Positions 1-64,000 of a stretch of DNA of 64,000 nucleotides are shown piece after piece. The DNA is from Thuidium tamariscinum (lineage: Eukaryota > Streptophyta > Bryopsida > Hypnales > Thuidiaceae), in the NCBI GenBank assembly GCA_947034885.2, contig OX344752.2, forward strand, positions 9,052,001-9,116,000, in the 5' to 3' direction. A program made the translations under genes and the position numbers. The notes under the pieces were generated by a model. It was not told the origin of the DNA. It made no database searches and was given only the letters and a program-made list of their open reading frames with translations. Every line of letters starts with the position of its first letter. Within the stretch, counting starts at the first letter, position 1.

Positions 1-121
1 GCTAATCAGTTTTTCTATCTTGTGAGAAAGTTTCAAAAGGTTTCACCAAAAATTGAAGCCTACGGTACTTGCCCGAACTCCAAATTGTCCCCCGAGGGGA
101 CAATGGTCCTTTAGGGGTTAA
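1..121. mobile_element. Right end of a TTAA-flanked TIR element, cut by the window edge
   Basis: The sequence reaching TTAA at 118-121 ends in CTTTAGGGGTTAA and carries a GTCCCCCGAGGGGAC-like subterminal palindrome. The reverse complement of the left end of the complete element at 53927-54851 has the same layout: TTAACCCCTAAAG followed by GTCCCCTCAGGGGAC. The left end lies outside the window. Confidence 0.6.
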
Positions 122-1089
122 GCTGGAAATTCACTTCACCTCATTTCGATGATTGACAAGAGAAAATTAAAAGGCTTCACACTTGAATCCTCAAATGCAT
201 GAGTCACCATGTATGTCTTGGGAAAAAACTTCACAGTCAAGAAAAACACTGAAATGAGCCTCAGTTATTCCTGCAGAAATGTGCGCAGTTTAGGGACTAC
301 CATACGATAAAATTGCCTCTACCATATGATGCATTTTGTATTTGCCTACAATATCAAATTCAATGAATCCAAAACAAAAAACTTAAAAAAAAGAACAACA
401 CACAAGGGCTTCAATCGGTATACCTCTAACTGTAGACATGAAGGCTTTGAAATGGAGTAGCACCGCCCAGAACTTCAACACTCCCAAGAAGGAAAGTGAT
501 TCACCTGCATCATCTTGGAAATATAGGTGCCTTGATGGATACCAACAAAAGTGTCATTTCTAGAAGAATACAAAATCCAACAAATAACACAAATTGAGCT
601 CAATGAGGCAGGGTCAGGAATGTCTTGAACTTACCAATTATATGCCCCCTTACTATTCATTACAGGTAGCACCTTCACACCCTTGGTAGTTTGATTCAAG
701 CTTTTCGACTATTGACAAATTTGTTCAATTCTCGGGAATCATTTCTATCCAAAGAATAAACTTCATTGGTAAGATTGTATGTCATGGTAATTGTACAAAT
801 TATGCAATCTATATCAATCCACTTACTATCTGTGTGGTCATATTTGAATTTGTCTCTCCCAACATGTTTTCGGTAGTATTGTAGCAGGACCTCAATGTGT
901 GGATTCTATGGCTTCAATCTCCCATTTTCCTCCACTCTTCCAAGAAGGTCCACAGGTTGCCTTATGTGGGCGCTTCATTCCCACCCTTGGAATTAAGCGA
1001 TCACAACCAGGCTCTTATTTACCAATCTACTCCTACGGGTGTCTAAGCGTCAAACCCATTGTACCTTCCAAGCAATGGATCTTTTGCTA
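122..1089. other. AT-rich non-coding stretch
   Basis: I see no supported gene, RNA or repeat structure here. A frame starting at 899 runs into the pyrimidine-rich repeat that follows and has no protein-like composition. Confidence 0.5.
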
Positions 1090-1660
1090 CTCTAATTATC
1101 CTAGGTGTGTACTTGTTTCGTTCTCTTGTCCTACTTCTAGTTGCTTTCTTACCTTATGTGTTTCGTTCTCTTGTCCTATTTCTAAGTTTTGTTCTTGTTT
1201 ATCCTACCTCTACGTGTTTGGATTTGTTTTAGCCCACTTTACGTATGGTATTTCCTACCCCATCTCTACGTCTTTGTATCTTTATCCTATTCTACGTATT
1301 GGTATTTACCTTAACCTACTTATACGTCTTTGTATTTGTCTAGTCTACCTCTACGTATTGGTATTCTTTTAATCTACACTACGTCTTTGTATTTGTTTGG
1401 GCCTACTCTACATATTTCCTTTGATCTACTCTACGTGATTGTATTCCTTTACTCTACTTCTACGTATTTGTTTTAATCTACGTCTTTGTCTTTGCTTGAT
1501 TCTACTCTACGTATTTGTCTTCACTTTATTCTACTCTACATATATGTATTTGTCTTAGTCTAATCTACGTCTTCTTCTACTCTATGTATTCTTCTACTCT
1601 ACGTATTTGTATTCTTTTTAATCTATTCTATGTATTTGTATTCTTTTTATTTCTATTCTA
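1090..1660. repeat. Degenerate pyrimidine-rich tandem repeat
   Basis: Imperfect copies of a roughly 30-base unit built from TCTACGTATTTGTATT and TCTACGTCTTTGT blocks follow one another. The strand is strongly T/C-rich. The open frame through it is a by-product of repeat periodicity, not a gene. Confidence 0.75.
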
Positions 1661-2609
1661 GTTGTGGTTGTCCCCCTATTTGTATTTGCTAATTACCGGA
1701 CCTTAACCTCACCGGGGTTGCTAATCCTTTCCTACTAATTAATTCCTAATTGCATTAACAAATTAAATCAAAAGAGAGTTTTAGAGACCCACCTCCTTTC
1801 CGTGTGTGCCCCATGCTGGGCCTCCTTGTGCCATGCCGCCTCCATAACCTCCGCCATTGTGATAGTTAGCCCTTTATTCTCAATTTATTTCCCTTCCTTT
1901 TACAATTGTGCTCCTAGACTACCTTTTATGATTGTTCTTGATTTGGGTCTCACTCCTAGACTATTTCTACACTAATCTCCTAAACTATTTCTACACTATT
2001 CCTCTAATTACCTTCTACTTCTAAACTATCCTTTAAACTAGTTTCTACCTCTAAACTATCTCCTATTCTAAGAGTTTGCAACCGGCCAGCCAATCAAATC
2101 ATTCAATCAATCCTATACTATGCGTCCAAACAGAAAACAAAGTCTATATTTAGGCTCAAAGGTTCTGTGCCAATCAAAACGAGTACAAATAAGGCTATGT
2201 TCTGAGATACCCACGTGACGCCTCCCGGTTCGTCCAACCCCTGCAGCTGCTGACTGCACAGGCGACGTGGCTCGGTGACGTGGCGAACGCGGTGACGACT
2301 CCAGTGCACAAAATAGGCTCTCAGTCCTAAACCGTAACTCGGAATGAAGAAAAGACGCCGGATTTGGTGTCAGCGGCTGCGCGCCGGTAAAATCGAGGAC
2401 AAATAAGCTAGTGGTCCGAGACTGCCACGTGGCGCCCTTCGGGTGGGCTGACCCCGGCCGGGCTCCGCGGACTGGGGGGCTATCCAGGGACTGCGGCAAG
2501 CTGGTTTGGGCCGGGAGGGTTCTGTCCTTGTTATTGCTTTTTTTCCTAGACTTTAACTATCAATAATTCTCTAATTTTTGATGTTTTAGTCACACTATTA
2601 AACTTTTAA
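1661..2609. other. Non-coding, with a GC-richer patch at about 2200-2500
   Basis: C/T-rich sequence with further ACTATTTCTACACT-like repeats leads into a GC-richer patch. Within that patch two similar stretches occur (about 2150-2240 and 2375-2440), each with a CGAGTACAAATAAG/CGAGGACAAATAAG motif followed by CCACGTGRCGCC. This suggests an internal duplication. Minus-strand frames here show no recognisable domain. Confidence 0.45.
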
Positions 2610-2990
2610 CCCTTAGGGGGTTCAAAGCTTCGCCGTCCCTATGGGACTTAGCTTAATACCGTGAACAAGAGAAGAGGGAGAAGGAAAAGTTTAGTTGCCT
2701 TGACCCTTAAGGGGTTCAAAGCTTTGCCGTCCCTATGGGACTTAACTCAACACCAAGAACAAGAGAAGAGGGAGAAGAGGGTGAACACAATTCCTAAAAT
2801 ACTAATAGTCAAAGCTTCGTCGTCCCCTATGGGACTAAATTAACCCCGTGACTAAGAGAAGAGGGAGAAGAGAGTGTCCACACAACCTATCTAATACTAC
2901 AGTAAAAGCTTCGTCGTCCCCTATGGGACTAAATTAACCTCGTGACTAAGAGAAGAGGGAGAAGAGAGTAGTACAAATTGCAAACATACG
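2610..2990. repeat. Four-copy tandem repeat, unit about 94 bp
   Basis: The core AAAGCTTCGCCGTCCC-TATGGGAC starts at 2624, 2718, 2811 and 2905, a spacing of 94, 93 and 94 bases. Each unit ends in AAGAGAAGAGGGAGAAG. Every unit contains the short palindrome GTCCC-TAT-GGGAC. Units 3 and 4 are most alike, as are 1 and 2, which suggests stepwise duplication. Confidence 0.85.
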
Positions 2991-4668
2991 CTCTAAGTCA
3001 CCTCCCAAGTTACCCCTCGGTTCCTCACAAGTCTCTCCCACAACAACTCTCAATAGTGCACAATACAATGAGTAAACCAAGCTTAGATTGCAACAAGTTT
3101 CACCACTTGGGGGGGTCTCAAGTCTCCAAGTAAAAATCACACTTACCAAAGGGTATAAAAACCCCCAAAGACCATCAAAGGCTCCCTTGGCATCAAAAGT
3201 CAAAGGAATTTCGGCATAACCCGAGCCCAATAATCCTCCTCCCTTCAATGGGTAGGAGTGAGAAAAGAGAGAGAATGAGAGGAGAATGCCGCCCCTTTTA
3301 TACTCAAAAGGGAGCAACCCCCCCCCCCTTAATCTACTAAGAATAACTAGATGAGGGAATTTAGGAGGTCTGTACATGTTTACCCATCCCAAATCTAATT
3401 ATCTACCTACAATCTACACAATTTGAATTGTGAAATTCAAATCTTACCTAACCTTACAAGAACTTGCAAACCCGTCTAATTTACCTTCCCCAAAATCTAC
3501 AAGTTCTCACATGGGAGAAGTTCCCATGTGTTCCCACCTTCTTAATTTGAAATTACTTACACCAAAGCACATGAGCCACCTCCACTAACTTTTTGAGGTG
3601 GTACTTGCTCCCACATGTGCCCGGAGTTCCCCACACGTTCCCTATACGTTCCCCACGGCTAATGGGGCCCAAACTCCCCAAAAAAGCATTGGGGGGCCTA
3701 AAACCCCCATTTCTTCTCCATGTGCTGTCCCCAAAAGGCTAACTTTTGGAGTTTAGCTCCAAATGGCAAACGGATTGCGCCATTGGCTCCGGAAGGTTGT
3801 AATTAGCCTAAGGAGCAACCCTTATCCCTTAAACTATGTCCAAATTCCCAAGGAATCTTAGTGTAAGCTGGGATCAAAGTTGGGATAAATTCCCAACTTT
3901 TGGAGTTTAGCAATTTTGGACCCCAAACCTTCACCAATCTTCCAAGTACATAGAAGGGGGTAGGAATAGACCCAAGATAGGCTTCGTTCCGATGTCGTAT
4001 GGCCCCGGTACGCCGGTCAACCGCCGCTTTCGTCATTTAATTTGTCAGTTGGGGAGGAATGTCGCCGATTCGGGATCTTCCAACTATCGTTTTGTCTTGA
4101 AACTTGGGGAAGCGCTCCGTTGGTGTGAGACCGCCTCGCCGGATTTTTAGTGGGATTTTACCGCACTTTGGGATATTCTTTCGAATTCCCACCCAAAGTC
4201 CACCGCGGTTGATCGTCTGAGAAAATATCCAAACAATGTCGGAAAATTCCCAAACTTTAGAGGGGACCACCCATGGGATCCCCCCCCCCTCGGATGCAAA
4301 TCTGCATCCCCACTGCGTGCTCCTAGAATTAGGAAATCGCCCGGTACCTACATTTCAAGGTTAGTATTTCGTCCGTATTCTCTTCGGTGCTATGGGGAGT
4401 GGGGGATTCCTCCTAGATCCCCCTATGAGGACTTCCTAGCCTAGACAGGACCTTTTTAGGCTTCTTACCCTAATCCTGCACATCTCCATCAGTTTGGCGT
4501 CTATTTAGCTAAGACCAGGCCCGTTTTGGATGTAAACTATCCTAAATCCCACCTAATGACCAAATGGCACATTGGTATGTGTAATGCCAATATAGGTTTA
4601 ATGCCCTTTTGTGGGTGTTATAAGCCTAATTACGCCTTAGTTTATGTATAAATTCGAAAAAAGAACCC
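2991..4668. other. Non-coding, possible degraded LTR-retroelement sequence
   Basis: Minus-strand frames at 2946-3392, 3803-4036 and 4037-4270 match no family I know. The text around 4485-4510 (CCATCAGTTTGGCGTC) resembles the junction after the 5' LTR of plant Ty3-type elements, where GTTTGGCG commonly follows the LTR end. No second LTR, gag or pol could be found, so this remains a weak suggestion. Confidence 0.2.
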
Positions 4669-4699
4669 GTGAGTCCCCGGTGACGAATCGGGGACTCAC
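4669..4699. other. Perfect 10-bp stem hairpin
   Basis: GTGAGTCCCC at 4669-4678 is exactly complementary to GGGGACTCAC at 4690-4699, with an 11-base loop. It lies just beyond the 3' end of the transposase-like pseudogene, about 44 bases from its last codon. It could be an element terminus or a transcript 3' structure. Confidence 0.6.
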
Positions 4700-4742
4700 A
4701 CCTTAGCACACCAAATTGTCGTCCATTGCGACGCCTCATTGC

Positions 4743-7700
4743 CTAAACCGTGCCCATCCACCATGCACCCTCATCTACAGCATTCAAAACATTAGTGGCA
4801 GTGCCAGCCGTATTAGCACTAGTTGGACGACCCCTTTTCCGCTTAGCAACAGATCTCATAGTAGAAGATAAGCGCGTCGTGCTCCTTTGAACAAAGTGCA
4901 TAGCATAGTCTGATCCAGGAAATAGTAGACCTGTACCAGAGGACAAGCCAACTCGAATACAATTATCATGGTTGTTGAATTTAATGCTTTGCTTAATTCT
5001 AGCAAGGCGATCTTTAGATAGGAAATTGTTCCCATTCAGCTCAGAGACAATTGTAGACTTGTATACGCAATGTCCATTTGTTTCCACGGTTGGCTCAACT
5101 TTGACAAGGGAAGCACTTTCACAAACTCTCACTTGCGCCTCTGTGCAATTGAGCAAATTTGTGATAGCATCACGGGTTTCATCTTGCATGACTACTAAAT
5201 GATTCTCACCATCATCCACAGTGGTATCTTCAACCATATCCCTCATCAGGGGACCAGCGGAGGTACTTGAGTCAATTGATCCTTACACTTGCAGGCGGTC
5301 ACGTAATACTTCGGAATCTCCATCCTCCCCGAATACTGCTCTTCCACCTGGGTTGTAGGCAAAACTCTTTGGATTAGATCTTTCTACAATCCAAGGCTTG
5401 TCATACCAAATTCGCTTCCTTGGTTGGCACTGTGTAGATGGCGCCATATTCAGGACTCGCATCATCTGTTGCGCTTCCTTTAACCCCTCCTGCAGCGCCC
5501 CCACCACCGAATCGTTGTCGGGAATCAAGCTGTAGTCACCCAAATTGCATCGTAGCTCACCTGGTAGTAGCGGGTGAAGGGCTTCCCATATGTTGTCCAT
5601 TTTGTTGTGTTGTCTCTTAAAAGCCAAACCATTTGGACCATATTCTATGGCTGACATGTGGTTCAAGGTATTCGCTGCATTCAACTCATGGAAATCATAA
5701 GCACGCTCATGGTTGTTCCTACCACCAATTCGTGAGAAAAAAATTTCGCTTAAATCACTCCCAGTCAAATGGAGAGGAACAGCTAACTCCGGAAACCTGT
5801 CTCTGAAATGGCAAATCAAGAGAACAACAAAATGACAAGATATTTGAATATCAAGAAAACATTGCAAACTTACAAAGTGTTTGGTCTCCACTAGTTTTTG
5901 AGAGTTCCCCAGTACACTGTGATCTCCATGTTGCAACCAAAGCCTCCAAATTCGAAAGAAGAAAGACACCTTTCCACACAAGACAATCCTAGAACGGAGG
6001 TCTAGTTTTGCTGAACAGAAAATGTCAATGTAGTCAAAGCATATTTGCAAATAAAATTCCGTTCCAAGTGTTCTCTCTTGGCGTGAGTTATCCGCCATTC
6101 GCATGCGGGACAAACATGAACAAACTTGCGCTTGACACAACCTTTGTGCTGCTGCCCAGTTCTGGCGGTCTTTTCTTTCAACATCTATTGTTTTCAATCC
6201 ATGCTCCTTGGTTGTAAAATGTAAACTGCTGAAATACCTGCTCAATGTGACTGTGCAAACACAAATCTCCTCCTAATTGTAGAGTTCTAGTAGCAGAAAG
6301 CAAAGGGTTAATCAATTTTTTGCCATTGTGAATATAATCTTGATCGTGCATCCCACTAGCATTCCCCTGTTCATCTAAGGACGCACTAAACATCCACCCA
6401 TCCCATCCTAAGTCAAGACGGATCCCACTGTCACTCTTGTAATCCTGCAACATCAATTGCCTCCTACGGGAATCTCCATCGCTTGCGTGTCCTATGATAG
6501 GCCCAACCGCACTCAAACAGTTTGTTGCCCAAAGCTTATCAATTGTTTCCCACTGACGCCTAACCCAAGATGAGTTGAAACAATTGCATGTACAACAAGC
6601 AACAAGTATAAGACAAGGCAGTTTATCGTGCAAAGGGTTGACAACAATGATGCGTGCAAAACTGCCAGCTCTGTTTTCTGAAAAGGACTCTAGTAATCGT
6701 TGGTATCCCTCCTCCCTACTCCCGACAATAGGCTTGAAATCAGAAACACAGACGTGGTTCTGAGATGGACCACAAAACCCAGCTAAGGTATCTAACTTTG
6801 GTTCCCACGCAACTCTACCTTTAACTTTTGTTTCGTCTTCAGCTAGTATTATAGGTACAGGACCTGCAATGTTGTGTGCGATCTTTGCATGATTGTAAAT
6901 CTCTGCCACTGATGCAAAAATATCGGAGTGTTCACCTGCTATGAACTACACTCCTTTCTTTACATCACGTTTGACTTCACTATAGCTAGCGCCCCCAAAA
7001 TTTTGAGCAAATAAATCAACCATTCGACAACCCCCATAAACCTTCATCACTTCACCAAGACATTTTGTATTCTTGGTACACCGGTTCCCTGTGGAAGCCC
7101 GGTTGACATTTTGTGCAACATCACGAAGAAAATCCCATAAAGCAGGTTTCCCACCAAAAGCCCCTAATCTATGAGCGTTGACAATACTTTGGCAGAATTT
7201 CATGGCATCATTTGTATTCGAAGCCTCCCTAGCCAATTCATGTAGACTGGGATGCTTAACTTTCAATTGAACAATTCTAGTACGAGCAGATAGGTGCATC
7301 AATTTCTCAGCTTTCAGTTTCCTACGCATTTCACGACCATGTTGTGCTAGCTCAGAAACTGTCAAGTAACCGAGTCTTCTTCCTGCCCCAGTGCTTCGAC
7401 TGCCCCTTTTATCAATACTGCGTTCCTCCCTTACAACTCTTTTTCGGAAGTCCATTTGTAGTGGGATTTTGGAGCACATGGAGCAGGACAGATTCAGAAA
7501 ACCAGACCTAGAATTATTAACCCGGATACACGACCTATGCCTAAACGTTCCATCAATCTCTATTGTTTCACCATTCCTCTCGAAGCTAACCCTAACATGT
7601 GGTTTTGGATACCAAACTCCTCTCGCATGCGCATCATGGAGAAATTCACGAACAGAATAAGACCCCCCCCCATAAGTGGTAGTTGGACCCCTAAATCCCC

Positions 7701-8924
7701 AACACAACAATCCTAAAACAATATTTCTATATGAGGTAGAAGACTCACCCGGATCAACGTGATCTAGACTTGAATCTCGAACAGAATCTGCCTTCTACCA
7801 TCTTCCAAGACTCGGTTGGTTAGAGTGTACACTAACTGCAGACAAAAGAGAAGGTCGCCCTCTTCTTCCACTTAGAAGTGCAGTGTTCTGTTTCTAGGGT
7901 TGATTTGCTTGTTCCACAGCTTGCAAATGCTTCGATGATGCCAAATGATTTCGCAAGTTGGACTCCAGATTCTTCTTTGGCGGGCACAAATAGAGCAAGT
8001 CATGGCAATAAAAGCAGCGCACCTTCATCCAGAAACTTTTTGGAGCAAAGTCCTTGAATGCTTGCAAAACATTGAAAGGCTTTCGTGAATCCCCTGCAGT
8101 GGCATTCACATCTTCTATAATTGCAAGTCCTTCATCTATGAGTTTCTTATGCATCTCCGGAGTCAATGGAGTGACCTTCCCTTTCGAAGCAACAAACTGA
8201 GGGTGGTCAGCATATTGAACATCGTTGTGAGCACACCAGTTCTTCACATGGTTTGTACTCAACAGGTGCTTGGATTTGAAATTATTGAACAAATTTTGAA
8301 TACTTGTCTTGTCATGTTTGCCACTATCCCCACTAATCTCCTTGTGGCACTCAACGCAGAAGATCTTCACAATTCCATTTCCGTTCAAATCAGACGTCCT
8401 TACCAACCACTGATTGTCTTCTTGCGATGAGCATTTCAAATCCCTCTTCATTTTTTCAGACTGTTCAAGGTACCGCTCCCATACCTCGCTGGAAATCAAC
8501 ATAGAATAAGTTAGTGGTCGCCTGAATTTATAACAACGGATGTCCCGGTAACCCTAGAGCTTCCAATAGGATCTGTAAACCGAACTGCAGGGTCTCGATC
8601 TCCACCAGATCACACTGCAGGTTCTCCATGTCCAGCAGAGCAAACCCCATCTGCAGCAATTCGAATATCTCCATCCTCCAGACGCCTCCGTTTGTAAGGT
8701 TCTGGATCTTCCACAGAGGTGGGCAACACATACACGTCCGAAACCACATCGTTCAAGGCTTCCATCTTCAGCTTCAAGCGGTAGCGTTCCTCGTAGTCCC
8801 AGAAATCAAAAGGCCAATCCATTGCTCCGTTTTCTTCCAATCGCAGCCTTAGAGAAGCATATGTTTCATCTTGAAGTACCTTCACCTTGCTAAAGAATGT
8901 AGGAGTCCCAAAGTCAGTGTCCAT
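4743..8924 (-). pseudogene. Decayed multi-domain DDE (RNase H-like) transposase-type gene
   Basis: Four frames that look separate are one broken gene. The frames ending at 7894, 6946 and (after a frame change between about 6200 and 6245) 5283 and 4743 read through in a common phase, interrupted by TAG 7894-7896, TAG 7795-7797, TAG 6946-6948 and TAA 5283-5285. In order: an N-terminal region from the ATG at 8922-8924 (KVLQDETYASL, WPFDFWD), perhaps ubiquitin-like; two CxxC...H zinc fingers (FCVECHKE, RCFYCHDLL); a basic region with CSMC; and a catalytic part. Candidate DDE residues sit in ILAEDET (about 6840), GHASDGDSRR and GSDLSEIFFS, with HDQDYIHNGKK between. The tail holds VYKSTIVSELN and ends in WWMGTV. 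The N-terminal frame joins the zinc-finger part through a further TGA (8610-8612) or an intron; CTAAC and TTTCCAG precede the finger frame. I recall this domain order only from uncharacterised eukaryotic transposase-like proteins. It is not hAT or piggyBac by motif. Confidence 0.7.
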
Positions 8925-9593
8925 CGTCCAAATCTTCACTTGATTCACTATAGTTGTTGATCGTGAATCGCATCCGGAGGCCAATGCTCTGGCCAAGAAA
9001 ACAGAACTAACCCTAAACATACTCCGTGACATGAAATCGTAAACAATCAGCGAAACTGCTTGTATAATCAACCATTTGAAAATTGCTCACAATCGAAAAC
9101 AACCAAAGCTCTACGCAATTTTGAATGCTCAAACCCTAACATGAACCTTGGACATACAATGCGAACTTGAAAATCTAAGAGCAACACAAGGAAAACAGAA
9201 GTCGCAACGGCAAGTTCCCTAAACCCTAACGTCAACCTAACTGGAAGGTCCAAGTCCGAGTCTGACGGATGGTATGATACCACAGCTTCACTCAACGATA
9301 TCCGTCCCTATTTTCATCCATCCAGTGTATACATGTAAGCAACCAGCTGTACCAATTATACTCTTACTACTACTACAGTACTTATAGAGCTGTAAATGAA
9401 CTGATCCTACTAAATATATTTTTTAGGATCCTAATCTTCTATCCATAAATTATATGTAAAAAAATTTAATACTTGAGATTTGTTTCCTACCTATTTTACT
9501 TATAATGTATCTTTGAATTTGAAAATCCCCTACCTTATTTGTAAATCTTTTATAAATTTTACTTCAAAACAATAAAACCTATGCTATATTATG
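8925..9593. other. Upstream flank of the transposase-like gene, then AT-rich spacer
   Basis: Minus-strand frames to about 9295 are short and unrecognised; they may hold 5' leader or decayed 5' exons. From 9300 to 9593 the sequence is AT-rich. I could not find a terminal inverted repeat that pairs with the other side of the transposase-like gene, so the element borders are undefined. Confidence 0.4.
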
Positions 9594-9634
9594 CCGCACG
9601 TGGTTTCTAAAATGCGGGAAGTGACCCACCCGAG
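9594..9634. mobile_element. Right terminus of a CTCGGGGAGATCA-type TIR element
   Basis: CCGCACGTGGTTTCTAAAAT...GAAGTGACCCACCCGAG matches in order the right end of the complete element at 24213-24793 (CACACGTGGTGTCTAAAGG...TAAGTGATCTCCCCGAG) and a second right end at 56267-56313. Its final CGAG directly abuts the truncated gene copy that begins at 9635. The left end was not found. Confidence 0.5.
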
Positions 9635-10016
9635 GCGGTGCATCAAGGAATCCCCGGCTTGGAGGATGCTAATTGCCGATACAGGAAGCGCTCGAAATGA
9701 CGAGGTAGATTCAGCGCGGACCACCGACAGCGATATCGGATCAATAGGTGAGCGCATATTTTGCCCAATTAATGGAGCTCGAGATGGAGAGCTTCATTTT
9801 CGTCCTACAAGTTTCAAACTCTGTTTTCGTCTAACATGACTACTCAAATTCGGGTTGGCTGCAGATGTAGAGGCAGGAGTGGAGTTGTCACACTCTGTCG
9901 CAGAGAACGCGACTGCGACATTAACAAACGTGGAATCTACCGACGAAGCCGCCACTACTGATTCTGTGTCGACCAACGAGACAACCTTCGACATCGGAAA
10001 TGGGCATCACTGTTGA
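9635..10016 (+). pseudogene. 5'-truncated copy of the small membrane-protein gene at 39827-40500
   Basis: From RCIKESPAWRML onward this matches exons 2 and 3 of the intact copy. The intron between them keeps its GGTGAGC donor and GGCTGCAG acceptor, and the stop (10014-10016) follows GNGHHC. Exon 1 and the part of exon 2 that encodes the membrane segment are missing. The break falls exactly where a transposon terminus ends. Retention of the intron argues for DNA-level duplication, not retroposition. Substitutions are scattered and leave the residual frame open, so decay is mild, but without start codon and membrane helix it cannot make the original product. Confidence 0.8.
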
Positions 10017-10395
10017 GTGTGGGTGAAGGTGTACAGAATCATCCAGATCCTTGAGTACCGTATTCAGAAGTAGTGTTTGTCGGTAGTGCTGTTGTAAGTA
10101 GAACAATCTCCAGCAAGTTTTCATTCATTTCGGTGAGGTCTTGTTCAAGGACAGGTTAGATTGTTCTTTTTCAGTAGAAATTTTCTGCATTTTTGGTCCT
10201 AAAGGTTGTTAGTCCAATATTTTCACTAGTCTTCCGGAATTTCGGTTTTGCATGGTGACAGAACTAGATGCCTGGCTAGCTTGATGCAGAGACGACTTAG
10301 AACCGTTTGAAGTGTGAAGCTTTCTTGTTATCCCTGAGGATGATTTTCTAAAAAGGAAGTGAATGGAACTCGCAGACCGAATTTGCAAATTCAGT
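10017..10395 (+). repeat. Duplicated 3' flank (pair of 40501-40890)
   Basis: GTGTGGGTGAAGGTGTACAG and the following approximately 370 bases match the sequence 3' of the intact gene at 40501-40890, with small indels. Similarity stops around 10395 and 40890. The duplication therefore covers exon 2 part, intron, exon 3 and a downstream region that is probably 3' UTR. Confidence 0.75.
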
Positions 10396-10778
10396 TCTGT
10401 TGAATAAACGCTCTTTAGGAACCTGTACATTCAGATCATTCATCCAAGATATTAGTTCCTATCTAAAATTCTTACTTTAGGCCCTAGTTATGTAACTAAT
10501 CCTGTTGTAGCATAGCCTGTACCGTAATGAAGAATTGTTGTGCATTGAGGCTCTATAATATGGAATGTTGACACTTGTATAAAAACAGTGACTAAATTAA
10601 TAGAAAATTACCTAATTTTTGTTGAAGTGGATATTGCATCGTCCGTTTTTACATTTTTTTTGGTTGATTCTAGCACACATTGACAAAATGAACACTAAAT
10701 TTTTGTTGATTTGGATATTATAACTCGAATGTAATGAAAAAATCAACAATTTTTAGTTCATTTTGACTTATAAGGATC
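10396..10778. other. AT-rich non-coding spacer
   Basis: Low-complexity AT-rich sequence. I see no gene or terminal repeat of my own finding here. Confidence 0.4.
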
Positions 10779-11623
10779 TTAACCCCTAAAAGCCCAAGGG
10801 ATTAGGACAAAACACAAAAGTGTTATAAAATATAAGTGTTACAACTTTTTTGAAGTTATTATCAAAGAAGATAATGTAAAGCACAAAAAGTAGAAAGTAT
10901 CCATACAGTCAAAGTAAAAAAAATATTTTAAGATTATTTTTAAATGAATTTTGAAGATATAACTTCAAAAATTCACCAAAAATACATTTTTTATTTTTAG
11001 GATTTTTTATTTTTTTTGATTGGTCAAAATTGTGTTTCTTATTGATTCATAAAAAAATGCAAAATATTCAACCTCTAAAAGCCGAAGAGATTAAGACAAA
11101 ATACAAATGTATTATAAAATATAAGCTTTACAACATTTTTGAAGTTAGCATCAAAGAAGATAATGTAAAGCACAAAAAGTAGAAAGTATCCATATGATCA
11201 AAATTAAAACAATATTTATAGATTCTCTTCAAAGGAATTTTGAAGATATAACTTCAAAAATTCACCAAAAATACAATTTCTATTTTTATGGTTTGAAATC
11301 TTTTTTGATTGGTCAAAATTGTGTTTTTTATTGATTTGTTAAAAAATAAAAATTATTTACTAATGAGAGCATTATTTACTTCCCCCAAATAGTAAATTTC
11401 TCAACACTCAGCAATTTTAGACACTTTGTATTATTTCTCCTTTTTTTTGCTATAACTTTTGTTTGACCGTACTGATCTTAGTTTTGAATATCAACGTTGA
11501 AAGAAAACCTAATTTTTTCAAAACTGAAAAAAAAAATTTGAAAAAAGTTCTTTTTTTGCCCGAAAATTTTGCCCGAAGTCAGGTAGCGACCAGAAAATGG
11601 TCATTTGAGCGCTTAGGGGTTAA
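10779..11623. mobile_element. TTAA-flanked TIR element (CCCCTAA ends)
   Basis: TTAACCCCTAAAAGCCCAAG at 10779 faces GAGCGCTTAGGGGTTAA ending at 11623. Both borders are TTAA and the first bases inside are CCCCTAA. There is no transposase frame, so it is non-autonomous. Its left half is internally duplicated (see next entry). Confidence 0.6.
10781..11350 (+). repeat. Direct duplication inside the TTAA element, unit about 289 bp
   Basis: AACCCCTAAAAGCCCAAG at 10781 recurs as AACCTCTAAAAGCCGAAG at 11070. The following text (GAAGATAATGTAAAGCACAA, AAGTAGAAAGTATCCATA and onward) repeats at the same offset to about 11350. Confidence 0.8.
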
Positions 11624-11766
11624 GTAAATTTTTGACATTAGAAAAATGTTCAATTCACCATGGTTAGTATTCTATCCACAATGTTATTTCTTTTTAAGAA
11701 CTTAATCATGCACAATTCCGTATTTTAAGAAATCAAAAGACTTCAGAGGCCATCTAAGTGTAGTAA

Positions 11767-12502
11767 AGGGTCATTGCAAGAAACACCTGTACTATTTTGT
11801 GTCACACGTTGCATGCTCATCAGTTTTTTGGCCATAACTTTTGTGTTTTAGCTCCAAATGACTCAATATTTATAGGGAAGGTACTCACAAATATTATACA
11901 CCTTCCTTGATTTTTTCATAATTTTCAAAAATAGTTTACTATCCAAAAATAGACCCCAATTGGATATCACACTTGGCAGTTTAGGGGTTTTTAGTACCTG
12001 AGCTATATTTTTTTTTAATGATTTTGAGATGAAATTTGGATGAAATGGTCTTCTAGTAGATTTCTAGCTCTCCAGGGAAGGGTTTTAAGAAAAAGTTAAT
12101 TTTGTGAGGTGTGGAGGTCTACAAAGTGAGCTCCCTTCTGCTTGTATTTTGAAACATATAAAATATTATTTTGGTGGATTTTTTTGTGAATAACCATCTC
12201 CATAAAGTTGTTGCAAATGGTCACTTTTTATTTTTTGAAAATACTTATTTTTACTATTTTTCCCTAATTTTTGAATCAAAGTACCTATTTTCTTGAGATT
12301 TGGCACTTTTCAAGTTCTCCTACTTAGAAAAAATTTCTATCAATTTCCTTCAGTGAAAACCTTCATTTTAGAGGTATATATATTATTCCTATTTTTTAAA
12401 TTTTTTAAAAATTAGTTTTCTAATTTTATAGTACTCCTGAAAAATTCATGAGTATTGTTGCAAAACGCAACAAATAGGACAGGTGTTTCTTGCAATGACC
12501 CT
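11767..12502. mobile_element. MITE-like element with AGGGTCATTGCAAGAAACAC ends
   Basis: AGGGTCATTGCAAGAAACAC at 11767 is the reverse complement of GTGTTTCTTGCAATGACCCT ending at 12502. The TIR extends to CTGT next to it. Length is 736 bp with no coding frame. Related copies lie at 25283-26010, 44787-45506 and 46734-47479, with a left-end remnant near 14395 and right-end remnants near 22880 and 23030. The superfamily is unassigned because the target duplication is ambiguous (perhaps 2-3 A/T bases). Confidence 0.75.
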
Positions 12503-15231
12503 AAAACAACTTTTTTCAAAAAACTTTAACCTTACAAAAGTTGTAAAGTTAAACTAACTTTCAACTCCAAAAATCTGTTTTAAATCAAAAGTTATGAGTA
12601 ATTTCAAAGAGGAGTTGGAATGAACATTTTTTTTGACATTTTTAAACACCCTCTCTAAAATTTATTCATAACTTTTGATTGAAGACTTGAAATTAAAAAC
12701 AAATTTTTGGAGATGAAATTTAGTTTGATTTAACAACTTTTTATAATTCAAAGCTTTCTGAGAAAAGTTGATTTACTATACCTAAATGACTTCTTAAGTT
12801 TTTTGAATTAACAAATCTATCAAGAGACAATGCAAGAAGTAAATAAATTGAACTCTATTCATTGTCAAGACACATAAGCTCTAATATGTTCTACTATATT
12901 TTATGCTCTAATATGTTCTAGTATGTAGGTCTAGGGCTCCAATCTTGGCAGTTGCACATCTACATGGCCATTTTCCATTGGTTGAACCACGTGGCAAGGT
13001 GACCTACATGGCCATTTCAATGATGTAGCACTTGGTATGTGGTATATTTTGTATGGTTGAATGTCATTTATGTTTCATATTTTATATAATCTTTTAAAAC
13101 TAAATTAACAAAAAAGTCAATACTTTTTCATAAAAAAACTACACGAATTAACACATCCAAATCAACAAAAAAATCAACACTTTTGTGTTAAATTTTTGTT
13201 AATTTTGCTAGTGAATTCTCAAGTAGTGTAGGCAAGTCTATTTTGCAACTATTTGACAAATGCAAATAGTATGAGGAGCCAATGAAATGTAAGTTTTCAA
13301 TGAGTTTTTTGTATACAACTTTATTAATAGAATGATATGTATATTAGTGAATTTTGTTAAAGTGATGATAGTAGTTGCTTTTTGACAATCTTTAGTGCAA
13401 TGTTTAATGGAGATGAAAATCCTATATAATGTAGGTTAGTACTTTTGTTATTTCCTCTTCAATTTTTTTTTCCATAATGGTTCTTTTTGCTTGTGGATAA
13501 AACCAAAACACTAAAGCCTTTAAGTATAAATTCTACTATGTATGGTTGAAAATTTTGAGAAAATCCTTACATAAATCATTTGTTGTAATTGAAGTTGAGT
13601 GCCTATAATCCTTCTCTAAATGTACAATGACATGGCATTTTAGTTTACATTATAATATTCTAGACTACAACATACACCTACAAGTTTTAATCTAATTTTT
13701 TATTTAATAAGAGTTTCGTTCACTTTTCTTGAAAAAATCACAATAACTTTATAATAAAAATCTAAAAATTTTAAAAAACTATAAAAGGATTATTCTTTCC
13801 TCTTTGAAAAAATATTCAAAACATTTCATTTTCAAACATTAGAAAAAAAGAGCATTCAAAGTGAAGGTTTTTGAAGTTCAACTATAGTTATAATGAATGA
13901 TTGTTAAAATTTTTTTTCATCAATTCAAACACTAATATCTTGTAATCTACAAGGTAAAAATTTCCAAGAAAATTTCTTCATCTTCCAAAATAGCTTACTA
14001 CAAGATCCTATGGTCACATGAGCCTAGAATTTTTTTCCTTCAAAATTTGGTATTTATATTAGAAATAGCAATTTTGGAGTTGTTTCGGTGAAAACATAGT
14101 ACAGGAACTTTATGGGTGACTTTTCAAGCCTCCTACCTCAATGCTTGATGAACTGCATATATGTAACTAAATAAATAAATTGTATATAAAGAATTAATAT
14201 GGTTACATTTGTTGAAATGGCATATTACATTTTCAAAAAATGAGATATTCAAGTAACAAAGCAATAGGAACAAATCTCAAATTCCAAAACATGTATCTAA
14301 AAAAATTACATTGTTTCATATTTCACCATTTTATCAAAACTAACAAATTAATCATTTCATTGTAATGGACTCATTTACTCTTAACAAGTATTGTAGGGTG
14401 GTTGTAAAAAATACTTGTCCTATTTTATATCACACCTTCAACTTGATTTCTTTTGGGGCCATAAATTTTGCATTGTTGCTTCAAATGACTTAAAATTCAT
14501 TAAAAAAGAAGGTACTTATGACAATTATACATTGTATAAAAAAATTTGGAATCTAAAAATAATGTTTTTCCATTAAAAATGGCCCCCAATATTTTAACAC
14601 ACTTGCCAAATTAGGGTTTAAAAAAATTATTGAGTACTCAAATAAATGAATTTAAAGTTGAAATTTGGAAGAGATGGTCTTCTAATAGACTTGTAGATAT
14701 CCTATGAAAGATTTCTAGAAATAGTTTATTTTACATGTTGTAAAAATCTACAAAATAAGCTTCTTTCTCCTTACATGTAAAAACATGTAAAAAGTTATTT
14801 TGGTAATTGTTTTGGTGAAAGTTCATCTCTACAAAGTTGCTACAAACCATTCTTATAATCTCCCTAATAAGTCTATCCCTTCATGTAGTAGTCCTTCAAA
14901 CATTTAAAGCAAGTCGATACTTGGAATCCCAAACAACCCATCTTTCTTTTTTGTAGTGGAGATTCCTTTTTGGATTGCATTCAAGAATCTTTTGAAGAAT
15001 TTAATGGCATGGATCTACAATAACTAAACTTGTTAGTATAAAAATATACTTGGTGTCACTAAAACAAATTAGCATCACTGCAAACTACTTATTTCCTTAA
15101 AGAAATTATCATAATACAATCAAATATACAAATAAGCTAAATCAATGCACAATACATTTCACTAACAACATGTCTTCTAAACCAAGATTCAACTACAACA
15201 TAAAAACCTCAATTGGCAAAGGCAAGGACTT
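12503..15231. other. AT-rich non-coding sequence with decayed repeats
   Basis: No gene supported. 13880-14130 resembles the end sequence found at 30420-30660 and 52680-52890 (a CACTAATATCTTGYAATC block and a final GGAACTTWAKGGG). 14395 starts a diverged copy of the AGGGTCATTGCAAG terminus without a visible right partner. The rest shows only short AT-rich motifs. Confidence 0.5.
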
Positions 15232-18200
15232 TCAATCCTCACCAAATGAAATGTCCTCAGAATCATTTGTATCACTAATATCATCTACAAATAACCCTTT
15301 ACTATCACGATCAATCAACTCATGTCTTCGAATAAAATGATCCATTGTAAACGAAGGATTGCTAGGAACATTTAATTCACACAATAAACATAAGTGATCC
15401 AAATTCGGAAGTCGCTTCAACTTGGTATTACAACAATCTAAGGTCTCCAAACTCACCAAGTCTTCCACTCCAGGGATCTCTTTAATGCTAGTCCCACTCA
15501 CATCCAAATAAGCCAATAGCTTCAAGTGACCCAAAGGTGGAAGTGATTCGAGCGATGTGCATCCCTCAAGGTCTAACAACGTCAATAAATACAATTCCTC
15601 TACACCACGAATCTCAATGATGCCACTATCCGCCATGTTCAAGTGAGTTAGTGCCTTCAAGTACCCCAAGTCTGGTACCGTTTTCAAACTATCGCACCCC
15701 ATAACATCCAATTTAACCAATGTTTGCAATCCACTCAAGCCATGGATGGTGGAGAGGGCACTACACCCTAGAAACGACAAGACTTCCAAGAGCCTCAATG
15801 CCTTCAAACCCATGCTTTCCACCAAATAGTCGTTGAATGAAAACTCCAATCTCCGCAATTGAACACATTGATTGAAGTTTGTAAATTGCCAAAAGGAGCC
15901 AAAACCTCCACAATTCTCAAAGAAAAATTCCTTCAAAGAAGAAGGGAATTGCATATCAAGTAGATCGCAATAGAAAGGGCAATTTACTATTTTAACCCAT
16001 CCAAGACCTTTGGCACCTTCCCATCTATTCACCACCTTGAGTTTTGTACAGTCCATGATGTCAAGGCACCGCAAATTAGGAAAATCTTCCAAATCAACGC
16101 TCTCAAGTTCTTGACATTTATACAAACTCAAAACTTTTATTTGTTGCATTGAACATGGCTTGGTGACAATCACATCACAGAATAGATTGCAAAAAGTGTT
16201 CAAGCGGGGATCCTTGCTCAACACTTTCCTTCGAAGTTTCTTGTAAAGATCTAGATTTGAGATATCACACGACTTCTTGTCCATCCAACAATCTCCCCAT
16301 TCCTCCTCTTCCCAAAACATATCCCGCAATGCCACCAACTTGCGATCTCGGAGTTCATAAATCTAATCAACACAACAATTTCCCATACAAGCTAAGAATG
16401 GTCGTACATATTAGAAATGAGTAAACCATGTGGTGTAGCTAAAACACACTTAATGATCTAATTTTTGTTAAAATGAAGAAAGTAATCCATATTGTAAACT
16501 ATAACCTTTATTGTATGCACCAACAAAATTAGTTCCAATGATAATTGAAAAAACAATATCAAAAATCAAAACAAAATTCAAAAGCTAAGTAGATCAAGAA
16601 CAAAAATTTACATGCTTGCGGATCTCCAACGGATTTTGATCTTGCACAATTGCTAACCTTCGACACAAAACTTCCAAAGTCATTTTTGGTTCATCATCAT
16701 AATATTCTTGCAACTCCGTTTTAATTGACAAAAGTTGAAGTAGATTGAGGAAAGTACATTTCAATTCTTCTTCTAATTTATTGAATTCTTCTACAACCTG
16801 CACAACATACCAATATTATGAAATTGTAATTCCATTTGTTGCTCTCACAAAATCATATTCCTAAATCAAACAAAATAGATGAATCCAAACTTACAATTTC
16901 TCTTAAAGTTGGTTTTTTAAGCTCCAATCTCTCCAAGACTGGTGGACATTGTTGCAATGGGTTGATTGGACTTGATGCAAGCTTGTCCACATCCATATCA
17001 CCCTCTAAGATGGATTTTTGACGCTTGCGGGATTGATCTTTTAAAAAAGAACGGCGATTATAGATTGTGTGTAATTGATTGTACCATACTTCATGCTCCT
17101 CCCCTAATGGCGTTGCCAACTTCAAGGACCGCTTTTCATTTTTTGTCACTTCACAAAATTCCTTCCCCATCATCACGCAATAAGCATTCAAATCCTTGTA
17201 AGCCTTCAATAAAGTGTCAAAGCGATTTTGACATTGTTCTTTGGACCTCAAAGGCCAACCATGTTCAATGTTCTCAGAATTAATTTTTTCAACAATGAGA
17301 TCCCAATGCATAGCACCCAACTTGCCCTTATTAAAATGGCCACCCTCAACCATGCATTGCAACAAAATCAAGGTCTCTATTTCTTTCCATTTCTTGCTCT
17401 TGATTTCTTTGACAACTTTAGATGAACCTTGATGTTCATGCCTCTCCAAAGGCACTACTACAACTTCTTCTTGAAGCATGGGTTGAATGCTTAATAGATT
17501 CCCATCATCAACTTGTAACCTTTTACAAAGATGGGAGATGAGGCGTCGGATATAATTACGTTTGTCCGAAACCTCCACTCCAAAATTGGGTTGGGTAAAG
17601 TGTGCACCTCCCCCTAATGAAGAGATATTCAAGTCTTGTGATGTTGACTTTGAGAAAAAAACTTCAATGTAATGCAAGATGTACAAACCGCAATCATAAC
17701 CATTGCCTTGTTGTAGAACCTAACACAAATGATGAACCCATCAATGAGAAATCCATTATAAGAGCTCTTGTAAAACTCTTATCAAACAAAGAAAATCATG
17801 CCTCCACCACACAAAGACATCAAGTTCTATCACAAATAGACTAGGGAGAAGAGTCCATACCTTAACTTGAACATACTTCATTTGAACCAATGAATGTAAT
17901 ATACCAAGCATGTTATTTGAAGCTTCAAACCTTTCCATCCATGCTTGTAATATAAAACTGCATACATAGTATAATATCCATATTTATTGTGAGTAGCAAC
18001 AATCATCTACTTCCCCATGAAAGACATAAATATTCAATATCCATTTAGAATTTTACAATGGCAACAATACCTTCAAGCTACAATGTGCATGACAACTTAG
18101 CAAATCACTACAAGTGCATGGTTCACAAACTATTGAATAAAAACCATAAGAAAATGACCTTGTGATCACTTCAAGCCCACTCATTCTTTACAATTAGCCA

Positions 18201-19309
18201 AGGCTATAATTAATAGGATTTATGAGAATCATAAAACATGCATACAAACAACCATTTGCATGGTTCTCAATTCATGGTCCTATTCAAAAACTCACCTTTT
18301 CACTTGACCTTCAAAGGATTCATGTTTCCCTTCCATGGGGTCCAAATGAAGGATACAAGGTGAACCCTTCCTTTCACCTATCAAGAAACATCCAATTGGA
18401 TAAGATAATGAAACAATTCACAAAAATGAATTTGCCAAAGAAGCACACTCAAGAGAAAAATCTTACCAAGTGAGTTTGGATTTAGGCTCCTAAGATGACA
18501 AATGACAAGGAGGCTCCAATGTGAACTACCAACCAAAAGAAGTCCCATTAGAAAATGCGAGAGCCAAAACAACTTCCTCCTTAACACAATATAAACAAGT
18601 TGGACGTTCTCACTACTATCCTCTTTATGAGCAAGGTTACACATCTTAGTAATTTCTAACAACTCTTGTGAGAACTTGTCAAGGAACAAGGACCAAACAC
18701 CAATCCTCAAATCAAAACCTCTAGCAAGTTGCAAACCAACATGAAAAGTCATGACCATCACCTCACAATGACGGGAATGAAAACAAAGTCCTTCTCAAAG
18801 AGGTTCACATCTCCAATCCACTTTTGTAATTGCACGAAATCAACCCGGCATTCATCAACGCCCATGGATGCAGTTGTCTCTAAAAGTTTTCGGAAGAAAA
18901 AGCTGTTGAAGAAGTGAAACTGGTTTTGGTGCTCTCCAGAAATTGCTTTCACTTTCAAGTACCTGCAGTGATAGCAGCTAATAGGTAATGCTTTCGAGCC
19001 ACAAACAACGTGTATTCTCTTCGATCTACAAACTTGTTGAAATCAAACCAAGTAAACTAAGAGTACATCAGCATTGCCATAGTCAATTATCTACGAAACC
19101 AAAACACTTGTTGACAGCGGGATTACTCACTTCATATAAAAGTCGATTATGTTGTCAGTGAGAAACTTCCCGGGTTGGAGACTCGCAAGATCTCTTGCTG
19201 TGATGGTCACAGCATCAGCTTCACCTTCTGGGTACGTAAGCACATCATCTGCCCCAAAAGTCGCAGCAAGTTCAATAAACCGCATTCTAAGAGTAATTGA
19301 AGGTCCTTT
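15232..19309 (-). CDS. ULP2-type SUMO protease / trihelix-like / LRR fusion protein
   Basis: Eight exons (19309-19131, 18962-18762, 18525-18467, 18377-18296, 17957-17861, 17719-16895, 16797-16612, 16362-15232) splice at GT-AG sites in matching phases and sum to 2760 nt, 919 residues plus stop (counted from the exon 1 edge; first ATG at residue 9). Residues about 34-265 form a C48 (Ulp1/SENP) protease: ITARDLASLQPGKFLTDNII, FHFFNSFFF, catalytic His129 (SSHWSLLVIC), Asp159 (CILHLDP), Gln210 and Cys216 (QQGNGYDCGLY). All four are intact, and the long His-Asp spacing fits the plant ULP2/SENP6-7 group. Residues about 315-427 resemble a trihelix domain (KKWKEIETL, RSKEQCQNRF). 482-543 is an acidic helical linker (VVEEFNKLEEEL). 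About 615-895 is 11 LRRs with an LxxLDVxG pattern. Expected role: SUMO removal or chain editing at targets bound by the LRR or DNA. Two adjacent genes are possible but the phase agreement argues for one. Confidence 0.82.
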
Positions 19310-19374
19310 CTAGAATCTAAATGGGTGATAGAAGCAATATTGATGTTGCTAAGACTACCCATTGCAGAAATGCG

Positions 19375-19849
19375 TCAGGAAAAATCACCTTCACCAACTC
19401 GAGCTCTCGCCGTCACTTCTAACGAGATGCCAGAATGGGAAGAACGATTCTGGATCGGGTGCTGTGCATAGTTGCGGGGTCCAACAGAGCCACCAACTTC
19501 AAAATCTCGGTTGCTCCACGCTTCAGACCCACCTGGCCTGTCAGGGAAAGAAGCATCGCCCCAAAAGGAACACGTCTTAGCTCCAAGCACATCATCCATC
19601 AACAGTTTCTTGCTGTACTATGTTGTAATTGTGTCACAATTCTCTCACATTTCAGTACCTGAAGGAGACAGCAGGGTCTTGCAAGGATGGCGAAAACAGA
19701 GGATGTTGGCCATGGACGCCATTCGAGAAAGAAGGTTCACTTGGCTCAAGGGCAGAACCAGGAGCTGGCACATAGAACTCCTCCCTCGGCTGAATTCCCA
19801 AACTCGAGTCCAGGAGGTTCGAGTCGGACGTGCCTGGATCTCCCATCAT
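19375..19849 (-). CDS. Candidate 5' exons of the SUMO-protease gene (unresolved)
   Basis: An exon from ATG 19847-19849 to 19659 (MMGDPGTSDSNLLD..., Ser/Pro-rich) and one from 19612 to about 19390 (MDDVLGAKTCSFWGD..., Gly/Ser-rich) join in phase through a donor AG|GTACTG and acceptor TACAG|CAAG. The intervening 46 bases would be an unusually short plant intron. I could not find a junction with both good sites and correct phase between this part and the exon at 19309. ULP2 proteins often carry poorly conserved N-terminal extensions, so these may belong to the same protein, or be leader sequence. Confidence 0.35.
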
Positions 19850-20293
19850 TCGATCTCCTTCCTAGAATTCTGCGACACCACACCCCGTCCTGTTAAAGCA
19901 ATGGGCGAACTGCAGTTGCACTCACTACCGGGGGCCCCAAGCCACTCCGCAGTCAGTCTGAAGGGAGAGAGCGAATCCCTGTAGCCCCGAGCCCTCTTCA
20001 GAAGATACCTCAAGCCAACTACGACAGAAATAGAAACTGAAGAACTAAGCCAATCGAGAAGTACAAGCGCGTACTCCTCCCACATTTGTACCAGATAGAT
20101 AGAGCATTGGACAAATTTGAGAGTCAACAAAGTGCCCACAAGTCGGACACGCGCTGTGCATCGAACCAACTTGGCAACCATGCGCCAAAGTGAGCAGCAG
20201 GAGGCAGACACACTTCTAGATAGGCATGGATGCAAGCACGAGAGAGGGAATTATACCTTGGAACGATTCAAAGCCCCAAACTGGACGCTTCTT
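19850..20293 (-). other. Possible 5' leader exon with a hydrophobic frame
   Basis: A minus-strand frame (ATG within TGGCGCATGG, about 20180) begins MVAKLVRCTARVRLVGTLL and has two hydrophobic stretches. A good donor (A|GTGAGT) lies near its end and an acceptor (TTCTAG|GAAGG) just before the ATG at 19849, but the phases do not join the two frames. I regard it as a probable untranslated leader or an unproven exon. Confidence 0.25.
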
Positions 20294-20301
20294 TATTTAT
20301 A
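20294..20301 (-). promoter_or_regulatory. Candidate TATA box for the SUMO-protease gene
   Basis: TATAAATA on the minus strand, in the GC-richer region about 450 bases upstream of the candidate start at 19849. It is the clearest TATA-like site upstream of the gene. No transcript evidence is available here. Confidence 0.35.
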
Positions 20302-22340
20302 CAGCAAGCAGAGGGATTCTGTTTGATCAACTACAATACATGCCACAACACAGAGAATAAGTGATAGTATTGAGGCTACCGACAAAAAAAACTCCACTTC
20401 GGAATGAAAAATTTGAGGCGGGAAGTGCAGGTAATTTCACCAGATTTTATTCAAATCATGCCTGAAAGTGGGATTTAAACTGTCGGCACCTGTACGGCAG
20501 CTACCTAACAATAGAGAATCAACAAGATTCGCCAGACTTGGCAACCTCAACCAAATTCTTGCAGCCACTGAAGCGGAAATAAAAAATTCAAAATAAAGAC
20601 AAAGATAAATACCTGAGTTCTGCCTTCCAGCTGCCAAAGTCCTTAAAGTGGCACTAACGATCCTTGAAGTACTAACGTGCTCGGCAGAAAGCAGAGAAGA
20701 AGCTCCCACAAAGCCTACTTCTTTCCTCACCGACAAAAAACAGCAAACCAACTAAGACAGAACACAAAGAAATGAGCGTAGATCGTCCAAATGAGTGGCC
20801 AGCTTGAGAAGTAAGTAATCTTCAAGGTAAGAACAAGAGACCAAAATTGATCAAGAAGTTCCACCGATCTCAGAGACACCCGTCCTGAGCATCCTGAGCA
20901 CCGTGCGCAGGGAAGCCCACGTTAGCATCAGCGCAGCTACATCAAAGCGACGGTTCACGTGAGCGAGACAGGAACAACACGGATGTCTATCGAAAACTCA
21001 TCGAGAGCAAGCACGGGGCGGCGACTCAGCAGTGCCTAGAGCAGAACAGTAACAACATAGAAAACGCAAGCATCGACAGACAATAACCCATCAAGCCAAA
21101 AGTTAACAGCAAGAAAGACAGGGATAACAAACAAGCCTGCCGAGCAAGAGCAAGGCTGTGGCTCACCGAGAGAGAGGCCCCAGCACGAGGTAGGAGATTG
21201 CAGCGTGAAGCAACCCGAATGCCCACTAGGGAAGCTTATGTACAGACTTTGGGGAAGCAGGTCGTCCGAAACTTCCCCTTGAAGTGTCCGACAACGGAGC
21301 GTCTGTATTGTACTGTGCAACGCTACCCCCTAATCGTCAGGGCTCTGTGGTGGGGTCATGCTGGAGTGATTTACTGGCGATTTTCCAGAACGTTTTGACC
21401 TCATCACGCGTCAATACTACTCTGGAGTGACATTTGGAACGTTTCAAACTGATGCCACTTCCATTCTTCCGACAACGGAGCTGGCATCGCCCACTGATGC
21501 GATAAAATCCAGTTTCAGAGCTCTGCGCCTTTGGAGACTGGACATCCAAGTTACAATTCCTTGGACTCCGTGCATCACTGGTCGGCAGCTGTTTTTTTCC
21601 GGCATCATGGGGCCAGACTGCACCATTTCAAAATAAATGTCTTTTTTTCACCAGATAAAAGTAATCTCTATATTCACCTGAAATTCTCTAGTTCTCATTA
21701 AAATGTGGATGAAGTCACCAAAATTGAATGAAAAAGTGTATGAATATGATGGAAAAGTGTTTTGAAGTCCACAAGACGGATGAATGTAGAAATATAATGC
21801 TTCACCAAATTTGAAGTGATCGCCATCTTGCCACCTTCTCAAAAACTAAAAAAAAAAGGGCTGCTGGTCATCGGCACGGGAGCAACGAAATACTTCGACA
21901 ATGATCGTCACCGTCGGACGGAGAAGCCCACCGAGAACCCACTCGGACGATATTCTTCTTCCGTCATCGGTGCCTCACCCCTCAGACCTTGAGCATGAAG
22001 CTCCCTTTTTCTGTGCGTTTGGCAGCGGGAGGAACCGGCATCCCAACAAGTCCATTCTTCCGACATCGGAAATGATATTCTCGATCATTCTCCCGGCATC
22101 CCAACAAGTCACTTCAGTGATTGTTGAGCGAGGGGAAAAATAGCAGAACCTAGTGGCACCTAAAAATTGCACTTGGAAGAAAGTTGATACCATAATCACA
22201 GGGGAGATAGGAGTCTTTACCTTAAGGAAATTAACAGCAAAATTACCTGGTCTTTTCCACTTCATTCCATTCACGAGCACCTCGTAAAAATTGGACCATT
22301 CCCACTTCATTAAACAAGAAAATGATGGCAATATTACCTT
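20302..22340. other. GC-richer upstream region, no gene resolved
   Basis: GC is clearly above the surroundings. Minus-strand frames at 20437-20751 and 21036-21320 have possible splice borders (GTCTTAG|TTGG, CTCAG|GTATT) but no recognisable domain. Several TCCGNNNNCGGA palindromes occur: 21287-21298, 21468-21479, 22059-22070, and a one-mismatch copy at 21960-21971. Candidate functions are promoter/enhancer sequence or 5' exons of a transcript. Confidence 0.4.
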
Positions 22341-22877
22341 GAGGAAAACTATGAAATGAATGTCGACATTTTAATTTGTAAAAAATAGGAATTTTTTTTT
22401 TGAATAAAACTAAAAATTGGCCATTTGAGAAGACTTTGTGGTGATGAGGTTTGACTAAGAAAATGAGTTCAAAATCATTTCTAATGTTTTGAAGTGTGCG
22501 CGCAAGGGATGCCTGTTTGCATTAATGTGGAAGTCATAAAATAATGTTTTTTTAGATGCCCTTTAAAAGGGATATGTATACTTACTACAAAAACATACCA
22601 CAGAAATTTCAACCAAAATAATTAATTTAAAATAATAAATTGTATAAAAAACCTCTAATCTTGAAAGTGTGACAAATTAACAAAAATAACTTTTAAGTAT
22701 AAAATGATTTTTTTTTAATTCTAAAAAATAGAGAATATGATTGCAATCAAAAACTCTAGAAATAGATTTCTTGGTTTAGGCATTGGATTCATCAATCAAA
22801 AGGTATAGCATTGGACAAGAACAAATTTTGCAAAGTGCTACAAAAGTGGTCGTTGTTTCTTGCAATGACCCCTATTT
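22341..22877. other. AT-rich non-coding spacer
   Basis: No gene or clear repeat seen apart from a fragment of the TTTCTTGCAATGACCC terminus near 22858-22874, just before block A begins. Confidence 0.4.
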
Positions 22878-23245
22878 GCCTTCTTAAAGTACCTTCTTAA
22901 AGAAATATACATTAAACACATTTTTCATATTTTTAAGAATTGTTTTTTTGTTTTTAAAGTACTCCCAAAAAACCATGAGTATTATGGCCAATTGAAAGTA
23001 TACACAAAACACTTGATGTTTCTTGCAATGACCCATAGAGCTTATAGTTCATCAATTTGTCATTCTACAAATTAGTTTTTTCTAAAGTTAGAAAGGCCTC
23101 TATATTATTGCCTTTTTATTTACATTTAGGATATACTTTTTGATTGCTTAATGTCTAATTTTAAGCCTCTTTAATCTATTCTATGGTATTTTGGAATGTA
23201 CTTCTAATGGTATTAATTCCAATTACTTCTTATAAATAGTGAAAA

Positions 23246-23250
<5 letters not shown>

Positions 23251-23316
<66 letters not shown>
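23251..23316. repeat. (AT)n microsatellite, about 33 units
   Basis: Uninterrupted AT dinucleotides. Block B has no such tract at the matching place (near 45870), so it expanded after the duplication or contracted in B. Confidence 0.95.
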
Positions 23317-23900
23317 TGAGGAATAGAGAGAGAGACACTCACACACATTTATAAGGCATGTATGTCAATTGCATTGTAGATTCTCTTACAATATAGATAC
23401 TATTAGTAAATGAATATAAATATAAAAGTTTATCAATTAAATTGGGACTTCAAAGACTTCAAAGTGACCACTTTAAATACTATAAATATCCTATATTTAA
23501 TAAGATTTAATTCTGCAAATAATTTTTAAAGGTCTAAATGTAAATCACATGTATTATTAAAACACATTTAGCCAATATTTAGGTTGAAGCAAGCCCAATT
23601 AGATGTAATGTGATATAACTATGCAACTTTGAAATTAACAAATATAGTGTTCAATGCTTTAATCATTAATAGCATTTTTAGTAACAATTCCAAAATATTG
23701 GTTAATATTTGTTTATCAATTAATTATTTATTACATATACATTGTGACCACATATAGAGAGATTAATGTCTATGTGCAAAATTAGAAAACCACCACAACA
23801 TATTTCACATTCATGAGAATTATGAACTATATTGTTCCTCTACATGGAGGCTCTATTGTATGACTTTGAAGAATTTTGTAGGTCCATGTCTTAGTCACAC

Positions 23901-24111
23901 CACTACAAGAGAAAGGGGTGTTTTCATTATAATCTTAGAGATAAGATTTTAAATAATGACCTCTTTTAAGAGATTTTAAATAAAAAATATGTCTCTTTCT
24001 AGTAATTTTACTAGGAAGAAACATATTTTTTACTTAAAATCTCCTAAAAAGGTCATTATTTAAAATCTTATCCCTAGGACTATACTTAAAACACCCCTTT
24101 CTCTTGTAGTG
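23901..24111. mobile_element. CACTA-type MITE, 211 bp, block A only
   Basis: CACTACAAGAGAAAGGGGTG pairs with CACCCCTTTCTCTTGTAGTG, and the two halves are complementary over almost the full length, so it is a near-palindrome. CACTACAAG ends are the hallmark of plant CACTA (EnSpm) elements and derived MITEs. Flanks CAC and CAT suggest a 3-bp target duplication. Block B near 46100 lacks it. Confidence 0.85.
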
Positions 24112-24212
24112 CATTAGAAATCAAGCTAATTGAAAGCACGGAAGAAGTAAAGTCATTCAAAGAAAGAATCTATCCAATATGCCCAAGGTATGAAATTTGG
24201 AAGTAAAAAATG

Positions 24213-24793
24213 CTCAGGGAGATCAGTTACTGTATAAAAAACAAACTACGTGTGTTAAAGTGACTTTTCGACCCCCTATATACTTTTTTATAAACTATGA
24301 TGTCAAGCTATAATTTTGAGATGTGCTTAATAATGACTATAAGTTTCTATTGCCAAAATTTTTGAAATCAAGTAACATATGAAATGATTTCTAGAGTAGG
24401 TCGAAAAATGAACTATACTAGCATGATTTTCAACTCAAACATTTATAGAGAATGCATTTAAATGACCATCGCATCAATATTCAAGAAAAATAAACTGTCA
24501 ATGAAAATCTATTTTTAGCAATTTTTTGTTCATTTTTTAGACAATTTTTTTAATATAAAATAGGGGTGTGAAAGTTATTTCTAACTCTACAGTGTATTTT
24601 TTTACTTCAAAAATTTGTAACTAATTATAATCAATACATAAAATATCAATAATTCAAGTTATAAAATTTTAATGCAGGGGAATACTCTCATTTTTTTCTT
24701 TTCTTTTTTATTTAAACTTTAGAAAAAAAATAGGGGGTCCAAAATTTTTAACACACGTGGTGTCTAAAGGTTATTCTAAGTGATCTCCCCGAG
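24213..24793. mobile_element. TIR element with perfect 8-bp target duplication, block A only
   Basis: AAAAAATG at 24205-24212 and 24794-24801 flank CTCAGGGAGATCA...TGATCTCCCCGAG. Imperfect TIR similarity extends about 60 bases (CACGTGTGTTAAA, ACCCCCTA). Block B reads AAAAATAG once at 46195-46202 with no insert. An 8-bp duplication fits hAT-type transposition. No transposase frame is present, so it is non-autonomous. Right ends of relatives lie at 9594-9634 and 56267-56313. Confidence 0.85.
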
Positions 24794-24881
24794 AAAAAAT
24801 GACATCTTCAATATAAACATGTCATTTGATGACATCAAAGATGAGATACCCAACCACTTTATATAGAGGGTATTTCAAAAT

Positions 24882-26181
24882 GTTTGACCCCTAAAGAATT
24901 ATTGTGTCTTCAAGTAACAAAATGGATTTCCAATAGATTCCTATGACTACAATCTTTGGTGAAACTCTTTTTTAAAATTTCATAGGATAGAAGAGCTAAT
25001 TAGCTTTGTGGGAATATAGTTTTTATTTGAATTGGTGCTTATGAGCAAAATTATACCACAAAAGTCAAAAACTAAATTCATAGGACAACAAAAATAAATT
25101 TGCAAAAAGAAAAAAAGAAACATTTAAATTCTTTTCCTAAAAGAATATATTTTTTCTATATGTGAAGCTTTGATTCATTCTAGTTGGATTAGTAATGAGA
25201 AAGTTATGAACAATATTGTTTTTTAAGCAATTTCAACAATTTTCTTGGAAAAATCATTTTGATTGCTCATATCTTTCAATCTAGGTTGTTACAAGAAACA
25301 CTTAACATTTTTGTTCCAAAATGACCTAAACACTACATGACAATGACTTTTGAAATAATTGTTTTTGAATGAAAAAAATATGGGTAATTTGTAAAGGACT
25401 CAAAATAGTCTATGTGTGAAAATTCTAATCTAGAAAAATTTATCTCTAAAATGTATGCTCTTTCAAATAGTAATGAAACATGCAAGGAAATAGATATTTT
25501 GGAATTTGGTTTTTTGAAAATAGTAAATTTCTTTTTAAAAATTAAACAAAGAAAACATTTTTTAGACTTGAAGGTGCTTCTTCTTGCCCATATTCATCTT
25601 CAAGAAAAAGATTTTGTATTCCCTACAAGTGTACCTTGGTAGTGTACTTTGAGTACATGTGGAAAGTGGATTCATTACTATTTTTAGAAAATCTCTTCAC
25701 AAGCTTGTGTAACTAGAGTAGAAGTCTTTGTATAACAATTTCTGCCTGCTAATTTCTAATTTTGGATTAGAAATGGTCTTAAAATCCATTAAGAAGTCCA
25801 AAGTAGACATCGAATTGGGGTCATTTTTAAAATATTAAATTAATTTTTTTAACCTTCAAAAGATTATACAATGTCTAGAACTCAATGTGTAGCTTCATTT
25901 CAAATTTCATAGAAAATGGACATACCATGCAAAAGTTATGAGGAAAAACCCATCTCTCCAAGGCATCACGGAAATCCAAAAAGGCAGACAAGTGTTTCTT
26001 GCAATGACCCATCTACATAGTCAAACTTCATGAAATTTTTACCACATGATCTCCAACAAGTTAAGTAAAAGATCCTAGAGTTAGATTCTAAAAAATGTTC
26101 TTTTTGTTTTCTTCGATGAATACAATAGAAATGGTAGTTTTGAGTGGTTTTGATAGAATAATGGCCTCAGTCCTTTAAGGG
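24882..26181. mobile_element. Old TTAA-family element with a nested MITE
   Basis: GACCCCTAAAG near 24886 and CCTTTAAGGGTCAA near 26170-26181 match the ends of the younger copy at 53927-54851, as does much of the interior (GCTTTGATTCATTC, AAAGTTATGAACAAT, AGAAATGGTAGTTTTGAGTGG). The element at 25283-26010 sits inside it. The corresponding sequence in block B is about 46271-47660, so both insertions predate the duplication. Confidence 0.55.
25283..26010. mobile_element. AGGGTCATTGCAAG-family MITE nested in an older element
   Basis: Left terminus AGGTTGTTACAAGAAACAC and right terminus GTGTTTCTTGCAATGACCC correspond to the ends of 11767-12502. The same insertion is present in block B at 46734-47479. 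Confidence 0.65.
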
Positions 26182-27771
26182 TCAACCCCTCAACTCCCAA
26201 GAGGCTCAAAAGTGCCACACACAATCTCAAAGTCCAATTCAAAGTATCATGACTTTTGCATCCCATTTCCAAATTTAATAAAATTTGTTGGAAATCTACG
26301 CATCTTAATGTGGTTTGTGTGGTTAAATTTTCAAATCAATCCAGGATGTGCAATTTCTTTGGAAGCCCATCAAAGTTTATAGGTTCAATTTCAGTTTACC
26401 AAAATGCATTTTATAGCTGCAACTTTTGGGGCTTGTATCTCCTTTATCTAATGTTTGTTTTCAATAAAATTTGTTGAGTTATGTTCCTTTAGAAGTCTAG
26501 TTATTGTAGTCAAATTTTTATGGTAATCGAAGTTGTTTTGAATGTTTGGGAGCAATTTGAAGTTCAAAAAATGAACATTTTTGGAATGCAATGAACTTAG
26601 GTGGCTTGTTTCTTCTTTATACGAAGTTCATTTCCAATAAAAAATTTTAAGAAGTTGGAAATAATAGTCTTTTTTTTGTGGCTGAAATTTCATATCAATC
26701 CAAGAATTTATGAATGATTCAAAAGCATTTTAGTAGAAGGAGGTTTAGCTCTAGATGTATTTTTGCAACTATTTTTTGACATTTCATTTGAAGCCATTTT
26801 GTAGACACAATGAATCAATTGAATGACATTTTTTCACCAATGTGTTTGAATGTTCATTTTGAAGCACTTTCTAGTTTTTTTTTTCATTTGAGTAGGTTTA
26901 GAATCAAATTTGACCTCCTAATGTGTTTTTAAGAAAATCTTAGCATCTTTTTTCAACATTTAAGCATTATAATCTTGCAATCTATGTGGCCAAATGATTC
27001 CAAATTTCATCCACATCATCTACAACACACCCACAAGAAGATTGTATAGTTGAAATTTTTATACCTCAGTGACATGTAGACTTACAAGGTTTGAAAAGCA
27101 ATGACGTTTTTGAATCCAAAAAGGTCTTGGACTTTGAGGGATTAAGCTAAAAGACCTAGTCTAGTCAAAGTCTTGGCTTCAAATTAAGTCATTAACAATC
27201 AACAACTATCATAAACAATTAAAAAAAACAATCAACAACAATCTTAACCCCTAAACGCCTCAATCCTTTTTTGAATTTTTGCACATTTTTGCTTCTAGCT
27301 TTGTACAGATACATCATCTACCAGAATTTAATGAATTTGGTCATTAAGGAAGGTTGTCTTTTATAGATTCAAGTATTACATTTGATAAATGCAAAGTTAG
27401 TTGGATGAAACAGTGCCTTGAAACCCTCCGTTCATCGTCTAGGATATGGACGTCGGAGCGTTTCAAGGTTAAATATCAACAACAATTGATATTCAAGATG
27501 GTTGCTTGCCGAGGACTTTACAAAAAAACAAAAATGATGTGGAAGAAAAGATTTTTGTTCCGAGTGGCCAAGGTGAATTGACCCCCTTGCTCGGCCGTTT
27601 GTGAAAACACTGGAATTTTATTTTTTTCAAATTCTAAATTCATATTTGAAATCAGAGGCTCTAAATTAGCTTAGAAAGTGTACAAGGTAAATTAGATAAG
27701 TACAAAATAGGGAGCTTTTTGTTTAACTTGTACTCTGGAATTACTTGGAGTGGCTGAGCGAAAGGGCCAGA
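26182..27771. other. AT-rich, decayed repeats; no gene
   Basis: Starts with CAACTCCCAAGAGGCTC and contains a GGACTTTGAGGGATTAA terminus near 27123-27147, suggesting another decayed TTAA-family copy; a block B equivalent is at 47660-48660. 27240 carries CTTAACCCCTAAACGCC. 27568-27760 matches 60300-60510. The short frames are not protein-like. Confidence 0.45.
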
Positions 27772-28067
27772 CATTGGGAGGGATTTGAGGCCTGGAAAGG
27801 GCCGTTTCGGGACTGTTCCCAAAACAGGGTTTGGGAACGACTGACCGCTGGTCAGCATTTTCAAAAAAAAAAAAAAAAAAAAAAAATTGGGATCCTGAAA
27901 TATTGAAAAAAGTCCAAATTTTTTTTTTTTCGGAAAAAAAAAGTCGATGATGTGGCAGTCGCTCGACCACGTCGGATTCCTGCAGAACTGCGTTCCTAGA
28001 CCCTGTTTTCGCGATTTCGGGCTGTGGGAACTCACAGGCTCCCAGAGCCCTCAAATCCCTCCTAATG
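27772..28067. mobile_element. MITE-like element with CATTRGGAGGGATTTGAGG ends
   Basis: CATTGGGAGGGATTTGAGG at 27772 faces CCTCAAATCCCTCCTAATG ending at 28067. The interior has A and T homopolymers and GATGTGGCAGTCGCTCGACCACGTC. The element at 57995-58356 has related ends and the same interior motif (GACGTGGCAGTTGCTCGACG). The long frames on the minus strand here come from the element, not from a gene. Confidence 0.65.
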
Positions 28068-30664
28068 CCACCCTGACCCTTCCAAAAGATTAATCAAATG
28101 TAGATTACATTGGACCTTTGTTTATCTCTCTTGAGCGAGCCCCAATGTCAAGTTATTGTTGATGTGGCCAGTTATATTATGCAATGAAGATGTTCAAAGA
28201 CTTTGAGGTGAAATAAACCTTACTAAAGTATTAGTTTTAGTGAATTTTTAGTAGAATATCCTTTAAATTTTTAGCATCAAAAATTGGATCTTGAATATAA
28301 TAAATATTTATGATTTTTCTATATGAAATTTGTGCAAGTATATCAATTGCAAATCTTGATTTTCTTGTATTAAGGGCTCTTTATAACAGACCTTAGATAC
28401 ATTAGATGTTGGAAAAAATCACATGAGAATGACAAAATATTACAAAGTAGATTTAAAAAATTTAAAAATTATTTGTAATAATACATATTATCTCTTCTTA
28501 TCTATAATTAAACAAGGCCATGTTAGATTTTATTTTTAAAATCTATTCTAATTTATAAATAATGAATGTTTTTTAATGTGCAATGTTATTCTAGCTTTGG
28601 CACCCTTTCTTAGGCTTTATTCTTTTTTTAATGACTTTTGACTTGATTCTTTTTAACCTAAAAATTGAGCTATAGATTTTAAATTAAAGATGATCATTCC
28701 ATATAAGAATTGAGTTGAAATTCAAATATGTAAATTGAGAAAATTGATTTTTATTCTTTAAGAAATTATTGTTTTGTAGAACTTTCTACAATATAGAAGG
28801 AAAAACTAAATTAGAAATAGTTCTTAGATGGAATTGAAGTAAATAAATTCCAATGGTGAAATTGATTTGGCAAGCAAATCAAACTCTGTGAAACATTTGG
28901 AATTTGGATATGAAAAGTAGCAAATATTGAGATAAAAAATGAATCTTTTAAGTTGTTTTTTGAAGAAGCCATAATCTATTTGCCTCAGAAAACGAGACTC
29001 TGTAACTTCTCATCACTAATCAATATGGACAAAAGGATTTTCCATAAGAAATCAAAATCTTAAAAATAAATTCTTAGTCCTTAAGATGTTTTTTTTATAT
29101 TGTTTAGAAAATTGATTCATGAATTTAGGATGGCATAATGTTGCACCCACACATTGATTGAAATAAAAATTATATTTTTAGGGTACTTGAATTTTTTTTC
29201 TATCTTTGAATAAAGCTTCAAAAAATCATGACAAAATTTGAAGTCATTGTAAAAACCCTACTTGAACCTTGAAGCATCACTCAAAGATCCTTCTTTTAGG
29301 GATTAACCTCATGTTTTTTTTTCATGACTTCAATTTTAGATTTGACATATAAATAGGGAATCAATAGACTTTAAATCACTTTTGTGCTTTCACCCCTTCA
29401 TGATCAAATATCATAACCTTTCAATTTATAAAAAATACTCTTGTGTTTTCTTTTCCCCTTTAAGATCCTTAATACATTTAGTTTGACTTGCTTTGGTTAC
29501 AATTTTTCTTAAAATGATGTAACTGGTCTAAATTTTCATTGGCTCTTTGCTCATAATTTAGCTCAAACTCCTATATCCTCAAAGAAAAGAATTTAGGCAT
29601 TTTTGGAAATGGCTTTTCAACCCATTGCACAAGAGACCTTTGAAGCTTCTTAGAAGGTAATCCCTAAAGGATCAACATGCAAAATTTAGCAACATAGCAA
29701 TTTTACCATTTTAGGTAGGTACATGTCAATAGAAGATTCCATGTTTTGGGCCGAAAATTTAATAGAAGGTCAAGATGAGGAATATTTTTCATGTGCACTT
29801 AAAATCAAGACATTTGAAAATATGAGTAAAATATTATGGCATAATATGTTCCTTTTTTTGTAAATGGATAGTTTGGGCACATTGGAAAAAATCACTATTT
29901 GCAAAATCAAAGATTCAAAATTGGTTTTTTTAGACTAATTCATACATGGAATTTTGAATCATTCTATTTGATCAAAGAGTCAAAAGTTATGAGGAGTTTT
30001 TCATTTATGGGTAGTTATAGATTTTCTACTCTAAAATAAACTTTTCAAGTCCCTTATTTTACTCAGTATTCAATCTTCTTTGAAAAAAGAATAAGTTAAA
30101 GAAAGAGTTTATAATGTTTTTTGAAAAGAAAAAAATCATACGATGTAGATTGTTTATCACAACATTGTAACCATTGGGATTGTCATTTTTTAATTTCATA
30201 ACTAAATTTTTAACAATTTAATATTTTGAGTCATTATCTACTTCTTTCTACTTAGTATTTTTTCATATATGTTGTACAATTCCAAATGATCTAAAATTTT
30301 TCAAGCAAGTGGCCAACTTGCCTTGAAGAATGAATCCATAGAAGCACCACTATTTTGATTTTTTTTTTTTGGTGCAAATGTGAACTTATGGAGTGCAACT
30401 CCTTGGTTTTTTGTAAGACCCAAATTTTTTTCTATGAATTCAAGCACTAACATCTTGCAATCCACATGACAAAATATTTTGAAATTTTTTCCACTTGTTT
30501 TCAAGTTAACATACCACAAGAACTTATAGTTACATGTGTCTAAAATTATTTTTTCCCAAGAACTTATAGTTACATACCACAAGAACTTATAGTTACATGT
30601 GTCTAAAATTGGGGTTTCATACTAAAAATGGCAATTTTAGGGCATTTTGAGGAACTTAAGGGAT
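28068..30664. other. AT-rich non-coding part of block A
   Basis: Matches 49040-52880 in block B. No gene. A local tandem duplication of ACAAGAACTTATAGTTACAT occurs at about 30500-30610. The stretch 29655-30663 begins TAATCCCTAAAGG and ends AACTTAAGGGATCAA, which may be another decayed TTAA-family copy. Confidence 0.45.
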
Positions 30665-30765
30665 CAACTTCCTACCGTGTCTGCTTGTCTTGAACCATCT
30701 GCATCTCCAGAGAATATAGTGGCATGCCATGCTCGGATTGTGATTGTCGAACTGGGCAAGCCGTG

Positions 30766-31727
30766 GTTTTGTCTTCGAACCTCTTGACTGGTCATGAAGC
30801 TGGGGCTCGGTCTGCTCCCGGAGAGAGGCTACCGGACTCTTGTGATGCTGCTATTATCGTTTTCCTGGCTTCATGACTTGGTGTAGTCTCTGTTTTGTGT
30901 GCTTGTAAGGTAAGAGGCTCAAAAAGTGAGCATCTAAGCACTGACGTGCCTTTTACTTGTATCTCCTGATATGGAAATATTTTTATTTTATTTTTTCAGT
31001 GACAGAGAAATAGATGAGGAATCTAACACAAGTCATTTCATATTTTTTGAAGCATTATTGAATTAGTTATGAATTTTCAAACACAGTCTGTTGTAGGTCC
31101 CTATTTGTGATCATACGCCCTTGGAAACCCATCCATGCATAGTTTGAAAAAAAATCAGTCCTTGTTCCAAAACTAGCATTGCAACATGTGTAAAGTAATT
31201 GAAATGGTTTCTAAAAGTGTCCCTTTCAAAATCTGAAATGAATGCTTGATTTAATCATTATTTAAGATTTTTTAATACTTGTAAGAAGGTAGTTGAACAA
31301 CAAATTCTAATTTAAATTATATTCCTAGACACCTAGCCACTTAGTTAAGAATGAACCAATTGTGGTTCTTAAACCATTCATTGAAGAAGTTAAAACAAAT
31401 GTCATCAAGCTCCATTGTAATCTAGATTAATCGAGAGTTTTTTTTTCCCAAAGTTCACATGTCCATTTCAGAGCCCCTACTGGATGGTTGAAAATGCCCG
31501 TTTGGTTTTAGAGCCCTCTACTATAGTCCCTTTTTTGTTCCCACCAGCAGCTTTCTTGCGGCTGGTGGCTTTGTACTTTCTTCCCCTGCAATGAAATTTA
31601 TTTCATTTGGGTTGGGGGTTATCCTTGTTCTAGCAGATCGCTTGCCACTGGTTAGTATGTATTTTTACTCTTGCAATGAAATTCCGTTTTGTTTGTGTGA
31701 AAAAAATTATTATTATTATTATTTCTT
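30766..31727 (+). mobile_element. Possible 5'-truncated LINE-like insertion with (ATT)n tail, block A only
   Basis: Block B runs directly from GATTGTCGAAGCCGAACTG to TTCCGACGTCGGAGAC (53310-53373). Block A has about 960 extra bases between the same two points. The extra sequence ends in TGCAATGAAATTCCGTTTTG, A7 and TTATTATTATTATTATT, a tail of the kind left by LINE retroposition. No reverse transcriptase fragment is recognisable and no target duplication was confirmed. Confidence 0.4.
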
Positions 31728-32230
31728 ACGACGTCGGAGACGTATGTACTCCCAGGCATTCAAGCCCTGGAGCTACAGTTAGTACTAAAAAGTGCTTGTA
31801 TTCGTCATATCTGCAGCAAGTCAATAATAAGCTTTCCTCACTCCTCTACGTTGGTGTTGGTTGGTTCCTGGGACAGGCGACTGCAGGATCGGGGAAGGCG
31901 CATATATACTCGACCCTGGCTGATGGTGAGTTCGCTTAATTCCCAAATCCGTCGGTCTGCAATGCAAGGCGGACTTCCTGGAGGCCGAGAGTCTCCGTTG
32001 TCGGAGAGAGCGACTGAAGGCGCAAGTGCAGAGTTCACCGGCAGCAGGGATTCGACCTTTGGTTTCCGTTTGCTGCCATCAGTTGAAAAGTGGCCGCTTT
32101 CGGGTCCTCCGTCATCGGAGATTGCTCATGCATGAGGTTTTTCCACTGTAGATGGTTTTTCCACTGTAGATGGCTCTTCCACGTTGCGAACTTGCCATGC
32201 CCTGGCTAAGTGAGGGCCACGGAATCGACA
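31727..32230 (+). repeat. GC-rich patch shared with 53362-53822
   Basis: CGACGTCGGAGAC, CAGGCATTC...AAGCCCTGGAGCTACAGT, GGTTCCTGGGACAGGCGACT and AGTGCAGAACAG line up in order with block B. Contains TCCGTTGTCGGA (31994-32005) and TCCGTCATCGGA (32108-32119). Frames on both strands overlap the same text and differ between copies, so I do not call a protein. Confidence 0.7.
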
Positions 32231-33111
32231 ATCAAGGGATCGTAGAGTGCAGAACAGATTTTACCTATCTAAATTACTATAGGAATGTGTGAAAAAAAAT
32301 TCAAAATCTTTGACCATACAGATTGAAAGATCATAGCATTTAACATCAGAAGAAAAAATATTTTTTGACCTTACTAGATAGGGCCTTTTAACTACTCCTA
32401 GAATAAGATTTTTACACTATAGATAGTTGTTGTTTTTGGTCATTTGCATCTTAAATCATGTAAATTCCTACCTGCCAAATTTCATAAGTAAAGAAGAAAA
32501 TTTTGCAAAAGCTTTGCTAGAATTGCTCAAGTTGCCTTAAAATTTGCAGGAGGTAATTTTTGATCCAGTCACCTAATCATAAAAAAGAATTAGATGTCTA
32601 TGAAGGGATTACATGTGTATATATTCTTAGAGAAAATCTGGACTCTCGACAGGGCCGCTAAGAAGTGGTGGAAGGGACCCCTCATTACATTTATTTAGCA
32701 TAAGGTAGAATTTTTCCCCTATAGCTGTGATGTACAAGTGTCATGTGCTCAATAGTGCAACCAAATGTCAGAGCTTTGAAATACGAGCTATTCACTTTCA
32801 TTGGACGAAAGCTGTAAAAAACTGACATATTCTGCGTGGCCAATTTATACAGAAATTGGGCTCTTTATATAGACCAGCTTGTCAAAGTTAGGCGGCCCTT
32901 TGGAGAGTCCAAATTTTCTCTACACTGTGTCTAGATTTTATGAACATTCCAACCCAAAATGACTTAGTTTGTAGGAACCTAACTTGTGTACATTGAACGG
33001 ACACTTGATCCTTTAGTAGTTAACTTGGGTTGCTCTACTTTATGTAGAAAGTAATTTTTGTTACAAAGACACTACTACAGTCCTGACAGTGATTTTCTTC
33101 CAAGCCTTTCA
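32231..33111. other. AT-rich non-coding part of block A
   Basis: Aligns with 55320-55890 in block B. Block A has an extra stretch at about 32630-32930 (CTGGACTCTCGACAGGGCC...GTCCAAATTTTCTC) absent from B. No gene. Confidence 0.45.
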
Positions 33112-33735
33112 GTTGTTGACGCCTCCTCCAGCCAGGCTCGACATCGGAGCAAATCACTTCTTCTGACGCTGGCCACGAATATTCTCTTCTGAATGATGCT
33201 CGAGGCCACAGAAAATGTACGCTAATGGAGACTGCGCGGCCGTGTGGGCGTGTGGCGTAGCTTCCGCCTGTTTCTTCATTCCGTCATCGGAGCTCTGCCG
33301 TGGGGACGGAGCCTGGCTGTGCTGCGGCGAGCTCTTGTCCATTCCGTCCTGCAGTCCCGCTTGATTGATCGAGGATTGTGCCACGTGAAGAAGCCGGATG
33401 CAACACGGTAAGTTACTGCACGAATCTCCATGAGCAACCAGCAATTCAACAAGACAGTCCTTATTATTCGTTCAGAAAATTCACAATTTCACCTACACAA
33501 ATCAGCTTAAATTAGCATTCATATTCTGCCGTGGTGCCTGCACGCCAACGCTGGAAGGAAACTCTCCGACGTCGGAAGGACGGCGCGGTTCCTCAGCATT
33601 GCACGGACTGACCTTTCCGCAGGCCTTTCGCTGCGGCAGTAAAGGATCTCCGAGCCATTCTTCCGGCATCATGGGCCGGGAGCCTCTCCCAAGGGACAAC
33701 TGGGCAGGAGCGACAAATGAACCGGCAATAGGAAT
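33112..33735. other. GC-rich patch, block A only
   Basis: Contains TCCGTCATCGGA (33280-33291) and the perfect palindrome TCCGACGTCGGA (33565-33576), plus a one-mismatch copy at 33137-33148. Minus-strand frames 33154-33444 and 33502-33699 are Pro/Ser/Gln-rich and unrecognised. Block B has unrelated sequence at the equivalent place (55905-56320). Confidence 0.4.
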
Positions 33736-34789
33736 GATGACAACTGAGTAGTCATGCTAAAGAAGGGCAATTCCATTGCAAGATTTTGTAGGAATGGGGG
33801 GATTCAATTAATCCAAATTGACACAGAATTGATCAAATTGTGCTTTTGTTTTAACCCCACTTAGAACAATTCGGGGTCAATACGGAAATCATCCTTTATT
33901 GAAAACCATCGGAAATCAATTATTGGTATAAAATAAACCAAAAGAATTCATTTGAAGTCAAAGTACTATAGAAGATCTCTACTTTCCACCCCTAATTTTG
34001 GGGATGAATAGTTGTGTTTCTATCCTACCTAGGAAAATGCATTGTCATTCATCAAACATTAAACATCCATGGTGTCTTTTAAGGATTAACCCTTAAAGGA
34101 CAAATTGGTGACCATAAAAATCATTCATTTTGATATTGTGAGAATCCTTGGTTAAAAAAAATTCAAAAGCACTCATTGGAAGTCAAACTACTATCCATGA
34201 TCTCCCCTTTCACACAAAAGTTACTGCAGGAATCTCCATGAGCAAGTCCTTATTAGTTCAGAATATTCACAATTATGACAAATTTCATTAAAATGGCGGT
34301 ATTCCAAATATCATTTTTGAAAGATTCTATATCAACAATCAAATACAAAATATTTGCTTTGATATTTAAGGATTATATTCTTTAGGATACCTTGAAGATT
34401 ATGGTTGAGGCATATACTACATTATTAACTCTTCTAAAACCAATTGAAGTCATTTCCTAAATTGTATTGCTTGTTTCAATTTCATCAAATCAGTCGTATC
34501 AACAAGTTAGTAATTCCAAATTTGGCTTAATTTCGCTCGGTTGCTACTTAATTTTTTCATGTCAAGATTTTGTGTAAACTCAAAAAATCTTCTAAAAATG
34601 AACATTTGGCTAAAAACCTTGAATCCATTCTAAAATTACTACCAACAACTATTGGTTTCTATTGAAGATGCTATTATCATTTGCTGAGCTTGCTCAAGAA
34701 CTTTACATAACTATACATAGTGTTGCAACTCTTTGATAAGGTTGTATATGAGAGTTGACAAATTATTTGCCAAGGAACCAAAAGACATT
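33736..34789. other. AT-rich non-coding part of block A
   Basis: Aligns with 56330-57273. Includes GGATTAACCCTTAAAGGAC at 34082, which resembles a TTAA-family terminus. No gene. Confidence 0.45.
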
Positions 34790-35684
34790 TTAACACGGTT
34801 TTGACAATGGAGGTTTTCAATGAATTCTAGCACTTTGATATTTTTTTGCACATAGATGTGAATAAACTTTCTAATTTTAACCATACAAAAGTAAAAATTA
34901 CTTTATCTAATATGCATGGAATGAATTTGAAGAAATTTGGATTGTTAGATCTTTAGATTATAACAATTTTGGATGATTAACTTCATAGGCCTAAACTGCA
35001 AGTTTTGGAGAAAAAATTATTAAAAAGATGAATAGATATTTTTTTAACCCCCCCCCCCCCTAAAAAATTATTTGGAATCTAAAGCAAATGTTTAATTTTT
35101 TGTATTTGAAAATTTGAAGAAAAAAGAAATCCCTCAAATTTGTAGACATTTTCAAACATGAAGACTAGAAAGTCAATTCCAAGCAAATTGAATCCTACAA
35201 AAATTTTAAAAATTTATATATGGATAAGTTTTTGATATTATCATACTTTTCAGAATATCTTTAAAACATTTGAAATCATTTTAATTATTTTGTGTCATTA
35301 ATTACACTTGATTGAATTTTTTATTCAAAAATTTGTTAAAAATAAGAATTTAAAATTAAATTTTTTGTTTGTTTGTGTCGATTATAGAATAGAATTGTAT
35401 AAGAAAATGTTTTTTTTCCATCTCTACTATTCTTTTCATGAAAAAACATTATACTTGCTCTCTTTTCCTACTAGACTAAATTCTTGATTACATTTTGAAA
35501 ATGGATTTTTAACTACTTCTAACATTCAAAATTAGAGAACCAAAAAATGCAAAAAGGATGTAAACTTCTTTTTGTACAAGATCTTAGTTTACAAAATACT
35601 AAGATTTGTTTCACCCTTCCAAGAAATTGCCATTGAAAAATTAGGAGAAGACACATTGTACCCTCTTAGTCCTTGAGGGATTAA
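34790..35684. mobile_element. TTAA-bordered segment present in A, absent in B
   Basis: Block A reads GACATTTTAA, about 890 bases, then TTAAAGAAAAATAGCAACC. Block B (57265-57295) reads GACATTTTAAAGAAAAATAG with a single TTAA at 57274-57277. The right end (TAGTCCTTGAGGGATTAA) resembles the TTAA-family terminus; the left end (TTAACACGGTTTTG) does not. Either a TTAA-specific insertion in A or a deletion in B between two TTAA sites fits. Confidence 0.6.
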
Positions 35685-37929
35685 AGAAAAATAGCAACCA
35701 ATTATAAAAGAGTAGATTCTATTTTTTTTACACCATGAAAAAAATGACAAATTTCAACCAAATGACCACTTTCTACTTTTAAAAAAATGCTATATCAATT
35801 AAAAATGCAAGAAATAGTCAAAACACACCATTTAAAATCCAAACCATAGTAGAAAACTTCATATGTAGATTGGTTGATATATTAAATTTTTTCCATTAAT
35901 TACCATACTTAGAGGTCTAATTCAACTTTCCTTATCAAATAATTCACAATATTTGGCAATGCAAAAAATATATATTCATATACTATAATAGTTCTAAAAA
36001 ATAATATTCTAATAAATTTCCATTTATTTTCAAAAAAATTCTTTGTTGATTCTTACAACCATGTATTATACACTATACTATATTATTCAATGGTAAGCAC
36101 TAGGACGATTGCAAAAAAGACTTTTTGGTTTAGTTGTAGCAATTGGGCTAGCACTTATTATATTATGGTCTCATGAATTTTTTTTAATGAATAATTAATA
36201 TAATATTATAATTAACATATCATCAAAATTTAAGACCCCCAAAATGTGAGCGAAGACTTATTTCAAAATAGAGTAAAAAAAATTTTGAAGAAAATTGACA
36301 TTTTGGTCTTAAAATTATGAGAGAAGTAATAATTTTTTTTAATAATTTAAAATTTGTGAAATTTGTGAGGATTTGATGGTGATCAAATTTCACAAAAAGA
36401 ATGAAATTGAAACCATCTTGAATTTTAATGTGTGTGCACTATTTTGACAAATAGAGAGGACCTCAAATAATTTATTTTTAGATGTCTCCAAATAAAAAAT
36501 ATTCTATCCTATTGTAAAAATAAAGGTCAAGTTAAATTGTTATCTTTAAATCATTAATTTTGCGTGCTTGAAAGTATCCAAAACCACTACCTTTGAAATT
36601 CTGACAAATCACTAAATTAAAATTTTAGGTTTAATTTTTTTTAAATTAAGGGATATATACAATAAAAACACCCATCTCCAATAAATATTAATTAAGTTTC
36701 ATTAGGGGATTGCTTCAAAAGTCATAGTAAATTGTAGCTTTTCTAGTCCAATTCCCTCAAAAGTTGAATGACCAAAATTCCTTTAATGACATTATTGACA
36801 AATTGAAGAAAAATGTAATCCAAATAATTTTATAATTTTTTGAACACTCCCATGTTATTTTCAAAATTTTCAAAGTTAAAAAATACAACCTTTGGTAACA
36901 TATAATTATCACTAATTTTATCCTTAAATGGACACCATTAAGTGCTTAACATTCAACAACATATTGCTTTAAAGTGACATCTTTTTTCACTACTACTTAG
37001 ATGAAAGTTATCCTAATTTGTAGAGATTCTTTATTAAATTGGTTTGCTTTCTAGTAATTGGATTTGGTGTTAACACAATACATATTTTCTAGGATTACAA
37101 TTAAGAAAGTATATCAAGTAGTTGACTAAGCCAAATTTGCATTAATTATACTGTAGAATTGAATTTTCAAAAATTAGGTTATCGATTTAAAAGCACATGA
37201 ATTCAAAATATTGCCATGTCAAGAGAACCTCATTGCAAATCCAATCCTATAAAACTTTAAATCCAAAAAATAATAATATTTTTCTTCTAGTCAACTTGAG
37301 GACAAATTTTGAAGTTTTCCTTTCAAAATTCATAAATAAATAATGATAGCGTTGGTGAATCTAACCTCATAGATAGAATCTAAAACTCAAAATCTATAAT
37401 TATTATTTATATGTCACTTCCAAAATAGTCTTCCATATATTAGTACTTTATTATAATTTTCCATTGCTCAAAATCTTCCATTCTTGAAAACACTTTACAT
37501 GTTAAGGGGTTAATACACAATTTTTTTCAATTTGAGTCATTGTGTCAAGAAAATTCCTTACCTTCATTATTTGCTTCTTGAAAAGTTCTGATGGCTTGGG
37601 TCTTGAAATTGTTCCTTCAAGACAATTTTATTGGCGTACAAGAACAAAAAATGACACTTTTGTTAGGTGTTGTTAACTTGTGGTAAGACACTAGAATCAA
37701 TTTGAAATATTTTTCAATAAATTTCCTTAAAATACTAAGGGAATTGGCATGTAGCCCAATTGAAATCATTTATATTTGTTGGGGTTCTGGAATTAGTTAT
37801 CCATTGATGTATTGAGAAAGCTAAATGTAGCTTTTTGTTAGAGGACACTCATTTTAGAGCCCAAGTGCTTTGTGCAACCCCTACTCTTACTCTTACTCTT
37901 TAGAGTAGCTTACTAAGCTTAACTCTTCA
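35685..37929. other. AT-rich non-coding part of block A
   Basis: Aligns with 57278-59770. No gene, no complete terminal repeat seen. Confidence 0.5.
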
Positions 37930-38420
37930 GGTCTGTCCCGTAAAGTTTCAGTCAGTTCAAGCTCCACCTGTTCCCTTGAGTTCTAGAATGCGCGCTGAGA
38001 GCTGCGAGAGCATGGAAGCTTCAGTAAATTAAGCTCCGCATCCCCAAGTTCCGTCATCGGAACAATAAAATTCTTCGACAGACTCAGTTTGTTGATCACA
38101 GTCAAACGAGATTATTCAAATAATATGTAAAGAAAATGGTGGCGGGATGTTTTGGGGGCAGTGCGCAGAAAGCTTTCTTCCGTCATCGGAGCCTGGCCTC
38201 CTGGTCGGTCTGTCCTGCCTCTGGAAGCTGCCACGAGCCCCTGGAGGATCATCCATTTTCCAAGCGCAGCCAGCACCCCAAGCTCCCCAACAAGTACAAA
38301 GCACTCATCAGACTCTCCCGATGTCGGAGGTCATCACCGTAGTAACATAGTTGCCATCATGCTTGCCTATTTTAAGCTCCAGAATATTTGGGAGAATTCA
38401 GCAACAGAAAGGACCCCCTC
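37930..38420 (+). repeat. GC-rich module, copy 1
   Basis: Shared in order with 63370-63930 and in part with 59790-59930 and 60530-60620: CAAGCTCCACC, GCGAGAGCATGGAA, CATCCCCAAGTTCCGTCATC, GTGCGCAGAAAGC, TCGGAGCCTGGCCTCCTGGT, GAGCCCCTGGAGGATCATCC, CCCGATGTCGGAGGTCATCA. Contains TCCGTCATCGGA at 38050-38061 and 38179-38190 and CCCGATGTCGGA at 38317-38328. All three reading frames stay open over about 200 bases at 38136-38457, which suits GC-rich non-coding DNA as well as coding. Confidence 0.75.
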
Positions 38421-39826
38421 GCTCGGGCCCTCCAAGTCATTTTTGTGGTGCAAGTAAAAACAAAAGCCCCAATTTTGTGCTTGATTACTTTACCTGGTTT
38501 ACCCCTACAAGCTAATTTGGAACCATGAATTCAATGTTTCCAATTTCTATCGTGCGCGGAAAATAAATAATTTCAGCGGTCTTCCGAGGGGTTGAGCGAG
38601 GTTGTCAGTTCAAGCCGGACCGGATTTGGTTATCAAATCCGTCATCGGAATAAGTTCAGCTTCGCAGAACTTTCGGCTTCGCGCGACTCGGCCGGGTCAG
38701 GCACTCAGACGTCCAGCAGGGTATAAAAGAGTGTGCAATCGCTTCTTGCTCTAGCAACCTATTTCTCCAACAAGATCTCCGTCTGCTCCCTCTCCTTGCT
38801 ATTGGTTCAATCTGTCGATTGTAGCTCCCAACTACCAGATTCTCGAAGTCGAATAGTTTGATCTCCACTCACGCCTTGTAGACACTACAATCACTCTTTC
38901 GCAGAGCTCTTCTACGATTCCGCAATCTCGAGCTCCACAATTTGAGCGGGACAGTGCTTGGGTTAGTGCTCACTCTTCTGTCTCGATTTCCTCATTACCA
39001 TCGTGGAAGTGCATCTTACAGTTGGGATGCAGCCGGATCATTCGAATTCGTAGCAATTAAGTCATCAATATAGGACAGCAAAAACAACGTTCTCTGGTCT
39101 GCGAGGAAAATCGGTTTCTCGTTCTTGTGCTGATTGGTTCTCGAGAGGATTGGATCCATCACAGCCCATTTGCACGTCTCACATTGGAAATTTCTTAGTT
39201 CGTCGAATGATCAGTAGTCACCATTGCTAGTGACACCAAATTTGAGAAGTAACCGTGGCACCGTTATTGGAACAATATCCAGTCCACCCACTGAGAGTCT
39301 CGCAAGGTTGAATTAATATCGATTAAGTGCGTTTCTATCCAGGTAGATTAATTTCTGGAGACGAAGCAATGAATTAGTCCGTCGCTATGGATCGACTCGA
39401 CCATTATTTTCAGGATTAGAGTGACGAATTTGCAATCGAGCTGGTAAATTGCAAGTCTTGCTTTCGGAGACTTGATTTAGGAGACCAGTGTGTCAGAGCT
39501 TCTGATTGATGTGCACTGCCAGATTCCACCACTTCATTCGAAATTTGGCTTTGCTCCATTTCGAGCCCAAAACTTTGTCTCCATATGCTTGCCCCTACGT
39601 AGAGTTTTCTAATATTTGAACTGAGTGCAGAATTTTTGGAACCGAAAAGCTCACGTGTACACTGCAAATCCGATTGAGCTGTTTCGAGTTCATGCAATCG
39701 AAATGGGGAGCAAGCTCTCCCTCGTCTGATGCACTCTGGACGTCTTGAATAAGGAACCCAGCAATCTGACTCTGTTTTCTCGCTTGAATTCGGGTGGCAC
39801 CAGGCACAATTCCGTGGATTCTCGCC
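38421..39826 (+). promoter_or_regulatory. Upstream region of the small membrane-protein gene
   Basis: GC-richer than the neighbourhood. TATAAAAG at 38722-38729 (GGGTATAAAAGAGTGTGC) is a good plus-strand TATA box, and a TCCGTCATCGGA palindrome lies at 38638-38649, about 75 bases upstream of it. The start codon of the gene is 1.1 kb downstream, so a long or spliced 5' leader would be needed. Alternatively the TATA box serves another, unresolved transcript. Confidence 0.4.
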
Positions 39827-40500
39827 ATGGCGGGCTTTACAATTCCGGAGGCAGCGGCTTCCGCGAGAGCTTTACTAGCGGCCAGCCCTCCCGCTTCAAT
39901 TGAAGCTGCTGCCACGTGAGTACTTCATCATTGAATCTCAATGTTCTTTAGACTAATCAATCAGGTTTCCCTGTAAATTACGTAGCATTTAGAGACTGTC
40001 CATGATGATTGATCGGTTGTTTGTCAGCAGAGGAGAGCTCGTCACGGAGTGGCTCAAAATCACACTGGTGCCGCTTCTTGTGTTTCTGATGGGAGCTTGC
40101 TTGTGGCGGTGCATCAAGGAATCCCCGGCTTGGAGGATGCTAACCGACGATGAAGGAAGTGCTCGAAATGGCGGGGTAGATTCAGCTCGGACCGCCGACA
40201 GCAACAACGGGTCAATAGGTGAGCGCATATTTTGCCCAACGGAGCTTGAGCTGGAGAGCTTCATTTTCGTCCCATAAGTTTCAAACTCTGTTTTCCCCGT
40301 TGTTTTCAATTCGTCCAACGTGACAGTTCAAGTTCGGTTTGGCTGCAGATTTAGAGGCAGGAGTGGAGTTGTCACACACTGTCGCAGAGACGGGAAGTGT
40401 GGCGTTAACAAATGTGGAATCTACCGACGAAGCCGCCGCTACTGAATCTGCGTCGACCAACGAGACAACCTCTGACATCGGAAATGGGCATCACCGCTGA
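39827..40500 (+). CDS. Small single-pass membrane protein, three exons, function unknown
   Basis: Exons 39827-39915, 40028-40218 and 40349-40500 join through AC|GTGAGT...TTTGTCAG|CAG, ATAG|GTGAGC...GGCTGCAG|AT, giving 432 nt and 143 residues. The first acceptor is a NAGNAG pair (TCAGCAG), so a one-residue variant is possible. The N-terminus is Ala-rich (MAGFTIPEAAASARALLAAS). One hydrophobic helix, residues about 39-56 (WLKITLVPLLVFLMGACLW), is followed by RCIKESPAWR, which by the positive-inside rule faces the cytosol. The tail is acidic and Thr/Ser-rich and ends DIGNGHHR. I know no family. Conservation of exon borders and frame with the truncated copy at 9635-10016 supports that it is a real gene. 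Confidence 0.72.
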
Positions 40501-40890
40501 GTGTGGGTGAAGGTGTACAGAATCGTGCAGATCCTTGAGTACCGTATTCAGAAGGAGTGTATGTCGGTAGTGCTGTTGTTAGTAGAACAATCTCCAGCAA
40601 GTTTTCTTTCCGATTTTGGTGAGGTCTTGTTGGACAGGTCAGATTGTTCTTTATCATCAGAAATTTTCTATATTTTTGGTTCCAACGGTTGTTGGTTCAT
40701 TAGTTTCACTAGTGCGGAAGTCTTCGGGTATTTCGGTTTCGCATGATGACAGAGGTATCATATGACCCCAGATGCCTGGCTAGCTTGATGCAGAGACTTG
40801 GAACCGTTTGAAGTGTAAAGCTTTTTTGTTATCCCTGAGGATGTTTTTCTAAGAAGGAAATGAATGAAACTCGCAGACCAAATTTGCATG
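40501..40890 (+). repeat. 3' flank of the small gene, duplicated at 10017-10395
   Basis: Closely similar to the sequence after the truncated copy. It probably contains the 3' UTR. The similarity ends around GCAGACCAAATTTGCA. Confidence 0.75.
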
Positions 40891-43800
40891 CATGTTGTGT
40901 TCGCTTTCCGTCGTAACATATTTTGAAACCAGTTCAAGTTTTGTAGAGCTCCTTGAAATTGTTTGTGAGGATTTTGATACCTGATCTTATCATATGTATC
41001 CTGAACTGTGACTCTGAAACCCACCCGATTTTATCAGATTTGGCCTGAATTTTGACTCTGATACGTTGTGAAGGAGTATGTTCTGGTGAGGTTGGGTTGT
41101 TATTGTCCGAAAACCTCTTACACCAACAGTTCGAAGCAATTCAGATCGAGTAACTTAGGTAGAACCACCCAGTGACCTTGCGCCCCATCCCCAACCTGTA
41201 GACTGCATTTGTAAGGTTGGAACAAATTCCCGATCAGAGTTTGGGATGTGTGTTTTTTCTTTTTCAAAGTTGGGACTAATAAGTTCATAACACATATCAT
41301 AAACTAGTGAACAAGAATGTAAGAAGTAATGAACAAGAAAGGAGTTCTTCAACGATTGTAATTGAAAGAGTCTATAGATTGGCAATGGGTCGGCAATACT
41401 TTTTGCCTTTCAAAATTCATAGTAATTTCAATTCATGTGATAAAATTATCAAAGTTTTTGCAATCCCCATCATTTCTATCTTTGCACCTCTGAAAATATT
41501 TGCTTCAGCTTGCATTACACCTGATCATGTTTAGAATATCTTAAATGATTGGTTACGGGTGGTTCCACCTTTGTACTAATCAATCAGAAAAATTTCATGG
41601 ACCGTAAACCCTCATCTGGGCCTCAGTTATGATAGGGCACCTGCAACATTGAACCACACCACATTTTTCACTTTTCTGGTTTTCCTCCATGATCTATGTG
41701 AATTCAGAGCCACTTCAATGCGTAATTTTTTTGGAAAAATTAATGATTCTAGTGGATTTTGTATTAAACATGGATGAAGGTGCAATGTTCTTTGAAGTTT
41801 TGAAGGTGTCCTACTATCTTCTGTGATTACAAAAACGGCCAATGTAATCCACCCCCTCCCTCGAAGGAAAAACAAGAGTTGTTGAGTAGAACACACTCCC
41901 CCCCTGAGAAATCTGAACCACTGATTAAAAGAAAGAAGAAAATCCCCCGAAAAATCATAAGTCATTGATTTTTATTAAAAAAAATGCCACCTCTCCAAAA
42001 TGCTGTCAATTTCTCTCAAAAAATCTGAAGCCATTGATCATTGCAAGATTTAAATCTGAGTTGCCAAATATAAATTCTAAATATGGATACGGATATTGTA
42101 TATATATGTATATGGTACCAAGTATGGATATGATACAGATATGATATAAAATTTGGATACAATACAATATAAATATTAAAAAGGAAATAAGATTTTGCAA
42201 ACATATACAGATATGGGAGTAAATACGGTTACAAGAGCAAATATGGGATTGTCCCATATTGATTGTCAAATTGACTAGTATTCAAAATTATAAGTAGGGG
42301 GTGGGAAGGGAAGGATGGGAGGTAATAATTTTTAATTAATTAATTTTTGTATAACTTGGAGGGGTCCGTGGGGAATTTTTTTTACTTTTTTACTTTTTTT
42401 TGGCACACTATCTTTTGGGTGGACCTTACTATCTACCCAAAAGGCAGACTATACAAGATAGGCTATACAAAGTTTTGAAGGTATTTTACTATTGCGCATT
42501 CAATTCAAATGTCAGTTTGACAAAACATACCATGAACTTCATAATAATGATGCTTTGACTTTCTTAAATTGCCTTGATATTACAAATTCCATTCTATACA
42601 AATCAAGAAGGTACATTTAAGGTGTGCAATATGAGGGCACCCTACCATAATATCTAACTTTAGATATGCAAGAAGGTACATTTAAGGTGTGCAATATGAG
42701 GGCACCCTACTATAGTATCTAACCTTAGATATGCTTAGAAAAGGCAAATTGTGGTGTTGGATGACAATTAAAGCTTCTTGTAAGAGGCAAAAGAATGATT
42801 TTTTAACTAAATTGCTTTTCAATCTCTGGTTGTTATGCATTGATGAAGATAATCACATGTCTCTTGCATATTTTCATATGAAGTTGGATGTATGTGCCAT
42901 GAATTTCCTTATAGTATATTAGACAACTTCCAATGATGTTTCCTTGATTTGAATCTTGATAAAAAAATATTATTTCTTTAATACTAATCAAATAAAATAG
43001 TTTTCACTAAAACTCAATGGCAATACACTGTGAGATACAAAGACAAAGGAATATTGAATTAAGTATATTGGGATTATCTTAGAATTGTAAAGATCATAAC
43101 ATGCATCTTATAGAGCATAGATAATTTGAATCGTTGTCTTATCATTAGAGAGCTATTTGCACATTAATGTAAGGTATGAATGATGGATGTACATAAATTC
43201 TTCATTTTCAAGATACTATGATAGGATTCCAAAGGGACACTACTTGAAGTGTTGCCACGTAACATGCATTCAATCCCTTATTCCGTGAGGGCTATGTAGG
43301 TAAATTCTTAGAGTTTGTATAGGCCTTCATTTACCTAAATTTCTAAATGATGGTATTTTCAAGTACCCTATCTTTCATTTGAAATAAAAATCTTGTTTAA
43401 TTAAAAATATGCTATGTTAATTATAAATAGGGTTTGACTTTAATAATTTGTTTGAAGAACAATCCTATTGCAACCCTATTTAGAATTTAGGGTTAGGCAC
43501 ACATAGGCTTAAGATATCCAAGTTAGAGTTTAGAATTTGGGCACTAAATATTGGTCCAAAATTTAGAAAAAAATGAATTAGAATTACCAAAACAAAAACC
43601 AACTATAAAATGCATTCAACGACACATGCAAATGCCAACACAAAAACAAAGCAATACATTTGAAAACTATAAATTCAATTTCAAAGAAATGAGTACTATT
43701 CAATGGTTATATAGACTATATATGTTTAAAAACACATTTCAATGTATTTAGAAGAAAAGCTATACACATTTAAAGAATTTAGGATTTAGAACAACATTGT

Positions 43801-44786
43801 ACTTTTGGGAAAGTACTTCTACAGTAAACCCCATCATGCCTTCCTACGATGAGAGAATTTTGAGAAGGAGCCAAGTGCAATGGCTAAAGCAACTAACAGA
43901 ATGGCGATTTATCACCCAAAAAAACCTTGCCGGTTTAGAGTAGATGGAAGAATTCCTAAAAATCCTATAACTTTTGAGTTGCAAAAACTATTATAATTCT
44001 AGGAATTGCAAAGAACTTTTGAAAACTGAACGTATATTCCTCCAAAAATATTGTAATGAAAAGCATCTAACCTTGCAACCACAAAAAACCCTCCTAAACC
44101 CTAAAGTTGAACACATACAATATCTCAACATGCATTGGGAAAAAAATTCAGTCAAACAGTCATTAGTGAGCTGTACAAATTAAAGAATACTAGGAAAATA
44201 GTAATGATGCCTTTAAGCAATTTGTCAAGTCTAGGTGCTGCACTTAGTATAATTTCATCTCCATCTTTTTTTTGCCAGTGCTATTTTAGCAATAAGCCCA
44301 CTTCTTCCAAGTATTGTTCCTCTTTTTCTTTTTTGACAATGCTATCGTAGAAAAAAAAATAATCCAAATTTTAGTATTTTTTTTCTACCCTCCATTCTTT
44401 ATACATTTTTTTTTCTCATTTTGGTGATGCTATTAAACTTCTAAATTATTACAAAAATTTAGGGGCAAGGTAATTATAATAACCCTTCATTTGATTGCAC
44501 GTCACCCATAAAGAAAATGGGAGTGCCCCCCAGGATAGGATGCAAAATAAAAGCATCCAATAGGTATATTAGCCTCCACATCAATATATTACTACTTTAT
44601 ACTAAGTTGTACTCATAATTAAAACTTAAAACTTCCAATAATTATTGTTGAGAACATCCAAAAGTACTTTTAATATATCCAATAATGTCTAAACTTAGAT
44701 TCTGGATGACCAAGATATATCCTTCAAAAAGAAAGATAAAGGACAAAAAAATATAGCATGCTTGGCTAGCTAAACAAGAAAAATAG
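40891..44786. other. AT-rich non-coding stretch
   Basis: No gene supported. 42070-42250 is a degenerate ATATGGATAC-type repeat. 43860-44180 has no clear frame. Short frames scattered through it show no domain. Confidence 0.5.
42605..42734 (+). repeat. Two-copy direct tandem repeat, unit 65 bp
   Basis: AAGAAGGTACATTTAAGGTG begins at 42605 and at 42670. The whole unit through TTAGATATGC is repeated with four or so substitutions. Confidence 0.9.
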
Positions 44787-45506
44787 GGGTCATTGCTAAA
44801 AACACCTATCCTATTTCATGTTACAATTGAAGTAAAATTGTTCTTTGTTGCTATAACTTTTGAAGCAAAAATCCCATAAATTTGAAATTTTTAATAGAGA
44901 TTCCTAACTTGATGTTAATTAGATACCTTATTTTTTAATTTTTTTTAAAATGATTTATATTTTATTTTAATTTAGCTAATTTGTCACAATTAGCAGTTTT
45001 GGGGTTTTACTACGTTAGGAGTCTCAAAATTTCATGATCTATTTGCATAGTAGGAAATCATGTATTCACCAAGGGAAATTTGAAAATTTATTGTTTTATG
45101 TCCTCCACATGAGTACAAACAACCACGCATACAACATTCCCATTGCACACAATTTTTTGAACATCGAAGATGGTTTTTAGATAATTCTTTTAGTGAAATC
45201 TTATCATTGTCAACTTTTCCCAAATGGACACTTTCTTAGTTTTTCAAAGACTTTCTTTTCCTATTTTTTACAATTAAAAATGTCAAAGTGCCTATTTTCA
45301 TGAGATTTTGCACTTTTTTAGTTCACGTATTTAGAGAATTTTTCTACACTTTGCCTTCTTAGTATACCTTCTTCTTAAAGAAATATATATTAAATATATT
45401 TTTCATATATTATAAAAGTGTTTTCTATTTTTTAAATACTTCTGAAAAACTATGAGTACTATAATCAAAGTGTATACAAAACACTCACCATTTCTTGCAA
45501 TGACCC
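44787..45506. mobile_element. AGGGTCATTGCAAG-family MITE at the left edge of block B
   Basis: GGGTCATTGCTAAAAACACC at 44787 faces TTTCTTGCAATGACCC ending at 45506. Only its right part (from about 45354) aligns with block A, so the left duplication border falls inside this element. Confidence 0.65.
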
Positions 45507-45706
45507 ATAGAGCTTATAGTTCATTAAATTGTCATTCTACCAATCAATTTTTGCTAGATTTGGAAAGGCGTCCATATTCTCATCTTTTTGTTACATTTTG
45601 TAAACACTTTTTGGCTATTTAAAGTCCAATTTTAAGCCTCTTTAATCTCTTCTATGGTATTTGGGAATGCACTTCCAATGGTATTAATTCAACATGCTTC
45701 TTATAA

Positions 45707-45848
45707 CATTACAAGAAAAGCGGATCTAAATCAACAATCTTAAGTTGATTCAGACATCTTGATTCGGCAATTTTGAACATAGTTGTGTTGATTTGGACAT
45801 TTTGTACTTGTTTGGACATCTTGATTCGGGCCCTATTTTCTTGTAGTG
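45707..45848. mobile_element. CACTA-type MITE, 142 bp, with TAA target duplication, block B only
   Basis: CATTACAAGAAAAGCGGATC at the left, GGGCCCTATTTTCTTGTAGTG at the right (reverse complement CACTACAAGAAAA). TAA flanks both sides (45704-45706 and 45849-45851). Block A reads CTTCTTATAAATAGTG uninterrupted at 23226-23241. Interior has GTTGATTYRGACATCTTGATTCGG repeats. Confidence 0.85.
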
Positions 45849-46733
45849 TAAATAGTGAAAAAACTACAAATATATTAGAAAATAGAGAGACACACACATA
45901 CATTTAGAGCGGTATGTATGTTATTACCCGTACATTGTGACGATGTATAGAGAAATCAATGTCTATGTGGCAAAATTTAAAAACCACTGCAACATATTTC
46001 TTATTTATGAAAATTAAGAAATATATTGTTCCTCTGTACAGAGGCTCTATTGTATAACGCTGAAGAATTTTGTAGGTCCATGTTTTAGTCTTAGTTACAC
46101 TAGAAGTATAAGCTAATTGAAAGTATGGAAGAAGTAAAGTCATTCAAAGAAAGAATCTATCGAATATGCCAAAGGCACCAAATTTGAGTGTCAAAAATAG
46201 CATCTTCAATATAAACTTGTCATTTGACCACATCAAAGTTGAAATATGTACCCAACTGCTTTATATCGAGGATACTTCAAGGTGTTTAACTCCTACTGGA
46301 GAGCCATTCCCTTGGAGAACAAAATGGATTTCTAGTAGATTCCTATGACCTCAATTTTATGTGAAACATTTTAAATTTTTCTAATAAGATAGAAAAACTA
46401 ATTAGCTTTGTGGGAATATGAATTTTTATTTAAATTGGTGCTTGGGAGAAAAAATTATACCACAAAAGTCTAGAATTGAACTCATTAGGCAACAAATAAA
46501 ATTTGCAAAAAGAAAAATTTTAATCAATTTTTTTTTTCTAAACAAATATATATATTTTTTCAACATGTGAAGCTTTGATTCATTCTAGATAGTAATGAGA
46601 AAGTTTGGACTAATAATGAAAAAGGTTGGACTACTAATGACAAAGTTATGAACAATATTGTTTATTGGGCAGTTTCAACATCTTCTTGGAAAAATAACTT
46701 TGTTTGCTCATATCTTCTAATCTAGGTTGTTGC

Positions 46734-47479
46734 AAGAAATACTAAATATTTTTGTCTTAAAATTTCCTAAATACTATAATACAATGATTTTTGGAGGGTT
46801 TTTTTTAGTAAATTAAAATATGGATGATTTGTAAAGCACAATAAATGTCTATGGGTGAAAATTCTAACCTAGAATACTTTATCTCTAAAATTTATGATCT
46901 CTCAAATAGTGATGAAAAATGGAAGAAAATAGATTGGAAATTTGTAAATTTGAAATTTATAATACTTTAGGATTTATTTTTTAGAAAATAGTAAAAAATA
47001 TTTTAAAAATAAACAGAAAAATATCCATTTTTCTTACTTAAAGGTGCTTCTTCTTGCCCATTTTCATCTTCAAGAAAAATATTTTGTGCTCTCTAAAAGT
47101 TTACCTAGGTAGTACACTTTGAGCACATGTGGAAGGTGAATTCATTACTATTTTTATAAAATCTCTTCACAAGCTTGTGTAACTATACTAGAAGTCTTTG
47201 TATTCCAATTTTTACTTTCAAATTTGCAATTTTGGATTGGAAATAGTCCTAAAACCCCTCAAAATAACCAAGGTAGGCATCCAATTGGGGTCAATTTAAA
47301 ATTAATAATTTAACTTTTAAAGTTTCCAAAAAATTACAAAATGTCTATAGTTACTATTTGTACCTTCATTTCAAATTTCATAGAAAGTGGACATACTATG
47401 CAAAAGTTATTAGCAGAAAACCATTTGTCTAAGGCTTAGGGGACATTAAAAAAGGACAAGTGTTTCTTGCAACAACCCA
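46734..47479. mobile_element. AGGGTCATTGCAAG-family MITE (block B copy of 25283-26010)
   Basis: Left AGGTTGTTGCAAGAAATAC and right GTGTTTCTTGCAACAACCC. Same insertion point as in block A. Confidence 0.6.
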
Positions 47480-50400
47480 TCTACATGGTCAAACTTCATG
47501 AAATTTTTACCTCATGATCTCCAACAAGTTAAGTACAAGATCCTATGGTTAGATTCTAAAAAATATATTTTAGTTTTTAGTTTTTCTAGATGAATATAAT
47601 ATAAATGATAGTTTTGAGTGGTTTTGATAGAAAAATGGCCTTAGCCCTTTAGGAGTAATCCTCCAATGCCCAAGGGGTTCAAAAGTGTCTACACTCAATC
47701 TCAAAGTCTGATTCAAAGTATTGTAACTTTTGCATCCCATTTCCAAATTCAATCAAATTTGTTGAAAAATCTATGCATCCTAACATTGTTTGTGTAGTAA
47801 GAGTTTTAGATCAATCCAAGATGTACAATATTTTTAGAAGCCCATCAAAGTTCAAAGGTCTAATTTGACTTCACCAAACTGCAATTGATGGTTGCAACTA
47901 GGAGCTTGTATATTCCTTATTCTAATGTTTGTTTTCAATAAAATTTGATGTATTATGTTTCTTTAGAAGTCTAGTTATTGTGGTCAAATTTTTATTGCAA
48001 TCTAAGTTGTTATGAATGTTTGAGATCAGTTTGAAGTTAAAAAAAAAAACATTTTTTGGATTACAATGAACTTTGACAATTTGTTTTTTCTTCACATGAT
48101 TTCCATTTCCAATCATTTTTGTGGAAAAGTTGCACATACTAGTCTATTTTTGTGGCTAAAATTTCATATCAATCCAAAAAGTAATAAAGAACTGAGAAGC
48201 ATTTTAGTAGAAGGACATTCAATCCTAGATCATGTGTTCTTGCAACTGTTTTTTGACATTTCAAGACATTTTGTAGACACAATGAATCAATTGAATGACA
48301 TTTTTTCACCAATGTGTTTGTATGTTGATTTTGAAGTACTTTTTAGTTTCATGTTCTTTCATTTGAGAAGGTTTAGAAATCAAATTTGACCTCCAAATGT
48401 GTTTTTAAGAAAATTTTAACATCTTTATTCAACGTTTAAACATTATAATCTTGCAATCTATTAGGCCAAATGATTCCAAATTTGATCCAGGTCATCTACA
48501 ACATGCCCACTAGAAGATTATATGCTTGAAATTTTCAAACCTTAGTAATATGTAGAACAATTAAAAAAACAATCAACAATAATCTTGAATATCAACAACA
48601 ATTGATATTCAAGATTGCTTTGCTTAAAGGACTTTGCAAAAAACAAAAAATGATGTAGAAGGCATTAGGGGAAAATTGAACCCCCAAAGAGGCCACTTCG
48701 TAAAGAAAATACCCAATCCATCTCCATGATCTCATAACTATGTGGGTGGAAAGAGCCTCTTCAATTCACTAATCGGGTCCAGAATTGTATGATGAATTCA
48801 AAAATTTGTCATCATTATTTAATCCATATCCAAAATCTCATAAATCTCATGATGGTTCCGTCATAGAGGATGGAACACACGCCTCCCACAAATATCTATA
48901 AGTCAAGTGGCTATATGCAATCCAACATAGAAGTAGTAATGATGATGTGGACATCTTCATGCTCATTCAATTTGTATTAAAATTAATAAGAAAACTCAAA
49001 GCCTCTTTGTAGGTTCAATTTTTCCCTAATGAAAGATTTTTATCACTGGCTTCAAAGTGATGAATCAAATGTAGATTACATTGGAGCTCTATTTATTTCT
49101 CTTGAGCTAACTCCAATGTTAAGTTATTGTTGATGTGGCCAATTATAGTATGTAAAAAAGATGTTCTATGACTTTGAGTTGAAATAGAGGTCATCAAACT
49201 ATTAGTTTTGACTAAACTATTAGTAGAATATCTTTTAAAGTTTGTTTTTAGCATCAAGAATTGGATCTTGATTATAAATTTTTTTAATGATTTTTCTATA
49301 TAAAATTTGTGCAAGTATATCAATTGCAAATGGGTCAAACCACACTAAAAGGTACCAAAGGCATTACTTTACTAGGACATGACTAGAGTCCTTTTTTTAA
49401 GTTTCAAAACTTTAAATTACTTTGATGTTGTCATTTTAAAAAGAAAATAATAGATGGATAGTATTGTGATGGATTCCTTTGATGATTTTGAAAAAAAATT
49501 CATGAAAAAAATCCTTAAATAGATGTAAATCAAGCTAAATATAGGAATTTTCTCACAATATAGTACTTTAAAAGGATTTTTTTATCAAAAAAATTTATTC
49601 TTATTAAGTATATAAAACTATAAAAAAGGATTTTATGAAAATTACTCTTGAACTAAAAATAGTATAATTTTTTAATCAATTAATTGATTATTGACAAAGT
49701 ATTAGTTTGTTCTAAAAACAAATTTAAACACTTAATTTCAAAAAATAATAATTTAGAGACCTAGATGTCAATAATATATACACTTTTTGTTTTGACACAA
49801 TCATCATTTGGATTATTTTATGTATTGAAAAAAACATTCAAAAATTCTTACTTCTGTATATTATAGAAAATAAAAATATAATCAATTTGTGTCAAAAGTG
49901 TCCTTTTCTACTCTATCATATGAAAATATGCATATATGATTTTTTCGGATTCAATCACATTATAATTCATTAGAAATTAGACTCCTTTTTGTCCATTGAA
50001 AAAGCTGACGCATTGACAATTCAACTACAATTGGATTATTAGTAAAGAATTTTTCTGTTTTTTATGAATAAAATACTATTAGTCTTAACATGACTTGAAG
50101 CTCTAATCAAAAAGGACTAAATTATCTATAATTAGTAGATTTGCATTAGAAAACAATAGATTGAAAGAAGTTAGATTGCAAATTTTGGTGTGTTTGATCC
50201 CTTTTGTGGTACATTAGAGTGTGATTTGACCCAAATCTTAATTTTCTAGTATTGAGGGCTCTTTATAATGAGCCTTAGATACAATAGATGTTGGAAAAAA
50301 TCACATGAGAAATTCATTTTCAAAAATTGTAGAGTACAATGGAAAACACCCAAAAATAAGGAATTTAAAATAGTTGGAGTTAGATTTTTAAATGATATTT

Positions 50401-53228
50401 TTCTTGTATTAGTGAGTGAAAACCATGAATATTCAAAAAAGAGAAAAGATTTTTCGGATGCCGTATGTAATTTCTATGATTTTCCAAAGTGTTGGCTTCC
50501 TAGACCACTAGAACTGTTCAATTGATGCCTCCAATACTGAATGCTGTTGAAATCAGCACTAAGCTGATTACATTTGGTTATGTGTCTTTAATATGCATTA
50601 GTGAATTAAATTCAAGTATGTGACAAGCACATTAATTACAATCTAGGGACAATTTTAGATGAGTCTAGGATCTACTACCAGGTACAATGATGGTTTGGAT
50701 GTTTCTCCTTTAGATTTTAAAAAGTTGTAAATTATTTGTTGAGATACATGTTATCTCTTTTTATTTCTAATTAAACAAGTCCATAATAGTTTTCTATTTT
50801 AAAAATCTATTCGAAATCACAAAAAATTAATATTTTTTAATTTACAATGTTAGTGTTGCTTTAGCGTCCTTGTCTAGGCTCTATTCTTTCTTTAATGACT
50901 TTTGGCTTGAGTCTTTTCAACCTAAAAATTTGTATTGTAGATTTTTTAATTGAAGTCATTATATTTAAGAATTGGATTGAAATTCAAGTATATAAACTGA
51001 AAAAAACTGGTTTTTATTCTTTAAAAATTATTGCTTTGTAGAACTTTATACAATATAGAAGTAAAGACTAAATTAAAAATAGTTCTTAGATGGAATTGAA
51101 ATAAACAAATTCCACCAGTGAAATTGATCTGGCAAGAAAAACAAAGTCTATGAAACATCTAGATTTTTGGATATGAAAAATAGAAAATATTGAGTTCAAA
51201 AATGAACCTTTTACTTAAGCTACTTTTTGAAGAAGATAATCTATTTGCCCCTATAAACAAGACCCTCAAAAACTTTTCATCACTAATCTATATGGACAAA
51301 AGGATTTTTTTATAAGGAATAAAAATCTTAAAAATAAATTCTAAGTCTTTGAGATGTTTTTTTAATGATGTCTAGAAAATTGCTTTATAAGCTTAGGATG
51401 GCATAATGTTTTCACCCAAACATTGATTGAAATAAAAATTATGTCTCTAGAACACTAAATGCTTTTTTTCTACCTCTGAATAAAGCTTCAAAAAATCATG
51501 CCAAAATTTGAAGTCAAATATAGAAACCTACTTGAACCTTGAAGCGTCTCTCAAATTAGCACTTAGTCCTTTTTTTAGAGGTAGACTTCATGCTCTTTTT
51601 TCATGACCTCAATTTTAGATTTGATATATAAATAGAGAATCAATAAACTTCAAATCACTTTTTCACTTTCACCCCTTCATGATCAAATATCATAACCTTT
51701 GAATTTATAAAAAATATTGTTGTGTTTTCTTTTTTCTTTTTTTTAGTTTGAATTCCTTTGGTTACAATCCAAAAAAAGATGAAGTAACTTGTTGAAATTT
51801 TGATTGGCTCTTTGCTCATAATTTAGCTCAAACTCCTATATTCTCAAAAAAAAGATGTAGGCATTTCACAAAATAAATTTCCAACCCATTGCACAAGAAA
51901 CCTTTGAAGGTTCGTAGGAGTTAACTCCTAAAGAAACAATATGCTAAATTTAGCAATATAGCAATTTTACCATTTTGAGTAGGTACATGTGAGTGAAGGA
52001 TTCCATGTTTTGGGCCCAAAATTTAATAGAAGGTAAAGATGAGGAATATCTTTCATGTGCACTAAAAATTAAGACATTTGGAAGTAGGAGTAAAAAGTTA
52101 TGGCTTGATATGTTACTTTTTTTTGTAAATGGATAGTTTGGGTACATTGAAAAAAATCACTTTTTTTAAAAACAAAAAATTTGAAATTAGTTTTCTAAAT
52201 TAATATATAAATGAAAATCTTTGAATCATTCTATTTGATCAATGAGTCAAAAGTTATGATGAGTTTTTGTTTGTGGGTAGTTATAGATTTTGTACTGTGA
52301 AATAAACTTTGAAGTCCTTTATTTTACTCAATTTTCAATCTTCTTTGGAAAAATGAATAAACCAAAGAAAAAATTTATAATATTCTTTGGAAAAAGAAAA
52401 TGTAGATTGTTTATCACAACATTCCAACCATTTGGATTGATATTCTTCAATTTTTAACTAAATTTTAAACAATTTAGTATTTTGATTCATTCTCTACTTC
52501 TTTCTACTTAGTATTTTTTTGTGTATGTTGTATAATTCCAAATGATCGTAAATTTTTCAAGTATGTAGGCAACTTGCTTGGAAGAATGATCCAAAAAAGT
52601 GCCACCATTTTGAACCTTTCTTTGTGCAAATGTGAGCTTCTGAAGTGGAGCTCTTTGAATTTTGCATGGCCAAAAAAAGATTTTTGTGAATTCAAATACT
52701 AATATCTTGCAATCCACATGATATAAAAATTTTGAAGTTTTTTCTACATGTTTTCATATTAACATATTATAAGATCTAACAAAAACATATTTCTAAAAGT
52801 ATTTTTGTCCACAAAATTGTTTTTTTATTAAAAATGGTAGTATTAGGGCATTTTGGTGAAATCATAGTAAAGGAACTTAAGAGGTGAACTAGCACAAAAT
52901 CACAAATCTTACCATATTCATGGATAAGATTTAGCAACTTGCTACCAAAATATCTTAATTTTGGAATTTTGATAGTTCAACAACTTACTTTCCTTTTCTT
53001 GGATTTTGGCACTTTGTTTTTCTTGCTTTTCAAGACTCCCAATTTTAGATTGATTCTTTTTGTTCATGTGTGAATGTGTTAATTTTCCTAAATTTTCTCA
53101 AGAATCATTTTTGGATATGTAAAATTGGTAACAATGAAAATTTTCAGATTTTTGAAAAATAGCTCTACAATTTTTTTTAAACTTTGGACATGTTCCCATT
53201 TTTCTCTGGTTATTTCTGAAACTGACCT
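47480..53228. other. AT-rich non-coding part of block B
   Basis: Aligns with 26010-30664 apart from the B-only stretches noted. A short plus-strand frame at 50268-50525 is Lys-rich and unsupported by any homologue I know; the aligned part of block A does not keep it. No RNA gene recognised. Confidence 0.45.
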
Positions 53229-53926
53229 ACACGTATCAATGGTGTCCGGTGTCTTGAACCTTGTTGTTGCCATCTGCATCTCCAGAGAATATACTGGCAT
53301 GCCATGCTCGGATTGTGATTGTCGAAGCCGAACTGATCCAAGCAAGTGCTGATCCAGTTCTTCCGACGTCGGAGACATATATATACTGTATACGTGCTGC
53401 CAGGCATTCGATCAAGCCCTGGAGCTACAGTCAGTACTACAAAGTGCTCGCACGTACTCATCATATCTGCAGTAAGTTAAATCATTGGTTCCTGGGACAG
53501 GCGACTGCAGGATCGGGGAAGGCGCCAACTCCACCTGGCTTGGTTGCAATTCCTGGCGTCGGTCTGCATGCAATGCCATGCCATGCGGATCGCGAGACAG
53601 GCCAAGAGTTTCCGTTGTCGGAGAGAGCAACTGAAGGCGCAAGTGCAGAGTCAGGAATTTGTCTTTGCTGCCATCAGTTGGAAAGCGGCCTTTTGGGTCT
53701 TCCGTCATCGGAGATTGCTCCTGAGGGTTTTCCACTGTAGATGGCTCTTCCACGTTGCGAGCTTGCCATGCCCTGGCTACGTGAGGCTCACGGAATCGAC
53801 AAAGAAGGGATCGTAGAGTGCAGAACAGCCATCATTATAAATTTGCCCTCATGCCACTGCTGAATTTTATTTAAAAAAATTCTGATTTTCTTGCACAAAG
53901 ACAAGTGTGAGAAATGGCAAGACCAA
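53229..53926 (+). repeat. GC-rich patch of block B (pair of 30665-30765 plus 31727-32230)
   Basis: Contains the perfect palindrome TCCGACGTCGGA (53362-53373), TCCGTTGTCGGA (53611-53622) and TCCGTCATCGGA (53701-53712) in the same order as block A. Frames on both strands at 53261-53816 overlap and are not preserved in block A, so I do not call a protein. Confidence 0.7.
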
Positions 53927-54851
53927 TTAACCCCTAAAGTACCAAAGTCCCCTCAGGGGACACTTGGGATTTCGAGCAGGCTCGTGTGACCTGAAATTTT
54001 GACCTGATTTTTTGAAACGTTTTTTGAAGATAGGGAATCACATCAGCTTTTTAAAAATAATTTTTTTTTTCAATCAGTGCCCGGGAGCAAAAGTTTTGCC
54101 ATCTAAAGTCAAAAAAGTAGTTCGGTGGGTAGAAAAAAAAACACAAAAAAATGAATTTTTTTTTTTCAATTTTTATTCTCAAAGATTATGTTTTTGTCTA
54201 CATTTGAAGCTTTTATTCATCCTATTTGGACTAACAATGAAAAAGTTATGGACAATCTTGTTTTTCAAGCAATCTAAGCATCTTCTTCAAAAAAAAAACT
54301 TATAAAATTCATTTTTTAATGCAATTTTCAAAAAATTTCAAATTTTTTTTACCAAGGTTAAGTTTGTTTTCAAGAACAATCCCACCATTGAGATTATGAT
54401 TTTTTAATTCCATCTAAGGGCTATTAACAATTTAGTATTTCGTTCAACTTTAGACCTACTTCTACTTAACAATTTTTTTATATGTGAAAATCAAGTTTTG
54501 ACACTCTATTTTTTTTTTCCCCAACTCTCAACTCAAATGTTCAATATAAAAAAATTTAAATTTATGGTTTGTAGTGCAAAAAAAAATCCACAAATGACTG
54601 TCAAAGTCACTTAAAATTGCAGGCCGCAATTGAAATTCTTTTTTTTTCCAACCTCAAATGCTAATATCTTCCAATCTGTACGGTCAAACTTCATGAAATT
54701 CTTACCACATGATCTGAGACAAGTGAAGTACAAGATCATACGGTTAGATTCTAAGAAAAAAGTTTTTTTTGGTTTCTTGAGTGATTGCAGCAGAAATGGT
54801 AGTTTTTAGTGGTTTCAGAGCCACAAAATGCCTTGGTACTTTAGGGGTTAA
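53927..54851. mobile_element. Complete TTAA-flanked TIR element, 925 bp
   Basis: TTAACCCCTAAAGTACCAAAG on the left and CTTGGTACTTTAGGGGTTAA on the right, matching at 19 of the first 20-21 positions. TTAA borders at 53927-53930 and 54848-54851. A GTCCCCTCAGGGGAC palindrome follows the left TIR. No transposase frame. TTAA targets and CCC-starting TIRs are the known signature of piggyBac-superfamily elements. Confidence 0.7.
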
Positions 54852-56266
54852 AATTACATTTTTTGATAAAGAATATGAATTTATTAAGAATTTTGATGCA
54901 TATTGTTCATAATGGAGATCTCTAGACTACCCCAAAACAAAACTAAGTGAATCCATATTCAATAGTCATGTTACTCACCTAAAACAATTGCAATATCTCC
55001 TAAGGTCGCCACTACACCAAAGCCCTAAAAAAGTCATTCTTTACAACAAATTTTTCACTAAAAAGTTGGAAGTTCCTATTAATAGAAGTTCTTAAGTTAG
55101 TTTCTCCATTATTCTCATCTAAGACATTGATTGTAGCCCATAACTCATTAATTGAAAAATGACCCCCAATGACTTATTCTCTTTAGTTGGTGTTTGCCAT
55201 GGGCCTTTTCACCTTAACCCCCACAAAATTGAGGCACATTTCAGACAAACATAGTGAAAAAATACTACTTTTTAGGGCAATGAATTTATTTTTTTAAGTT
55301 TGAAAAATAAAATTTAACCATATAAATTTGAACAAGATTACTATGGGAATGTATAGAAAAAATTTCAAAATCTTTGACTGCACAGATTGAAAGATTACAG
55401 CATTTGAAGTTAGAAGAAAAAGTATTTCTTGACCTTGCTTAGTAGGGCCAATAGCTTGTAAGTACTCCTAGAGTGAGATTTAAACACTACAATTGGTTTA
55501 TTTTATTTTATCAATTGCATCTTAATTCATGTAAATTACCTACTTACTAAATTTTATAAGTAAAGAAGAAAATTTTGCAAAAGCTTCACTAGAATTGCTC
55601 AAGTTGCCCTAAAATTTGCAAGAGCGTAAATTTTGATCCACTCACCCAATCATAAAAAAGAATTAGATGTCTATCAAGGGATTACATGTGTACATATTGT
55701 GTCTAGATTTTAAGAACATTCCAACCAAAAATGACTTAGCTTGTAGGAACCTAACTTGTGTACGTTGAATGGACACTTGATCCTTTAGTGGTTAACCTAG
55801 GTTGCTCTACCTTATGTACAAAGTAATTTTTGTTAAAAAGACACCACTCTACAGTCTTGATAGTAATTTTCTTCCAAGCCTTTCAGTTGTTGACGTGAGT
55901 GAACGACGTCGGACAATAGAGTTTCTCAGCATTTTGCTAACGTGTTTTTCAACTAAAATATTATAGAGATCACATAAAGATGACTATTGCATCAATATTT
56001 GACCAAAATAAACTTTCAATAGAAAGCTATTCTATAGAAGTTTTCTTTTTCATTTTTCAATTTTTTTTCTTATATAATATAGGGGTATGAAAGTTATTTT
56101 GAGCTTTATAGTGTATCTTTTTTCTTTAAAAATTTATAAATAATTATTATTATCATAAAAAATACCAATAATTCATAACATAAACTTTTAAGGTAGAACA
56201 ATGTATTCATAATTTTTTTTGGGGAAAAATAAATAAATTTTAGGGTGATTACATGTATTACATATT
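54852..56266. other. AT-rich non-coding, mixed repeat content
   Basis: 54852-55315 has no counterpart in block A. 55320-55890 aligns with A. 55920-56260 resembles the interior of the A-only element 24213-24793, leading to its right end at 56267. No gene. Confidence 0.45.
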
Positions 56267-56313
56267 CCCCCCGCACGTATGGTTCTAAAACGCGGGGAGT
56301 GTCCTCCCCATGA
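56267..56313. mobile_element. Right terminus of a second CTCGGGGAGATCA-type element
   Basis: CCCCGCACGTATGGTTCTAAAACGCGGGGAGTG...CTCCCC parallels the right ends at 9594-9634 and 24750-24793. The interior 55920-56260 is also related. A clear left end was not found. Confidence 0.45.
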
Positions 56314-57994
56314 ATATAACTAATGACAACTAATGAATCATCTAAAAGAAGGGCAATTCCATTGCAAGATTTTGTAGGAATGGGGGGATTCAATTAATCC
56401 AATTTGACAAAGAATTGATCAAATTTTGCTTTTGTTTGAACCTGAGAACGACTCGGGGATTACTATGGAGTATAAAAATCATCCTTTTGGATAAGGTGAA
56501 AAATGAATCATTGCTGTAAAATAAATCAAAAGAACTCATTTGAAGTCAAAGTGCTATAAAAGATCTCTACTTTCCACCCCTCATTTTGAAGATGAACAGT
56601 TGCATTTCTATACTATGTAGGAAAATGCATTATCATTCATCAAACATTATACATCTATGGCATTCTATAAGGATTAACCCTTAATTGAGAAATTGGTGAT
56701 CATAAACATCCATTTCAATATTGTGGGAATCCTTGGTTTAGAAAAAATTCAAAAGCACTCATTAGAAGTCAAACTACTATCTATGATCTCCCTCTTTTCA
56801 CAAAATTTTGAAAATGAATAGTTGCATTTCTATACCATATCGAAAGATTTTATGCCAACAATTAGATATAAAATGTTTATTTTGATATTCAAAGATTAAA
56901 TTCTTTAGGATACCTTGAAGATTATAATTGAGGCATATACAACATTATTTACTCTTCTAAAACTAAGTCATTTTTTGAATTGTATTGTTTGTTTCAATTT
57001 CATCAAATTGGTCATACCGACAAGTCAATGATTCTAAAACTAGCTAAATTTCACTCAGTTGCTACATAATTATTTCAGGTCCTTTGTATTAACTCAAAAA
57101 ATCTTCTAAAAAATGAACATTTGGCTACAAACCTTTAATCCATTCTAAAATCACTTCCAACAACCATTGGTTGAGCTTACTCAAGAACTCTATATCATTA
57201 TGTATAGTGTTGCAATTCTTTGATAAGGTTGTAGAGAGTTGACAAATTATTTGCCAAGGAACCAAAAGACATTTTAAAGAAAAATAGCAACCAATTATAG
57301 AAGAATAGATTCCTATTTTTTCTTAAACTGTGAAAAAATGACAATCTCAATCAAATGACCATTCTACTTTTTAAAAAAAATTATTTCAATAAAAAATGCA
57401 AGAAATAGTCAAAGCACACCATTTAAAGTCAAAGTCATAGTAGCAAACTTCATATGTAGACTAGTTAATATATTCAATTCTTTCCATTAATTACCATACC
57501 GTAAATTTTTTTAAAGTATTTCAATAAATTTTCATTTATTCTTTAGAATTTAAAAAAAAAATTCTTACAACCATATATGATACACTATACTATATTATTC
57601 AATGGTAAGCACCAGGTTGATTACAAACAAGACTTGTTGGTTTAGTTGTAGCAATTGGACTAGCTTTTATTATATTATGATCTTTAAAGAAATTTAAAAA
57701 CTTTAAAAAATGAATAAATAATACAATACTATAATGAATATATCATCAAAATTTAAGACATCCAAAAATGTGAGTCAAGAGTTATTTCAAAATAAATTAA
57801 AAATAAATAATGAAGAAAATAGACATTTTGATCTTCAAATTATTAGAAAAGTTTTGAATTTTTTGTAATTCAATTTTAATGTGTGTGCACTATTTCCGCA
57901 AATATTAATAGAGGACATAAAATAAATTATTCTTGGATGTCTCCAAAAAAATATTCTACCCTATTGTGAAAATAAAGGTAATTAATTTGGGGTG
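56314..57994. other. AT-rich non-coding part of block B
   Basis: Aligns with 33736-36560 in A except for the TTAA-bordered segment missing here at 57274. No gene. Confidence 0.5.
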
Positions 57995-58356
57995 CATAAG
58001 AGGATTTTTGGGCCCCCAGGAGACCGTTTCAGGGGTGTTCCCCGAAATTGTTCCCACTACTTCAGACCAGCCCCCTGCTGATCTGAATTTTTGAATTTTG
58101 AAAAAATTAAATTAAATTATTTTTTTCAAAAAACTTCAGAATGTACTAAAAAGAAAAAGAATGATTTTAAAAAATAATTATTTTTTCAAAAAAATATTTA
58201 AAAAATATTTAATAATTAATTAAAATTAATTAAAAAATTGTATTTTCTGACGTGGCAGTTGCTCGACGACATCAGCATCGCGTTCCCAGAGTTCCCAATG
58301 CGTTCCCAACGTTTGGGAACTCGCAGTCTCTTCTAGCAGCTAGAAATCCTCTTATG
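57995..58356. mobile_element. MITE-like element with CATAAGAGGATTT ends, block B only
   Basis: CATAAGAGGATTT at 57995 faces AAATCCTCTTATG ending at 58356, a perfect 13-bp TIR. Block A continues from TTTTGCGTGC to TTGAAAGTATCC at 36560-36575 with no insert. Interior shares GACGTGGCAGTTGCTCGAC with the element at 27772-28067. Confidence 0.75.
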
Positions 58357-59789
58357 TTTGAAAGTACCCAAAACCACTACCTTTGAAGTTTGAAATTGTA
58401 ACAAATTAGTAAATTAAATTTTTAGAGTTTCATCAGAGGGGTGCTTCAAAAGTCTTAGTAAATTATAGATTTGTCACGCTATGAGCAACATAAAAAAGGA
58501 TTGATATTTTTCACAAAGACCTATTAAAGAAGTGCCCAATTTTCTAATCCAACACACTCAAAAGTTGAATGACCAAAATTCTTTTGATGACAATTCAAGA
58601 AAAATGTGACCGAAATCATTTTGTAGTTTTTGAACAATCTCGTGTTATTTTCTAGATTTTCAAAGTTGAAAATATAGGCTTTGGTAATTTATAATTATGA
58701 ATAATTTTACTCTTAAAATAGTCACCATTAACCACTAAGCACTCAACAACATATAGTGATATAGATTCACAATGACATTTTTTTTCATTTCTACTTAGAT
58801 GAAAGTTATTCTAATTTGTAGAGATTCTTTATTAAGTTGGTTTGTTCTCTAGTAGTTGGATATGGTGTTAATACAATATATATTTTCTAGGATTACAATT
58901 GTGAAAGTACATCAAGTAGTTGACCAAGTCAAATTTGCATCAACTCTAGTTTAGAATTGAATTTTTAAAAATTAGGTTATAGATTTAAAAACACCTAAAT
59001 AGAAAATATTGCCATGTCAAGAGAACCTTTGTCATTGTAAATCTATTCCTACAAAACTTTAAGCCCAAAAAATAATAATATTTTGCTTATACCAACTTTA
59101 GGAGGAATTTTGAGATTTTTCTTTCATAATTTATAAATAAATATTCATGATAGCAATAGCGAATCTAACCTTATGGGTAGAATCTAAAACCCCAAATCTA
59201 TAATTATTATTTACATATCATTTCCAAAATAGTCTTCCATTTCATCTAATACTAATTTATTATGATTTTATTCAAATCTTCCATTCTTGAAAATGCTCTA
59301 TATGTTAAGGGTTTAATACCCAAAATTTCTGAATTTTAGTCTTTGCCTCAAGAAAATTCTTCACCCTCATTATTTGCTTCTTGAAAAGCTTTTATGGTTT
59401 AATTGAGTCTTGAAATTGTTCCTCCAAGACTACTTTTCTGTGTGTACAAGAACAAGAAAGCGTCCCTTTTATTAAACGTTGTTAACTTGTGGTAATACAC
59501 TAGAATCAATTTGAAATATTTTTCAATAAATTTCCTTAAAAGATGAAGTGATCGACATGTAACCCGATTGAAGTCATTTATATTTTTTAGAGTCTCATGG
59601 AATTAGTTATGAATATTTGAAGTTGAAATGCAATGACTCTAAAAATTTTCCACATGTAATATTTACATTATGTTATTTATGCATTGAGAAAGCAAAATGT
59701 AGCTTTTTGTTAGAGGAGTCCCTGGTGGAGTCCATGTGCTTTGCACAACCCCTACTTTTTTAGAGTAGGTCAGCCAGTAAAGTTTTAGT
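58357..59789. other. AT-rich non-coding part of block B
   Basis: Aligns with 36575-37930. No gene seen. Confidence 0.5.
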
Positions 59790-60620
59790 CAGTTCAGGCT
59801 CCACCTGTGCCCTTGAGTTCTAGAATGGGAGTTGAGTGCTGTGAGCATGGAATCTTCAGCAACTTAAGTTCAATCACTGCATCCCCAAGTTCCGTCATCG
59901 GAGCAATAAAATTCTTCCACAGATTTTGTAGATCATAGTCCACGAGAAACTCAAGTTGGAAAGGAAACTGTGTACTTTTTCCTCTGCAATGGAATTTCTC
60001 CATGTGCTTCTAACAAACCAGAAAAAATGTAAAGGAAACGGTGGATGTGACTTAACCCTTGAAGGACGGACTGGTAGCCGTGGAAATCATGTATTTTAAT
60101 TTCGTGTGACATCATCTACTTTGAAAAAGCCTAATATATTCATTAGAAGTCAAAGAACTATTGAAGATCTTCCTTTCCAGTCCTAATACCAAGGAAGAAA
60201 AATTGCACTTTTGTCCTGTAGGGAAAGATTCTTTGTCATTCAAAGGACACAGAACGTCTTTGGTGGTGTTTAAAGGTTAAACACATATTTTTGGGGGCCG
60301 GGGTGAACTGAACCCCTTCAATTGGCCACTTGAAAAAATGCTAAAATTTTTTATTTTTTCCAAATATTTTTTCTTGCAAATTTTGAATTCATATTTGCAA
60401 TTAGAGGCCTCGAAATAGCTAGGGAGAAAATTTTAGGTAAATTAGATAAGCTCAAAATAGGAGATGTTTTGTTTTACTTGCATCCTTGAAATTACTTGGA
60501 GTGGCCAAGAGAGTTCACCCTGCGGACCTTGTGGAGGCAGTGCGCAGAAAGCTATTAACCCTGGAGAGCGCTTTCTTCCGTCCGTCATCGGAGCCTGGCC
60601 TCCTGGTCCGTCCGTCAGCG
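59790..60620 (+). repeat. GC-rich module, split copy 2
   Basis: 59790-59930 carries the first half of the module (CCCCAAGTTCCGTCATCGG, palindrome at 59891-59902). 60530-60620 carries the second half (GCAGTGCGCAGAAAGCTATT, palindrome at 60581-60592, GGAGCCTGGCCTCCTGGTC). Between them is a 27568-27760-like repeat and other AT-rich DNA. Confidence 0.7.
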
Positions 60621-61739
60621 TTCCATTGGACGGACGAATAGCGTCTTTCCCCGACCGACTGATGTTGCGGAACACTCATGGGTTTCCCGGTTTCCCCCCG
60701 GCTCGGGCTGTTCCCGAGACTCAGGGAGCGCAGTACTTCCAAGTGGGGAAACGGTAAAATTGGCCATGGACCTTCAGGCCCCCCCGACCCCGGGCCGGCT
60801 GCTTTGGATGGAGTCTCCAATTAGCTTTCCAGGGCTGCGGGAATGTCACAAGCGGTCCAGGCCTCGAACTACTCACTCTCAAGATAGCTAAAGTCATGCC
60901 TGGTTCTCTTCAAAAGGTATCATATTGCACTAAATTTCAAAAACAGTTCTAGGATCACTGGTGAGTGGGTGAGCAATCTATTTTTATTTTGAAGTTCTAA
61001 TTGAAGTAACAGAGATTGTCGACTCAGGTTGTTGAATGGAAGTTGCACTTCAACAACTCCAGTTCTGCCTGATGACCTCGAGGATGGGCCCACATTCAAT
61101 GCCGGAAAGCCGGGAACTCCGGTCCTCCGTCCTTAAGCGGTCCAGGCCTCGAAATAGCGGCAGCCTCCCGTTCCCCCGGCCTCGTCATCAGCTGCCTCTA
61201 ACTTACAACGAAGGTTCCCCACCTCAGACGGAGGACGCAATGAAGCCCCGGGAGCGCAGCCGCGAGGATGGCGTCCTTACAGGATTTCACGTCCAGCATG
61301 GCAACAGCCGACTCCGACATCGGGAGAGTCTGCTTTCACTTGTGCTTGTTCAGATCAATGGGGTTCGTGGCAGTCTCCTGAGAGCATCACCACCCGCCTG
61401 GCAAAATGCAGGTGGTTGAGGCTGGCATAAGGGGGGGGGGGCATCGGCTTTGCCAGCCGAGAGGCAAGGGCCGCCCCACCTGCAGCCTCTTAACAGACCA
61501 CCGAAATCTCTCAAAACAGTGAAAAACCTTGCCCCTCAAGTTCCGGCGAAGTATGCTCCTCTTATCGCTTCCTGCTTTCCCAGCCGCGGACTGGCTTGCA
61601 AACTCACCCCGTTTTGCCAGCCGGAGTGCCTCCGTAGCCTCCTCCTCTTAATAGGCCATCCGTTTTGCCAGATGGGTGGAGCCGTTTTGCAGGCGCCTCT
61701 TAAGAGGTCATCCAATTTCCCCGGCGGGTGGTGATGCTC
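60621..61739. other. GC-rich stretch, no protein recognised
   Basis: Frames are open on both strands for 300-400 bases, as expected in GC-rich DNA, and none shows a known domain. Repeated pieces include GCGGTCCAGGCCTCGAAnTA (near 60854 and 61137) and CCGTTTTGCCAG-type motifs at 61607-61735. A TCCGACATCGGG palindrome variant is at 61313-61324. Confidence 0.4.
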
Positions 61740-62000
61740 TGAGGCAGGGCTGATGGACCAGGAGGCCAGGCTCCGGTGACAGAAGAGAGCGCGCTCCAGG
61801 GTTGATAGCTTTCTATGAAATGCTTCTCGCTGGTTGGGGTGAACCGACTGGCCCTCGGCCACTCCAAGTAATTCCAGGGGATCTGGGTCCCCACCCGGAT
61901 CAAAATTACTTGGAGTGGTCCATAAGAGGGCCTTGAAATTTTTACCCTGACCCCCCAAAACATGGGTTTAAGTCACATCCACTGTTTCCTTTACATTTTT

Positions 62001-62748
62001 TTAACCCCTAAATGCCTAAGCTATGTTTTTTGGCATTATAATTTTTTGGGGCAGCTCACTACAAATGGAGTTTTTATTTTTTTTCTTTGAAATTTTCACA
62101 CAACATGTGTCCGAGGAGTAGCTTCAAGGCCCAACAATTTTTGTAACTTTTGACTTTGTGGTTAAGAAGTTATGGCATGACATGTCATTTTGTTTGAAGT
62201 GAGGGCAGCCCGGGCAGCTGAAAAAACTTCTTTAAAAAAACTTTTTTTTCAAAAGTGAAATTTCAAATTGATTCTTTAGGTTTTTACAGACATGGGAAGC
62301 TTTGTTTCATCCCATTTGGATTAAGGAATCAAAAGTTATGAGGAATTTTAGTTTGCGGGTAGGTATGGAATTCAAAAACTCCATACCTACCTGCAAACTA
62401 AAATTCCTCATAACTTTTGACTCGTGAATTCAAATGGAATGATTCAAAGCTTCCCATGTCTGTGAAAACCTAAAGAATCAATTTGAAATTTCACTTTTGA
62501 AAAAAAAGTTTTTTTAAAGAAGTTTTTTCAGCTGCCCGGGCTGCCCTCACTTCAAACAAAATGACATATCATGCCATAACTTCTTAACCACAAAGTCAAA
62601 AGTTACAAAAATTGTTGAGCCTTGAAGCTACTCCTCGGACACATGTTGTGTGAAAATTTCAAAGAAAAAAAATAAAAATTCCATTCATAGTGAGCTGTCC
62701 CAAAAAATTATAATGCCAAAAAACGCAGCTTAGGCATTTAGGGGTTAA
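62001..62748. mobile_element. Near-perfect 748-bp foldback element with TTAA borders
   Basis: TTAACCCCTAAATGCCTAAG at 62001 and CTTAGGCATTTAGGGGTTAA ending at 62748 are exact reverse complements. Complementarity continues inward with few mismatches to a centre near 62374, giving arms of about 370 bases and practically no loop. The transcript of either strand would form one long hairpin. There is no coding frame. Confidence 0.88.
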
Positions 62749-63369
62749 ACACATGAAGAAATTCCATTGCAGAGGAAAAAGTACACAATTTCCTTTACAT
62801 TTTGAATTTCTCATGGTCTGTGATTTACCAAATCTGCCCGCTATTTCAAGGCCTGGACCGCTTATGACATAGTGCTGCGCCCCATTCTGGGGGTCTCAAG
62901 TCCCAACAAACGGTTTTGACCAAAGTAGTGCGACGAGCCGACTGCGGAGCCCAGGCAACGGTGAAAGTAAAAACAAAGCCCCCCTAGTTTTTGCCGTGTT
63001 AATGAAGTTGATAACTCCACCCAGCACTAATTTGGGGTCTCTGATTGCAAATATGAACTCAGAATTTGCAAATTTTATCTTGTGCAGCACATAAAACGTT
63101 CCAGCGTTTTTCTCAGGATAAAAAACGGGGGGCAAAACGGCCTCCAAACTGTTGGAGAATTCTCCGGGTAGTTTTAAAACGGCAGCCTCATCCGCTCCAC
63201 CTCTTCCTGTCGGTCAAATATCTTCACGGCCTTCACTGTTTGCAGTCCAAACACAACCAGTACATGATGTTTCAAACATCTCCACTTTTCCGCAATATGC
63301 CCCTTTTAATTTTTTTTCTCCCTTTACAGTGCACCTCTTCTTTGTTGGAGGTTAGCCCAAGCGCTTATT
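62749..63369. other. Non-coding, mixed composition
   Basis: Right arm remainder to 62820, then a moderately GC-rich stretch with AGTAAAAACAAAGCCCC, also found near 38453 and in variant form at the window end. Plus-strand frames at 63066-63371 have no recognised domain. Confidence 0.4.
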
Positions 63370-63930
63370 AGTAGATCGCCAACCTTACAGCACTTACGTC
63401 TGCTCTGCAGAAAGTTTCACAGTTTCAAGCTCCACCAGTTCCCTTCAATGAGTGGCCTGAAACGGGCTGCGAGAGCATGGAATCTTCAGCTAGTTAAGCA
63501 CCGCATCCCCAAGTTCCGTCATCGGAGCAATAAAATTCTTCGACAGACTTATTTTGTTGATCACAGTCAAATGCGATTATCCAATATGTAAAGAAACGGT
63601 GGATATGATTTAAATAACCTACATGTTTTGAGGGCAGTGTGCAGAAAGCTATTAACCCTGGAGCGCGCTTTCTTCCGTCATCGGAGCCTGGCCTCCTGGT
63701 CCGTCTGTCCCGCCTCAGGAAATTGCCACGAGCCCCTGGAGGATCATCCATTTTCCAGCACCCCAAGGTCCCCAACAAGTACAAAGCCCTCATCAGACAC
63801 TCCCGATGTCGGAGGTCATCACCGTCGCAACATAGTTACAGTACCATCATGGTTGCCTATTTTCAGCTCCAGAATATCTGGAGAATCAGTCAGAGAAAGA
63901 AATCATTTGATATTGGGTCGGGGTGAACTG
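63370..63930 (+). repeat. GC-rich module, copy 3
   Basis: Matches 37930-38420 in order, and shares AAGCTATTAACCCTGGAGNGCGC with copy 2. Palindromes at 63515-63526 and 63674-63685, CCCGATGTCGGA variant at 63802-63813. It is followed by GGTCGGGGTGAACTGACCCC, also seen near 27570 and 60298. Confidence 0.75.
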
Positions 63931-64000
63931 ACCCCCCTTGCTCAGCCCCGACAACTCATCTAAGTCATGGGTGCAAGTACAAAAAAAGCCCCTAATTAAT

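Follow-up and report, generated by a model that had tools for sequence, protein, structure and literature searches.

The window analysed here is a 64-kb stretch of the genome of Thuidium tamariscinum (C4:9052001-9116000; the genome searched comprises 363 Mb in 19 contigs). Among solved structures, LHCII chains are the best matches of a light-harvesting protein from this genome; leaving out two very long chains of entry 9vfj that head the ranking, the top entries are 8htu and 7xqp, structures from Physcomitrium patens, as would suit a moss. On its minus strand, at 19849-15232, it carries a gene of ten exons and 1031 codons from the ATG, whose product would combine a C48 protease, a trihelix-like domain, a linker and a run of leucine-rich repeats (LRRs) (Table 1). 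All splice junctions are GT-AG and all ten exons join in phase. An earlier, sequence-only reading of this DNA had eight exons joined in phase over 920 codons, and these stand at every junction it gave; the two 5' exons that it missed bring the model to its full length. Its first exon, taken to begin at 19309, in reality starts at 19305 (acceptor AAG) and is exon 3 of the complete model. An equivalent of exon 1 was modelled both in a tandem copy of the gene and at C4:6.62 Mb. A spliced aligner queried with the window protein returns the identical model, which checks the aligner only, as the query is the model itself.

Table 1. Exons of the protease-trihelix-LRR gene, in positions of the window.
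Feature	Position	Strand	Content
Exon 1	19659..19849	-	starts ATG ATG; N-terminal extension; absent from the sequence-only reading
Exon 2	19389..19537	-	absent from the sequence-only reading; counterpart in the tandem copy
Exon 3	19131..19305	-	predicted C48 protease begins
Exon 4	18762..18962	-	C48
Exon 5	18467..18525	-	C48; catalytic His241 codon 18521-18519
Exon 6	18296..18377	-	C48; catalytic Asp271 codon 18342-18340
Exon 7	17861..17957	-	C48
Exon 8	16895..17719	-	end of C48 (Gln322 codon 17710-17708, Cys328 codon 17692-17690) and trihelix-like domain
Exon 9	16612..16797	-	linker, winged-helix-like first half
Exon 10	15232..16362	-	remaining linker, 12 LRRs (~16140-15316), acidic tail, stop

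The tandem copy (C4:9024611-9029224) has the same ten exons, with 898 of 1031 amino acids identical and one in-frame TGA, which falls in the LRR exon. No exon alignment between the two genes contains a gap (3.1 kb of exons), and their identity is 86% in exon 9, 90% in exon 10, 88-98% in exons 1-8 and 86-98% in the introns. Chance does not explain the fusion: the copy repeats all ten exons ungapped, and the same domain order recurs at another four loci, where trihelix, linker and LRRs each have an exon of their own. The C48, trihelix and LRR parts are very likely fused in a single gene. Could the model instead have joined two adjacent genes, one for the protease and trihelix and another for the linker and LRRs? 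Both partial architectures are found elsewhere in the genome, but the introns between trihelix and linker and between linker and LRRs were modelled in all six loci with the triple order as well as in three loci on C2 described below, and all modelled linker exons are multiples of three. The argument from shared introns is not fully independent, because the aligner query was the window protein; taken together, we regard two genes joined only by the model as extremely improbable.

Elsewhere in the window, a large stretch is duplicated in direct orientation between 22875-37800 and 45350-59610; the duplication is broken into pieces, which lie about 21-23 kb from their counterparts and are 79-87% identical. 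A near-perfect inverted repeat lies at 61994-62755, with arms of 379 nt that are 95% complementary across a gap of 4 nt. On the minus strand at 4746-9086 six long open frames (158-329 aa) follow each other in a run, none of them at the Pfam cut-off; they are perhaps an unknown gene or a mobile element. Rfam and tRNA scans of the 64 kb found nothing.

The front of the protein matches Peptidase_C48 (PF02902) at residues 160-347 (Pfam, E 1.1e-26), and the catalytic His241, Asp271, Gln322 and Cys328 are all present, as the earlier reading had proposed. Its assignment to the ULP2 type is likewise borne out, the nearest solved proteases being SENP7 (1.5e-25) and yeast Ulp2 (9.4e-15), with SENP1/2 ranking behind. 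By profile and catalytic set, the window protein would be a C48 SUMO protease of the ULP2/SENP6-7 class, with cleavage of SUMO as its predicted activity. The middle, also read as trihelix-like from the start, matches Myb_DNA-bind_4 at residues 427-498 (17395-17180; E 1.4e-7, 32.3 bits over a cut-off of 27), which points to a trihelix-like domain with putative DNA binding. Several LRR models match as well, LRR_4 among them at E 3.1e-12, so that the three kinds of Pfam profile that the reading had named for a check, Peptidase_C48, Myb_DNA-bind_4 and LRR, are all found. AlphaFold2 gave a mean pLDDT of 40 for exon 10 alone and of 34 for exon 8 alone, the latter as a single sequence. Queried with exon 8, the prokaryote and viral collections returned no viral relative and a single short C48-like match, in Bradyrhizobium uaiense (42% over 35 residues). 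SUMO-protease effectors of rhizobia are known.

The C-terminal half has a resemblance of its own. Pfam confirms the LRR end, in which we counted 12 repeats by hand, spaced 22-26 residues, where the first count had been about 11. LRR_R13L1-DRL21 matches above its cut-off and LRR_RPS2 below, and the repeats appear to be of the plant NLR type; no Pfam match to NB-ARC was found in the window protein. Among the matches listed, the top LRR relative outside the family lies at C1:38746378-38747094, and the same strand carries a match to NB-ARC right beside it. The 178 LRR matches in all include 56 non-family places, merged by hand from the listed rows. With an NB-ARC set of 117 of the 126 listed matches (nine second pieces dropped) and 125 of 170 candidates scored, so that counts are lower bounds, at least 42 of these 56 listed places have an NB-ARC within 15 kb upstream on the same strand, and none of the nine family loci has one of the 117 listed NB-ARC places within 60 kb.

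The linker between trihelix and LRRs was compared with winged-helix regions of NLRs of the same genome, in segments that were picked after a likeness to the C1 locus had been noticed and with joins in two NLR loci made by eye; hhalign gave E 1.2e-4 with a probability of 55% for the full comparison, and E 2.1e-5 (77%) for the C1 NLR winged helix alone, both E-values being those of single comparisons. None of 200 column shuffles scored as high as the full comparison. The match to the C7 NLR alone is weak (E 0.025), and that to six canonical winged helices alone fails (E 0.19). When the linker profile was run over the compared loci, the C1 NLR reached only E 0.18, below one chance-like match, and Pfam and PDB profile searches of the linker returned no winged helix. 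The C1 NLR (C1:38.746-38.749 Mb) is tied to the window gene by the top non-family LRR match, by the profile match of its winged-helix region to the linker (E 2e-5) and by an acidic tail after the LRRs; it differs in carrying an NB-ARC, and neither C48 nor trihelix was matched in the stretch compared. The linker and LRRs probably descend, though this is unproven, from an NLR whose NB-ARC was lost.

How widely is this arrangement distributed? The trihelix part has 28 matches in the genome, at 25 distinct places, and within the stretches examined the order C48-trihelix-LRR occurs at six of them: the window gene, its tandem copy, and C4:4.60, 10.73, 10.76 and 10.78 Mb (at 10.73 and 10.76 the protease front lies beyond the examined stretch, and matches to the front are listed in place). 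The earlier reading had called for a search for orthologues of the same domain order and had named, as one case against itself, homologues whose parts are always separate genes; paralogous loci of that order exist in this very genome, and at all six the parts are joined. Proteins of the four loci at C4:4.60 and 10.7 Mb are shorter, because they align to the window protein only up to about residue 964 and then end. Three other places (C4:6.62, C5:12.34 and C4:17.30 Mb) have C48 and trihelix, and the family profile found no LRR in the 3.7-5 kb downstream of them. A further three, all at C2:45.12-45.15 Mb, have trihelix and LRR, with no C48 in the 1.5-3.8 kb upstream or among the genome matches listed. 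The modules are therefore separable, three loci lacking a detected LRR and three a detected protease. The remaining 13 trihelix places showed neither C48 nor LRR at E 1e-3 within loci of 3.2-3.4 kb. Additional trihelix-like clusters lie at C2:38.09-38.23 Mb and C3:5.58-5.64 Mb, with no C48 or LRR match in 3-kb loci.

In the C48-trihelix relative at C4:17.30 Mb, Ser replaces the catalytic Cys and Glu replaces the Gln, and this relative is likely a pseudo-protease. An AP2-like domain suspected by eye behind that protease had no Pfam match. Wherever the catalytic residues are covered, the other seven C48 members have them intact, C4:10.76 and 10.73 being covered for Gln and Cys only. Trees of the C48 and trihelix parts of the nine C48-bearing genes agree on two groups, ((window, copy), 6.62) and ((4.60, 10.73, 10.76, 10.78), C5), with 17.30 a long branch that falls outside by midpoint rooting only. 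A trihelix tree of 25 rows puts the C2 trihelix-LRR genes elsewhere; in it 17.30 and the C48-less 17.26 join the window side (94/89, with a long-branch warning). As each triple clade has an LRR-less sister, the LRR part was either lost more than once or joined more than once.

Selection differs along the protein. By Nei-Gojobori counts, omega of the C48 part is 0.12-0.69 over nine pairs (0.41 pooled over three pairs) and that of the trihelix, in the eight pairs for which a value exists, is 0.19-0.60 (0.37 pooled over three pairs); ranges of 0.36-0.45 for C48 and 0.19-0.37 for the trihelix were also obtained. Protease and trihelix are under constraint, with omega around 0.4. The linker also evolves fast, its omega being 1.28 in the window pair and 0.88 in the four-gene clade formed by C4:4.60, 10.73, 10.76 and 10.78 (clade B). 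For clade B, omega at the exposed LRR sites is 2.14 over six non-independent pairs; these sites are the solvent-exposed positions of LxxLxLxx, of which 53 of 60 are covered. Three disjoint pairings, themselves mutually non-independent, gave 2.20, 1.80 and 2.48, with omega at or below 1 in 0.4%, 1.8% and 0.1% of 5000 bootstraps, respectively. None of 20000 random sets of LRR positions reached the observed nonsynonymous count, and 158 reached the omega. When the mask was slid along the repeats, the nonsynonymous count peaked at the true register (232, next to 216 at +5 and 211 at +3), whereas omega rose above its true-register value at +5 (3.47) and +8 (2.37). High omega is thus not unique to the strand register, because the +5 and +8 masks also exceed 2 and only the raw count peaks; the higher values there imply that the variable zone reaches past the strand. 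Exposed LRR positions diversify in clade B, a clade related to the window gene. Between the window gene and its tandem copy the same sites have an omega of 0.90, which is not significant (omega does not exceed 1 in 56% of bootstraps), and the C2 trihelix-LRR clade has 0.72 over three pairs. Diversified exposed LRR sites are a hallmark of plant resistance genes.

Might these genes be functionless duplicates, decaying or carried about by a transposon? C48 and Myb/SANT domains do occur in plant transposons, and the tandem copy has its in-frame TGA. Transposase matches, however, are absent from the 20 ORFs searched of the 31 in the window of at least 110 aa, and inverted repeats of at least 16 nt were not found on both sides of the gene within 13000-22000, so that a transposon origin found no support in these ORFs and repeats. 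Decay sits badly with 3.1 kb of exons that align ungapped between gene and copy, with conserved introns, and with dN/dS below 1 in enzyme and trihelix. We consider functionless duplicates very improbable.

The domain build suggests a receptor-like protein with deSUMOylation as its output. The explanation that we favour, and to which we give roughly even odds, is a functional family whose members combine a trihelix-carrying SUMO protease of the ULP2/SENP6-7 type with, behind it, the C-terminal half of an NLR (winged-helix-like part and LRRs, no NB-ARC), such that recognition by the LRRs would lead to removal of SUMO, probably in immunity. The ligand recognised by the LRR face would be variable, most probably a protein from a pathogen or a host protein that a pathogen has altered; the winged-helix-like linker would relay ligand binding; the trihelix part may position the enzyme on DNA or chromatin; and SUMO would be stripped from nearby regulators. 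Immunity, ligand, localisation, allosteric coupling, DNA binding and SUMO cleavage are the parts of this explanation that we infer, from sequence and selection. The sequence-only reading had already suggested that an LRR sensor might recruit the deSUMOylase, or that it is recruited to DNA. The exposed-LRR substitutions of clade B alongside a constrained enzyme, and the NLR-like LRRs and linker, speak for recruitment by an LRR sensor, but in the window gene's own pair the exposed-site signal is not significant.

A constrained enzyme and trihelix would also suit a SUMO protease outside immunity, whose LRRs and trihelix select substrates or chromatin sites in the manner of LRR F-box proteins, with LRR divergence reflecting turnover of partners or substrates after duplication. 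The linker-LRR profile has weak PDB matches, and although an NLR is among them, so are an F-box protein with LRRs and the LRR part of a receptor; the three LRR-less relatives fit a dispensable adaptor. Set against this, an NB-ARC precedes at least 42 of the 56 non-family LRR places listed, and an omega above 1 at the exposed sites of clade B is not what a stable adaptor would usually show; such a non-immune role seems to us rather unlikely. Alternatively, the protease, the trihelix or both could be an integrated decoy, a bait for pathogen effectors that act on the SUMO system, with the LRR part signalling through a partner NLR. The probably dead protease of one C48-trihelix relative is in keeping with this, as is the presence of Peptidase_C48 and Myb_DNA-bind_3 among NLR integrated domains in the available part of PMC4759884. 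Yet no listed NB-ARC lies near any of the nine family loci, the other seven C48 members keep their catalytic residues at covered positions, and the diversifying part is the LRR face and not the protease, which makes a decoy improbable.

Returning to recognition coupled to SUMO removal, a more ambitious form of it can be put forward tentatively, with less than even confidence: a receptor class without NB-ARC, in which the sensing half of an NLR, winged-helix-like segment and diversifying LRRs, would drive a built-in SUMO protease held at chromatin by the trihelix, so that recognition would lead to deSUMOylation directly. If the family works as proposed, a single protein would link recognition to the control of chromatin, with no NB-ARC switch in between. 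The family brings its own controls, in members without LRRs, members without the protease and one with a probably dead protease.

The link between SUMO and plant immunity is a genetic one: according to the accessible part of PMC9174647, loss of the SUMO protease ESD4 leads to EDS1-dependent autoimmunity, and the introduction of that paper cites SPF1/SPF2 as controlling WRKY33 SUMOylation. ULP2-type proteases termed SPF-like are restricted to bryophytes, lycophytes and ferns in the portion of PMC11371177 available. With the ULP2/SENP6-7 proteases, including plant SPF and SPF-like proteins as described in that portion, the window protein shares the C48 profile, the catalytic set and SENP7 and Ulp2 as closest solved structures; it differs from them in adding trihelix, linker and LRRs at the C-terminus, and the main text of PMC11371177 mentions neither LRR, MYB nor trihelix. 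With trihelix (GT) transcription factors it shares a Myb_DNA-bind_4 match above the curated cut-off, whereas here the domain sits inside a protease-LRR protein and DNA binding is putative. The hydrolase-, kinase- and other atypical NLRs of bryophytes (PMC11218826) also place an enzyme domain ahead of an LRR half, but the window protein has no NB-ARC; protease, peptidase, trihelix and Myb are not mentioned in the main text of that paper, nor C48, Ulp1, SUMO or Myb in PMC5067614.

Open-licence PMC papers, taken without supplements, yielded none that brings together Ulp1, leucine-rich repeat and trihelix. No description of a C48-trihelix-LRR protein was found in the open-licence literature searched. 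The earlier claim that no described protein joins the three parts has to be qualified by C48-NLR fusions without a trihelix, since the available part of PMC4759884 counts Peptidase_C48, from Pfam annotation, among the integrated domains of NLRs for the angiosperms Fragaria vesca, Glycine max and Zea mays. No functional study of any C48-NLR fusion was found in the literature searched, in the portions of text available. Judged by the available part of PMC4759884, these fusions resemble the window protein in that a single predicted protein holds both a C48 domain and an NLR-type region, but they were selected for an NB-ARC, whereas the window protein has none and carries a trihelix between C48 and LRRs. 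The C48 entry in the integrated-domain table of that paper, as far as its available part goes, is the nearest published counterpart found in the literature searched.
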